A stretch of DNA of 64,000 nucleotides from Romanomermis culicivorax (taxonomy: Eukaryota; Nematoda; Enoplea; Mermithida; Mermithidae): assembly GCA_963922205.1 (NCBI GenBank), contig CAWUHX010000118.1, positions 372,001-436,000 of the forward strand, read 5' to 3'. Below, piece after piece: positions 1 through 64,000 of the stretch. The position numbers and the translations under genes were made by a program. Under the pieces are notes generated by a model. It was not told the origin of the DNA. It ran no database searches and was given only the letters and a program-made list of their open reading frames with translations. Each line of letters begins with the position of its first letter. The first letter of the stretch is position 1.

Positions 1-2320
1 CGTGTTGGCGACTATCCCTGCTGGTCGATGGGGTTTGTTTCGTTTCTTTATGGTGGCGATCATCACAAGAGTGAGACTCGTGGCGTGAACGGTGGCTATC
101 GGGTTGGTGGGCAGGCGGCTGTTTCGCTGCCGGCGCTGCTGCTTTGGAGGAGTCATGTTTGGGTTTCGGTGTTGACGTGGTATGCGAGGATCTTTCAGCT
201 TCTTCGCGAGCTCGCTGTTTATCGCGTTGTTCGCGGTGTCGAGTCGTGCGTTCGCTGGGCGTTCGGCTGCACTCAGCACGCAAAGTGCTGGGTGGCGGCA
301 TGCGCCGCATGCTCGGCTCGTCCATTGATCGTGTTTTATGGGATTTGCGGTACGCCGATTCTTCCTGGAGATGTTGTTTTCGCTTTGCTGCGTGTTCATA
401 TCGGCCGGGTCTGCGGATAGGATTACCGTAGCGATCTAGAGCCGGCACGGACGTGCTGGGAGCCTGTGGGGTTTGAACATCCACAGGCGTCATCGGCGGC
501 ACTATAATCGCTGGTTGCGGCGGTTGCGGAATTGGTTGCGGTTGCGATGTGACTGGCGGCGGTTGTGGAGCCGGTGGTTGCACGATGGGTTGGGCCATCG
601 CGGGAGCCATTTGGGCGACTTGCGGGGCCGGGGCGATCAACGTCGGTGGAGGCAACAAAATTTGTTGTATCTGTTCTTTCAATGCTTCGGGGTAGTCTTT
701 CCAATGATGTTCGGGAAACAACATACCGGGCGGCAGTGGCGGAAAATGATATGCGGCGAGTGCTGCCGCCAAGGCGTCCCATTGAGTGGCTGAAACAATC
801 TGTTGTGAGAAACGTACGGGAGCACTATACCTGGCTGCTGCAACAGTAGCAATGATCGGAGGTCCCGGCAAGGCTGCCGGCGTTGCCAAATATATTCGTG
901 GATCCACGGCGGGTGCCGTGGTCGTTATCGTAGTTGCCGGTTCTGTAGAGAGGACGTCCATAGATGTGGATTGATCCACCGTGCTTTCTTCGGGTATATC
1001 GGTCAACATTTGTTCTGACGTCATCGTCTCGGAGTCAATCCCGGCGGGTTGGACGGGAGTAGACTCGTCCATCGAAGCCGGGGCAATATGGGAAATTTCT
1101 TCGAGTGTCAATTTCAAGAAGTCGTTGATTTGCGTGGCGGTTGCGGTTATATCGGAGGGCGCGGCTACCATAGGAAGGGCCGACGCGTCTGTTGACGGCG
1201 GCAGCTTCGCTATGTTGAGATCGAAGATTGGCGTTTTGAGTAGTTCGTCGTCGGTGGGTTCAACTTCGACATCGATAGGGCGGTCGAGAAGTTCCTCGGC
1301 GGTGAGCGTTTGCACCGAAGCCGTAGTCGGCATGGGGTACGCATACACCGGCGCGGGGAAGGAAAAGCGGTTTCGGAAGTCGATGAGCGCAATGAACGTT
1401 GAATAGAAATGGAAACGGCTGTGTGGATTGGCCGTATAGTCATGTTCATCGATATAAATTTCTTCGACCGACGTTTCCATGTGAAAGTCTTCGTTGAACA
1501 CAATCGGGCGTAACGCAAATCGATTGCAAATATACGTGCCGGGGTTGCTGGAGGAACTGGGTTCGCGTTCCGGGATACGGTTCATCCAATTCGTGAGAAG
1601 CGAATTGGGGTTGCCGTCGCTGCGATACCACATGCACTCGTAAAACCCGGCGCCTATTTCGGGTGTCATGGATTGGGCGTGGCGAAGTAGGACATCGTTG
1701 ACGAAGGCGTATTCTGCGGCGGAACACGGTGACGCAAGGAGCGCGGCTAATGGCATGAAAGATGTTAGTTTCCAGAACCACTCTCTGTCCACCTGCAAAA
1801 AATTAAGGATGGTGGAAGGGTGATAACGGTAATGAGTACCGTTATAGGTGCGCTCACGTAGGGGTTGGTCGGCGGCTACGCGTTCTGTCCACAGATCGTC
1901 AACTTCGTGAGGGAGCGGCGGTAAATTGGGGTCGATGTATGGCATACGATCGCAGACGGCCAACTTGTATATCGGGGAAAGCGGAAAATTGAGCAAGTCG
2001 AGAAGCCGGTCGGTGAGGTTGCTCTTCATGGCCGACGTGACAGCTGCTTGAAGGCGTTTGGGATCATCGAAAACGGATCGTGGTTTAAGAGCCGGGTCAT
2101 CGTCATCGGATACGTCCGGGGATTTGGTCCATTCGTCCTTTTGTTTCTTTTTGTTTTTCTTCGGTACCTTCGGAACGGGAAGAAGCTTCGGGTGAGTTGT
2201 TCGCGTCAAAGGTTTGACGTCCCGGAAGCCATTTGGGACCGTACCTAAACAGAAAGACTGACCGTGGTCGGACGATGTGCAATCATACATAAAAAATTTA
2301 TAAGCCGAAAGAACTTCGTC
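1..2320 (-). CDS. ORF3 C-terminal part: very long open frame, Pro/Gln-rich then basic (partial)
   Basis: In the same frame as the exonuclease-like ORF, after a TAG (2375-2377) and a TGA (2321-2323), the minus strand is open for 773 codons to the window edge. I checked codon boundaries over long stretches and found no stop. A relative at 37776-38258 reads through both positions (CGG in place of the TGA), so the stops look like point mutations and ORF3 was probably one protein of more than 1100 residues. Visible parts: FFMYDC block; Lys-rich patch ([11 protein letters not shown]) followed by four Asp; a hydrophobic/aromatic region near [12 protein letters not shown]; an acidic, Thr/Pro-rich middle; a Pro/Gln-rich stretch (about 660-490); and an Arg/Lys/His/Ser-rich tail (about 420-1). 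The tail could bind nucleic acid. No further domain is recognised. Confidence 0.7.
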
Positions 2321-2374
2321 TCACATTATCGCGGGTAAGGCCACTTGCGATGTCATTGGGTATATTCGGTTGGC

Positions 2375-3529
2375 CTAGTCGGGGGGCAGGACATCCGACA
2401 GATCGACGTTGTGAAAGGTGGCGATAACGTATTTGGCGAGATGGTCAATTTCGGCGGCGTCCAACAAGTCGTGGGGAAACAACGCGGGGGCGTTGTAGAC
2501 CTCGGGGATGAAGCCGTAATGACCAAAGGCCAAAAACAATAGCAGTGGGTAATAGGCCTCGAGGGCCGCATAGGTCAGAACGTCGGACTGCAAGAACGAC
2601 GTTGTCGGGTTGTTGAAAAAGCGTAGGGCTCCCGGGAAGCGTAGCGTGAGCTTTGAAACGTCCAGCGCCCACATGGCGGAAACTGTTGCTTTAAGCGTGC
2701 GTTTTTCCGGAAGGAATCCAATGCGTCGCGCCAACTCGTACAGTGACGGGGTTGTGTCGATATTTCGAATAACGCGGTACGCGTCGAAATGAATGGCCTT
2801 AACGACGGGGTCTTTGTTTTTCTTTTGGGGATCGGTTCGAAATTGAGTGCCCAGAAGAGCATATATTCCCGCCCAGTCGTCGGCTCCATCGAAGGAAACT
2901 ACGATGGTGTGGTCGCCGTCGACTAGGGAGAAAAGCGCGGTCCAGTCTTCCGGGGTGGCGGTGAACGTTTCGAAGACGAACATCGTGCCGTTCGGGAATG
3001 CAAGTTGCACATATCGGGGGTAGCTGGATGCCGTGGGGTCAGCTGGCATGGGCACGGCGAACTGGAACTGTTTTATATCGGCGGCCATGATCGATTCGGT
3101 GTCAAAGCCGACCAGTGTGTAGCCACCGAAGTTTGGTGTGGGTTGGGCGGCCAAGGCCTGCCCCAAACTTCCGGGTGAAAGGAATATCGGTGGCGGCAAG
3201 ACGTTCGGGGGTCGTGCGTACATGGAAATGTACCACGACTCCAAATCGGCGACGCGGGTCAGGCGTTTGACGTTGTTTTCTAAACAAGAGCGAATGCGAT
3301 ACTCATCATTGACACATGGGACACCAAGTCGAATGAGCGACATGGGGATTGAAAGATGATGTAAACGTGAACCAGAAGGGAGGCGTTGTGTTGCTATCAA
3401 GTCGTTAGAGGGACACATGCTTTGAGGCGGTGTTGGCTTGGGCGGCGATGTCACTTTGATGGGCGCATTTGGACAACTGGATCGGGCTACGATAGCGCGA
3501 TAACGAGAGTTGTGGTATGCGGAAATCAA
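2375..3529 (-). CDS. ORF3 N-terminal part: DEDDy 3'-5' exonuclease-like domain
   Basis: 384 codons, ending at a TAG. The listed first codon is TTG, and the same frame stays open and conserved with copy 2 for at least 20 codons upstream, so the real start is unknown. Residues about 137-333 follow the RNase D/WRN exonuclease order. Motif I is LVGFDTES (Asp143, Glu145), followed by a strand like IQLA (YVQLAFPN). Motif II is SFDGADDWAGI (Asp214, 217 and 218 are candidates). Motif III is TYAALEAYYPLLL, matching the family's YAxxDA but with Glu324 in place of Asp. The flanks are Pro-rich. Known DEDDy enzymes trim nucleic acid from the 3' end with two metal ions. Activity here is unproven because of the Glu. 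The ORF sits after integrase, where env may occur, but it has no signal peptide or fusion-type region. Confidence 0.7.
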   Translation of the reverse strand: MISAYHNSRYRAIVARSSCPNAPIKVTSPPKPTPPQSMCPSNDLIATQRLPSGSRLHHLSIPMSLIRLGVPCVNDEYRIRSCLENNVKRLTRVADLESWYISMYARPPNVLPPPIFLSPGSLGQALAAQPTPNFGGYTLVGFDTESIMAADIKQFQFAVPMPADPTASSYPRYVQLAFPNGTMFVFETFTATPEDWTALFSLVDGDHTIVVSFDGADDWAGIYALLGTQFRTDPQKKNKDPVVKAIHFDAYRVIRNIDTTPSLYELARRIGFLPEKRTLKATVSAMWALDVSKLTLRFPGALRFFNNPTTSFLQSDVLTYAALEAYYPLLLFLAFGHYGFIPEVYNAPALFPHDLLDAAEIDHLAKYVIATFHNVDLSDVLPPD

Positions 3530-3833
3530 AGCAGCGGCCGGTTGTGGACTGCGGCTGCCACAACTTGACGATGACGGGATCGCGGCGGCTGACCATGGGA
3601 CTCTGACCGAAAACTACAGGGTGGGGGAGGTACCCATAGGGTCCCAAGCAAAAGCATGCGAATATAAGCAGCAAAAGCATAAAAGAGAAAATACCGTCGC
3701 AGGCGAAACTTAGATCATTCTGGTGGGGCTGCTGCTCTGCCCAACGGACGTATCGCTCGTTGACGTTTATTGATTCGCGATACGGCGGAGGCTCGTCGGC
3801 CATGGAGGTAGAACTAGTCGACGGCGTCGTCAT
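3405..3833 (-). CDS. Small ORF with PPPY motif and one membrane segment
   Basis: 142 codons, starting at an ATG that copy 2 shares (26186-25965). The first 45 residues are well conserved between copies: Ser/Thr-rich start, then DEPPPYRESINVNERY. PPPY is a PPxY motif of the kind that binds WW domains of NEDD4-type ligases and serves as a late domain in retroviral Gag proteins; copy 2 has PALY instead. Next comes a hydrophobic run (about residues 49-62, FSFMLLLLIFACFC) able to span a membrane. After this the frame overlaps the exonuclease-like ORF in another frame, and copy 2 diverges by a frameshift, so the C-terminus is uncertain. It could be a short membrane protein, or the first exon or frameshifted N-terminus of ORF3. 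The function is unknown. Confidence 0.55.
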   Translation of the reverse strand: MTTPSTSSTSMADEPPPYRESINVNERYVRWAEQQPHQNDLSFACDGIFSFMLLLLIFACFCLGPYGYLPHPVVFGQSPMVSRRDPVIVKLWQPQSTTGRCFDFRIPQLSLSRYRSPIQLSKCAHQSDIAAQANTASKHVSL

Positions 3834-4017
3834 TTGGAAAAAATAAAATTTTTGGAGCGGCTGGAAAATGCGACTACTGCTGATGGAAGCGAAAGGTGGG
3901 AATGAAATAGTAAAAAGAATAAGCCGCTGAAAGTTGAAGAAAGTGTAAAGTAAGAAAATGCAAACACTACCGTCACGAAGAGCAACACAAACACCACTAT
4001 GTTAATGGAGAATTAGA

Positions 4018-4284
4018 TCAACCTTTCCCAATTAGTCTTATGAGAGTGATAGCGGCCAGGTTCGGGCGGAAGTAAACCGGATGGCCTCGCGCCAAACAGA
4101 ACCTAACATTAAAGAAGTAACCCCCTCCTATTGCAAAAAGTGTGGGAACCGGGGCAGGATGTAAAGTGATATTGTAAAGTCGGCCGAGTGCTAGTAAAAG
4201 GCGGGTTGAATGGAGATGTTTCGAAACTGCCGTGCTTCCTTGCTCGTCAACGAGGTCGCCATGATCTAAATTAAACAAACACAA
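4018..4284 (-). other. Conserved spacer between pol and the small membrane ORF
   Basis: An 88-codon open frame whose C-terminal half is closely matched by the equivalent region of copy 2 (26370-26639). Both contain GGG(Y/F)FFNVRFC and end in LIRLIGKG followed by a stop. A one-base length difference in the A-run near 4135 (26489 in copy 2) argues that conservation is partly at DNA level, so this may be a leader, splice or promoter region for the downstream ORFs rather than a protein. No known domain is recognised. Confidence 0.4.
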
Positions 4285-4345
4285 AGATTATTTACAAGGC
4301 GGCGTGATGAGCGCCGTATCACAAAAGAAAAAATTTCCAAGCAAA

Positions 4346-6091
4346 CTATTGCCGACGCGAAGTGTGGGCCGTGTGGGGTCCACCTTCTTCGTTTTCGAAT
4401 GCATCCTTTGCCGGTCGTGGGACAAACGGTTTTAGACGTGTTATGGAGATGGTCTGCGGGCAGCCAGGCGCGTTGAGTGAGTCGACGGTGACGACGTTTT
4501 CGGCTGCGCGAGAGGCGTCCGTGATGAGGAAAGGCCCGATGAAGTCGGGTTGAATTTTGTCGGCTTTGCGCCTGTTGGTTAAAAGAACTAAGTCGTTGAC
4601 GACGAAGTCGCGTTTTCGAGCTTCGCGGTCAAAATATTCTTTGCTGGTGGCGGCTGTGGCATTGAGGTTAGCTTTAATCTTTTCGTGCATCTTGAGTTGG
4701 GCTTGCGTTAGAATATGTTGATAAGCGTCATAATTCAACGGTAAGGTGATGCGGCGGGCGCAGTCGTAGTCGAAGGTGATGCGTGGCTCATATCCTCGTA
4801 ATAAACTGAATGGCGAATGGCGTGTGGCTATATGCGGCGTGGCGTTGTAAGCGAACACGGCGTAGGGCAGGTAGCGCTCCCAGTTGTCCGGATCGTCGGC
4901 AGTGTACTTTTTTAGCTGGGCGATCAATGTTTGATTGAAACGTTCGACCATTCCGTTGCATTGAGGGTGGTACGCCGTTGTTTTAACTTTTCTAATTTTG
5001 AGAAGTTCGCAAATATCTTGCATGAGTTTTGACGTAAAGCATCCACCTTGATCGGAAAGGAGTACGAGTGGGCTGCCATGCGTGAGAATGACGTTGTTGA
5101 TAAAACATTCCACTATTGTTGAGGCTTTTTGATCTGGTATCGGATGCGCGGACACGAATTTTGTGAAGTAATCCTGAAAAACAATAACGTAGGGACGTTT
5201 CTCACCTACGGGCGAAATGTTGACGATGTCGGTTGCCACGATTTCGAATGGGTGTTTGGGTTGAATTGGCAACAATGGCGGAGGGGGTGACGTACGCGGT
5301 GTTGTTAGTTGGCAAATTTTGCAAGTTTTGATCCAATCTCGGACGTTTTCTTCCATGCGGGGCCACCAAAAGTGAGCTTTGATTGCTGCTAGCGTGTGGT
5401 TCGTTCCTTGGTGATTCAAAATTTTCGCGCCGTGGAATTGATGAAGAGTTTGGTCGACCATGGAGGCGGGTAGGAGCTTGACTTCTTTAAGTTGACGGTA
5501 CAAAATTTGATCTTCGAGGAAGAAAATCGGTGGATGTTTGGCGGCGTTATTTGTTCTGAGGGTGGCGATAATTTTGGTTATGGCTGGGTCCGCGGCTTGA
5601 GCTTTCAAAACTTCTTCGTGAGCGGCGATCGTAATGACCTCAGCCGGAGGCGGTTCGTGGTCAGCATCTTTAGGCATTGAATTAGAGAGTGTGGGTGAAC
5701 TGATGGTCTTTCTCGTCATTGCACGGGTGATGGCGTTTATTTTGGCGTCGACTTCCGTGGGCAGTGAAGCCACTGCTGGGCGTACTTCGGGTACCGTTAA
5801 GTCGGTTCCCGTAGTTGCACCAGCAGGGTGAAAATTCTCACGGAAAATCGTTGCGGTCAAGTTTTCAGCGTTCTGGATTGGGGATTTGTCGCGGTCATCT
5901 TTCCTGGACAGAAAATCGGGGCAAGCGTTATCCTTACCTTTAACATATTCCACTTTGTAATCGTAATCTTGAAGGCTGATCGCGAAGCGTTGAAGGCGCG
6001 AGTTTCGGTGTTTTTCGTCTTTGAGCCATTCGAGGGGCTTGTGATCGGTGCGGACCATAACTTTCTGGCGGTACACATAGTGGCGGTACAT
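4346..6091 (-). CDS. pol: pol fragment: RNase H C-terminus and integrase
   Basis: 581 codons. The N-terminal part matches the C-terminal half of Ty3/gypsy RNase H (motif DHKPLEWL; later [15 protein letters not shown]). The integrase follows: an HHCC zinc-binding region ([13 protein letters not shown], then KTCKICQ), a DDE core with first Asp in ATDIV, second Asp in [11 protein letters not shown] and Glu in NGMVERFN, and a C-terminal segment with IGPFLI resembling the GPY/F module. All catalytic and zinc residues I can locate are present, unlike copy 2 (zinc Cys changed to Arg, the Glu region lost). The integrase would insert the cDNA into chromosomes. The reading frame continues upstream by a few codons to about 6112, where retroelement sequence stops, so the annotated Met is not a true start. 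There is no reverse transcriptase here, so this copy cannot move by itself. Confidence 0.9.
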
Positions 6092-6111
6092 CCGGAAGCC
6101 GTAGACAATGA

Positions 6112-6278
6112 ATGATGAAGTTCAGTTGAATAACTCCGATGTTTTCATTGCCACATTTTCTCCAATGATGTCCAATATGTGGGCCTACAATGCAATAATC
6201 GAGATTCCAATTTCTATCAGTTTGAACAAAACAATAGCAATCGAGAAGATTTACAGAAAAAGTGGCAACTTGGATGAT
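6112..6278 (+). CDS. Broken exon of an upstream trypsin-like paralog (gene A)
   Basis: An open frame ending in a consensus donor (GAT GAT then GTGAGT at 6279), phase 0. The residues SDVFIATFS and [13 protein letters not shown] line up with DDWSLATVS and YAIPLRINQS of exons 8-9 of the protease gene at 47-57.6 kb, and with the usual trypsin order of the CxxxGWG region followed by the VPI strand. In the related gene these lie on two exons; here they are fused. The 5' side is cut at about 6112 by the minus-strand retroelement. The donor phase equals the phase of the corresponding intron in both domains of the complete gene, which supports the call. The preceding exons with the His and Asp regions are not in the window. 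Confidence 0.55.
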
Positions 6279-6999
6279 GTGAGTGGATTGCTATCTATTA
6301 TCTAAGGGAAACTAGTTCCAGATTAGCAAAATTTTTAAATGTTTGCATACAACTAGACTTCACTGCTTGGTGCACTTTTACTATAGATTTGTGACCAGAA
6401 ACTATGACCAATTTCATGAGCTACCCAATCATATGCATGCGTTAAGGCAAGAGGTGGGAGATGTCTGCCAACACACTTCAAGGCCCACATCACTGATAAA
6501 GTTGAATTACGACCCAGAGGTAGCACTTGCAGTTCTTGTCTATCCAATGTGTACTCCAGGGAGCATTCAATGTATTGCCATCCATACCGTAGCCCAGCTT
6601 TACAGGCTACCTTATAGAAAAGTGTTTGCATGGTAGCTTCATCAGATCCAGCCCTTCACCAAGCACCTTTTTTTGTGATATGTCAGTTACATGGATTTGG
6701 GCATACAACAGTTGCAGACTTATAACTGTTGTTCGGTGAGCACTGTTTGAAATAGTTTTTTTAAGTTAACCTAAGGCTTGGCTAGGCGGATGGACAGCAA
6801 TTGTCTCAGAATCACATTTAGTTTGAGTGCCAATTCTTTGTTGTAGTAGGATCCACTCTCCCTCTTCTTTCTTGTGTTAATTTCACATTTCAGGGTCCAC
6901 TCACTGACATGTTTGGGTCCATGTGGTTTGGTTAAAAGCATTACGTGGGGTGATGTTGGTTATCTTAATGTCACCTTGGATTCTATCCATGCAACATTT

Positions 7000-7580
7000 C
7001 TTTGGTTATCCTTACTGTCTTCTGCCTGGTGGGTAGCATTGCTGTCTGTGCCAGTGTATTCTCATCACTTTGGATCACATGACCGCAACACCAAAGCCTC
7101 CCCTTGCACATCTTCTCGACTATCAGGGTCACTCATATATGCCACGCACACCTTGTTGGGTACATGGCCGAAGCTTGAGAGGTGGAGACAACATCGAAGC
7201 AACCTCATCTCCAGGACACACTCATATTTAGATGTCACTGGCTGTAATTCTGCCCCATAATGGGCAACAGGGCACACTGCACTGTGTAAATGTTGGGCTC
7301 GAGGCAAATGAGCATCCCATGCTTGCATAAGACAACAGTAACGTGGGGCTGTGCAGCCCATGCCCCATTTGCACAGACTCTGGCATCTGGAATGGCATTT
7401 CCATCATTGCATATGATGGAGCCAAGGTACTTGGATTGTGTCACTTTCTCGAGGTTATTTCCACGGGGCCACACTCCATACATTTGGTCTTGTTGATGTT
7501 GAGGCACATTCCCTTCTCATTCAACCTGGCTCTCCACAGTTTCATTTGGCATTGAAGTTGCCAATAGTCTACCTCTGCCA
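7000..7580 (-). mobile_element. RTE-like non-LTR retrotransposon fragment (C-terminal RT region)
   Basis: Minus-strand translation gives the post-catalytic part of a non-LTR reverse transcriptase: KVTQSKYLGSIICNDG (the typical FKYLGSxI block), then a frameshifted VTSKYEHVLEMRLLRC block (typical of RTE-type elements, ending in MEMRMLRW). There are frameshifts and no catalytic YADD in range, so it is a dead fragment, lying in the gene A intron. Confidence 0.7.
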
Positions 7581-7749
7581 AGAAGACATTGTCAGCATAA
7601 AGCAACAACTAGGGGTGCCGTGCTTGGGAGTTCATTGTTGCTATGTCCATGTGAAAGATCAAGAGTAGGACCCACTGATCTAAGACATCATGAATCTAGG
7701 ATGTATCTTCTTCTGTCCTAGAGAACAGTATACCTATACACTTTTTTAG

Positions 7750-7965
7750 ATGAACCATGGTGATCCAATAATTGGCTGTAGTCGTTCGAATGGTCGATGT
7801 GTTATACATGGACTCTTTTGGTGTAAAGGAAAGATGGGAAGTTATGATGAGTATTCTATAACTATCTATCCTCATACTGAAAATATTCGCAAAGTGGTCA
7901 AAGATGCCATCAAATATGATGCTGAACAATCTGCTATATTTCAATCACTTATTACTATGTTGTAA
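7750..7965 (+). CDS. Last exon of gene A: trypsin-like C-terminal part, catalytically dead
   Basis: The acceptor is CTTTTTTAG at 7741-7749, phase 0, and the stop is at 7963-7965. The exon begins MNHGDPIIGC, which aligns with GDSGSPIVC of the active domain (exon 5 of the gene at 47 kb) and DAVSNPLIIC of the dead domain, so the active-site Ser is His here. It ends with YSITIYPHTENIRKVVKDAI, equivalent to the usual C-terminal YxxVxxYxxWI helix. With the exon ending at 6278 it brackets a 1.47-kb intron holding an RTE fragment. An AATAAA follows at 8131. The frame is intact, so this may still be an expressed pseudo-protease, but the upstream exons are displaced by the retroelement. Confidence 0.6.
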   Translation: MNHGDPIIGCSRSNGRCVIHGLFWCKGKMGSYDEYSITIYPHTENIRKVVKDAIKYDAEQSAIFQSLITML

Positions 7966-8139
7966 ACAATTGTATTGTGCTGAATATGATTGTGTTGTTT
8001 GTTTTTTACTGGCAAAATCACAAAAAAATATCTGTCGGAGAAACACTTTTGCAAAACACTTGGAAAAAAACCAAAAATTATCATCAGGTTTTCCAATTGA
8101 AGTTGTTTCGAGTAGAGCTTAATTTCAAAAAATAAAATC

Positions 8140-9117
8140 AACGGAATAAATGAAACAAAATGAAATAAGCAAATAACACGAAGTGAATAAAATAATTAAG
8201 CAGTAAAGCCAGAACAAAACACAAATATTGAAATGAAAACTAAAATAATGTAAAAAAGAGTAGGTAGAGAATAGAACAAAAGTACACAACCTGAAAAAAT
8301 CAAACAAAAAGAACAAAAAATTGACTTAAAATAAAAAGAATGTAATAAGAAATAAGTCAGTAAGGGAAAAAGATACAAAAAACAAGCACGTAGATATATT
8401 TATACCCTGCCCAGTCGCTTTCCTTCCATTCGGAAGATAAATTTTTTGAACATTCACCATTTTGGGGATCTGTTTTGAGACTTTGCTGTATTGAGAATCA
8501 CCATTTGGAGACATCACTGTTTTGAGAAATGCTGTATTGAGACTTCTCTGGAATGAGAATCACTGTTTTAAGACATCTGTCATGGACAGTCGCTCATGTG
8601 GCCTTACAGTATACGTTAATCTCATACAGTACCCATGTTTATTATTGTATTTGTCCACCTTCATGTTCACATCTTTCTGTAACTATTTATGTACTTGACA
8701 AACGACTCTAGCAAACAGAGTCAGCATCCCTCATGAGGCCTCCTTCCTGCATCTCTATAGGGACAAGAGCATAAGATTATTCTTCATTTCGCAATGTCGT
8801 TGCATTTATCAAATTTTAGTTCAAAGAAAAGATTTTCATATCGGAATTATTCCACTTTCAAATCTACTCATTGCTGTTTGTATGGTTAAGGTTAATCGAC
8901 ACTTCGTTGAGTGGTGCTTTCGTCACATCTTAAAACATATATGCAGTAAATCTCACATCACCAACTTCTCGTTCCATAGTTAGAGGAATCATTAGGTTGA
9001 GGAGAGGTTCCCAGGGATGGACTCTAATGTGTTGGACTGCTTCCTGGATGCTGAGTGATACATTTCTGGCAGTATGATCACCTTACATGATTTGCTTATA
9101 CAGGAGATACATGTCTT
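8140..9117. other. Non-coding stretch with weak tandem structure
   Basis: 8140-8400 is A-rich with nothing recognisable. 8440-8580 has a degenerate tandem motif of roughly 16-17 bp (CTGTTTTGAGACATC / CTGTATTGAGAATC). I see no gene in the rest. Confidence 0.4.
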
Positions 9118-9121
9118 ACAG

Positions 9122-9928
9122 TGTAACGCCCAGATTTCTATTCTACTTTTACTTGCTTCAACTCTAAGCAGTCCAGGGGGACGGACGATAAATGAATAAT
9201 AAAAACAACAATAAAACAGCTGATGATTCTTTGTATCAACACACAATAAAATAATGGTTCTTGCCTCACAACAAAGCTTCACATAAAAATACAACACCGA
9301 CTCAGAATCTGCATAAAAATCGGCATCAAAATCTGAATTTTTCCGTTTTCTTATCTTTTATATCGCTTCTCTGAACCACGCCTTCAGGCTGTGGGACGTC
9401 CGCTTCGGTTTGCTCACCTAACCAATCGCTGCTTCGCTCACCTGCTTCTGCTTACTGTATGCTTCTATCGCCATGCCTTTTTGCTTTAATTCATGCTTAA
9501 TTTCCACGCTTACATGCTTTAATTTACAGTATGCTTTGCCACGCCTACATGTTTTTTGTTTTTCATGTGTTTTTCGGTTTTCCATGCATTCTACCTAAAT
9601 CTTGTGTCTGGGTCGGGGTTTCTGTATTTTCTACATGGGCAGGTGTGTTTACGATTCTGGGGGGAATTATTGTACCTACAGAATGTATGTTTTCATGTGA
9701 ATTATGAGGGCCACGTGCCGATGTGCAAATAATTATGTACGTCTTAATTGGGTCAATGGGGTGTGGGATGATCAAAACAGAGTGCTTCACATGAATTTAT
9801 ACGAATGTTTGGGTGTGAATTCCAGACACCCTTGAGACGATAGACTATAATATGAATTTATATTTATTAAAGAATATCACATAGTGTACATTTTATGTTT
9901 ACATTGATGCGTTAGCATCTACGTTACA
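9122..9928 (+). mobile_element. Solo LTR, TGTAACG family (807 bp)
   Basis: Begins TGTAACGCCCAG and ends CTACGTTACA, with short terminal inverted repeats TGTAAC/GTTACA. It is flanked by the 4-bp target duplication ACAG (9118-9121 and 9929-9932). A second copy in inverse orientation lies at 16300-17113. There is no internal region, so this is the usual product of LTR-LTR recombination. The true transcriptional orientation is not known. Confidence 0.85.
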
Positions 9929-9932
9929 ACAG

Positions 9933-10654
9933 TACTATCACAAAGTATAATGTGCAGGTACATTTCATGTTTTGCCATATTTTTGGTGTAATCTATTATT
10001 TATTTCTTCTGCTATTCAGCATTTTACTATGTTATTTTGCCAAATTGAGCATAACTATTCGCAAGCTGGTATTTCAGTTGGACATTTGCAGTTTATTTAA
10101 ATTTTAACAGTCCAGTCATTATTTATGACACAACATTGAGCTGTTTCCGACTATTGGCCTATGCCAGGCTAGATGCAACTAGTGTTCAAAAGGATATGAA
10201 ACTTAAGCAAGACAAAGATAGAGATGAGAAAATAAAAAGTTAAAGATACAATACATTTAATATTAACCAGGATTGTTTATTTCCAATTGAATAGCATAAC
10301 CATTACAACAAGAAAATTTAATAAAGAAACCGTTTGCGAGAAAATTTGACAGCTGCCACCCTTATGCTCTGCTATTATAGAGAATAATACAGTTAATTCA
10401 AATCGTCCTTCCTTTGGGCGGCAGCGTCATAAATTTTTTTGGATGATCATACACCTTTCAGGCTGGATATCAATATTCTTCACTTCTCCCATGCTAAGAA
10501 TTTGTTCTTTCGATTTTTTTTTTAAATTTCTCCCATTAATTGATCAAAAGGAATTCTATATTTGAGCGATGAGCTGAGGTTTTCAATCAGCTAACGAGAT
10601 GAAAGCAATAACATTTATTATGACAAACAGCTACTTACATACTGAATTTTTCTG
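9933..10654. other. AT-rich non-coding stretch
   Basis: I see no open frame of note and no repeat in common with the rest of the window. It precedes the relic protease exon. Confidence 0.4.
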
Positions 10655-10863
10655 ATTTGCCTTTCGAATCCAAAGTGGAATCGTCTCAAGCGAGTTAATG
10701 ATGAGAAAGATGCAGATCCTCATTCGAAACCATGGATGCTGGCTCTAAGTAGGGGCTGTGGCTCATTCCTCATCAGCCGCAAGCCCCATCTTTTCTCAAC
10801 TGATGTTTGTGAAGGATCTTCAGATATTTTGCTCACTGCTGCATACTGTACTGTGCGTGATCC
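10655..10863 (+). pseudogene. Relic of a trypsin-like His exon (gene B)
   Basis: 209 nt, exactly the length of exon 2 of the complete gene (48514-48722) and colinear with it base by base. It is open throughout and followed by a good donor (GTAAGA). It shares LKRV (activation site), DPHSKPWM and CGSFLISRKPHLF. Two losses are visible: the acceptor is TTTTTCTG instead of TTTTCAG, and TAAHC has become TAAYC, so the catalytic His is Tyr. Downstream intron sequence near 10930-10995 also matches the complete gene near 48805-48870. A duplicated, decayed gene is the simplest reading. Confidence 0.75.
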
Positions 10864-11072
10864 GTAAGACTCATTTTTTTCTTCATTTGCACTCATCCAT
10901 TGGGCTGAATAATCTACAGTGCTATAATAGGTAGGACAGTAAAACTGTCAGAAAGGATTGTATTTCAATATGAAAGATATCATTGCACAGGACAATCCTT
11001 GCAGTTGAGGTATGTAATACCTATTGTTTTAGTTGTTGACATAATATATAGCCAGTACTAGCCCGGATTAAG

Positions 11073-11823
11073 GTGGAATCATACTTCATCCTGCATCCAG
11101 GGTCCGGCATCCAGCATCCGGGGTCGGGCATCCGGCATCTGGAAAAAGTCTATTTTTTTCCTTTTCCCATGCTGCCGTCTCATTTTTTTGCCCGAAGACT
11201 GGAATTTTGCCATATGGGAATAGTGGAAACAGTTTGTACTTTTCCGGATGCTGGAGAGCATAGTTTGTATGTATGTAATTTCAATTGAAGCTCGTGTTTG
11301 ATTGGTTTTTGCTTAGACAATGTATGCGAGAGATATCGATTTTTTTAGTTGAGGCAAAATTTTGTGTTTTTAATCATGGCGTTCATTTAATTTTTGATTT
11401 CTGAGTATTTTGTATGTTTTTTTCGTTCTTGAAAGCATATATATGTGCAGGGTAGTCATATAAAGACTTTTTTCTAGGCTTAATTATAGTTTAGTCACGC
11501 CTATGGAAGACTTTGACAAATTTGACAAATTTCTCTCCAATAAATAGTACAAAAATGCTATATCAAGGATGTTTTCTTCGTCTTACATCCAAATACTTAC
11601 GAGTGGACCTGGAAAATAATATTATATATATTTTCCATACACAATTTCTCCTGAAACAAAATATTGCACAGATGCCAGAAGCCAAATTGCCGGATGCCTG
11701 AAGCCAAATTGATGGATGCCCGAAGCCATATTGCTGGGTGCCAGACACTGAATGTGGGAAGCTAAAAATAACTTTCCAGATGCCGGATGACGGATGCCGG
11801 ATGAAGTATGAATCCGCCTTTAG
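11073..11823. mobile_element. MITE-like element with subterminal GGATGCCGGATG repeats
   Basis: Inverted ends: GGTGGAATCATACTTCATCC on the left, and the reverse complement of GGATGAAGTATGAATCCGCC on the right. Inside both ends lie arrays of GGCATCC / GGATGCC words. No transposase. The target duplication is not clear. It separates the relic exon from possible downstream relics of gene B. Confidence 0.65.
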
Positions 11824-11824
11824 G

Positions 11825-11960
11825 TTCCCCAAGCAGAGGAGTTACCCAATGGGGCACAGCTTGTCACTCACTTTGACAAGGTCATATTTTTCTATCAAAA
11901 TGACATGGCTTTTCCATCAATCTGATACGACTCCACCATTTAATGTGACATAACGAATCG
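11825..11960 (-). repeat. End fragment of the 1.3-kb interspersed repeat
   Basis: CCCAATGGGGCACAGC, ending TTTAATGTGACAT, matches 36005-36125 in the same orientation and 62440-62575 inverted. Only the terminal 130 bp are present. Confidence 0.6.
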
Positions 11961-12177
11961 ATGAGATATTCACAATTTATGCCGAAGGTGGCAATATAAA
12001 AATTTGCCAATTGCTGAACAACTTTTTCCACCTCAATTTTCGCATAGCCAGTTCTGTAAATCGAAAATTAAGTGCAGTTTTTTTATTTTAGTAAATTTTT
12101 TTCGCATCACTTCATGCTTTTAGCCCTATTTAGAAGTTTTAATAATGCACATTGTGATCGTTTGTCTATTTTCCAGT

Positions 12178-12335
12178 GGGATTAGCAAGTTCGTATTTGG
12201 TAGTGGTGAATGTTCCTGAATTATTTGGAGGTCGATCCTTCCGTATATGGTGAAACTGATCAGCTAATTATTGTGTTTTTCTTGCCCACAGGCCATTCTT
12301 TGTATAGCTCCAGTTTGCGAGAAAGCTGCTTCATA
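12178..12335 (+). pseudogene. Possible relics of gene B exons 4 and 5
   Basis: After TTTTCCAG at 12168-12175, the frame LASSYLVVVNVPELF resembles a trypsin VxVP strand. After TTGCCCACAG at 12282-12291, ALCIAPVCEK-like residues resemble the GSPIVCTK block. There are no conserved donors or active-site Ser. Weak evidence, offered only because it falls in the expected order after the relic exon. Confidence 0.2.
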
Positions 12336-12719
12336 AGTATTTTGTTTAATGAATATGAAATCGAATTTTGTTTTCTAGGCAGAGCAAAAGTAATTGTAGA
12401 TTAGTTTAAGTAAGAATTACAATCTCTAGATTGATATGATAGCACATTCCACGTTTTGACATCCAAAAACTTCTAGTATATAAGGGAAGATCCATGGACA
12501 AGTGGCATAATGCTCCTCACAAGCATTTACCTTAGAATTGAAGAATATTATAACATGAGGGGTTTGTTGTGAAGTAGGCGAAGTAGCCATGCCTCAAGTG
12601 TGAGGGCCGAAGGGTGCTACAGGAGTTGCAGGCACTGAGGTACTGTAGGAAGGAAATGCTACTTATTACGAACCTGCTACAGACGAACCACTAAAGAATT
12701 ATGCAAATTTAAGACGATA

Positions 12720-12925
12720 GTGCTGGGCAAAGGTTTATTCATGGATGTTGGCATAAAGTTACAAAAAATACAATACGAAAACAAGAATGATTTCATCATT
12801 TTTTCGTCTTTCTGTGGTGCTCCATTGCTATGCGAATTGTCTGCACCACGGGTCATTCACTTAGTCCATTTGCATGTCAACTTCCCAATCCCGGCTTTGC
12901 CAGTAAAAGAGTGCCCAACATACTG
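12720..12925 (+). repeat. Interspersed repeat shared with 45060-45280
   Basis: The blocks CTTTCTGTGGTGCTCCA, CATTTGCATG and AGGGTGCCCAACA-like words occur in the same order at 45060-45280. The element type is unknown; at 45 kb it lies beside LTR-like sequence. Confidence 0.6.
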
Positions 12926-12929
12926 AGAA

Positions 12930-14090
12930 CAAATGCATTTGGGATAACGATACATTTGGTATACTGATACATTCGTGATACTGATAGGCTGCAGTCAGTA
13001 CATTGCTAGATGACCTTTCCTGTAGATCAGGATTGCTTGGTGGTCGGCTGATCAAAAAAGCACCACAAGTAGGATGCCACATCAGGTGGTAAAATAAAAC
13101 TGCCCATGGTAGTGAAAATTTTCCCATTGTAGACATGCTTGATCTTTTGGAAAAAATACTGCATGTAGTTGTTTGAAAGCATTGGGGAGTGCAAATAATC
13201 ATTAATTTGAGTGATGAAAAAAGTTGATTGATTTCCGACAGTTTTTTCTAGTATTTTTAACTAGAAATGTTGCTCACAAACAGTTGATGCAATTTGTCAA
13301 ATTGATAATCATTCTCACTCCACAATGCATAGGGATATTACTTGTTTGTGTCCATGCTCTTAAGGGAGGTCGCACAGTGATTGTATATAACAATAGTGAA
13401 GTGCTTATATATGCTTGGATGTTCAGTCCTTGCTTAGATCAAGATACGTCATATAAAAGGGCATAATTGCTTGAACATGCCTGATCCTTGTCAGTCACAC
13501 AAGGAAGCTTCTTACTAGTAAAGGCCGGTACTGTGCAATGGTTCCATAGTTTAACACAACCTTCAACTACAGGACAATCAAAACTTGCTGAATCAAGAAC
13601 TACTACTAACTGGCTTGAAATAGATAAGTTAACAGGCTTTCCAAACCTGATTCTTTCAGGCTTCTACATAAAACAAGAAACTCACAATATGACACAAACT
13701 CCAGCAAATGCTGTGCAATCACATACATAGGACGATAGTAATACTGTAACAGAAGCCATTTTCAGTCAAAAACTCTTCTGTAAAATCAAAATGATCAGTG
13801 AATGTAGAATTTTATACTTTGAAAGTCATACGTTGATTCTCACCAGCAAGCTTAAACAAATATTTCATCATTTTAAGCGACATACACGTTCAACAATCCT
13901 TCGGAACAAAATTGCATATTTTTCTGCACATGAGAAGTTTTGCCTTTCATCAATATAACACGAGAAAGCTTTTGGTGCTGGTCGCCAGTTCCGGACATTT
14001 ACTGATTTCCTTACAGGGTAAGAACCATGATTTCTAGAGCACCAAGTTACAGTCGTACTGTGCGACCGTCAGATGCCCATTCACTTCAAA
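12930..14090. other. Repeat-derived stretch without a gene
   Basis: 13540-13570 (GGTTCCATAGTTTAACACAACCTTC) resembles 47455-47485. I see nothing coding. Confidence 0.35.
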
Positions 14091-14093
14091 GCC

Positions 14094-14372
14094 AAGATTG
14101 CCCACTCCATCACTCTCTATAGAGCAAGATGTTGGCCAGCAACAACCAAACATGAGCAAGTCCTCAGCATCATGGAGATGAGGATGCTTTGATGGTGTCT
14201 CAGCCTTACAATGTTTGACCATGAACCCAACCTAGATGTTTTCCGTTGGGTGGCAGTGGCCCCAATAACCAAAAAGATGTGAGAGGTGAGGCTCAAGTGG
14301 TATGGCCACATTATGCAAAGCAGTGGCAATGACAGCAATGTCATGACCAAAGAAACGTTGGATGGATAGAAT
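14094..14372 (+). mobile_element. RTE-like non-LTR retrotransposon fragment
   Basis: Plus-strand frame: ARCWPATTKHEQVLSIMEMR, then a stop, WCLSLTMFDH, VAVAPITKKM, a stop, and VRLKWYGHIMQSS. This is the C-terminal RT signature of RTE-type elements (ExWPVTxxxE, MEMRMLRW, RWYGHVxR). In-frame stops make it inactive. Confidence 0.75.
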
Positions 14373-14379
14373 TGTAGAA

Positions 14380-14958
14380 GACATGCAGATAGTCAAGATT
14401 GTGCCTTCAATGGAACAAAGTGGAGGCAGACATGTCAGCAAGCAGACTCTGCAGTTTCTTTAAGATCAGGAAGAAGAAAAACTTGGGATCATCAGGCAGA
14501 TAATTGTGATTTGGCTAAACTGAATTGTTGCTCCCTGTGGAGTAACAATTAGGTCGTATAATTCTCCAAGGTAAAAAATGTCCCATTTCGGCACCTGATC
14601 ATCATGATTTCTTTCTAAAAATTCTTTTTCCAAAATATAGGAATCTCAATTTTTCCTATGATTTTTCATCAAAAAATTTCATTTAGGATTGATGAAGGAT
14701 AAGATGTAACTTTTTTATATTTTGTCAATCCTTGCAATTTTGACTATACCTGTATGTATTTCTGATTTTTCTCTTAATAATTTTGTTGTTGAGGAAATTT
14801 GGAAAATTAGAAAATGAAATATTGAATTATAGTTTAGAATTTGGTGTTGATGAAAGATGCAGTTGCACAATTCTACAGGGTTATAATGCTGGAAGAGAAA
14901 AATTAAAAAATCACAATTTGAAGTACTTAAACAAAATATTTTTTTCAGGTATGTGATG
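14380..14958. other. AT-rich non-coding stretch
   Basis: No open frame or recognisable repeat seen. Confidence 0.35.
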
Positions 14959-14959
14959 A

Positions 14960-16255
14960 TGTCAGATTAACAGGAAAAAGCCATGTCATGTTAGGTAGGA
15001 AGGATTATTTCCCAGTCACATTGATGGAAAAACATGTCAGTTTGACCCTGTGAGTGATGGGCTGTGACTCCCAACAGGAGGCTTTTCTTGCTTTTGGAAA
15101 CCTAACCCTGCTAGTACCGGCTATGGGAGATTCCCATAGGTACTCTGGTGTTGCTCTGAGGGTATTGCTGTAGAATAATGGACAATGCCGCCAGGTTAGG
15201 GGTGACAATCCTGGAGTCCTTCTCAGTGTGAATGGGGATGAGGTCATCCATGGAAATGACCTAAACTCTGGGACCCAATTATGAACCAGAAAGTCCCCTT
15301 TTAGCCCAAATCCAAAAGGAAAAGGCTTTACTTATCTGGGAGCTCAGGTGCAAACTGACTTAGGAAGGGTTTCCTCAAAATATACCTACAAGAATAGGGA
15401 CTCACCTAGTCCTGTTTCCCAAACAATTTGAGCAAGGGTGACGGGGTCCCTGGTTGGTATTTCGGTTGGCGGACGGGTGGGAGATGTACCAATTTGGTTT
15501 CTCAACTAAAGGCAACGATGGATGCCAGTGCCAACTCTCTTTATTTGTATAAATATACAAGTGGCAAACTTCCACAAGCGATGCATAGAAATATGTAAAT
15601 GAAGGGCGGCTGACGTGATGTGTATAAAAAATATGTAAAATAAGGGCCAGGGACGCGAAAGCCAAGGAAAATGGATGAAAGTGGGTAAACCCAAAAATGA
15701 GTGAAAAACTAAAGAAACATGTCTTTTAAGGACTTTGTTGGCTACAGCACCAGCCTGGGCGTAGTTTTTGAGGCCCAAGCTAACTTCTCCAGCTAGACAC
15801 GATGCAGAAGATGCCTATGAGCACATAGACATTTTTTCGTTCACATGCCTTTAGCACTGACGCCAACTTGCAGTACCTATGCTAAGCATACGAATGTCTT
15901 TAGCTAAACTTCTTAGCTAGTCATTTTTGGGTAACAAAAATGACTCTAATTTAGATGAAAAGAGGTACATGGAATTCACCTAAAATAGCCATGTGTCTGT
16001 GAAGCAGGTTTTGTTGGAAGTTTTTGCTGAAGGGCATACTGTAGCCCACATGCATAAAAGGAAACAAAATAAACGAAAATACAATAGAATGAAACATAAA
16101 AATGCACAAGCAAAATAATAAATGGAACAAAATTAAAATAAATGATTGTAAAGCAAAAAGTGACGGAAAAGTAAAGCATCAACATGATGGGAATCATGTG
16201 ACCTTGGAGAAAATTGAGCAGCACGTAACAATGGCATGCAAAGAACAGAATACTG
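14960..16255 (+). repeat. 1.3-kb interspersed repeat, copy a
   Basis: Matched along its length by 62440-63690 (same strand), 34740-36125 (inverted) and partly 59890-60660. Shared landmarks: CACATTGATGG(A)AAAA near the start, GCTAGTACYGGCTAT, GACAATGCCGCCAGGT, ACTTTTAAGG-type then CCTGGGCG, CACATAGACATTTT, and an A-rich tail. It starts near TGTCA, as an LTR would, but no target duplication was found and no ORF is present. Confidence 0.65.
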
Positions 16256-16299
16256 CAATCGGAGCAAAGAATGAGAAACTTGTGTACAATAATCCAAAG

Positions 16300-17113
16300 T
16301 GTAATGTACATGCTAACGCATTAATGTAAATACATAATGTGCACTATGTGATATTCATTATTAATTATAAATTCATTTTATAATCTATCATCTCAAAGGT
16401 GTCTGGAATTCACACCCAAACATTCCTATAAATTTATGTGAAGCACTCTGTTTTGATCGTCCCACACCCCATTGACTCAATTAAGATGTACATAATTATT
16501 TGCACATCGGCACCAGGCCCTCGTAACTCACATGAAAACACACATTCTGTAGGTACAATAATTCCCCCCCCCCCCCAGAGGCGTAAACACACCTGCCCAT
16601 GTAGAAAATACAGAAACCCCGACCCAGACACAAGATTTAGGTAGAACGCATAGAAAACCGAAAAAACACATGAAAAACTAAAAACATATAGGCGTGGCTA
16701 AGCATACTGTAGATTAAAGCATGTAAGCATGGAAATTAAGCGTGAATTAAAGCATAGAGGCGGGGGGATAAAAACATACAGTAAGCAGAAGCAGGTAAGC
16801 AAAGCAATGATTGGTTAGGCGAGCAGATGGAAGTGGACCTCCCATGGCATGGTTCAAGAAGTGATATAAAACACAAGAAAAAGGGAAAAAAACAGATTTT
16901 CATGTAGATTCTGAACTTGTGTTATGCGAGACTCCTTTTGATACAGAAGCGTTTTATATTTTGTGTATGTCGACGTCAAGAATCCATCAGTGAGTCAAAT
17001 ATCGTTGTCCTTGTATTATCATTACCATTTGTTGCCCCTGCCTCCCCTTGGACTGTATAGAAGTGCGAGCATTTAGGACCAAGTAAAAGTATAAGCTAAA
17101 ACTGGGCGTTACA
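16300..17113 (-). mobile_element. Solo LTR, TGTAACG family (inverse copy)
   Basis: Reverse complement of the LTR at 9122-9928: starts TGTAATGTACATGCTAACGC, ends CTGGGCGTTACA. The target duplication AAAG flanks it (16296-16299, 17114-17117). It has a run of C near 16562. Its different duplication shows an independent insertion, not an inversion of one element. Confidence 0.85.
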
Positions 17114-19713
17114 AAAGAGTGAAGGCACCAACTTTTTTTCGGATATCTCTTGACCTATTCTATATACAGAAATGACACAAATAGTCTTGGAGAGAAAATT
17201 TAGAAAAAAAATTTCGGAATCTGAAAGAAAATTAAGCTCGAGGTATACTGTAGAAAGTATTCCGAACTAACAACAGGAAGAAAATGAATCATCATTCAAT
17301 TTAGTATGTGTTAGATGTGGAAACCTGATTTGGGTACTGAAAATTGAAAACTGCTTGCAGCCTGGAACCCAGTTATAAACATTAATTAGGGATCTTCCAA
17401 AATAATGTCTGAATATTTTTACGCATCTGATTGAGTCAAGGATGAGAAATCAAGGTGAAGCGGGACGAGCATTAAACACTAAAAGTCCATGGAAATTCAT
17501 GATTTTCAACACTAATAAACAATACATATTGATCATGTGCATACAAAGTGTCTCACAATTTATACTTGACGGTCACGCACTAATACACATCAAATCAGAT
17601 AATTTGCAATGCTCAAACATCAGTTGTCACATGTAGAATGTGTAGACATTCTGACATCACAAAAGAATCAGCAGGTATTGCCTGTTAGATTGTGATTAGG
17701 AAGTTTTACTGTAAGACTGCTCTATAAATTGTTGGATTTTGGGAATGAATACAGCGCTTTCAAGCTCTGTATAGCACATTTAATTGGGGTGGGGGGGATT
17801 TGTGTGTGGGATTTGAAATGGGGTTTTGTCGATTTATGTATACAGGTTACTGCAGCCAGATGGAACAGGCCAGCTTACCTTATTTATTTGCTTTTCAGAA
17901 GCAAGAAGATGAGCAACGATCAAAAGAAAACAGTTCTGAAATCCAAGGTCCACAACGGCAAACAGAATGGGAAATGGTGAGATTTGCGCTTGATGCTCTG
18001 CAAATACTCATAGTCGAGATGAGATAAATTCAACAATAATTTAAAAGGGTGGACTTCGCTTCCTTTCCTTTGGGTCCCAATATTGAGGATAACAGTCGAA
18101 TCTCTATAGATATATATTTATTATAACTGTCAACCCAAAACAGCATACAATTATGATGATTTATGCGAATTAAGGCAAAAAGAAGACGACCAAACTTACA
18201 ACCAGAATGACTTAAAATACAGTAGAAATATAAAATAAATGTCATAAAAACTTACACAAAAACAATGTCACGGAACAAGTGAGGTGGGCACATTCCAAAG
18301 CTTCTTCTTACATTAGTGGCGCTTCCTGGACATGATTTCTATGAGCATCGATCTGTGTCATGATAAGTTTTTATACATAGGGACTCTAAACATGAATAAT
18401 GTGGTTTTTATGCAGAATTTGGAGAAGATCAGCTAGAATTTAAAAGAATTTTTATGGGGGAATAATTCTAGGATAGATACTGTAGGATTCACTAGTAATC
18501 TATGTAATTTCTTACTTAAGGTGGGAAGTTCAAATTTGAGGTGACCGCATGGGTTGGAAATATGACACAGGGTATGATGATAGTAAAATGATTACTGTAA
18601 TGTATGCATGTTATATAATGTACACTGCTGGTATGATTATAGTATTTTTGTAGATTAAACAGCCAGTTTGTGGGATCTTACAGGTGAGTAGATATTTATG
18701 TTGTTTTTATAGTTTTGCTTAGGCTTAGGCTTAGGGCACAGCGGCTGCTCTTGAAGGGTGGGCACAAAGGCAGGCAAAAAGCATGCATCCTGTTGAGGCT
18801 CTTTGAAATGAATTTCTCAGTTGAGATAGCAGGAAGGCTCTTAAAAGTAGATAGCATTGATAGTTTCTACTGTATTTTTGTAGTCGTACAAGCACTAAGT
18901 CCTCGGGCTAATAGACCGGCAGGTTCGATTCCTGAAGAAGGTAGGGTTTTCCAGTAGCCACAAATCATATATGAAATTTGGATAGATTTTATCCAATTGA
19001 GTCTATGGGTGCATCGAGCGTCTGAATTTGGGAATGGATCTGAATACCTGATATCATGAGGAGTCTGAAAATGTCAGTTTGAACCATAATTTGCAAGGGA
19101 ACCATCTTTTAAATAAATTCCAATGGTTTATAACCCTCAAGCTGTCACAAGCCATCAAAACTACCTCAATTACCTCTATTTATTTTCCTAAAATTGAGTA
19201 AGGCGCAATGTCCCACTGTTTTGGGCCATTCACCAAGCTGAGGTTTTCTAGTTGTACCTCCCTCAACATTGATCCAAAAATAACAACCAAAAAATAGCTT
19301 GAAAAAATATATACCAACAAGAGCTTTTATTGTAGCAGCTGATCAAAAAAGTTAGTTTTGTTATCGACAGTGGACACAAAGCTTATGATAAATTCTCATT
19401 TTTACAGTATTCTCCAGAGTGTAGTCAGCTTTCTTGTGAATTTTCAATATTTCAGACCAAACAAAGCATAGTTTGAAATAAAATTGAATGATGCACATAT
19501 CAAATCTTTTTTTTCCCTTTTCCAAGTTTCGTGGTTCAGAATAAAAAAACAAAGTTTGGAAGCACAATTTGCTGAAAAAATATTAATAAGGCACCTGTGG
19601 TTATTTTCAGGGAAAAAATTTTGATCACTTTGCTCAATTGACAAAATTATTAAAATTATCAGATTAAATCAAAAAAACAATGTTTTATTTCTTAGTTTTT
19701 TGCGGGTTCACCT
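17114..19713. other. Intergenic stretch with a tRNA-like promoter relic
   Basis: No convincing gene. At 18880-18950 there is a tRNA-like segment: a B box GGTTCGATTCC (18922-18932) preceded by an A-box-like TCGTACAAGCAC. A SINE relic is likely. The rest is AT-rich without recognisable content. Confidence 0.4.
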
Positions 19714-21069
19714 TGTTAGGCTGCTGTGGGGCCAAGATGATGTAACTGACCTTCCAGTTTATATGTTGTATTGCGTGCTCGTATGCCCTCGGCTACCTAG
19801 CTGCGGTTCTTGGGAGATCCAATCTGGTACGGCCCCTGACGCCAACCCGGTACTAATTACAATCCTACTGCAGGTGTCTGAGACTTGATGTACAAAGATA
19901 TTTATTTTGAGCAAATGGAAAGTGCAGTAAAATACAACAGCAAAAGTAAGTGGGAAATGAATATGCAAAATGCCAAAATACGTGGTCACAAACGCCTGAC
20001 TCCTCCCTGCTTCGCAGATCCTTCTGTTCGTCCCTGTGCACAGAGCCACAGGGACTTTAGGATATCTTAATCCGCAGCCTAAGCTGAAACTTGTCAAAAG
20101 ACGAAACAAATCTACCTGACTCCAAAATAACAACTCACTAACTGTCTTGACCAAAATTGAGCGTCCAAAACTCCTCAGGCCCCGTAGGCGCTCTCAAAGC
20201 TAATCCGTGACATGAAACCAACAATACACAATAAACGTAAGCGGCGATTTCGACCACGTTCCTCTCCGAGTCACTGCGAATATTCACAAAGCGTCCGATT
20301 CTCCGGATAGGACGACACAAAATGTGCAAAAGGAGACGTCTCTCCACCAATGAAAAAAAAACGACCAAGAATAATAAGAAGAATTAATAAGAATGAAAAA
20401 ATACACTGCGACGCGCCTAACATCAACTTGCATGTATTATGCAAAACTTTCGCGCTCACCATTTATTTGTTTTTGAACCAAAAATGTGTGGCACAAACCG
20501 TTTTGTTGGTTTGTTTACTTAATAAAAATTGGTGCTACTTTAACAACAAAGAGCTCTAGAAAATAAAAATATAATAAATAGAGGACCAAAGGTCAGAGGA
20601 ATTGACCCTCTGACATATACAAAGGAAGTTGCAACAGTTCTGACCACAGGCTAACAAAATACAATAAACCAAAACTCTCTCACATGGTTCACCAGATACA
20701 CTCCAGTACTTCACCAAACCTCAGGCAGAACACCTTGGCACGTACCTCAGGAGCTCCTACCCAAGTCTCCACTCCTAAACTTAAGAAACCTTCCACTACG
20801 CTCACAAAACAATACTAGTTATGGTAATAGGCTGTATTGGGAAAACAACAGGATGTGGCCAATAAAATAAGATCAAAATTTAATATTGTACGAATGAGGG
20901 CGACGCTTCCATAAAAACTTTTCCAATAATAAAAAATAACCAAAAATAAGTGAAACAGTGGCACTACAAATCCATGCAAATTTGTCTTTTTCTTTGCCAC
21001 TTTTATCACATCCACTGCCTGCGGGCTGACACAGGAGGCTGAACACCTGCACCCACAATGACCCCGACA
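19714..21069. mobile_element. TGTTAGGC-family LTR interrupted by another LTR
   Basis: Left part 19714-19763 and right part 20616-21069 match, in order, the complete solo LTR at 21867-22373: TTAGGCTGCTGTGG, TGACCTT, then AAAGGAAGTTGCAACAGT, ACCACAGGCTAACAAAATAC, and TTGCCACTTTTATCACATCCAC. The insert 19764-20615 has its own target duplication. It ends near CCCCGACA. No outer duplication is visible. Confidence 0.75.
19764..20615 (-). mobile_element. Solo LTR, TGTCAGAGGG family (852 bp), nested
   Basis: Plus strand begins TGTTGTATTGCG and ends ATTGACCCTCTGACA; target duplication TATA (19760-19763, 20616-20619). The homologous site in the LTR at 21867 lacks the insert, so both ends are fixed by an empty-site comparison. 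Its last 180 bp recur at 45546-45730. Orientation is chosen because the minus strand begins TGTCAGAGGG, but is not certain. Confidence 0.8.
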
Positions 21070-21570
21070 TCCCTCGGCCCTCAAAACCGACCAATGGGAG
21101 GTGAAAACCTTTCTGCAGCCTGAGTCCCATACTGAGGCTCAGGACTGCATAACAGTTCTCCCTTGGAAAACAACTCATTGGGGTTGCCCCCTCCAAATTG
21201 CAATCCAGCCCCTACCAGGTCGTTTAGGTGACAGACACTTTGACCACTCCATTGGGGAGGGCACTCCTTTTCAGGCTACTGGGACGATCTCGAATGTAGT
21301 TCAGCCTAGACTTTGAAAGCAATCTGTGCCTAGATCCGGGGTGCTGCCATTCCTCTTCTCCCATGTACTGATTTTTCTAGCATGGGGGTTGAGTTACTGT
21401 AGGTGTGCTTCCTCTATGGTCAGCTGCTCATCGCCTTGCCCCATCCAATACTAGCCTAAATGACAAAAAAAAGTTTTTTGCCTCAACAGTGGGGTTTTTT
21501 GCCTCAACACTGGTGGCCCTTGATGGTCCGTCAAACTCCACAGCGGAGGGATGTTGAGAGTGCCTTTCCT
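21070..21570. other. Non-coding stretch
   Basis: No ORF or repeat identified. It contains the duplicated phrase TTTTTTGCCTCAACA(C/G)TGG near 21475-21510. Confidence 0.35.
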
Positions 21571-21575
21571 GCTGA

Positions 21576-21650
21576 TCGGTTGGCACAGTTGGTTAGAGCA
21601 TGCGGACGGTAGCCGCAAGGTCCCAGGTTCAGGTCCCAGATGGAGCCCAA
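21576..21650 (+). repeat. tRNA-derived SINE head
   Basis: A-box-like TGGCACAGTTGGTTAGAG (21581-21598) and B-box-like GGTTCAGGTCC (21626-21636), with a foldable anticodon arm TGCGG/CCGCA. The acceptor stem does not pair and loop position 33 is C, so it is not a working tRNA gene. Pol III promoter sequence is the supported part. Confidence 0.55.
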
Positions 21651-21825
21651 CTTTTACTGAAGTCCTGAGTAGGGGGAACAGGTTGCCTCAACAACCTACC
21701 CATTTAGCTATAGCCACAAAGGCGGGATTTACAGGACTATATAGTCATATAAATGCCCATCTTATATGAGGAGCATTCTTCGAATGCTTTTTACTGTCTA
21801 GTGAAATCCACTGACCCTGGCAAGC

Positions 21826-22500
21826 AGCATTCCAAGCTCGCCTACGCAATTTATGTACCCCATAAGTGTTAGGCTGCTGTGGGTGTTGATAAGTTAACAC
21901 TGACCTTTGAGTTTACACAAAGGAAGTTGCAACAGTCCTTTACCACAGGCTAACAAAATACAAATACACCAAAAGTCTGTCACCGGACTCTCAGATACCA
22001 TCACCAGTATTTCCCTAAGTCTCAGGCAGAACACCTTGACCAGTACCTCAAAAGATCCTACCCTGGTCTCCAATCCTAAACTTATTGAAGCTTCCCCTAT
22101 GCTTGCAAAACAAAACAATTAACGTGTTGAGTGTGTTTTAGGTGATAAAGCGATGACGCCAATACAGTAATAAAATATGTATAAAAAGATGATGGGGCGA
22201 CGCATCAGCAACAAGTCAGAGCTAATAATCAAAAGTTACCAAAAAAATAAGCGAAATAGTGGCACAACAAATCTATGTAAATTTTCTTCTTTATTTTCGC
22301 CACTTTTCACTGCATCCACCACCTGCGCACTGATGCGGGAAATTGAACATGTGTACCTACACTAAGCCTGACATAAGGATGAAAGGCTGTGTCAGGCTGG
22401 GATGGCTACCAGAAATTCAATTTCGGGTTACACCAGGAATCATACCAGGTCCTTGAGACTAGTAGTTGAAGGCTATAACCACTTGACCAACAAAGACGAC
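21826..22500 (-). repeat. tRNA-like SINE interrupted by a solo LTR
   Basis: Flanking parts (21826-21866 and 22374-22500) join to match 43871-44032: GCCTACGCAATTTATG, then AGGATGAAAGGCTGTG, then GAATCATACC and GAGACTAGTAGTTG. On the minus strand it carries an A-box-like TTGGTCAAGTGGTTATAGCC (22471-22490) and a B-box-like GGTATGATTCC (22436-22446). Confidence 0.65.
21867..22373 (+). mobile_element. Solo LTR, TGTTAGGC family (507 bp)
   Basis: Starts TGTTAGGCTGCTG and ends CTAAGCCTGACA, with inverted ends TGTTAGGC/GCCTGACA. Target duplication TAAG (21863-21866, 22374-22377). It sits in the SINE, whose uninterrupted copy is at 43.9 kb. A rearranged copy is at 19714-21069 and an inverse fragment at 47655-47830. 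Orientation is arbitrary. Confidence 0.85.
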
Positions 22501-22627
22501 AAACATTGTTTTAACTACACTTGAATTTCATGAAATACTTTCTTGTTAGTATTCTATACCTATTTTTGTTGTGTGAATCACTAAGTTTATCCTCTACAGG
22601 CAGACTACACATATACTCTTCCAGGGG

Positions 22628-23031
22628 AAACTAACCCTCAAAAATTCGCGTCTGGGATGCATCCTGGATGCGTCCAGGTCCCATCCCGAATGCGTCTTTT
22701 TCGGCAGCACAAAGAAAACTTTCATCTTTCTTAGTAATTGACATTCATGCAATAACTGTCAATCATAGTTTTTTCATAATGTGTAATGGATATGCTATTG
22801 GTTTTGACCTACAGTATGACAACAGTTGACCTTTCCTTCATATCAGGTAAATAATGTTCGCTTTCTATAGGGAGATAAGAAGGAAGCATCAGCAAAATTC
22901 TTTGGCATTGTGTGATACAAGCACATGGCCTGTCAATTTTATTGTCGGTATAGTGGGCTTTTTGGATCCTGGGTGCATCTGGGACGCATTCAGGAGGTGT
23001 CCTGGACGCGACTGGCATAGACCGTTAGTTT
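22628..23031. mobile_element. MITE-like foldback element
   Basis: Inverted ends AAACTAAC (left) and GTTAGTTT (right), with further inverted similarity between the GGATGCATCCTGGATGCGTCC and CCTGGACGCGACTGG regions. The right end abuts the 3' LTR of retroelement copy 2, inserted after its last bases. No transposase. Confidence 0.5.
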
Positions 23032-23599
23032 TGTTGTATTCGTAGGTAGGGTGGCAATTGATGAGTCACAGGCAGGATTAGGATTCCAGGGTTCATCCTT
23101 AATGTACGTATTTCCCACACCCACGTTTACCCGTTTAACCTAATTACTAGTGCTTAAACCCGATACTAATCATCCCACCAATCAAGGAAAAGACGACTTT
23201 CCTTAATTGTCTCCCTTATTGCGTAAAACCGGAAGGGGAGAATTTTCTACCTTTATATTACACAATAAAAACAAACAAAACTTACGTACAAAATGAAAGT
23301 GGGCAAGAAAAGTAAATAATCAACTCCCAGGCACTGGGACGAGAAAAGAAGGCTGTGTGGTAGGAGGCGACGAGTGGGGAAATATAGTAGTGGCCGGCGG
23401 GGCGCACACTTAGTATACAAAACATTCGATAATAATAAAAAAGAATAATAATAATGGAGAGAGACCAGCGCAGGCGTACTGACGTGCACTACAGTAAGAC
23501 AGCTGCTAATGGTCCGCGTTGCTGGCTCCACTTGCCACCTGCTGGCCTCATACGTGCTTTGACAAAATAGCGAAAATCGGCGGAAAACAAACTACAACA
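23032..23599 (-). repeat. 3' LTR of copy 2
   Basis: 568 bp. Several substitutions and short indels separate it from the 5' LTR (for example around 23290-23310), implying an old insertion. Confidence 0.93.
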
Positions 23600-23612
23600 C
23601 CCCTCCCCCCTT
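23600..23612 (-). promoter_or_regulatory. Polypurine tract of copy 2
   Basis: Minus strand AAGGGGGGAGGGG directly before the 3' LTR, the usual primer for plus-strand DNA synthesis in LTR elements. Confidence 0.9.
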
Positions 23613-24090
23613 GCAGTAGATCGCCCTAAGTGATCATCAAGAAATAACCAAAACATGCAAGGGGAAGGGAACTGCCATTACAGGCCATCACCGGGGTTGC
23701 CGAAGGAATCTTTGGTATCGCACAGTGGGGCTGCTGGAGTTGATGGGGTTGTTTGAGCCGATTTTAGGGCGGCCTGTAGGGTGAGGTCTCCCAACCCGAG
23801 TGCAACTAGCGAGGCCGTAAGTTCAGCAACACCGCAGCTCGCGTTGTCACTCGGTCTGTACGGATATACTGGAGCGCACCAGCATATGATGCCATACAGA
23901 TGGGAGGGTGAGGTCGGCCACTACGATGGCGGTGACAACAAAGCCTGGCGGCCGAGGCTGAAAGGACAAAGAACAGTGCAAGCGGGGGCCTGTGGTGGTA
24001 GAACATTGCGAGTCATCTTACTGCATGGTCTTAGCATCGGCTGCACATGGGCTGGGGAAACTAGTACAAATAAAGCAGACACAATAAGAG
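23613..24090 (-). other. 3' untranslated or decayed region of copy 2
   Basis: Between the last ORF and the polypurine tract. Only short frames are seen; no domain recognised. Confidence 0.4.
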
Positions 24091-24091
24091 A

Positions 24092-25222
24092 TTAGAAAAG
24101 AAAACAACCAGTATTAGACGAGGTTGAATGAAAAACAAAAACAAAGAAAAACGAACAAGTATCCGAGGCAGATCCAGGTTGTTGTTGATAATCGCTGCAA
24201 TTGTGATTGCTTTGGTGGTAACAGTCATTATGATAGCCGTGGGGGTCACGAGGATCATTGTGGAGATCAAAACGAACGGAGGGAGAGTTGCAGTTACAAC
24301 GGTGATCTGTGGTATCGCCGTGACGGGATGAGGACGTGTAGGTTTGCGATCGAAGCAGATAAAGAGGATTCACACCCCGAGGCGGCAATTGCATAGCAAT
24401 CAATGACGGGCAGCCTGTGGGCAGACCTGTTGGCGGCAGCGGTCGTGGTGGCAACAAGTTCCACCCGGCGGAGAAATTGTGCCGACACAACAGGGGTGCA
24501 GGGCGATCCGTTTCGCCATGGTATTGCAAGTAAATTCGTTGAATGTCGGCAATTTTGGATGGTTGCGGGAATGGTGCGCATTGCGGGTAAGCCATCCAGC
24601 TGTCGATCAGACCGACAGCCGCGTTGTGGGCCTGCAACATGCACGAGGTGTTATCCAAGCCGCGAGATTCATAGAGGAAAAGGGCCAAATGGGCAGTGTG
24701 AACGGCCTCAACAAGGCCGAGCTCCTCAGCCCATAGGCCAGCAACCCATCGCAGTATCAGTGCCGCCACTTCGTGCGAGACGGGCAGTTGTTGTTCTTGG
24801 TATGAGGGACGATAGTGTTGGCAAAAATATTGGTACAAAGCGAGTGAGGCATTCATTGTGCGAATGTGAACGGCCATGGTGATGCCGATGCCAAGGCGGC
24901 CAAAAAAATTGATCAAGACCATTTTGTGCAACATACGCGGCGTGAAAAATTCAACGGATGGATCAATACGCGGCGGATAGTGAGGCGTCAATAGGGTAAC
25001 ACAATGCAGCGAATCCATGGTTTGGAAATGCGTATAGTTGGGCAATCGGGTAGCTTCCCTAGGCAATCGTGGTTTGACAGGTGGCCCGGAACTTGTTGGT
25101 GGAGGGACTCCAAGGATGGGCCTAGTTGCTATAACTAATGGCAGTTGGGTTTGCCCGGTACTCTGAGCTGAGGTGGGGGCCGTAGGTGGCAGCAACGTGG
25201 TGTGGGTTACCATAGTTGTCAT
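24092..25222 (-). CDS. Copy 2 ORF3 C-terminal part (376 codons)
   Basis: An open frame starting 100 bp inside the exonuclease-like fragment but in another frame. It is Pro/Thr-rich at first, then helical ([18 protein letters not shown]), and ends in a His/Asn/Arg/Ser-rich region and a hydrophobic tail. The block [12 protein letters not shown] weakly resembles [12 protein letters not shown] of copy 1 (near 1450), suggesting a divergent version of the same ORF3 C-terminal region joined after a deletion. The function is unknown. Confidence 0.5.
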
Positions 25223-25610
25223 AGCGGACGTCGGAGCCGTCGGCGGCTACTATAGTGTGTTCGCCGTCCACTAGAGAGAATAGTGCGGTCCAGTCTTCTG
25301 GGGTAGCGGTGAAGGTTTCGAAAACAAACATTGTGATATTAGGAAACGCGAGTTGCACGTACTGTGGATAGCTGGATGCTGTGGAGTCGGCTGGCATAGG
25401 CATGGTGAACTGAAAATGCTTCATGTCCGTGGCCATGATCGATTCTGTGTGGAAGCCGATGAGGGTATAGCCACGGAAGTTTGGTGTGGGTTGGGCGGCC
25501 AAGGCCTGCCCCAAACTTCCAGGTGAAAGAAATATTGGCGGCCGCAACATGTTTGGAGGTCGGGCATACATACAGATGTGCCAGGATTCCAAATCGGGGG
25601 CGCAGATCAA
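25122..25610 (-). pseudogene. Copy 2 exonuclease-like fragment, truncated
   Basis: Closely matches residues about 94-208 of the copy 1 domain (ESWHICMYARPPN, GYTLIGFHTES, EDWTALFSLVDGEHTIV). The first catalytic Asp is His (GFHTES). After EHTIV the match ends and a stop follows at 25122, so motifs II and III are missing. Non-functional. Confidence 0.8.
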
Positions 25611-25964
25611 ACGTTTGACGTTGTTATCTTAAACAAGAGTGAGCGCGATATTTGACATATAACACATTGAGCACCAAGTCGAGGGAGCGAAAGGGAGGCA
25701 AAAGGGTGATTTTAGAGTGGAACCAAGAGAAAAATGTGGCATTGCTTGCAATGCCAAAAGAGGAAACACGTTCTCCAAAAATGGTAGCTTGGGCCGTGAT
25801 GTCACTTTGACAGGCGCATCTTGTCAACTGGATCGGGCTAGGATAGCGAGATAACGAGAGTTGTTGTATGCGGAAATCAAATCAGCGGCCGGTTGTGGTG
25901 TAGGGGTGCCACAACTTGACGATGATGGGATTGCGGCAGCTGACCATGGGTGTCTGACGCAGGG

Positions 25965-26186
25965 CTACAGAGTGGGGGTTCCTATGGGGTCCCAAGCAAA
26001 AGAGCATGCAGAAATAGATGCAAAAGAAGCGTAAAACATAAAAGTACTGTCACAGGCAAAGCTTAAATCGTTTTGATGAGGGTCCTGCTCTGCCCAGCGT
26101 TCATAATGTTCGTTGACATTGATGGATTCGCGGTACAGTGCGGGCTCATCAGCTGTGGAGGTGGACGCGGTGGACGGGCTTGTCAT
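25965..26186 (-). pseudogene. Copy 2 small ORF (counterpart of the PPPY/membrane ORF)
   Basis: 73 codons. The N-terminal 45 residues match copy 1 well (RESINVNE, WAEQDPHQNDLSFACD). PPPY is replaced by PALY, and a frameshift spoils the hydrophobic segment. Confidence 0.65.
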
Positions 26187-26369
26187 TTTGAAAAAAAAAA
26201 TTTTTGAAGAGTGGCTGAAAAATGTGACTATTGCGGTTGGAAGTGAATAGTAGAAATGAAATAGTAAAAGAATAAGCCGCTGAAAGGTGAAGAAAGTGTA
26301 AAGTAAGAAAATGCACCACTACAGTTACGAAAAGCAAGGCTAACACCACTATGTCAATGGGGGCTAACA

Positions 26370-26639
26370 TCAACCTTTCCCAATTAATCTTATGAGAGTG
26401 ATAGCGGCCAGGGTCAGGTGGAAATAAACTGAATGGCCTCGCGCAGAGCAGAACCTAACATTAAAGAAGAAACCCCCTCCTACAGCAAAAGTGTGCAGAC
26501 CCGGGAGATGTGTAATGCCATGTTGTAAAGTCGGTGAAGTTTGCTGGTGGTGAACGGTCGGGGGATACATGATCTGCATTGCTATCTCGTCAATGAGGTC
26601 GCCATGATCTAAAGTAGACAACGTGAAAATTATGTACAA
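26370..26639 (-). other. Copy 2 conserved spacer between pol and the small ORF
   Basis: Counterpart of 4018-4284. The 3' half is strongly alike and ends in the same LIRLIGKG plus stop. A gene or a cis-acting region; see the copy 1 entry. Confidence 0.4.
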
Positions 26640-26699
26640 CTGGGCGTGATGAGCGCCATATCACAAAAGAAAAATTTCAAAGCAAACTATTGGCGGCAG

Positions 26700-27880
26700 G
26701 AAGTGTGAGGCAGGCCCGGTCCACCTGCTTGGAGTTCAAACACTTCTTTGGCTGGTCGTGGTATAAACGGTTTCAGGTGCATTATGGATAGAGTTTGCAG
26801 TCAGCCGGGCGCATCAATTGAATCGATGGTGACTACATTGTTGGCAGCGGGGGACGCATCCATGATAAGAAAAGGTCCAATGGAATGGGATTGGAGTTTG
26901 TTCGCCTTGCGTGTGTTGGTTAAGAGGACAAGGTCGTTGGCAGCATAATCACGTTTTCGGGCTTTGCGGTCGAAATATTCTTTGCTGACTGTGGCTGCTG
27001 CATCGAGGTTGGTCTTTATCTTCTCATGCATCTTGAGTTGCACTTGCGTGAGAATATGCTGATGAGCATCGTAACTCAGTGGCAATGTAAGTCCGTGGGA
27101 GCAGTCGTAGTCGAAGGTAATGTGCGGTTCCTAGCCTTGTAATAAGCTGAAGGGCGAGTGGCGCGTAACTGTATGTGGTGTGGCTTTGTAAGCGAATACA
27201 ACGTATGGTAAGTATCGTTCCCAGTTGTCAGGATCGTCGGCGGTGTACTTTTTCGGTTGGGTGATCAACGTTTGATTGAAACGCTTGACCATTCCCTTGC
27301 ACTGCCATCCTTTTGACTTTTCGTATCTTGAGTAGGTCGCAAATATCTTGCATCAGCTCTGATGTAAAACATCCACCTTGGTCCAAGAGGAGGACAAGTG
27401 GGCTACTGTGCATTAAAACGACCTTGTTCACGAAACATTCCACGATTGTTGAGGCTTTTTGGTCAGGTATCGGATGCGCGGAGACCCATTTGGTAAAATA
27501 ATCCTGAAAAACAATAATGTATGGGCGTTTCTCACCTACCGGCAAAATATTGACAATATCGGTTGCTACAATCTCAAAAGGATTTTTTGGTTGAATCCGC
27601 AACAGCGGCGGGGGCAGTGACATTCATGGTGTTGTTAGTTGACAAATCTTGCGAGTTTTGATCCAATCTCGAACGTTTTCTTCCATGCGGGGCCACCAAA
27701 AAAGAGCTTTGTTCGCTGCTAGCATGCGGTTAGATCCTTGGTGGTTCAAGATTTTCGCGCCGTGGAATTGGTGAAGGGTTTGGTCAACCATGGATGCAGG
27801 GACGACTAATTGTTTGACGTCTTTGATATGGCGATACAGAAGTCTATCTTCGGTGAAGAAGATAGGTGGATGTTTCACGG
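26700..27880 (-). pseudogene. pol: Copy 2 integrase, broken
   Basis: Pieces in different frames: zinc-binding region (27878-27624; [13 protein letters not shown] kept, but KTCKIC has become KTRKIC), core (27623-27228; ATDIV and [11 protein letters not shown] kept, the Glu-containing VERFN region lost at a deletion near 27300), and C-terminal part (27085-26801; IGPFLI). A stop near 27133 also interrupts it. Confidence 0.85.
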
Positions 27881-28339
27881 TGTTGTCCGTTTGGGGGGTG
27901 GTGATGATTTTGGCAATGGGGGGAACCGCAGCTTTTGCTTTTAAGATTTAGTCATGAGAGGCAGTTGTTATGGCTTCGGCCGGAGGCGGTGCATAGTCCG
28001 CCGTCAATGGCATTGAATTGGAGAGTGTGGGTTGACTGATGATCTTTTTGGTCATTGCATGAGTGATGGCATTAACGTCTACATCAACTTCAATGGTCCG
28101 AGGAGGCACTGCTGGGAGTATGCCCGGTACGGTTAAGTGGGCACCAGAATTGCACCAGCAGGGTGAAAATCCTTAGGGAAAATCTTAGCGGTTGAGTTTT
28201 CGGTGTTTGGGATCAGCGTTTTGTCCTGGTCGTCTTTCCTGGACAAAAAATCGGCACAAGCATTATCTTTACCTTTGATGTACTCAACCTTGTAATCGTA
28301 ATCTTGAAGATTGATAGCGAAGTGTTGGAGGGGCGAATT

Positions 28340-29513
28340 TCAGTGCTTTTTGTCCTTGAGCCATTCGAGGGGCTTGTGGTCGGTATGAACAGTAACTTTT
28401 TGGCCATAAACATAGTGGCAGTACATCCTGAAGCCCTTGACAATGGCGAGGCATTCGGGCTTAGTTGTACTGTAGTGGGTTTCGGCATCAGTGAGTACGC
28501 GGCTGTTGTAGGCGATGACCCATTGATCGTTTCTGTTTTCCTGGTACAAAATTGCTCCAATTGCGGTTGTACTGGCGTCGGTTTGGATTACGAATTGAGC
28601 TTTTCCATCATAAACTGGGTAGCAGAGGAAAAACCATGGCATGAGGGCTGTTTTGATACCTTCAAACCCAGCATGATGTTCGTCGGTGGCAACATATTGG
28701 GCGTCTTTTAGTAGGATTACGTACAAAGGACTGGACAGGGTTGCCAAGTTCGGGATGAATTGTTTGCACCATTGGACTAAGCCTAAAAAACTTTGCATAC
28801 CTTTTTTGGTCTTTGGGAATTCATAATCGGCAATAGCTTTGACTTTCTCGAGATCTGCTGCGATTCCGCGTGGGCTAAGAAGATGTCCCAGGAATTTGAC
28901 TTGTTGCGGCAGGAATTCGCATTTGTCTGGCAGAAGCCTGAGGTTGGCTGCGCGAAGGGCATCGAAAACAATTTGTAAATGTTCCAGATGTTCTTGGAAC
29001 GAATTCGAGGAAATGATGATATTGTCGATGTAAACAAGGCAATATTTCCAAATATATGGTCCAAGAATTTGTTCCATTAAGCATTGAAATTTGGCGGGCG
29101 CGTTCTTCAAGCTGAACGGCAAAGCTTTGAAAGGAAACAAACCTTCTTGGTAGATGAAGGTTGTGGGAGTGGGCGTCGAGGGGTACCTGCCAGTACCCTG
29201 CTTTGAGATGGAGCGTAGTGAGAAAATTTGCTTGTCCCATGGCGTCCAAATAATCGTCAATGCGCGGGATCGGGAACTTGTCGCTTGGGGCGATGGTGTT
29301 TATTCCGCCGTAGTCGACAACGGGTCGCCAAGAGCCATCTTTTTTCTTTACGAGGAATAGCGGTGCCGCCCAAGGTGAGCAGGATTGTTGGATAAAGTCA
29401 TTGTTGAGCATTTCTTGTATATGATGGCGTACAATTGGTCTTTGTTCCATGGCGGCGCGGTAATAATGGCGGGATACAGGCATTGGGGTGCCAGTGTCAA
29501 TGCTGACGGTCAA
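28340..29513 (-). pseudogene. pol: Copy 2 reverse transcriptase and RNase H, frameshifted
   Basis: Frame 1 (29513-28875) has the RT fingers and palm start: [41 protein letters not shown]. Frame 2 (29260-28340) continues with [14 protein letters not shown], the catalytic box as YIDN instead of [15 protein letters not shown], and the RNase H starts FVIQTDAST and ECLAIVKGFRMYCHYVYG. The frameshift lies near 29150-29260. There is no aspartic protease upstream: RT begins right where the gag ORF ends, so a deletion is likely. Inactive. Confidence 0.9.
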
Positions 29514-30694
29514 TTTGCTGGTGATAGTTGGTTTGTGGACCGCGGACAGCGCTTTAGGTTTGACCTGGTTAGGCAGTCAACCAAAGACCTGAGCCGGTTC
29601 AGTTTCACTGAGAGTTTCATTTGGGATGTAAATATCTCACTTTCCTCGCTGTGAAACTGTGAGGACACCCGCAGTGGTCTTGGTGTGGGCGGATTATGCG
29701 TATTAGTTGCAGCAGCAGTGGTCGAAATCAACTGTTGCATTTGTTCTGCGAGAGCAGTGAAGCTCGCATTTGTAGCCTTAGTTTGTTCTTGGATTTTGCG
29801 TTGGACGTGTAGTTGTTGGGCTTGAAATTGATCAGAAATGGGGCCGATAATTTGATCAATTGTTTGCACTGTGGGGACATTGTTGGTTATGCATGCTGCG
29901 GCGGTGCTAAGTTGATCCAATGCATCCCCTGCTTCGATTCGAAAATTATGAACTTCATTAGTGTTTGCGATTGCTAGGCTGCTGCGGTGGTTGTTTGTCA
30001 AAACGCAGGTGGCGGCTGGGGCCTGCGGTGGGTCAATACTGATGAAGGATTCTGAAGAGTCGGTTTTGGCCATGATTTGATCAGTGCTACCTTGGGCGGC
30101 AGTGTTTGGCGGCGGTATTTGTGATACGGCCGGTGTGTTAGGACAAATGATGGTGGCAATGAGAGAGTTTTGATTTAGCGATGGTGGGGTTTGTGAATTG
30201 GCTGTCGCCGCGGTTGCGGAAATGAGTGGTGCTTGTGGTTGTGCGGACCCGTCCAATGCAGGAGTACTGAAAGTAGACAAGGGTGGATTATGGAGCGGGA
30301 GGCTTATCATTGGTACTGCTGTTGATTGCACAATATTCGGTGGTCGGGGCAATAACATTTGATCAAAGCTCAAGGGGCGGTGCGCGGCTGTGGGGGCCTT
30401 AGGTGAGCTGGACTGCGACGGGAGGGGTGTGAAATCCGGTGGCATATGACTTGCCTTTGGCATGTTTTTCGGCAGGGTATAATAATCTTTTTTGTATCCT
30501 TGGGTGCAGCTGCAGTGAGGTCGAATTTTGAAACTTTTGAGTGTTTTCGGATGCAACGCAATGGCGGGGAAAGAAAGCGTACAATCCAATACGGTCACCA
30601 GTGTTGTATTCGTAGGCAGGGCGGTGATTGATGAGTCACAGGCAGGATTGGGATTCCAGGGTTCGTCCTGAATGTACATGTTTCCCACACCCAC
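29510..30694 (-). CDS. gag: Copy 2 gag-like ORF
   Basis: 394 codons, open from inside the 5' LTR across the primer-binding site to the start of the RT frame. Pro/Thr/Gln-rich N-terminal half, then a likely helical or coiled segment ([26 protein letters not shown]). No CCHC knuckle is visible, consistent with a deletion before RT. Related sequence recurs at 42346-43507. Whether translation starts in the LTR or at a later Met is unknown. Confidence 0.65.
30584..30601 (-). promoter_or_regulatory. Primer-binding site candidate of copy 2
   Basis: Directly after the 5' LTR, the minus strand reads C TGGTGACCGTATTGGAT. TGG matches the CCA end of a tRNA. I cannot say which tRNA. Confidence 0.6.
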
Positions 30695-31177
30695 ATTTAC
30701 CCGATTAACCTAATTACTAGTACTTAAACCCGATACTAATTATCCCACCAATCAAGGAAAAGACGACTTTCCTTAATTGTCTCCCTTATTGCATAAAACC
30801 AGGGGGAGAGAATTTTCTACCTTTATATTACGAAATAAAAACAAACAAAACACGTACAAAATGAAATTCGGTGGCGAGCGGGCGAGAAAAGTAAATAATC
30901 AACTTCCACGCACTGAGACGAGAAAACAGGGCTGCATGGTGGGAGGCAATGAGTGGCGAAATATAGTAGTGGCGGGCAGGGCGCACACTTAGTATTCAAA
31001 ACATACCATAATAATAAAAAAGAATAATAATAATGGAGAGAAACCAGCACATGCGTACCAACGTGAGCTACAGTAAGATGGCTGCTAATGGTCCGCGTTG
31101 CTCGCTCCACTTGCCACCTGCTGGCCTCATATGCTCTTTGACAAAATAGTGAAATTGATGGAAAACACACTACAACA
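30602..31177 (-). repeat. 5' LTR of copy 2
   Basis: 576 bp, TG...CA. Solo copies of the same family lie at 32301-32846 and 41511-42092. Confidence 0.93.
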
Positions 31178-31247
31178 GTTTCGCCCGGTACTGTGTAAGG
31201 GTGAGGGGATATCGGTCATGCTGGCAGATTAGTGTAATTTATTCATT

Positions 31248-32907
31248 AACAAAGGGCAGTAAGTTTGTTGGCAGATTAAAGGTCGACTATAGTAATCAGG
31301 GATTAGATGTCCCTTATAATCCAGGATTAAATTTTTTTGTAAGTCTGTGGGCTGATCAAACGTCGATTAATTCAATCGGGGATTAAAGCAATGTGTAAGT
31401 TCATCAGCAGATTAAAGCTTGATTATCATAATTGGCGATTATAATAATCTGAGTTTTCAATCCTGCTCCACCCCAGTTTTAATAGGCCAATTATACCTGT
31501 TTTTGTGATTGCGCGTTCGCTTTTGTAGTTGAAAAATGAACGTTGTTGATTTTTTTAATGATCTAAATGAGGATGAAGCAGAAAATTAAGTACAAATTCG
31601 TCATTCCATGGATAATTGGAATCCAATGGAAGCATATTCGAATGAGAAGTTCTAGTCCTGCCTGATTCATACTACATAAGGATGGTGCAAGAGAGCTAAT
31701 TGGATAAAAGAATTAATAAAAATAAAAAATAAACAAAAAAATTTAAAAAAAAATGAAATTTCTTAAATAAAATTCAATAAAAATTTTTTAATCACGAATT
31801 TCAAAAAAAGTATAAAAATTTTTTAAAATTCTTTTCAAAATAATTCGATTTCTTCCGAATTAAAATTAGTGGTTGTCTACTGACATGTGGATTATGATTT
31901 TGATATCACAAAAGAGTTGATAAAGATAAATTGATAATGAAAGATGATGTGCAGAAGGAAAAGCTGTACACCTACACTACAGACAGTATACGTCGTATAG
32001 TTTTCAATCAGCGATTATACTTTTACTCCTGCATTATATGATTTTAATCAGCAATTAAGTAATCGTCCTCTAATTGGCAGACGAACTTACCGATTATTTT
32101 AATCACGGATTGAATTTTAATCATCAATTACATAATTGGGGATTGAACATTATCCTTGATTATTTTAATCGGCCAACAAACTTACCAATCCTACACTATA
32201 GACAGTATACATTATACATACAGTTTTCAGTCAGCAAATATACTTGGCTGATGAACTTACTGACTTTTTTAATCATCAATTAAATTTCAATCCATCATTA
32301 TGTTGTAGTGTGTTTTCGCTGATTTTGCCATATCTTGTCAATTCACGAATGAGGCCCGCAAATGCCAAGTGGAGTGAGCGATGTGGACCATCAACAGTCG
32401 TCTTACTGTAGCACACGTCGGTACGCCTGCGCTGGCTCTCTCATTGTGAATTATTCTTATATGTTTTATGTTTATAACATGTGCCCCACTGGCCACTTTA
32501 TCTCTACTCCCGCCTCCCCGCACGCACATCCTGATTTGTTTTTCTTCCCAGTGTGTGGGAGTGAATCATCTGTTTTCTCGCCCCGTATCGCTTGTAAGTA
32601 AGTGTTTTTTTTGATTCCGTAAGATAAAATTAGAAAGGTCTCTCCTTTCCGGTTCATACTTAATTGGGGAGACAATTAAGGAAACATCTTTTCCTTAATT
32701 GGTAGGGTCATTAGTGTCGGGTTTAAGTACAACTAATTAAGTCAATCGGGTAAGCGTGGGCGTGGGAAATACGTACATTAAGGACGAACCCTGGGATCCC
32801 AATCCTGCCTGAGACTCACAGCCCGGACTTATTTTCAAATACAACAATTACATCATCAGGGATTAAACATAATCCTAGCTTATTTTAATCAGCCAACAAA
32901 CTTACCA
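31248..32907. mobile_element. Foldback element with TTTGTTGGC subterminal repeats, interrupted by an LTR
   Basis: Left end GTAAGTTTGTTGGCAGATTAAA (31249 on) is inverted at 32880-32907 (TTTTAATCAGCCAACAAACTTAC) and also internally at 32162-32190. Many copies of AATCAGGGATTAAA-type words occur in both arms. The solo LTR at 32301-32846 is inserted in the right arm. No coding capacity. Confidence 0.6.
32301..32846 (+). mobile_element. Solo LTR of the exonuclease-carrying family (546 bp)
   Basis: Begins TGTTGTAGTGTGTTTTC and ends AAATACAACA, opposite in orientation to copy 2. Target duplication ATTA (32297-32300, 32847-32850). Confidence 0.88.
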
Positions 32908-34738
32908 CCCAAAAAGAGTAAACAAAGACGAAAAGGAAGACGAAATGGGATGAATGAATAGTTGGTGAATAAATTTAAACAGCTCGGTTGTGGACGAAAA
33001 ATAATACACAAAAATGCGGGCATAATCCACATGTCGGAAAACTACATGCACGTGCGCCAGCATGATGTGCACATGAAAACACATGAATTTTGTAATCTGA
33101 AAAAATCGTTTTTTTCAGAATTAGATTTTTTTCATGGTTTCCATTGTTAAGGGTTGGCAACACTCGTCTTTCTTCTGCCACATTTTTACCATTCTTAGCA
33201 TTGTTAAAAAAAATTCTACTCACTTTTTCCAAATATATTCGAGTAGAGTTCAGACTGAATAATATTTCAAAACTAGTTATAGGATGAAACCAATTTTGCA
33301 CAGTTCTGCCGGAATCTACTATTGTCACCTTATCATGACCAGATTGTTCTAGGACTTGATGCCGAAGATTTGATAATGTACAAAACTTGTCAAGTTGGAA
33401 AATTTTGATTAACGTCAATAGCCATGACACACAGGGCACAAACTATTTTTTGCATATGGCGATTGGCAAACAAATGACGTTTCACAAAATTTAATGAGAC
33501 ATTTTTCGTGCTGGTAACTTGATCATTGGTTACCGAATTAGCAACAATATCAAGCTGATTTTCAAAATTTTCAGCATTTATTCGACCTCGAATTGGAAAT
33601 TGGTGGATGAAGTTTCAACAATTTATTGAAATGTTAGATTCGAAATTTTACAATTTAGAAGATTTGAATAGAACATTGCTGGTGGCGCATCAGGCAGAAT
33701 ATATCCAGCGGCTCTTAATCTTAAGAAACTTGGCATAGACTGACGCTGACGCATTATGAATTAATTTTGTGAATTACTCAAATTGTAACTGATATTTTCG
33801 ACCCAACAGCATTTGTAGTGAGGCGTTTTGGTGATGTTGTAAAACGTGTGAATTTTGAGAAAGATTGGCAAGTTCAATCGAAAAAGATCATGTCGAGAAT
33901 CCCCGGAGGCTTGGCTACGACAGCTGTTGAAATTATGAAAGATTTTGTTGTTGTGTTCTGTAGTGCCGGTGAGCAGTTGCATATTTTTGTGTGTGATATT
34001 TTTGAGAAGTGGAGCAGCATTGTTTTGTGTAGTTTAGTAAAGTGAAAACTGCACGTGTGCTCTAGGTTAAGTCAAACTATTTGGAAAATAGTTTGAGTAA
34101 TCGGGTATAACTCCAAGTTGGGCAATTTAGTGCATTTCCGATTTTTGGCATCCAAGAACCTTAAACAATTGAGGGACGTTCCTTGGATTATTGAGGGGCT
34201 CTATAACAGCCTGTCAATCTCTTGCCTTTGATTATAGTTGCATGAAATCCATCTGACATTCTGAGTGTCCGGATCTACAGTGTTCCACATGCTCATTTTC
34301 TATGTTTTCGCCATTTCGCATGTAATCCTAAAAAGGGCATACGACACATTCTAACAGACAAGGAAAAAACTACTGTAAAGCCTGCCTCTATTAGTTGTAT
34401 CAAAATACCGTTTTTTCTAGAAAATTCTGCAAGCCAAATCTAAATTCTTAAATGCTCTGAATGTGTCAATTCTGTATATTGGGTTATCGTGCATTGAACT
34501 TGGCTATCTATAAATCACTAGACTCAGAAATCATGATGGGTCAACCATGCAAAAATGGTTGATTTGAATTGGTCAATCATTTAGGTGATGCCGAGGGACT
34601 TGATGTCAAAATAACTGAAATCCATGATGATGAGCAAAATCTGTGCAATGCAAGTCTCAAACCTGAGCAGCCCTACAATTCTGAATTCAAAATGTGAAAT
34701 GACACTTTGTTTCTTGTTATTGATCTTGTCACACACTG
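32908..34738. other. Intergenic stretch
   Basis: Open frames up to 154 codons (33439-32975, minus) exist but show no domain, no conserved splice pattern and no copy elsewhere in the window. I assign nothing. Confidence 0.35.
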
Positions 34739-34739
34739 A

Positions 34740-36125
34740 GGAATTTGGCCCAACGTCACGTGATTCACATCATGCATTTTCATTATGTTTTTCGTCACTT
34801 TTTGCTTCACATTAACTTACCGTAATTCTGTGTTTCGTTTTTATATTTGACATGCGATTTCTGTGTGTACTTTTTGCGTTTCGTTTCTCTTCCATTTTCG
34901 CACTTTTATTTCTGTTTCAATTTATTATTTTTCCATTGCGCACGTAGACTACGGTATGTAACCCGCTAGTCAGAATTTCCATTAAAGATAAACTTTCCGA
35001 GCCCATCACTATAATTGGAGCACAAGGTGCACCTCTTATCAGCAAAAGCTAGCGACGTTTCGCAACATGAAACGCCTAGTTGGAAATTCTCTCTAGATGA
35101 CGTTCATATGTTTAACATGGAGAGTGGAACTCGCCCCAATGCTTAACGTAGTGAACTGGAAAATGTCTATGTGACCATAGGCATCTTCTGCAGCGATTTC
35201 CACTGTAGAAGTTAGCTTGGGTGTGTCTTAGCTCCGCCCAAGGCATACTGTAGATTATGGGGCACTTTAAAAGGGTCTGTCTCTTTAGTTTTGCACTCAT
35301 TTCTGGGCCTAAACCCTCTTCTGCCTTTTTAGCTTACAACTCTGCATTTGTCAACGTCTTTATTATAAATTTACATATTTTGCCTGCATCCGCCCCCTTT
35401 GTTAATAAATTTACATATTCCCCTTCCCTGTCCCTTGCATTTGTACAATATCGTATTCCGACCTAGGAGTTTACCCCATCACCTGTTGATCGAGAACCCC
35501 TGTCCCCTCCCCGAGGAACGTTTTGTATCATCGCTCGCTGAGTCTCATCTGCCAACCGTCCACGCTGAATTGATTTGGGATTAACCTACCCGATTCCCCA
35601 TCACCCCTAGAACCTGCATTTGACCCTTGAACCCGTTGCCCAGCCCTGAGTACTTTGAGAAGAGGATTTAGTGAGTCTTCTCAGGGGTTACTATTGTTGA
35701 GGGTATATTTGTGGGAATCCTCCTTAAGCCAGTTTTCCCTTGAGAGTACCCTTAGTTAGAAAAGCTCTTGAACCCTTAAGGTCAGGGCCAATAGGGGGAT
35801 TTAGATTGACAATGGGGTCCCCTACAGTAAGCCCTTCCACGAATGGCACCGTCCCCCATTCCGGTGAATGAGGACTAGGGATTGGCACCCCCGACCCGGC
35901 CGCGTTGTCCATTATTCTACAGCTGAACCCTAGGACAAGGCCGAGGTACACCATAGATTTTCCTGTGGTAGTACCAGCTGGGTTAGGTTCCTGCACTGAC
36001 TGCCCAAATGGAGCCACCCAATGGGGTCACAGCATGTCACTCACAGTGTCATGGCCTTCTTTGCTATGGGATATGGTATGGGTTTTCCCATCAATGTGAC
36101 TGATCACCAATTTAGTTAATGTGAC
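34740..36125 (-). repeat. 1.3-kb interspersed repeat, copy b (inverted)
   Basis: Reverse complement of the repeat at 14960 and 62440: TGACCATAGGCATCTTCTGC, TAGCTCCGCCCA, GCGTTGTCCATTATTCTACAGC, CCAATGGGGTCACAGC and TTAATGTGACAT in order. No ORF of its own. Confidence 0.65.
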
Positions 36126-36229
36126 ATGGCTCCAAAATCAGTTATTGTGACAATCTGAATAATGATGATCTGATTGAAGATGTGGTCATATGTTAAGAGC
36201 CATGCATACTTTAAGAATTGCCGAGATTA

Positions 36230-36435
36230 TCTACATAAATTTGGATCTTCGTACCAATTCATAATTCTGGCCACCAAGATTGGGCGGAAACCAAATGAGT
36301 GCGTACATCACCAAGGTAAGTACACTTTGAGGCCATATTGTACAAATTGCGAAGTACACCAGGGGTGTAGTTTGCCAAGATTTCACATGACTTTGGCAAC
36401 AGTAAAAAGGTTGAGAAACAAATTGATGTAGTGTG
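36230..36435 (+). pseudogene. Possible piggyBac-like C-terminal cysteine region
   Basis: The frame LRPYCTNCEVHQGCSLPRFH resembles the C..C.v.LC...CF..YH pattern at the end of piggyBac transposases. There are no catalytic motifs and the length is short. Tentative. Confidence 0.25.
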
Positions 36436-36960
36436 AAGCACTTGCGATTCAAAATAATGGTCTCATGTGGAATATGGCAGCTAAGCTGGAGGACATGTAT
36501 GCTAAAACTGTTAATTTAAAAAATCAAAATGATCACCATCTCAAGCAGGGTTTTTTTGCACAACAACCAAATTTGGAGCGGCGCAACCAAATTTTTCTGC
36601 CAGGTTGTGCACTGCAACCTGAAGCCTGACTGCTATTTCGATTAGGTAAAAGGGTTTCCTGTCGAGAGATGCATTTTTATGCATTCTAAAATAATGCTGC
36701 AGATTCAACAAATATAAACGAAGTATACCAGCCCTGGCTTGTTTTTTATGCTGAATCTTTGCATGCAGCCTAGTCACTGTTGCCAGGTGGTTCAAGAAAG
36801 TTTCTACTGAAACTACATCTCGTTTAACTGAATTTCTACTGCAATTCTACTGACTTTGAAAAATTCTACAGAAATTCTACTGACACTCGAGGGCATTGAA
36901 AATAGCTTGTATGTAAATGAAAAACACTGATAAATCATCAAAAACATTATATAAACTATA

Positions 36961-37300
36961 TCAAACATTTATTTGATCAACAACATCGAACGCTTCTTCA
37001 TATTCAATATCACTGTCATTATTAGTATTATTATTATTAGCATCATCACTGTACATTGACTGATTGAAATGACTAAGCATATCATCTGATGCATTAAAAC
37101 TCGATAAAGATATATTCCATAAAGCTATACTGTAGCCAACAAGTAATATGGCATCAACAGAGTTACAAACGAGGCGGTTCCTCAATTTCGATTTTACAAT
37201 GCTCATTACAGAAAACACCCCCTCGACAGATGCCTTGGAAAAAGGCAATGTGAACGACGAAAGCGCGAAATTAGACACATTAGTATAGTGACTAACGCCG
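36961..37300 (-). pseudogene. hAT-like transposase C-terminal (dimerisation) fragment
   Basis: Minus-strand frame FTLPFSKASVEGVFSVMSIV, KSKLRNRL, then an Asn/Asp/Glu-rich tail and stop. The hAT dimerisation pattern is LPxSxAxVERxFS..., typically followed by K..LRNR. Here VER is VEG. The catalytic region is absent, so it is a remnant or the last exon of a domesticated gene. Confidence 0.65.
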
Positions 37301-37775
37301 GCAGAGTCATAAACTTCTTAGAAAAAACCATTAAACCCAAAAAACACCAAGCCAAAATTTTGAAAAATGGGGTTTTCCATCCCTGGGTAGAACATTCTAT
37401 ACCTAAAGCAAGCAAATAACGTTAATAATGATATTAACCTGTGAAATGCATGACTTTAACGCATATGAAAAGATATGAAAAAAGTTGGCTTGTAAAATTA
37501 TGAAATGGCTTGTAAAATTTTGGACCTACAAGCCAACTGGCTCGAGGTCGAAGAATGAAAAAAACCTGCCTTTGACGTAATATGTTTTTCTGCTAGTAAA
37601 ACTTTGAGGAACGTTTTTCTTAAATGTCGAAAATATTTTTGGCTCAGGTTCTCATGTTGAAAATGTCGAGGAGGGAATACCTCAAGTGCCAGACTGAGCA
37701 GAGGTTTTTCAAAATCGACACTGAGTAGTGTACATAGACCTTTAGTCGCCCTCAGGTATAAGTCAGTTATAGGCC

Positions 37776-38258
37776 CTAACTTTCAGGTGATTCTCCATTT
37801 CTTGGCCCTACAATCTCATAAAAATAATATAGCCATGGTGACCACTGCTTATAGGCGCTTGGGCTCCTCCCAAAGTTTTTTCGGCTGCAATGAAGGGTCT
37901 TCCTCATTGGATGATCAGGTGAAATATTCCATTCCTCGTGCTTTGGTTTCTTCTTCTTTTTCTCTGGCATTTTTGGTTTCATGATCAGCTTCGGGGGTGA
38001 GTCATCTGAGTCAAGGTTTTCAGTTAGCAAAAGCCATTTAGTTGAGTTTCTAAAGAAAAAAATTCGACTGTGGTCAGTCAATGTGCAATCATACATGAAA
38101 AATTGGTATGCACAAAGAACCTCGTCCCGCATAATTGCCGGCTGGGCGGTTCGTGAGAGCATCCGGTATACCCCAGTGCTGACATCATTGGGTAAAACGT
38201 TGTTGTGAAAATGGGCCACAACTATACCTGCCAGCTGATCGATTTCAGTGGATTCCAA
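37776..38258 (-). pseudogene. Third copy of the retroelement ORF3 (fragment across the exonuclease/C-terminal junction)
   Basis: 160 codons. STEIDQLAGIVVAHFHN matches AAEIDHLAKYVIATFHN at the end of the copy 1 exonuclease-like ORF; PAIMRDEV, FFMYDC, a Lys-rich patch (EKKKKKPKHEEW) and SPD match the copy 1 sequence beyond its two stops. It therefore shows that the junction was once an uninterrupted frame. No LTR is seen next to it. Confidence 0.75.
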
Positions 38259-38259
38259 T

Positions 38260-41200
38260 GTGAAAGATGGGCGAATGGGGTAGGAAGGGCAGAAAGCAGA
38301 TGGGGGGGGGGGGACTGGTTCGGACTTTGCTGGAAAAGGGTTCGGGTAGTAGTCGGTCAGGTGAAATGTTAATCAATAGTCGAAACTTCGTGCTGGCCAG
38401 AGAGACCAGCAAGAAACATAAACACGTTCTTTATTTTTCTAACAATAACAGACTATATTCACCCAGGCTTTATGGCCAAAAAAATAAAACACAGTTATGC
38501 AAAAATAAGGCACAAAAACAAAAGGAAAATGATCAATGCAAGTATTTATTCATCATGAATGTGTTTTAATAGTAATAAGTTTACTGTAATATGAGAAATA
38601 ATGGATAATACCAGTTTAGCTGAATGTGTGGTATACTACAAATGATTCATGCAGATAAAGCAATGCAGCACCATTGATTTATGGAATGGCGCTGCAGCAA
38701 CCAAACGCCAGGTACAACAGGATGGGATGAATGGCTGGTTTGGGATTGCTATGCAACCATACTGTGAATAATCGTTTCTGTGCACAGAGCTTTTCCTACA
38801 GTGGTGAGCAACGTTTCAGTAGTGTATGGGTATTTTTTGTGATTATTATTTTCCTACACAGAAATGAAATTTTTTTCACCATAAATTGTACGACTAATAA
38901 TCAAAGTGGTAAGGCCTTAACAGAACTATTTGCTGGCTAAATTTTTCGAACCTTGGCTTTTCTAGAAAATTATTAACGTTGAACATGGAAATTGGACGAT
39001 TTACGATTAAATATTTGTTTATTTTACATTCAGATTGAACACCTTTATTTTTTCGCATGACACCCTATGTTAAGCCAAATAGGAATTATTCCATTGCTAA
39101 AATTTTTCCCCGATATGGTTGGCAACCATAAGCTCTTCATTTCTATCTCTATAAATTTGTGTAGTGCTTTCGTTGTGCCTGTGAGATATGTCAAAGATGA
39201 AAGTGTGATGTTAGCTCTCAACCAGTATGCCTGAAGTATACATGCTATCGTCAGATATAACACAAGTTTGCGAGTCACTTTGAAGAACAGTCAGAAAATG
39301 TTGTTCTTCGAGGATAACAACTACAACTATCAGGGCGCAACAGTTGTTAAACTAGTGAGCATATTTCTTTTAATGAAACTTTTCTTCTAAAAAATCTACT
39401 TCGCACATAAAATTTCAAGATCTGATGCGAGAATGTGTGAATAGTACGTATTGTTTGAATTTCGGTAATAACAAACATTAGTCAATTTCCATACTTTCTT
39501 TGCTGGATGGGGAAGGGAGATTGTTTAAGTCAAAGAGGGCGAATCTTACAAAACCAACACAGTTCTTCCACAAAGTGGCAATATGCAGAAATGATGCATA
39601 TGAAAATTCACAGCAGAGCTAGAGCAGTACATTAAATAACTTTCTGAGTGGTGCTAGAGCTGTCCTACCACTGGCCAACATCAAGTTAGGTGTGTTCATG
39701 CCAACAGGGCCTGTCAGAAATATGACAGGGTTCCAAACTGGTGTATTGGCAAAAACATCAAACATGAATCCTATAGGTTTGCTTTTGTACCAGAGTGAGT
39801 AGTTATACAAGCCCATACAGGGGAGTAGTTATATGGGCCTGTGCAATGGAGGTACACAAAAAAGTCAAGCTTCAAAGGTGTGGCTTATAGCATGTGGGGT
39901 TTCACAGGGGGTTTACAGGGGGTCCACATTGCTGGGGACATTAGGGTTGTCACATTGACATGGAAATTCTACATCCCTGTAGAAAGGTGTGTTTCTGATT
40001 ATTTAGGTGGATTTCCTAATAATCTGGATATTCAAGAAAGCTGCTCCCCGGTGTGGCCATAGCCTACTCAGATTCAGCAGGTAGCTGTTTGCATTCCTCA
40101 TTCTCCTCTCACCCTTTACTAGTGTACATTTTCTCACCACTACCCCACCTTTTGGGTTGTTTTTGTTTTGTTTTTATTGATTGGTATTGCGCAACATTGG
40201 GTGTTTCATTACGTAAGTAACCATTATTATTTGTATTAGATAAAAAGAAGAAAAACTCCTGTCTCCTCTAAAATCATATAGCTACTAACTCAAATTGAGA
40301 AACTAAACGTTTATAAATTTGGGTTGATTGTTCTTGATTCAATATAATTCATTAGTATTAGTCGTTTCGGTAAAGATTTTGTTTGTAGATAGCCCATGTC
40401 CTAAGGTCTCCTGCAATTTGTTGGCTCATTTTCTGATTTATGGATTTATTTATCTTCACAATAAATGTAGACAATTTCTGTAAAATTGGCGAATTTTCAA
40501 AAATGTGAGAAAAACGATTTTCCATAGAGATTGGAGAATTTTCCAAATATTTTATATCTTTGATCAAAATATGACAAATTTTTATTTTTTCAATTTAGCG
40601 ATTCTTATGTGAGCGATTTCATGAAACATCACATTACAAGCTGTCATTTTAAATAACCGTAGTCTCCAGTATAATTCTAGCACAGTTTGATGTGCTTGAG
40701 TCTTCAATCTCTGAAAATTTTCATGAAGAACATAAACCAAAGAATGCTGGAAGAAACAAAACATCAAGAGAAAGGAAATGTAAACAAAAATAAAGACATT
40801 AAGAATACGTGAAAATAGGCGGAAAATCATTAAAAAAGAAAGAAAACATTAAGGCAGTAGCAAGAAAGAGGGAGCAACATAGAGAAAGCAGCAACCAAGA
40901 AAGAAAAAATTGTAAAAAAAGAACAAAAAAGAAAACATCAGGAGTGATTGAAAGCAAAAAACTAAGACAAAAAAATCAGGAAAAATCACAAAGGATAAAA
41001 TTATGTAGAATATAGAGCTTGTGGTACAATATAAGAAATATATGAAAAACAATGAAGAAAAATCACAAAACATAAAATTATCTGGAAAACAGAGCATTAC
41101 GAATGGCGTGAGAACTATAAGGGATATTATGCTTATTAAAAATAAGAACTTGGGATTTGTTGTTTCATGAGCAAAAACGAAAAAGGTAGATGAAAAGAAA

Positions 41201-41353
41201 AATCAAAGTAAAAGAAAGCAGAGACAAGGAAAGAATGAAAATGTAGAAGCATACATAAACGATAACATTAACAATACACACAGAAAAGGAGACATATCAG
41301 GTAAAGAAGGAAAAAATGAAGAAAGTTATATTACATTGTGGATTGCTAGTTTG
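38260..41353. other. Intergenic, partly simple-sequence
   Basis: A run of 12 G near 38297. 40810-41340 is strongly A/purine-rich. Nothing coding is recognised. 39840-40060 has a 73-codon frame without a known domain. Confidence 0.35.
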
Positions 41354-42236
41354 AAATCGCCCAATTGGTAATTTGCTGACTTGGGAATTCACTCTGGGAA
41401 TCACTCACATGGGAGTCCCTCACTTGGAAATTCGCTCAGTTGGGAATACCGTCAACTGTTACTCACTCACATGAGAATCGCCCAATTGGGAATTCACTCA
41501 CTTGGGAATTTGTTGTATTTGGGTTTTGCCTTCGGCGCTGATGGATCGTGGGCAGGATTGGGATTCCGAGGTTGCGTCCTTAATGTACGTGTTTCCCCAC
41601 ACCCACATTTACCCGATAGCCTAATTACTGGTACTTAAACCCCAACACTAAATATCCCACCAATTAAGAAAAATCTAATTTCCTTAATTGTCTCCCCTAT
41701 TGCGCAAGATCGAAAGGCGAGAGAAATTTCTACCTTTATCTATTACGCAATAAAACGAGAAAAAACACTTACATACACAAATGGAAAAACGGGCGAGAAA
41801 ATAAAGTGATCAACTCCCACGCACTGGGACGGAAAAGAAAAAGAGTTGCATGGTGGGAGGCGGCTAATGGCGAAACTAGTGGTGGCCGGCGAGGCACACA
41901 ACTAGTGTATAAAAACGAATGAAAATATTAATCAACAATAACAATGAGAGAGAGAGACCAGCGCACGTGTACCGACGTATGCTACAGTAAGATGGCTGTT
42001 AATGGTCCAAGTTGCTCTCTCCACTTGCCACCTGCGGGCCTCTTACGCGCTTTGACAAAATAACGAAAATCGGCGGAAAACACACTACAACAAATTCGCT
42101 CAATTGGGAATTGCTCACATGGGTATCACTCACTTACTTGGGAATTCGCTCACATGGGAGTTTGCTCAATTGGGAATCTCTTACTTGAGAATTCCTCACT
42201 TGGAGATTGCTCACTTGGGAATACCCCACAGGCATT
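41354..42236. repeat. 16-bp minisatellite split by a solo LTR
   Basis: Degenerate units CTCAYWTGGGAATTYG (CTCACATGGGAGTCC, CTCACTTGGAAATTCG, CTCAATTGGGAATT) at 41354-41510 and 42093-42236. The LTR at 41511-42092 sits inside. Confidence 0.75.
41511..42092 (-). mobile_element. Solo LTR of the exonuclease-carrying family (582 bp)
   Basis: TGTTGTATTTGG...CACACTACAACA, target duplication AATT (41507-41510, 42093-42096). Same orientation as copy 2. Confidence 0.9.
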
Positions 42237-42329
42237 GCCATGGCCAGGTATGGGTATGATCATCTTCATCAGGGATGGTACAGAAAATTTTGTTGTAGTA
42301 GATTATTTCCATGGGTTGTGCTTTGGTTT

Positions 42330-43600
42330 TAATGCATGACAGCACTCATGAGTAGGACAGAGCAGGCTCAGGTTCTCTGTAAGTGTCGTTTGTGATATAA
42401 ATATCATGCACATCATCAGGGGGAGGCCAGAAACCAGTTGGTGGTGGTCTAAGGGTCAGTTGGCTATTGGGTTGGCTGTGATAGTTGCAATCATTTGTTT
42501 CATTTGCTCGGCAAGGGTCAGAAAATTGGGCATTAGTTGCTTGAGTTTGTTTTTCAATGTCACATTGGACTTGCAATTGATGGGCTTGGAGTTGGTTGGT
42601 AATATCGCCAATTATTTGATCAATGGTTTGGACCATCAGTTCATTGTTAATAATTCTCACAGTGGGGATACTTTGATATTGGATGGTGTCATGAGCATGG
42701 GTATGGAAATTTTGAATTTCATAGGCATTGGCAATGACAATACTGCTTCAGTGGTCACTACTTGCTTGGGTTGCAGCTGGAGACAGTGGAGGATCAATAT
42801 TAACAAAGGAGTCCATTGACTTGGCATGGTTGATGCCAGCATTAGAGTTTGGTGCCACAGTAGGGGTTTGACGCATGAGTTGAAGGTAGGCCAACATGCC
42901 AGGACTATCAGTTCCAGTAAGGCATGTGACTTGTCCCAGACCAAAGGGCAGGGCTACACTCATTGGCGGGATGGCAGTTGAGGCTTGCAGGAGAATTTGC
43001 CAGGCTCCACTTTGAGGGGCTCCATAACTGGAAGTAGAAACTTGTGGATTCAAAGATGTTAGACTCACTTGAGGCAGCATGCTGGGCTGAACCAAAGCAG
43101 TGTTGGTGGGTGACAAAATTGGCTGATTTGGTTGTTGATTGTCAAAGAGGCCGTGCATGGCCTTATTTGCAGAAATTGGTGAGTTTGAGCAGGATTGTGA
43201 TCATTTGTTGGGTGGCATATGTTGGATTTGCGGCATAGTCATTAATGATTAGTCGAAATCTATATAACTATGAGAGCTAGAGTGGCGAGGGAGATTTTAC
43301 AGAATTGGCATTCAACATCTGATGCAGCACTATGGTGGGGAAATGAGAGGTGCAAACCAAGTGGCTTACCAATGTTATATTTGAAAATAAGGGATAGTTA
43401 AGTCTCCCAGGGGTGGTTACTTGTTCCAGTCGATAAGTCAAAAGAGAATAGAAAATTGGCAGGACAGATAGCCAGGAATCATCCTTGATGTATGAGTTTC
43501 CTACCAACCCAAGCTTACCCGAAATGGACTTAAAGCTTAAGAACTCAAACCCACAAATAATGGCCTGAATTGGTAAACCTTTGGTTTGAAATTTTTAATA
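42330..43600 (-). mobile_element. Degraded gag and LTR part of a related retroelement (copy 4)
   Basis: Minus-strand pieces [19 protein letters not shown] and SFVNIDPPLSPAAT match the copy 2 gag ([33 protein letters not shown]). At the 5' side VGNSYIKDDSW matches [11 protein letters not shown], which is encoded by LTR sequence, and 43470-43580 resembles the LTR. Frames are broken. Confidence 0.75.
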
Positions 43601-43870
43601 TAAGTCTAAACCAATATTTAACTTGAGAAAGAGGAACACTGTCTCCTATATAGTTTTAACTAATCTAAAATGCACACACTAACAAAAAAAACAATTATGA
43701 TTATGCAATATGAACTAGTACACAATAAAGACATATGGGGGCGTGGCTAAATTTTATACATTTATGTCTGCAAACAAAATTCCATCAAAAACATGCAAAG
43801 AAGCATAAAAAAACATGAAATGAAAATTTTCCAGAAATTCTTGATCATCAGGCTAACCATTTAATGTTTA

Positions 43871-44032
43871 TAGCGTTCTAAGCTTGCCTACACAAATTAT
43901 TCACCATGAGAGGATGAAAGGCTGTGACTGTCTGAGTTAGCTACAGGAGTAGAATTAGGAGTTACACTCAGAATCAAACTTGGTTATTGAGACTTTTAGT
44001 AAAAGGTAATAATCACTAGATCAAGGACACAA
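43871..44032 (-). repeat. tRNA-like SINE (uninterrupted copy)
   Basis: Matches the two halves of 21826-22500. Minus strand: A-box-like CTTGATCTAGTGATTATTACC, B-box-like AGTTTGATTCTG. Confidence 0.6.
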
Positions 44033-44035
44033 CTT

Positions 44036-45059
44036 ACACTGGGGCTTTCATTCATTAACTACAAACAAAAATTTTAAAACCAATGTTTTTATCTTTATTA
44101 AGTTTTTTACCAAGTTTGAGTTAAACATATGTTTTCTTTTTGTTCTTCACTCATTTAAAGTACTTTGATTTCTGAGATTGTTTAAAAATCTGGAGTTTGA
44201 TATTTGTACCAACATCAAGTTTATTGTCAAACTTAGATGGGATTCGACAGCTGTTGTGATGCTTTAGCTAAAGTTTATGATGGCCTTTTATGATCCACAA
44301 TTTTTTGTTGCAAAATCACAAGGCTGGTCTTGACAGCATCAATGGTGAGAATCAAAGTGGCCATCTGGAAAACTCAGTTGAAGACGAAAATGCGGCTGCT
44401 GTTTAGGCATTCGATGAAGAAAACAGACATATCTTAATCAATATCATTGTCCTGTATGTGAAATTATGATGCTCATATACCCTGGCTACCCTTCTGCAGT
44501 TCCAGGGAGGCTCAACTTGTTGTTACTATAATGCTAACTGGACAAACTGAGTTAGAGTTAAGGAAGGAGGTTATTGAGCCATAATGCAATATGAAGGTAA
44601 TCATTGGAGTGAACAAAAATAAACACAAATTAGTAATACAAAATGACGCAACATGTTGTGCAGGTCTTTTCTTAAGAGGCATAAGAAAAGATTGAGGCTT
44701 CTGGTCTGAACTGATCTGTTAGAACTACTCCCTTGGCTACGCCTTGGTGATAGTGCAACAGTCTGGTTCCCCAGATCTACAACAACAAAGATTACTTTAA
44801 CTTTAGATGCGGGGCCTCACCAGAGAGCTCCGCAGTCTCCTAGATAAGACAAGGAATCCCCTCAGGGATAGACTTACTTGAATAGAACCCTTAGCGGGTT
44901 TTCCAATGCTTGCTGACTACAAGCTGGCGCCTGGGCCTTTGGCCCTCCGCCTTCGGTGATGGGTAATATCTAAAGAATAAACAAATATGTAAATCAATAT
45001 TTCCAACGAAATGTTAAAGAATGTGGAATGACCACAGTTGAATAATATGCAAAAATAAG
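44036..45059. other. Intergenic stretch
   Basis: No gene seen. A GC-rich part at 44700-44960 has no copy that I could place. Confidence 0.35.
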
Positions 45060-45730
45060 ACGGAAATGCTGGAAAATATTTTATGGACGCCAGCAAAATA
45101 TATCAAGAATATAATAAAAACGAATATAGTGAACGAATGATTTTCACTATCATTTTTGGTCCTTCTGTGGCGCTCCACTTTTATGCAAATGTCTGCGCCG
45201 CTGGTCGTCCATTTGTTCGATTTGCATGGTGATTTCCCAATGCGACTTTGCCATCAACAGGGTGCCCAACAAACACTACAAACCCACAAGCAAAACCATG
45301 TCAAAACCTAAAGGAACCCAAAAGTGCCCGGCTGCAAATAGACTAGACACCTAAGCAGGCCACACTCCAAGCGCCAACTCTAAACTTCTGAAAGATAATG
45401 AATCATTTAAGAAAGTAAAAGGTTATCAGTGAGGCACACCATATGCATAATAAAATCGTGGCACATTGTCACTGTCAGCCTAAACGACTCCATTCCAATC
45501 AAAATAAAAAACAAATGGATAAAAGATAAAAACGACGTTAAACGATAATTCTGAACACTATGCAAAATTTACCATCCATTTGTTTATTGAACCAAAAATA
45601 GTATAACACAAACCATTTTGAGACATTTGTTTAATTAGTAAACAGTGGACCTACTTTAACAACAAAGAACTTTGGAAGTAGAATAAATATTGATAGAGGA
45701 CCAAAGGTCAGAGGAATTGACCCTCTGACA
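45060..45730. repeat. LTR-like sequence ending CCCTCTGACA
   Basis: 45546-45730 matches the end of the LTR at 19764-20615 (AACCAAAAAT, TACTTTAACAACAAAGA, GAGGACCAAAGGTCAGAGGAATTGACCC). 45060-45280 matches 12720-12925. A TAGA repeat could be a target duplication (44804-44807, 45731-45734), but the left end is not alike between copies, so I leave the start open. Confidence 0.55.
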
Positions 45731-45754
45731 TAGATGTAGGCCTTTCTTATTTTT

Positions 45755-46330
45755 GAACACATGTGGAGAAAGCTGTTGACTTTTCGAATCAAAATGATAC
45801 AGATGTGAAAAATTTTTATAAGAGGATTGTTACAGTGGATGAAACCTGGATTTACCAGTATGATCCAGAATCTAAACAACAGTCGATTCAATGGCTTGAC
45901 TAAGGTTCAATGAGCCCAATCAAATTCGAAGCTGATCAATCAGTCACGAGTGTCATTTTTTGCATTCTGCAGGTGTCGTCTTGGTTGATTCCCAGGGAAA
46001 GTCACAATCACTAGATCATATTAGAAACAGGTTCTTGATAAACTGTGATTGGTGATAGTAGACAATGTGATAACAGACAATTGCACCATCATGACAATGC
46101 GCCAGGCCTGCAGACCTTTCTCTGTCAGATTTTTTCCTGCTTCTCAAATCGAAAGAAAATTTGAATGGAAAGCACTCAGATTTGATTTCTGACATGAAAC
46201 ATGCCATTTTGACCTTGAACTATTCGAAGGCCCATGATTTTTACATGTCTGGCTTAGAATTCTGGAGATGTTGTATGGAGAAGTGTTATCAGTTGGATGC
46301 TGATTTTGATCAGACATCATGAATAGCACT
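45755..46330 (+). pseudogene. mariner-like transposase fragment
   Basis: Frame VEKAVDFSNQNDTDVKNFYK, then RIVTVDETWIYQYDPESKQQ, SIQWL and a stop. This is the mariner block around the first catalytic Asp (VTxDETWI.YYDPExKQQSxxW). Later, in another frame, LHHDNAPG gives the second Asp (HDNAP in the family). Stops and frameshifts throughout; no intact inverted ends seen. Confidence 0.85.
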
Positions 46331-47010
46331 CAATTTTAAGTCTCAGAACTTTTGATACTCTGGCATACATAGGCTCCATTGTCATACAAATTTTGATAAA
46401 TAATTTTAATGAGCGGCGAGGTATATGTGGTGAGATTACAGTAGTGAATGTAGATGAGAGCAATCGAGAAAATATCACTGAATTGATATGGCTACAGTAA
46501 TTTGCCAGTGAAGCTGTTCCAGAGATGGATCTGCAAGTTAAACTGCTTGTAAAGTTGCACAAAAAACAGACAACACATTACAACAACATAGAACGTAGAA
46601 AAACATCCCAATGCATGCCCAGCAATCTCATTCCAAGCATTCCATTACAAAATTTTGTGAAAGAGAGAGATAGACTGCATCATTGACTTTTGATAGCATT
46701 AATTTCATTTAAATGAATCTTCGTTTCACAACTCCATCTTTTTTATACTAGGCAAAGCATTGAAAAGAGCCCTTTTGATTTCTACAGTCTATGCTGCTGA
46801 ACTGTCGACATGCACCAAAAGCTATATCATGTAATATGTATGGGAGGTGAAACTGCTCATATACAGTAAAATATGCAATTTCGCTCTTAAAAATTGTTGA
46901 ATATGGCATGCCTAAAATAGCGAACTATATGTTTAAGCTTGCTAGCAAGAATCGATGTATTATTTTCAAAATATAACATTTTACATTCACTGCGCTTATT
47001 TTCATTTCAG
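46331..47010. other. Upstream region of the protease gene
   Basis: No recognisable ORF. It would hold the promoter, or the outron if the gene is trans-spliced. No clear TATA box with a fixed distance can be named. Confidence 0.35.
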
Positions 47011-47084
47011 ACAAACGTTCTTGATCGAAAATGGTTTATGTTACTGTATTATTATCACGCTGTATATTAGCTTGCCACATCACT
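47011..47084 (+). CDS. Exon 1: signal peptide
   Basis: The acceptor TTTCATTTCAG ends at 47010, the ATG is at 47031, and the donor GTAAGT starts at 47085 (phase 0). MVYVTVLLSRCILACHIT is short and hydrophobic. An acceptor just 20 bp before the ATG implies a 5' UTR intron or spliced-leader addition. Confidence 0.65.
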
Positions 47085-50000
47085 GTAAGTATACCATTCC
47101 CATATTTGCAGAAAATTTTTATCATTCTCAATTGACTCTGTGGAATATTGTTGCATGCTATATTTTGGGCCATTCATGTAATTGAACAGTAGCTAAGGCA
47201 CAATTGGGAGTTGTTAGAATTTCTTTAGACAGAGCTTGAAGAATGGATATGCTTGTTTTTCGGACCACCTTGACCTCCTGTGGATAGAGTACAAAAACAT
47301 TCAATCATGAAGAGAATTATGTCAAGCTGCTCTCTTCAAATGGCTGCTTAGGTCAGAAGACGTCAGCAACATGAGCAAAGATGCTACCAGCTTGCACATG
47401 GCTGATTACTGCAGGTTTAGGGCTTCCTATAAGTTGAGGCCAATACAGTGCAACAGTTTTCCATAAGACTAAACACAACCTTCAGTTGCAGCATCACATA
47501 AGTTTGCTGAGACTGGAACTAACACATGCTTGCAATCGAAAAGCAATCAGGGCTGCTCCAGATACTTCCTGCAGGCTAAAATGCAATACAGTAGATACTC
47601 ACTATAATAGTGAGGTACTGTAAGCATTCAAATGTCCTTCTCCTATGGCAAAGATGTCGGGGTTGCCACAGGTGCACGTGTTCAGCTTCCGGCGTCGGTG
47701 CGCAGGCGGAAGGATGCAGCAAAAAGTGGCAAAAAAAGAAAAGAAAATTCGCATGGAGAAATGTGGCCGCTGTTCCACGTGTTTTTGTGTTTATTTTCAT
47801 TCTAAAAAATATTATGTGTTTTGTTGGAAGAAAGTAAAGTAAAGTAAAGTAAAGTAAAGTAAAGTAAAGTAAAGTAAAGTAAAGTAAAGTAAAGTAAAGT
47901 AAAGTAAAGTAAAGTAAAGTAAAGTAAAGTAAAGTAAAGTAAAGTAAAGTAAAGTAAAGTAAAGTAAAGTAAAGTAAAGTAAAGTAAAGTAAAGTAAAGT
48001 AAAATAAAGTAAAGTAAAGTAAAGTAAAGCAAAGTAAAGTAAAGTAAAGTAAAGTAAAGTAAAGTAAAGTAAAGTAAAGTAAAGTAAAGTAAAGTAATCT
48101 TATGAGTAAATCTAGCATTTTATAATATGGAAAATTGAAAATCTTTCTGGTACTCCATGTTGGAATGAGGAAGAAATTGCAAATTATTAGCTTGATTCTT
48201 AATTATTCCCCAATTTAGTAAAAACATTTTTTTGTAGGGTAGAAATCTGAAATATTTCTAGGTATTCTATACTGGAATAAGGTAATAATGTAAATTATTT
48301 TTATTATGATAATTACTATTATTATAATGTGAGTGAACTAACTAGAATTATGGTATGATTTTCATGTGAAGAAAAACCTTTGAGGAGAAAAATAAAGGCT
48401 ATGACTATGTCTGAGTTTGGAACTTGTGAAATGGACAAAGATCATGTAACATGTACACAAGCATACACTGAAAACATGTCAGCTGACAACTTTTCTGCGT
48501 GTGTGATTTTCAGATTTGCCTATCGAATCCACTGTGGAGTCGTCTCAAGCGAGTTAAGGCTGATGAAGATGCAGAACCTCATTCAAAACCTTGGATGGTG
48601 TCCTTGCAAAGAAAATGTGGTTCATTCCTCATCAGTCGCAAGCCTCATCTTTTTTTAACTGATGTTCATGAAGGATCATCAGATATTTTGCTCACTGCAG
48701 CACACTGCATTGTGCCTGCTTCGTAAGTGTAATTGTTTGTGTTCAATCATTGCATTTTCAGTTGGCCATTTTAGTGCGAGTCTCAAAAATCAATACTTTT
48801 ATAGTATTGGGGACAGTAAAACTGCCAAAAAACTCACATTTTAATATAAAAGATATCATTGCACACAAAAATGCTAGCAGCCAGAGAATTTACAGAAAAT
48901 GTTATAATTTGGTTTCAGTTAGTTGGAACTAGAAAATTTGGGTTTTTTACTGAACTATTATATGTTGAAAATTATCTTTTCCTTTTATTTTTTCTTGTAT
49001 AATCTGGTTTTACTGATAATTTAGTCACATTTTACCCTTTTTGGAATGAAAATAGACTTTTCATGATTCAAAGAGCTCTCATCACTATTGTATAAAGGTC
49101 ATCAGATGGTTCAGTCTTGTACCCAGAAGGTAAAGCGTTTAAGCCACCAACTGTGTGTTGTATTCCTGATGTTTCAGCAGCATGGATTTTTGCATATAAC
49201 AAACATATACAAAATTGAGTTTTGCATCTGGTGGACAATTTCTGTAGAGCTTTTCAACATTTTTTTTTACTTTTCTACAATTGCATATGACCAACATATA
49301 ACAAACAGATATACAGGGCATTACAGTTTTGAAGCTTGGCTACTATTTGGATGGTCCTTATTAAATATTTTCATTCCTTGAAAATGTTAATCAAATTTTC
49401 AGACATGATCCAGCCTTCAATATACAGTACCCATCGATCGTTGCTTCACTGGGGAAACATAATTTAGCAGTATACAATGAACCACACCAAGTTAAAATAC
49501 CTGTTGAGAAAGCAATCATTCATGAGCAATACCGTTCCTACTATAATGATATTGCCATTATCAAATTGGAAAAACCAGTACAGTTCAATGAATATATACG
49601 ACCGATTGCTTTGTCCCAATTCACTCTAGACGACGTCGAAAATTGCTCTTTGAGTGGATGGGGCAAGAGCCAAAATGGAGGTATGATTCATCTGTCTCTG
49701 ATTCAAAATCATTGAGTAGAAAAGTATGATTGGAAAAAAACGAAAAAGTGAGCTACAATCGCAATAACACAAAAAATCAGGCTGAAAATATGGTTTAACA
49801 ACATGTTCGACATCACTGTTTTGTGGGAATTTGTTGAGATCCGATGGTTGTCAAGAAGTTGCAGCAGAGAAATAAAAAGTTTCCTTCACCTGCTGAGAGT
49901 ATTAGAGTTCACATGCATTCCTATAATTGGAAGGCGCACATAAATTCCCAGTAAGCTATGCACTCAAAATTCTCAGCTGTTCCAATCTGCAGAAGTATGA

Positions 50001-53000
50001 TGCCTACCCTTCATTATAATTAGATTTCAAGATACTTCCAGAAAACATAATTGTAAAACTAGTGTCCTGACTTATTTTTAACAATCTTGTTGTTGAAGAC
50101 TTTGGACAACTGTGTTTTAACTGTCATAATTTTCAATGTACCTCATACCATTGCATTGCCCTATTTGTAACACAGCACAATATCATGTTCATACTCACAT
50201 TGCTTATGCATAATGTTAGAGCATACTTATTTCCTGTGTATCCTAGCAAATATATTACAACCTTTTTCAGAAAGCGGGTTTTTAAACTGTTGTAGAAAAC
50301 TTGTACATTGATAAAATACAACAACCCTGTCCCCAGTGTAAAATTTTTTGAGTACATGCCCACTGTAAAACTTTTCAGTACATGTACAAAATTTGGGTAA
50401 AGATGCATGTTTTTTAAGTGTTGATATATCACCATTGCACTTCTGGAGAGAATGGAGGCGATTTGAGACTTCATCATATAGTCACACTTAACTTGTCTTT
50501 TCAGCATTAAAGACAACAGTTTTGATGGGCATGGTCGATTCAGGGACACTCTACCATGCAAAACATAGAGTGAATCCAGGCATATCTTCAGTAAGCACTC
50601 ATTAATATGAAGAAAATGGTCACTGACCACTACAATAACTTTGCTTTTGAGAAATGTTGGTTATCTTGAACACAATTTTTTTCAATTGAAGAACAAAAAG
50701 TTTATCCTTGAGTACGCAAATCAAAGTTATGGCTTTGAATATGACCTTCTATGCACCTCCATAAAAATTTCGACCTCTAACTTGAGTTTCAGTTTACAGG
50801 CTCCAAATTAAATAGTTTTATTCGAAGAAGTAGATGGAGAAGAGTTAAAAACTGATTGAATTTTAATACATTTTTTTGACCCAAAAATCTATCTCACTAT
50901 TCCACTTGGTCAGGTTTTTCAATCACCAAAATTTCTTTTGTATCCAATGTAAATGACCCATTTCACACTTTTTTGGCAGGGTGACTCTGGAAGCCCAATT
51001 GTTTGTACCAAAGATAATAATGTGGTGGCACAAGCTATTGTATCACATTACAGAAGCCATGAAGATGAATGGGATAGCAATGAATTTTTTGTGGACATTG
51101 TGGAATATTTGCCATGGATATTGAAAACATTGGATAAAATAGATGATCCATATTTTTACCACCAGGAACTATTGCCCTATCGATCTTTCCTGGCTACTAA
51201 CAACTTGACCCTAGAGATATTGAAGTACTATTCTGTGGGTGCTGGTTTATCATTGAATGTCTTTGAGAGGAAATTAAACCTCAAAGTGGCAGCCAATTAT
51301 GATGAAAGATGGCTAGACAGAAATTTTTATAGGCATTTTTATGTAAAACGTGATGTATTTTTTATTCTTGGTATTTTTGGCTATGAAATTGTGGCTGATG
51401 CGCTAACATGTGCTGTGCTTTGTTATGACAAAAATAGTGGAGGGATTTGCAGCTATGTTCAGTCTGCAAAGCGTTGTTATTTTTCCAAAGGTGGAATATA
51501 TGGACCATCATCAGAGGTATCATTCGATAGTCGACAATTGGTGGTCATCTACTCAGAAGAAGATTCTGGTAATACATAATCCATAAAACAAGATATGTTT
51601 GAGCTTTTATTATTTATAGAGCTAAAATATACCCAACAATCAGATAAGTTGATGTCATTGAATGCACAGTTTGATATGCAGTCAATGCGGCCAACATGGA
51701 ATATCAGTGTTCTGTTAATGGATGGCCCGTTTCACTGCACTGGTCAAATGTCCAGCTCAAAGTATCCAGAAGTAGAAGTATCAACTAGCTGTGTGAGTGG
51801 AGTTGGCACAAGGTGGGCTGATTAGACTATGTTTTTTCAGCTGTCCAACACATTTCAGTCAAAGCTGTAAAATATGAACTTAGCCATTATGATCACTGAG
51901 CAAGGTTTAGAATGTAGAGAGATCTTTTCATGTCAGATCATAAAAATGATTCCATGATAAGGAGAAGAATTGAAAATGTTCTGAAATGACAATATTTGCA
52001 TAACCTGAGTGGTCATGTTAATGAGCTGATGGAACCTGCACATGTAGTTTACCTTGCGCTGCTATGAACCTGCAAAAAGTATACCCAAGAATCTGCAGTT
52101 TGACAGAAGTATTAAATTGGCAATCTATAGCACCATAGGACATAAGGCTAATTATAAATAACTCAAATACCAAGTTTCCCTTTTTAGGTTGGATGACACA
52201 ATTTCAGATGTCACAGTGCTTTCGATGGGTAGAAGGCATGAAGACTATGGAGTGTTGAGTTTTAATGACTCATTTGAAATGACTAAAGCTGAGCTATTTT
52301 TGGGTTTTAACACATCATTCAATATTGGATATCCAGAAGTGAATATTCCAGTGACAAAATACCCTGTTCTACGGGAATATGAACCATCATTCGGTGGTTT
52401 TATGCTCAAACCTCATGCAGCACCCTGGATTGTAAGCCTGCGAAAAAAGGAACGAGGAGAGTACTGTGTTGGCGCACTACTGAATGAATCATTAATAACA
52501 AGAGCAGGACGAAATGACAGGACAAGGTTTCTACTATCAACAACACGTTGTTACAAAGAGAGGTAAATTTGTTTAATTTTGAAGTCTGGAACCCATTCCA
52601 CTACTTATAGTTATTGCACAAAGGTCTTCAAATTAACTATGCAGTGGAACATTATCAAGTTCTGGAAGTTCACTAGCAATATGACCCTGCAGCATTGTGT
52701 AGGAAATTGCCGGGGGGATTAAAAAGTAAAACCAATGATGTGAAATTTTAAGTAGCAGACCAGTGCCTATGCTTATATTCAAGCCCATCTCACTATAGCC
52801 GTGATCATACTATAACCACTGTATCATTATAGCCACAATATCACTACAGCCACTATTGCACTACAGCTAATGTATCAGAATAGCCACCAAAATCTCACTA
52901 GAGGCACCAGGATGCATAATAATGATCTTGCTACAGCCACCAGTGTCACATACCAAAAGTGTCACTACATCCAAAGTTTCGGAAGAGCTACTCAACAGAC

Positions 53001-56000
53001 AATGCAGAAAATTACTTGTTTTTCTGCACAATGAATATTTTGGGCATCGTATTTTTTAATTATCCATCTATTTTTGGAAAAATAACTGTTAACCCATCAA
53101 ATGTGCTATATGACACAAAAAGTGACTGATTTGAAGATCAATTTGATCATTATTTTGGTCATTTATTATAGGATGGCGAAAATTTTCGAATCTTTTTCTT
53201 GTGACACCAAAGTTTGTGTCAACCCTGGTGTATACCTGATCCTGCTGCCTTGGAGCTGGAGCTCAAGTACTATGAGTCTGATGGCATACTCATAAACCAC
53301 GGTTTCACTCACACGTACAACAGGTTTCAAATGCAGCAGCTCCAAGACAGTGTAACCAGTGATAAGCCAGGGTTGACAAAAACTTACGTGTCGCAAGAGA
53401 AAGATTCAAAAATGTTCACCATCCTATAATAAATGAACAGAATAATGATCAAATTTTTGTTGAAATCAGTCACTTTTTGCATCACGTAGTGCGTGATGGG
53501 TTAACAGTTATCCATGCAAAAATAGACGGATAATTAAAATATAGGATGCCCAAAATATTTATTGTGCAGAAAAACAAGTAATTTTCTGCATTATCTGTGG
53601 AGTGGCTCTTCTGAGACATTGGCTGTAGTGAAATTTTTGACATGTGACACTGGTGGCTGTAGCGACATCATTATTATGCATCGTGGTGGTTCTAGTGAGA
53701 TTTTGGTGTATATTCTGATACATTAGCTATAGTGAGATGGTGGCTACAGTGATGCGCAATCCTAAAATTTTTTTAATCTGGGGCCCAAAATGTTTTACAT
53801 GTAGTTTGTAGTATTCTTGAATTTCTAATTATGTATAGTGGGTCTGATGATTATGTGCCGTTCCGAAGAAAATTTCCAAAAGCTGATATGTATCATTGTG
53901 TAAGAAAAACCATTTTAAAGCAACAACTTAATGGCTGTCATGGTGCAAGCTAAAAAGTTTCTAGGATAAATTTTGGCAAGGAAATCAAAATCTTTCCAAC
54001 TTTGCATAGATTGAGCAGAAAATTTCTTCCTAGGCTAAATCGACGTGGAACACTGAACATGATTGCTGGTCACTTTTTTTTGGACTTGGATGGCTATTAT
54101 GAACAAACTGGAGTTGTCAAAAAACGCCACGTTTACCCCTACTATGGTCAATTAAATGTCACACTGGATGACTGGCCCCTAATTATGGAACTTGGAGATG
54201 ATATAGTTTTCAATTCATATGTTCAACCACTGGATTTAGTGACGAATGAATCAGTTAGCTTGGATGATTGGAGTCTTGCAACTGTAAGCTGGGATAGAGG
54301 TAAGTTTCATGCAGCAGTGCATTCTCTTCTTGCTTCATCATGCAGCCTTCTTGGGGCATACCGTTATTATTACAGTCTCGAATTCACAACACAAGTCAAG
54401 AACACAGATGGTTTTCTCGCACCTGGTAAAGATCAATTTTTCAGATACATCGGATATAGATTCAGATTCAAAAAATGTGATATTTTGTTCTAGATTCAGG
54501 ACACTAGATTCAGGTTGGGTCCGGAGAGATCTGGATGTTGTACATAACATGTTTATGTGAACAAATAATCAATTATGTATGTTAAATAACTTGAAATCAA
54601 CCTGTAATAATTTGAGCTTTTTCTTTATTTTCACTAATTATTAATGAAATGAGAATCAAGCAATAGCTCACACTATTTTGACAGATTTTTTTGCATACTT
54701 CCTTCAGCATCATTCAGGAATGACAAAAAAGTATTGCAGTGACAATTTTTCGCTCTTCCAATAAACATAACTCTAAAAAATCATTGTTACTTGGATAGTA
54801 ATTTGTTGAGCTTAGAAATGGCCATGAATGAGGATGAAAAAGAAAGTCAATAATGTCAAGATTAGACAACTGAACCTCACCTGACAATGTTCATGGAAAA
54901 TATGAAACATACTGTAAACAGGGGCAACTTTGGAAATGGAGGTAATGGTGGACAAATTTTACAATTTTGGAATTCATTAGTTTTTTTCACCATCTATTCT
55001 GTTTTACCTAATGAAATTTATGTCATATTGTAGTTTGTCTTATTGTTAACAAGATTGGTGTGATGCCCTTTAAGGCTGTGATAATTATACTGTACTTTTT
55101 TTAATTTTTGAAGGAATAGTTTTTTTTTGCTGAAAAACTTAGGTAGCAAATTTTTGTGAGTATGAGGCTGTAAATCGCTTTCATTGGAAAATTTTTTTCT
55201 AGTAGCGGGGTAACATCCGTAGCGGGGTAACTTTGGACAAGCAGTTTTTAAATTTTCGTTTGATTTTTATCATGGTGGACCACTGTAAACCTAAATTAGG
55301 TGCCCCAAGACTATCGCAATTGCCTGAAACTATGTGCTTTATATTTAATCATTACATTGTTGAAGCCTTATTTCAATTGTTTCATCATATTTGGTAACTA
55401 ATCTTTGATTGAAATGGTTGTTGAATATTTTTTAAAACTTCCTTTTTATCCAAAGTAACCCCAATTAGTGTTTAACAATGATCTAAACAGACTTTGTGAT
55501 ACAAAATTTGCAATTTCCAAAGTAGTCCCTAACCTTGGGTAACTTTGGACAGACAGTTTCTTTAGAAAAAAGGGAGGATGCAATGAAACTGCATCCTTCT
55601 TTTTTCATGATGATTCTACAGTTAATGGCTGTAACAAAAGTTACATATATTTAAAATTGGTAAGTGCCCAAAGTTACCCCTATTTATGGTATTTAGTAGT
55701 TATTTATCTGGCAGTGACAGTGGAGAGTTCTAGAATTGAACTTGCCAAAAAGCCTGAAGAAACTGCCCTGAACTATTGCTTCATACACAAGCAATAGTTA
55801 AACATGAAGCAAATGAGAAATCTGAAGTGAATGATAAATCCTGACTGTTCAGTCACAGCGTGCAATTCACAATCTTAATCCGTTCTAAGGATGATAAAGT
55901 TGAAATATATTTTTCATCAACTATAATTTGGTTTGTAAATTTGAAAAAAATGATGCAAACTCAATGTGAATAAAATTCCAACCATGCCCGAATCTCAACA

Positions 56001-57569
56001 TTCCAGAAATTGATATCTTGGTCAGATCTGAATCCAGCGATTACACCGGATATTTGCATAAGTGGATCTAGTTCTAGGTATTTTTCGCTTCTCAACTTTT
56101 TATGTTGATGGAATCATTGACTGCACAAAATTTTAGGGAACTGGGTAATGGAAAACATAAAACTCAGATTATATAGCCTGAAAGTCTAAAAAACAGTAGA
56201 AGAACTAAAAATTTGTATCTCAAAAACCCTATGAATATGTATCCATGTCATGAACCACATAGCTGTTCATATTTTTGTGTGATTATTTTCTATCAAGAAT
56301 GTTCAACTTTTCACACCTCGGACATAAATTATGTGTATGTTAGTGGCACATTCACCTTGTATGCAGAAGGTTGGTGGCTCCTGACTCTGACCACACATTA
56401 ATTTTGTGTTCCATCAGACAGCTATATTTGTGCTCACTACAGGTTTTCTATGTTATATCTTCTGCTTTAGACATTTCATATGGAACAAGAATTCGATTCT
56501 GATTAGTCCTGATTTCACACCTTTTATTCTTTTGTTTAAATTATAGAGAAATATTATGGTCCGCAGTATGCTATACCTTTGCGAATCAATCAATCAAATT
56601 TGAGCATTAATGGTAACATAAAATTGGATGACATGTCAACAATCGTGACTGAACGTCTGTATCGTATCAATGACAACATTATCAACAAGATGGTGAGATA
56701 ACCACTGTATGTGTTGTAACAATGCCATTCAGACAAAAAACTATGGAATCAGATCCTAGAAATTTTGGATACAAACCATGAAAAGCAATAGCCAAAGCAT
56801 GCCTGGTTCAAAAATTGTTGGATCTGATTTGTAAAATAAGCAAATGAATCAAAATTCACATTTCTACAGTTGGGTAACTTCAAGGCTATTGTTTTTCTAT
56901 TCTTTTCAACCTTGATTTTGGTTAGTTCCTCGATGGTGAAAAAAATCAGTGAAGCAGAGAAACTTCCACAATGCGTTGAGCGTATTGTAGCTTTAGCTTT
57001 TGATGTGATTACTATTATTACTGTTAAAGTTCCCATCATTTACTGTTAGCTAGTCTACCTGAACTTGCAATTTCCAAATTATATTTCCTGTTCTTTCACA
57101 ACACTGCTTCGGCCAAAAATTTGGCTTGTTCAACCATCTGGGGCTTCAGCAATCTGGAATTTTATGAAGAAATTTGGATTCATTGGCTAATTTTTTGAAT
57201 CAATGCTAGATTTTGGTAACCTAAATTGATTCATGTATCACAAATTTTTCGAGGTTTTTGAACCAAATTTTGCCAATTTTGAGGTTCATTGTTTCATCTT
57301 ATCCACTAAGAATGTAAATCACAACATTTTAGAGACAGTCAATTTTATGCAATTTATCATATGAGTAATATTTTTTTCTCATTCCACAGGATGCAGTGAG
57401 CAACCCATTAATTATATGCCACAAGATGAATAAAAACTGTGGCTTATTAGGTTTCTATTTGCAATCACCGAGCCCAGATTCGACGAATGTGGAAGAATAT
57501 TTTATGCTGAATTCGTATTTGGGATGGATCAGAAATGTTTTGGATAAATCAATAACAAATTTTTCATGA
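47031..57569 (+). CDS. Secreted tandem trypsin-like protein (one active-looking domain plus decayed domains), 10 exons
   Basis: Join 47031-47084, 48514-48722, 49403-49680, 50505-50590, 50980-51568, 51620-51812, 52188-52562, 54034-54299, 56547-56692, 57390-57569: 2376 nt, 791 residues, every junction GT-AG and in phase. Order: signal peptide; S1 domain 1 with an activation-like site (KRVKADEDAEPHS) and triad TAAHC, YYNDIAIIKLE, GDSGSP; a PAN/apple-like Cys segment; a decayed half-domain; and a full domain 2 in which His is Arg (STTRC) and Ser is Val (DAVSNP). The four exons of domains 1 and 2 have the same intron phases (2, 1, 0), so they arose by internal duplication. It probably acts outside the cell, with dead domains perhaps binding substrate or regulating, as in polyserase-like proteins. 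Exon 4 is the weakest call: it fits phase and length but lacks the usual cysteines. Confidence 0.8.
47655..47830 (-). mobile_element. Inverse fragment of the TGTTAGGC-family LTR in intron 1
   Basis: TGTCGGGGTTGCC..., GGATGCAGCAAAAAGTGGCA matches, inverted, the right end of 19714-21069. It is cut short by the AAAGT array. Confidence 0.65.
47831..48095 (+). repeat. (AAAGT)n microsatellite, about 53 units
   Basis: Nearly perfect pentamer array with only a few single-base interruptions (near 48004 and 48030). It is in intron 1 of the protease gene. Confidence 0.98.
48514..48722 (+). CDS. Exon 2: activation site and catalytic His
   Basis: TTTTCAG acceptor, GTAAGT donor, phase 0 to 2. LKRVKADEDAEPHSKPWMVS then ILLTAAHCIVPAS. 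VKAD replaces the usual IVGG after the activation Arg. Confidence 0.88.
48793..48930 (+). pseudogene. Relic Asp-type exon inside intron 2
   Basis: The frame GTVKLPKNSHFNIKDIIAHK then ASSQRIYRK resembles an S1 Asp-exon start (xLGxxxL...VxxIIxHxxY) but ends in a stop without NDIALI. Similar DNA follows the gene B relic (10930-10995). Probably an old duplicated exon. Confidence 0.35.
49403..49680 (+). CDS. Exon 3: catalytic Asp
   Basis: AATTTTCAG acceptor, GTATGA donor, phase 2 to 1. SYYNDIAIIKLEKPVQFNEY, IRPIALS, CSLSGWGKS are canonical for family S1. Confidence 0.9.
50505..50590 (+). CDS. Exon 4: strand before the Ser loop
   Basis: CTTTTCAG acceptor, GTAAGC donor, 86 nt, phase 1 to 0, joining exons 3 and 5 exactly. 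ALKTTVLMGMVDSG...NPGISS. No Cys and no Asp189 equivalent. Confidence 0.65.
50980..51568 (+). CDS. Exon 5: catalytic Ser, domain 1 end and PAN-like segment
   Basis: Phase 0 to 1. Opens GDSGSPIVC; domain 1 ends near VEYLPWILKTLDK; then a linker and ADALTCAVLCYDKNSGG, with spacing to CSYVQSAKRCYF typical of PAN/apple modules. Confidence 0.88.
51620..51812 (+). CDS. Exon 6: decayed His exon of a half-domain
   Basis: Phase 1 to 2. TWNISVLLMDGPFHCTGQ, then VEVSTSCVSGVGTR. It ends in phase 2 shortly after the degenerate xxxxC position, just like exons 2 and 7. Confidence 0.7.
52188..52562 (+). CDS. Exon 7: remains of an Asp region plus dead His exon of domain 2
   Basis: Phase 2 to 2. The first half (VTVLSMGRRHEDYG, AELFLGFNTSFNIGYPEV) resembles an S1 Asp exon without the Asp. 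The second half is HAAPWIVSLRKKE, YCVGALLNES, FLLSTTRCYKER, with Arg for the catalytic His. Confidence 0.75.
52700..53830. repeat. Foldback palindrome in intron 7
   Basis: Left arm from about 52786 and right arm to about 53756 are inverted copies (GCACAATGAATATTTTGGGC / CAAAATATTTATTGTGC; CACAAAAAGTGACTGATTT / AAATCAGTCACTTTTTGCAT; CCTGGTGTATACC and AGGATGGCGAAAA / TTCACCATCCTATAATAA). The turn is near 53280. The outer arms carry CACTATAGCCA-type tandem words. No ORF. Confidence 0.75.
54034..54299 (+). CDS. Exon 8: domain 2 Asp region
   Basis: TTTCTTCCTAG acceptor chosen (an alternative in-phase one is at 54017), GTAAGT donor, phase 2 to 1. LDDWPLIMELGDDIVFNSYV, VQPLDL, SLATVSWDRG follow NDIALI...FNxYIxPI...GWG. 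Confidence 0.78.
54600..54916. other. Intron 8 sequence without features
   Basis: AT-rich; nothing recognised. Confidence 0.35.
54917..55684. mobile_element. MITE with AAYAGGGGYAACTTTGG ends (768 bp)
   Basis: Inverted ends AACAGGGGCAACTTTGG and, inverted, CCAAAGTTACCCCTATT, flanked by TA on both sides (54915-54916, 55685-55686). Extra internal copies of GGGGTAACTTTGGAC at 55216-55240, 55452 (inverted) and 55535. The TA duplication suggests a Tc1/mariner/pogo-type mover. It lies in intron 8. Confidence 0.75.
56547..56692 (+). CDS. Exon 9: domain 2 strand before the Ser loop
   Basis: AAATTATAG acceptor, GTGAGA donor, phase 1 to 0. YAIPLRINQSNLS ... STIVTERLYRINDN. Same phases as exon 4. Confidence 0.72.
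57390..57569 (+). CDS. Exon 10: dead Ser region and C-terminus
   Basis: ATTCCACAG acceptor, phase 0. DAVSNPLIICHK replaces GDSGSPIVCTK; ends LGWIRNVLDKSITNFS and TGA at 57567. Confidence 0.82.
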   Translation, partial: DAVSNPLIICHKMNKNCGLLGFYLQSPSPDSTNVEEYFMLNSYLGWIRNVLDKSITNFS

Positions 57570-57585
57570 ATTTATTCCTATGAAT

Positions 57586-57591
57586 AATAAA
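57586..57591 (+). terminator. Polyadenylation signal of the protease gene
   Basis: AATAAA 17 bp after the stop codon. Confidence 0.6.
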
Positions 57592-57599
57592 CACAGTAT

Positions 57600-58290
57600 G
57601 TGGATCAACGTGCACAGACAATGATGAAGAATTTTCAAGATTGTGACATGTTGGTTTTTCATAAAATATTTTTTTAAAGATTCATCACAAAAAAAATCAA
57701 AAATCGTTTTCTACCTGAAATTTCTCGTTTTAAAGCAAATTTGGATAGCTGACTAACTTGGTCGACATCAAATCACATTCCAAATGTTTTACAATTTGGG
57801 ACTAAAGTCCATTTATGCTCGGTGTCTCATAGAGTTATACATTTCTAGCATTTGTAGTACAACAAAGTTTTTATTTCAGATTTTAAAATTTGAGGATACA
57901 ATTTGAAACTCTCAAGAATTTTAAATCCTGCAATTTGAAATTTTTAAGCTTGGTTGCATTGAAAATTTCCAATTTCGAAAATTGAAATAAACATAGACAA
58001 GAGAAACACGACTAATGGGTAATATATAAAAATGCAGGGATTGTGTGACAAACCAGTGGAAAATGTGTGATTTCAAAGCTACTGTAACTGCTGGGTGTTT
58101 GGAAAACTTGTGTGTTTTGTGGGCTTAACCTCCAAATTGAAGCAATATTTAAAACCAGATCAATCTGTTTGGCGGAAGGTTGCTTGAGATTGGTGTATAA
58201 CAATATGATTCTCCATTTCTTGGCTGTACAATCACATAATAATACAACGCTTTCATTCTACCTGTAAGCACACAATGAATGAACAATACA
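57600..58290. other. Downstream intergenic
   Basis: AT-rich. 58205-58245 (GATTCTCCATTTCTTGGC) repeats sequence at 37787-37830 beside the ORF3 fragment. No gene. Confidence 0.35.
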
Positions 58291-58369
58291 GTGGTTTTAA
58301 TAATGCTATGTTTCCGTAGTCTACCTACTACCTACCTCAGGCGACAATAAACTTTTCACAAAGTTCGCA

Positions 58370-58445
58370 TGGAGAGGGAGTTGAACCCTGGTCGATTTGA
58401 TTGAGAGTCTAGAGGGTTATCATTGGGCCATCAGGGCCAATAGTA
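58370..58445 (-). repeat. tRNA-like SINE promoter
   Basis: Minus strand: A-box-like TGGCCCAATGATAAC and B-box-like GGGTTCAACTCCC at tRNA-like spacing. Stems are imperfect, so this is unlikely to be a functional tRNA. Confidence 0.45.
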
Positions 58446-58449
58446 ACTT

Positions 58450-59880
58450 GTTTTGAAGTTCTATATATCCTGAGTAGGTGGTACTAGTTCAGATTTGGGT
58501 TCCTCTCTGTTGCCTTTCTAAGGAAAGCTTGGTTCCATGTGTGGCCTATTTCAATGCTCTTACTACCTACATTTTTTCCCCCTGCTTTTTCGCTCTCAAT
58601 GGTTTCTCTAATCTTCCTTTTGTAGGCATTAAGCTCTTGGGCAAATATGGTGGTATTGTCAAAATCAGGTGAACATCCACATGATAGGCAATGTTCTGCT
58701 ACACCACTTTTCTCAAGACTCAGGTTCTTAAGGGCATTCCTTAAGTGTTCTGCAAGTTTCTCCTATGCATCATTGTGATGTGTTGCAGAGCACATCAACC
58801 AATATTCTTTGCCTGCATGACAGGAAACATTTTGTGAGATCTTAAAAATAGTCATATAATTCCATAAAATGCAAAAAGTTCAGCTACTGCATCAGAACAT
58901 TGGCAGTGATATTTTTTGTGTTTTAATTTCATAGCAATTTCATAAACTGTAAATCCTAGTTTCCTAATTAACCCATCAAAACTATATTTGACTTCATTTT
59001 ACGTAACTACATTGCATAGCTCAATTCAATCAATACGTAACTACATTGCATAGCAAAAAGTCAATAAAATGAAACCAACAACACAAATATAATCTGGTGA
59101 TACAGACTTTAAGAAAAATATTTAAAAAAATATCAGCCTAAATACAAACATATTAAAAAACAATATTAAAGAAATGTTAACATTAACCCTTTCTTTCCCA
59201 GTGATGTTCAGCAACATCAAATTTCTAATTGGCTGAAAAGTCGGTGGGGCTTGACTTTGATTAATGGCTGATTTGAGGTTTGGCACCTTCAGTGGGAAGG
59301 AATGAAAGCTAACTATGCTTTTTATCAACAGAATTTTCGTTTTCGAGCAATTCCATGTTTTGCCAGCTGAAAATTTTTTTTTCTTCATTAAAAGAATTTT
59401 TAAAATCACGTTTCAGCCTTTGATTAAAATAAAATTCTGGTATAGATAATAAAATGTGCTGTTTCTTATAGTTTTTACCCTTTAGATCAAATTTGACTCC
59501 AAATTATGGTACATGACTTTTTAATTTCGATGTTCTAAAATATCAAGGGAAGTCATGAAGCTAAATTTTGTTGTTTTTTTTCCTCCATAATATTGACTTT
59601 ATTTACCAAATAACAATGTTTCATTTGAAAATTGGGGCAATTTTCAACTGTGGAACAAATGAAATTAGGGCAAATGGCTATAAATTACCATATTATGTTG
59701 ATAACCAGATTGCATGAAAATGCCTCCACAAAGATTAATATGCACAAAAGTATATAATTTTGCTTCTAAACATGAATAACTTGATGAAAATATCAGGGTC
59801 TTTTATTCCCATTAATGTTCTACAGTGTGAATTTAATAGAAAAGTTGGCCTCCTCAATGGACAGTTCGTCAGATTAATGG
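58450..59880. other. Intergenic stretch
   Basis: No gene. A direct repeat ACGTAACTACATTGCATAGC occurs at about 59000 and 59035. Confidence 0.35.
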
Positions 59881-59889
59881 AGAGTGACC

Positions 59890-60660
59890 CGACTAGGACA
59901 CTGTAAATGAGCTGCAGTCCCCACATCCCTGGGAGAGAAATGGATCACAAGAGTAGGGGGCCATGGGCCCACTACTGAGGTGAGGGTAACTTTTTCCACT
60001 GGGAACCTAATCCGGCTAGTACTAGCTATACAAAGAACTATAGGTACTGTGGTACTGCTCAGGGGTTACTACTGTAGAATAAGGATAATGCTGCCAGGTT
60101 GTGGGTGACCAAAATTGGTCCTCTTCAATGTGAACAATGGACAGGGTCATCTGTGAGATGACCTAGAAATTGGGACCCGATTGTAAACCAAGAGATCCCT
60201 TTTTGACCCCACTTCAAGGGGATGGAGCCCTTATTAACTAGGAAAGGATTAGGGAGGAAGACAGACTTAGTGAGGGTTGCCCCTAATTATCCCTAACAAT
60301 AATAAACTCTGATACTCACCTAGTCTGGCTGCAAAGGACTTTGGCGGGGATGACTGGTCACTGGGGAGGATGACTGTAAAGGGGATCCTGTAGGGATGGC
60401 TAAATGTAGACAGGTCTGATGAACAGCTTTATTCCTAACAATAGGCAAGAGTAAGGGTCCTGGTACAGTAAGACAGCAGGGTAAATATGCAAATTAGATG
60501 GGGTCAGCAATACACAGTGAACACATGAACAATAAGATTAGGCAGCATGCAAAGGGTGACTAAAAGATGAAGGGAAAGCTGGTGAACCCAGAAATGAGTG
60601 AAAATACATAACAACACGTGCTTTTAAGGGCCCTGTCAGCTACAGTAAGACTTGGGCAGA
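59890..60660 (+). repeat. 1.3-kb interspersed repeat, copy c (partial)
   Basis: GGCTAGTACTAGCTAT, AATGCTGCCAGGT, GGGACCCGATTGTAAACCA and GTGCTTTTAAGGGCC in order, as in copies a and d. Confidence 0.6.
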
Positions 60661-60989
60661 AATAATGACAACCAGGCCAGACGTCAGACACAGGCAGTAC
60701 TGACTGCAAATGCGTAAAATTGACATGAGTAAAACAACCAACCCAGCTGAGGCCCAGTGTAACTCATTCAAACCTGCAGTAAAAGCTTGAAACAGTAACC
60801 TGCTGATCAACAGTGCGGCTACCCAGCAGACAACCTGATCAGTATCACTGACTAAAGGCATCTCAGGTTGAGTTAGCATGTTGACTGATATTTCCCAGGC
60901 ATCAGTTCGACACCAACTTCAACCCTTCAACAAGAGGCGTGGGCAATAGGGTCATATTCCAACAACTATCTACTACTAAGTGGCAGCTT

Positions 60990-61860
60990 GGAAAACCAAC
61001 AGGGACCCAGTGCTGACATCAAAGGTGGGATATAAACCAACACATGATCTAGGTGCTGACCACAGGTGACTGGGATGTGAGCACTGAAGTCTCATGTCAC
61101 AGTTACAGATGTCAGAGGTAGTGGCCTGTGGCCACCAAACCCCTAGGGTAAGACGAAATTTTGCTGTTGCTGACCTCAGAATAGGATTGTACAACCTCAA
61201 TTTCGCTGCGAGAACCTGAAACATTATCATTGCAGACATCATGGGGATAGGGCTCTGAGGCCAACAACCCCCCTTACAAGAACAGGAAATGTCACCATTG
61301 CTGAGGTTAAAAGGCATAGCTGAGTATCAACCACCCCACAGCAATGACATGAGATGCAGTTGTTGCAGACGTCAGATGTAGGGTTCGTAAGGCCCATACA
61401 TCTCAGAACAACAACATATGGTGTTGCCATTGCTGACGTCAAGGACTTAGTTCATTGAACCCACCAGTCCTAGTGCAACAACATGAGCCTCTGCTGTTCC
61501 TGACATCAGAGGGATTGTGCTGTAAGATCACCAACCCACAATGGCAGCATGTTATGTTACCATTGCTGATGTCAGAGGTAGAGCCTGTGAGGCCACCCAC
61601 CCCTTAAGGCAACAGCAAGGGATGCAGCTGTTGGGAATGCCAGGGGGGGATACTGATGATCAGCAAATCCTGAATGGCTACATGTGATGCGGCGGTTGCT
61701 GATGTCAAAGGTAGGACCCAACGGGTAGACTACCTAAATGCAACAGCAGGAAAAAAGTCATTTGCGGATGTTGGAAGCAGGGTCTATAAGACCCACCACC
61801 TAGGAACAACAACACCTGATGTTGTCATTGCTGTAGTCAGAGTAAGTGCTAACCGCAGGT
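60990..61860 (+). repeat. 66-bp minisatellite, about 13 units
   Basis: The landmark TTGCTGACGTCAGAGGTAGG recurs, with variation, near 61012, 61106, 61170, 61233, 61298, 61363, 61432, 61499, 61565, 61632, 61697, 61763 and 61829: spacing 63-69 bp apart from the first (94). Units are diverged, so the array is old. Confidence 0.8.
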
Positions 61861-62079
61861 GTACTGTAACTGATCCGGCTCCAAGGCCCTACAGTATACC
61901 ATTCATGACACAAGGAGAGTGAAGACAAAGGCCCCAAAAAAAGGAAGAATTTCCATGAAATGAAGAAACAGAGGACTCAGAGGAGATTCAGCAGAGTACT
62001 CTACATTATACTGGACTCTGGGAAACGGGACTTTTGGGGCTCCACTCTAGGTGAAAAACTCGACACTGGGGGAATTTAT

Positions 62080-62420
62080 TTAAACCCAAGGGTGGTATAC
62101 ACACATAAGGGCGATAGATTATGCACATAAATCAATTTGATCACTCATAAGGGCTAATTCAGGCTTACAGTAATTGAACTCGACTCAAGGGTGTTTTTGA
62201 GCTTGAGCTGGCAATAAACTCCAACATAAGGGCCATTTTCCAAACTAAGGGGCAGTATACCTGCCTTAAGGGATGTTTTTGGCTTATATGAGGCCTAGAG
62301 ACCATCTTAAGGGTTAGTTTTCCGACTTAAAAGGCGATTCACCTGATTTGAGAGAGGTTTCTCCACACAAATGCTGATGGTTTGTACTTAAGGGCGATTA
62401 GCGAGGCAAAAGGTTGATTT
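62080..62420 (+). repeat. Degenerate CTTAAGGGCGATTTTC repeats
   Basis: About ten imperfect copies of (C/A)TTAAGGGCGATTTTCC at irregular 25-40 bp spacing. Confidence 0.55.
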
Positions 62421-62439
62421 TCCAGCCTCACTGTGTCAC

Positions 62440-63690
62440 ATTAAATGAAATTGGAGAAATGTCACATAAGACGAAATTGAAAAATCACATTGATGGGAAA
62501 AACCCATGCCATATTGATAGAAAAATATGGCCATGTCACTGTGAGTGACATGCTCTGACCCCATTGGGTGGCTCATTTATATTTCATTTTGGGAACTGGA
62601 CCCAGCTAGTACTGGCTATAAAAGGGCCTATAGGGTACTCTGGTGCTGTCCTGGGGTTCTGCTGTAGAGTAATGGACAATGCCGCCAGGTCATGGGTGGC
62701 AATCCCTGGTCCCATTTATTATGAAAGATGGACAAGGTCACTCCAGGAATGACCTGATATAGGGGACCCGATTGTAAACCAAAATCCCCATCTTAGCCCT
62801 GACCCAGAGGCAACAAGGGCCCTTCTAACTGAGGGGAGACTCAAGGGACAACTGACTTAGGAAACGGTTCCCCAAAATACACCCTCAACAACAATAATCC
62901 CCTGAAAAGACATAACTAGTCCTGTTTCTCAGATATGATTCAATGCAAGGGGACTGGTCCCTGTGGATGTGGATATCGGGTGGCAAATGGGGGAAATGGT
63001 CCTCTCAGTTCGGCAATGGGTAATTCAGAAGGTCGGAGGAACACTCTAGTACCAGAGGGACAGGTGATGGGGGTAAACCAGGCGCTAAGGCTGACAAGTC
63101 TTCTCTCTATACACGGGCTGAACAGCGGAGGCTGTGGATGCAAGGAATATGCAAATTCGGTGATGTATGCAAGTCAAAGGGAAATATTCAAATTTATTAT
63201 TTAAAATGAGACGATGGTGGACACAGACTAAGTATAAAGTCAGAGGTGAGCTGAAACCCTGAGAAACTAACAAAACAGGCCCTTTTAAGGGCCTCATAGG
63301 CCTAGAGTATGGCCTGGGCGGAGCTTACAATGCCCAAGCTAGCTTCTGCAGCAGAAATTGGTGCACAAGATACCTATGGTCACATAGACATTTTCTAGTA
63401 CGAATACAATAAGCATTGGGAATAAGTTTCACTCCCATGCTAAACATATGAACGTCTTTTAACGAGAACTTCCAAACTAGTTGTCTTGCGTTGCAAAACG
63501 TTGCTAGTTTTTCCAATGTGCACAACAGAAAAAAACAAAAATGCAACAAGAATGACACACAGAAATGCATGGGAAATAAAAGTAAGTAACTGTCAAATAA
63601 AAAGTGGCGAAAAACATAAAATATCAACATGGTAGAAATAGCATGATGTTGGACAAAATCAATTGGCATGTGACAATAGGCAGCACAAAT
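62440..63690 (+). repeat. 1.3-kb interspersed repeat, copy d
   Basis: Most complete copy, from TGTCACATTAAATG to the A-rich tail GTGACAATAGGC; colinear with copy a (14960-16255). No ORF. Confidence 0.65.
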
Positions 63691-64000
63691 AAAAAAAGCG
63701 ACTTTTCGGGTTATGAAAAATATAAATAAATAAATTAATTAATTTTATGCAATTAGTAAACAGGAAAAATCACTGAAAAATCAATAAATAAAAGGTTATG
63801 TGTAAAAATTGTCTAAAATTTGTCTTTTTGTATAAACTATAGTCCTTTTTACAGATGCAGGTAAAAACATTTCTCTCCTTGTCTCTTTGTATTTATACTT
63901 CATAAAATGTTTTTATATCATTTTCATGTAATATTCGTTTTAAAGATTTGAAAATTACTGTTTTTTTGTTATTATAAGCTAACCTAAAACCTCCTGCCTT
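63691..64000. other. AT-rich right edge
   Basis: Nothing recognised. Confidence 0.35.

What the first reader, a model, noticed from the sequence alone, without database searches (positions are those of the whole stretch)
2375..3600. LTR retroelement family with a DEDDy 3'-5' exonuclease-like domain after integrase
The ORF in the env position has the RNase D/WRN order of motifs: GFDTES (D-x-E), then a YVQLAF strand, SFDGADDW, and TYAALEAYYPLLL. It lies inside the LTR-bounded copy 2 as well and recurs in a third copy, so it belongs to the element. I know of no Ty3/gypsy group defined by such a domain. It could trim cDNA or RNA ends, remove small RNAs, or compete with host silencing exonucleases; all of these are speculation.
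Basis: partly seen in the sequence, partly recalled or inferred. Interest (0 to 1): 0.88.

Follow-up and report, generated by a model that had tools for sequence, protein, structure and literature searches.

The report
Nematode retroelements carrying a captured exonuclease
Young, abundant mobile elements in a mosquito-parasitic worm carry, where a virus envelope gene would sit, a protein that very probably contains an RNA/DNA-trimming exonuclease kept by strong natural selection; the idea is known from rotifers, and the nematode case looks new.

Summary
The window is Romanomermis culicivorax (mermithid nematode). The ORF is real, follows integrase, and belongs to an abundant, young Ty3/gypsy-type LTR family (A). 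In intact copies it opens a ~1,650-codon frame, probably spliced to a short upstream exon; the first ~330 bases of the reported ORF are then intron. The exonuclease reading is probable, not proven: motif order and profile comparison with DEDDy enzymes beat shuffled, reversed and most unrelated controls, but no Pfam hit is significant and two AlphaFold models were unusable. The strongest support is indirect: a second LTR family in the same genome (B) carries an unmistakable DEDDy domain (PF01612, E 1.4e-10) in the same post-integrase position. Both domains show strong purifying selection (dN/dS about 0.07). New here, within the searches made: nematode host, fusion into a long, probably spliced non-envelope protein, an RT-less family that keeps the domain, and evidence of selection on it. 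Activity and role are untested.

The parts
4346..6121 (-). family A copy 1: RNase H - integrase part of ORF1 (gag-pol); RT not in this frame
   Evidence: Pfam RT_RNaseH 3.2e-11, Integrase_H2C2 2.2e-17, rve 2e-12
3695..3833 (-). probable exon 1 of ORF2 (starts MTTPSTSS..., contains PPPY)
   Evidence: no stop and no inner indel in 12 of 12 aligned copies (one row starts two bases late), then a GT donor; UniProt gene models P0003 and P0021 use this junction, P0007 the same donor with an upstream acceptor
3280..3694 (-). probable intron between exon 1 and the exonuclease exon; the reported ORF's first ~334 bases lie in it
   Evidence: GGTATT donor and TTGTTTAG|AA acceptor in 11 of 11 family A copies (copy 2 of the window differs at both); indels of 1-2 bases among recent copies
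2375..3279 (-). exonuclease exon of ORF2 in copy 1, ending in a stop codon that intact copies lack
   Evidence: ORF; open frame 412 here against ~1,650-1,670 in many copies
3095..3103 (-). ExoI motif D-T-E (residues 171-173)
   Evidence: kept in 11 of 11 copies
2876..2878 (-). ExoII acidic residue (second D of GADDW, residue 246; assignment by alignment)
   Evidence: 10 of 11 copies; register with RNase D
2558..2572 (-). ExoIII motif Y-x-x-x-D/E (residues 348-352); E in this copy
   Evidence: Y 11 of 11; D 8, E 3 of 11
2..2320 (-). continuation of ORF2 in the same frame (lysine-, proline-, RS/RD-rich; no Pfam family)
   Evidence: same frame in intact copies
23032..23599 (-). 3' LTR of copy 2
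   Evidence: 87.9% identical to 30602-31177
30602..31177 (-). 5' LTR of copy 2
25230..25958 (-). exonuclease remnant of copy 2 (residues 3-245, 66% identity)
   Evidence: tblastn
38184..38735 (-). decayed traces of the exonuclease C-terminal part (third copy)
   Evidence: tblastn E 0.006 and 0.063; next ORF matches 37828-38126

Best explanation
ORF2 of a young Ty3/gypsy-type LTR family in Romanomermis culicivorax encodes a long non-envelope accessory protein whose N-terminal ~220 core residues are a diverged DEDDy (RNase D/WRN/MUT-7 type) 3'-5' exonuclease domain. It is most likely made from a spliced subgenomic RNA, as env is in retroviruses. Shown: position, copy number, open frames, conserved splice-like ends, strong purifying selection, and an undisputed DEDDy domain in the same position in a second LTR family of the genome. 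Inferred: the fold of family A's domain, its catalytic activity, splicing, and its job, which I take to be trimming 3' ends of RNA (element RNA or small RNAs against it) in the replication cycle, aided by the lysine- and RS/RD-rich tail.
For: Profile comparison P 2.9e-5 with the ExoII and ExoIII parts in register; an intact copy alone gives P 5e-6 over 138 columns from D-x-E to Y-x-x-x-D; 0 of 200 shuffles reach the observed score, reversed profiles fail; 0 of 87 decoys reach the window copy. Family B: PF01612 E 1.4e-10, WRN 1.3e-6 and MUT-7 6.8e-5 among PDB sequences (profile of 12 sequences), LTRs 99.8% identical in the copy read. Selection: exo core dN/dS 0.074 in 11 copies, against 0.072 (protease region), 0.031 (RT), 0.034 (integrase) in six copies; family B exo 0.065 in 29 of 30 loci, one dropped as partial. 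54 of the 101 scored places list frames of at least 1,550 codons, 20 of these 54 with one stop inside the match. LTR pairs 98.3-99.8% identical in 6 of 6 full copies, with 4-base target repeats by my reading of the flanks.
Against: No significant Pfam or PDB sequence hit for family A. Among 38 members, PF01612 is matched by 3 at best E 0.092, behind DUF4350 (5 members, E 0.0054) and CMS1 (5, 0.025). AlphaFold2 failed twice and Foldseek found nothing. With a cellular-only DEDDy profile 4 of 8 single sequences were equalled or beaten by one or two of 87 decoys. Three of 11 copies, the window's included, have E for the last catalytic D, and one lacks the ExoII D. Direct A-to-B profile comparison is weak (P 0.006). 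Four truncated rows were dropped from the family A profile. The copies used for dN/dS were picked for high score or long frame, which favours intact ones.
Confidence: 0.68

Rival explanations
1. The domain has the DEDDy fold but is no longer an enzyme; it binds RNA, as the DEDD derivatives EXD1 and Maelstrom do, for example to carry element RNA.
For: E instead of D at the ExoIII position in 3 of 11 copies and a lost ExoII residue in 1 of 11; PMC5408684 names EXD1 and Maelstrom as inactive DEDD relatives that keep RNA binding (passage).
Against: D-x-E in 11 of 11 and Y-x-x-x-D in 8 of 11 copies; family B keeps the ExoII D and Y-x-x-x-D in 29 of 29 loci and D-x-E in 26 of 29.
Confidence: 0.17
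2. The family A domain is not a DEDDy exonuclease; an unrelated, conserved alpha/beta domain happens to carry similar motifs.
For: No significant library hit; the best single Pfam score is to DUF4350; failed structure models.
Against: Motifs in order and register with controls failing or mostly failing; family B precedent in the same position.
Confidence: 0.13
3. The ORF is an envelope (fusion glycoprotein) gene, as its position suggests.
For: Post-integrase position and an env-like splicing pattern; a hydrophobic stretch in an ORF at 3405-4001.
Against: That stretch lies in the probable intron, whose frame is broken by indels between copies. Of four ORF2 pieces of one copy scanned apart, only one 19-residue window exceeds 1.6 Kyte-Doolittle, in the predicted last exonuclease helix. 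No Pfam envelope hit.
Confidence: 0.02

Closest known systems
Bdelloid rotifer LTR elements Juno and Vesta with DEDDy ORF3 (Rodriguez, Kenefick, Arkhipova 2017, PMC5408684)
   Same: LTR element with PR-RT-RH-IN order and an RNase D-like DEDDy third ORF in place of env; that paper also has a non-autonomous family (TelKA2n, lacking most of pol) that keeps its third ORF, there env-like (section 3.6)
   Different: Nematode host; the exonuclease is the N-terminal part of a ~1,650-codon, probably spliced ORF; no dUTPase hit in ORF1 pieces; D to E at the last position in some copies, against DEDD changed to DEED in rotifers; [quoted passage not shown]
Cellular DEDDy exonucleases (RNase D, WRN, MUT-7, Rrp6; Pfam PF01612)
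   Same: Order of ExoI D-x-E, ExoII acidic residue, ExoIII Y-x-x-x-D; family B matches PF01612 above its cut-off
   Different: Family A reaches no significant Pfam score; longer inserts; part of a mobile element
Athena/Terminon retroelements of bdelloids with DEDDy ORFs (passages of PMC5408684)
   Same: A retroelement carrying a DEDDy ORF
   Different: Penelope-like, not LTR elements
Ty3/gypsy (Metaviridae) elements with an env-like third ORF
   Same: pol order, LTR ends TG...CA and 4-base target repeats, GPF at the integrase C-terminus (sequence)
   Different: Third ORF is not an envelope; no phylogenetic placement was made

Membership tests
DEDDy 3'-5' exonucleases | ExoI D-x-E | tested here: met
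   11 of 11 family A copies; in UniProt models, decayed ones included, D 32 of 41 and E 34 of 42
DEDDy 3'-5' exonucleases | ExoII aspartate | tested here: met
   10 of 11 copies; 60 of 80 UniProt models; which D of GADDW is inferred from alignment
DEDDy 3'-5' exonucleases | ExoIII Y-x-x-x-D | tested here: met
   Y 11 of 11, D 8 of 11, E 3 of 11 copies, the window's own copy having E; UniProt models D 52 of 63
DEDDy 3'-5' exonucleases | significant match to PF01612 | tested here: not met
   family A: 3 of 38 members match, best E 0.092; family B meets it
DEDDy 3'-5' exonucleases | RNase H-like exonuclease fold | tested here: inconclusive
   two AlphaFold2 models with mean pLDDT 43.7 and 41.2; Foldseek uninformative
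DEDDy 3'-5' exonucleases | metal-dependent 3'-5' activity | not testable with these tools
   needs purified protein
Bdelloid Juno/Vesta DEDDy LTR elements | DEDDy third ORF between LTRs | tested here: met
   family A, fold probable; family B
Bdelloid Juno/Vesta DEDDy LTR elements | dUTPase between protease and RT | tested here: not met
   no dUTPase match at E <= 1 in the five family A ORF1 pieces scanned
Bdelloid Juno/Vesta DEDDy LTR elements | ORF3 groups with the bdelloid DEDDy ORFs | not tested
Ty3/gypsy (Metaviridae) | LTRs and PR-RT-RH-IN order | tested here: met
   family A; protease matched only weakly (E 0.043) because a piece boundary cuts it

The most novel reading that the evidence does not exclude
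The exonuclease is a counter-defence enzyme: in a nematode reported to lack Piwi it removes 3' ends of the Dicer/RdRP-type small RNAs aimed at retroelements, and the RT-less family B survives as an element whose best conserved protein is this silencing suppressor, spread in trans by other elements' RT.
Probability: 0.1. Interest if true: 0.85.

Novelty: new variant of a known kind. Interest (0 to 1): 0.5.

Why it matters
DEDDy ORFs in retroelements were known from bdelloid rotifers, where the authors left open whether such ORFs help the element. Here two LTR families of one nematode keep such a domain at dN/dS about 0.07, close to the protease region, one of them without a detectable reverse transcriptase. 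That argues the domain matters to the elements and makes its role testable in a worm that, by the cited paper, lacks Piwi.

Tried and rejected
Sequence search of PDB with family A alone and as a profile: no credible hit. Pfam and NCBIfam over 38 members: nothing significant. AlphaFold2 with a family A alignment (24 rows) and with a mixed A + B + P0147 alignment (25 rows): mean pLDDT 43.7 and 41.2. For the mixed alignment the B sequences were cut to start just before their D-x-E, and six A proteins with long N-terminal ends used in a first version were dropped. Foldseek with the second model: 0 matches at E <= 0.001, best E 1.9. A common C-terminal domain of A and B ORF2, suspected by eye: rejected, no better than shuffles. 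A small PPxY membrane protein encoded by 3405-4001: rejected, the frame after the donor is broken by indels between copies. Relatives in viral contigs: none confirmed for A or B. Direct A-B relationship of the two exonucleases: weak, left open.

Literature: the lists (capped at 8 to 20 papers where more matched) named no paper on an exonuclease-bearing LTR element in nematodes; only that library was searched and no supplements were read. PMC6338049 was seen in two passages, PMC4323106 and PMC10879605 in passages. EXD1/Maelstrom are taken from a passage of PMC5408684; other family knowledge is recalled.

[quoted passage not shown] P0007 uses another acceptor than P0003 and P0021.

Full report
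Host and element. All 74 proteins found with the ORF at E <= 0.001 are Romanomermis culicivorax, and the window's assembly (359,112,060 bases, 595 contigs) agrees with the published long-read assembly of that species (359.1 Mb, 595 scaffolds; passage of PMC10879605). The ORF family (family A) is abundant: 3,626 candidate places, of which the tool scored 101, each matching over at least 401 of 412 residues, so 101 is a lower bound. Of the 101, 54 list frames of 1,550 codons or more, 20 of these 54 with one stop inside the matched stretch; some of those stops may lie in the probable intron, which was not checked copy by copy.

Anatomy of family A. Six copies were read on both sides: LTR of about 590 bases starting TGTT and ending AACA; ORF1 with RT, RNase H and integrase domains and a weak protease match at a piece boundary (open over 2,285 codons in two of six copies, split by stops in the other four); a gap of about 0.7-0.8 kb; ORF2, 1,658-1,713 codons stop to stop, starting with the exonuclease-like region; and the second LTR. 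LTR pairs are 98.3-99.8% identical; by my reading of the flanks 6 of 6 have a 4-base target repeat. The window's copy 1 is a decayed relative that runs off the window's left end.

Expression. Twelve copies aligned around the ORF2 start share a stop-free first exon (MTTPSTSS...; PPPY in 9 of 12, altered in L004, L008 and copy 2). A GGTATT donor and a TTGTTTAG acceptor are kept in 11 of 11 family A copies; copy 2 of the window differs at both. Between them lie 1-2 base indels among recent copies. Automatic gene models P0003 and P0021 use this junction; P0007 uses the same donor and an upstream acceptor. Residues 1-140 of the stop-to-stop frame show dN/dS 0.418 while the exonuclease core shows 0.070 in the same six copies. 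I infer an env-like spliced message; no RNA data were seen.

Is it a DEDDy exonuclease? The motif order is right. In 11 copies D-x-E is kept in 11, ExoII D in 10, ExoIII Y in 11 and D in 8 (E in 3, the window's copy among them). A family A profile (30 rows, four truncated ones dropped) against a DEDDy set of ten (RNase D, four PDB proteins, one of them a reconstructed ancestor, P0147, four family B sequences) gives hhalign score 39.0, P 2.9e-5; 200 column shuffles reach at most 23.1 and the reversed set 13.3. Against the six non-B sequences only: 32.7, shuffles at most 25.0. Eight single family A sequences against 87 decoys (74 stop-to-stop E. coli frames, 13 other pieces of the element): 7 of 8 above all decoys with the full set, 4 of 8 with the cellular set. 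The best single copy aligns over 138 columns from D-x-E to Y-x-x-x-D, P 5e-6. Against: no significant Pfam, NCBIfam or PDB sequence hit, DUF4350 scoring better than PF01612 for single members, and structure prediction failed twice. I put the DEDDy fold at about 0.85 and activity lower.

Family B. Searching the same genome for PF01612 gave 80 matches among 119 scored candidates; 30 were fetched, two read upstream. The copy read on both sides has LTRs 99.8% identical, by my reading the same 4 bases on both sides, an ORF1 of 1,155 codons with zinc knuckle, RNase H and integrase zinc-binding matches but no RT match, then an ORF2 of 608 codons with PF01612 at E 1.4e-10; a profile of 12 such domains matches WRN (1.3e-6) and MUT-7 (6.8e-5) among PDB sequences. 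In the second copy ORF1, itself split by stops, is collinear with the first over residues 1-839, so 2 of 2 copies read show no room for RT. The RNase H-integrase part is distantly related to family A's (23% over 553 columns, E 1.6e-25). Whether A and B inherited one captured exonuclease or captured it separately is unresolved.

Selection. Family A exonuclease core, 11 copies: mean dN 0.026, dS 0.345, ratio 0.074. In six copies: protease region 0.072, a gag region 0.064, RT 0.031, RNase H 0.045, integrase 0.034, and ORF1 residues 1-300 0.201 in five; the rest of ORF2 0.13-0.22. Family B exonuclease, 29 loci: 0.065 with dS 1.08, near saturation; the rest of its ORF2 0.171 in 24 loci. In 253 family B pairs measured in both regions, exo 0.064 against 0.659 for the integrase-like end of ORF1, though the latter's silent divergence is oddly low (0.21 against 1.04), which I cannot explain. 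The copies were chosen for high score or long frame, which leans towards low ratios. [quoted passage not shown] its discussion says in general that intragenomic evolution of the extra ORFs shows no significant departure from neutrality.

Function. The tail of ORF2 is lysine-, proline- and RS/RD-rich and shows no convincing membrane segment outside the exonuclease region in the four pieces scanned, so it looks like an RNA-associated protein rather than an envelope. Trimming of RNA 3' ends is the natural guess and one the rotifer authors also raise. R. culicivorax is reported to lack PRG-1/Piwi and detectable 5'-triphosphate small RNAs while having DNA methylation machinery (passages of PMC4323106), so a nuclease acting on other small RNAs is conceivable; nothing here tests it.

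Verdict. It is a new variant: not seen for a nematode in the paper lists, present in two families, under strong selection, one family without a detectable RT.

Noticed in passing
L051, L028, L052, L054 (family B): An LTR family shows no RT match in 2 of 2 copies read (one with 99.8% identical LTRs and open ORFs), yet keeps a strongly conserved exonuclease ORF; non-autonomous in appearance.
   Followed up: partly
family B loci L021-L050, the ~900 bases of ORF1 end next to ORF2: Integrase-like end of ORF1 has dN/dS 0.66 but silent divergence five times lower than the neighbouring exonuclease in the same pairs; constraint not of the usual protein kind.
   Followed up: partly
window ~3441-3520 (minus strand, inside the probable intron): About 80 bases are 96-99% conserved across 11 aligned copies, more than exon 1 (92-96%); possible cis-acting RNA signal.
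   Followed up: no
window 32301-32818 and 41551-42099: Two further sequences 72-80% like the LTRs of copy 2; solo LTRs or remnants.
   Followed up: no
window 47761-48172: Tandem array with a 10-base period.
   Followed up: no
window 52840-53753: Inverted repeat, arms 260 bases, 88% complementary, 394 bases between.
   Followed up: no
window 9318-9928 and 16300-16910: Inverted repeats, 87% identical, about 6.4 kb apart.
   Followed up: no
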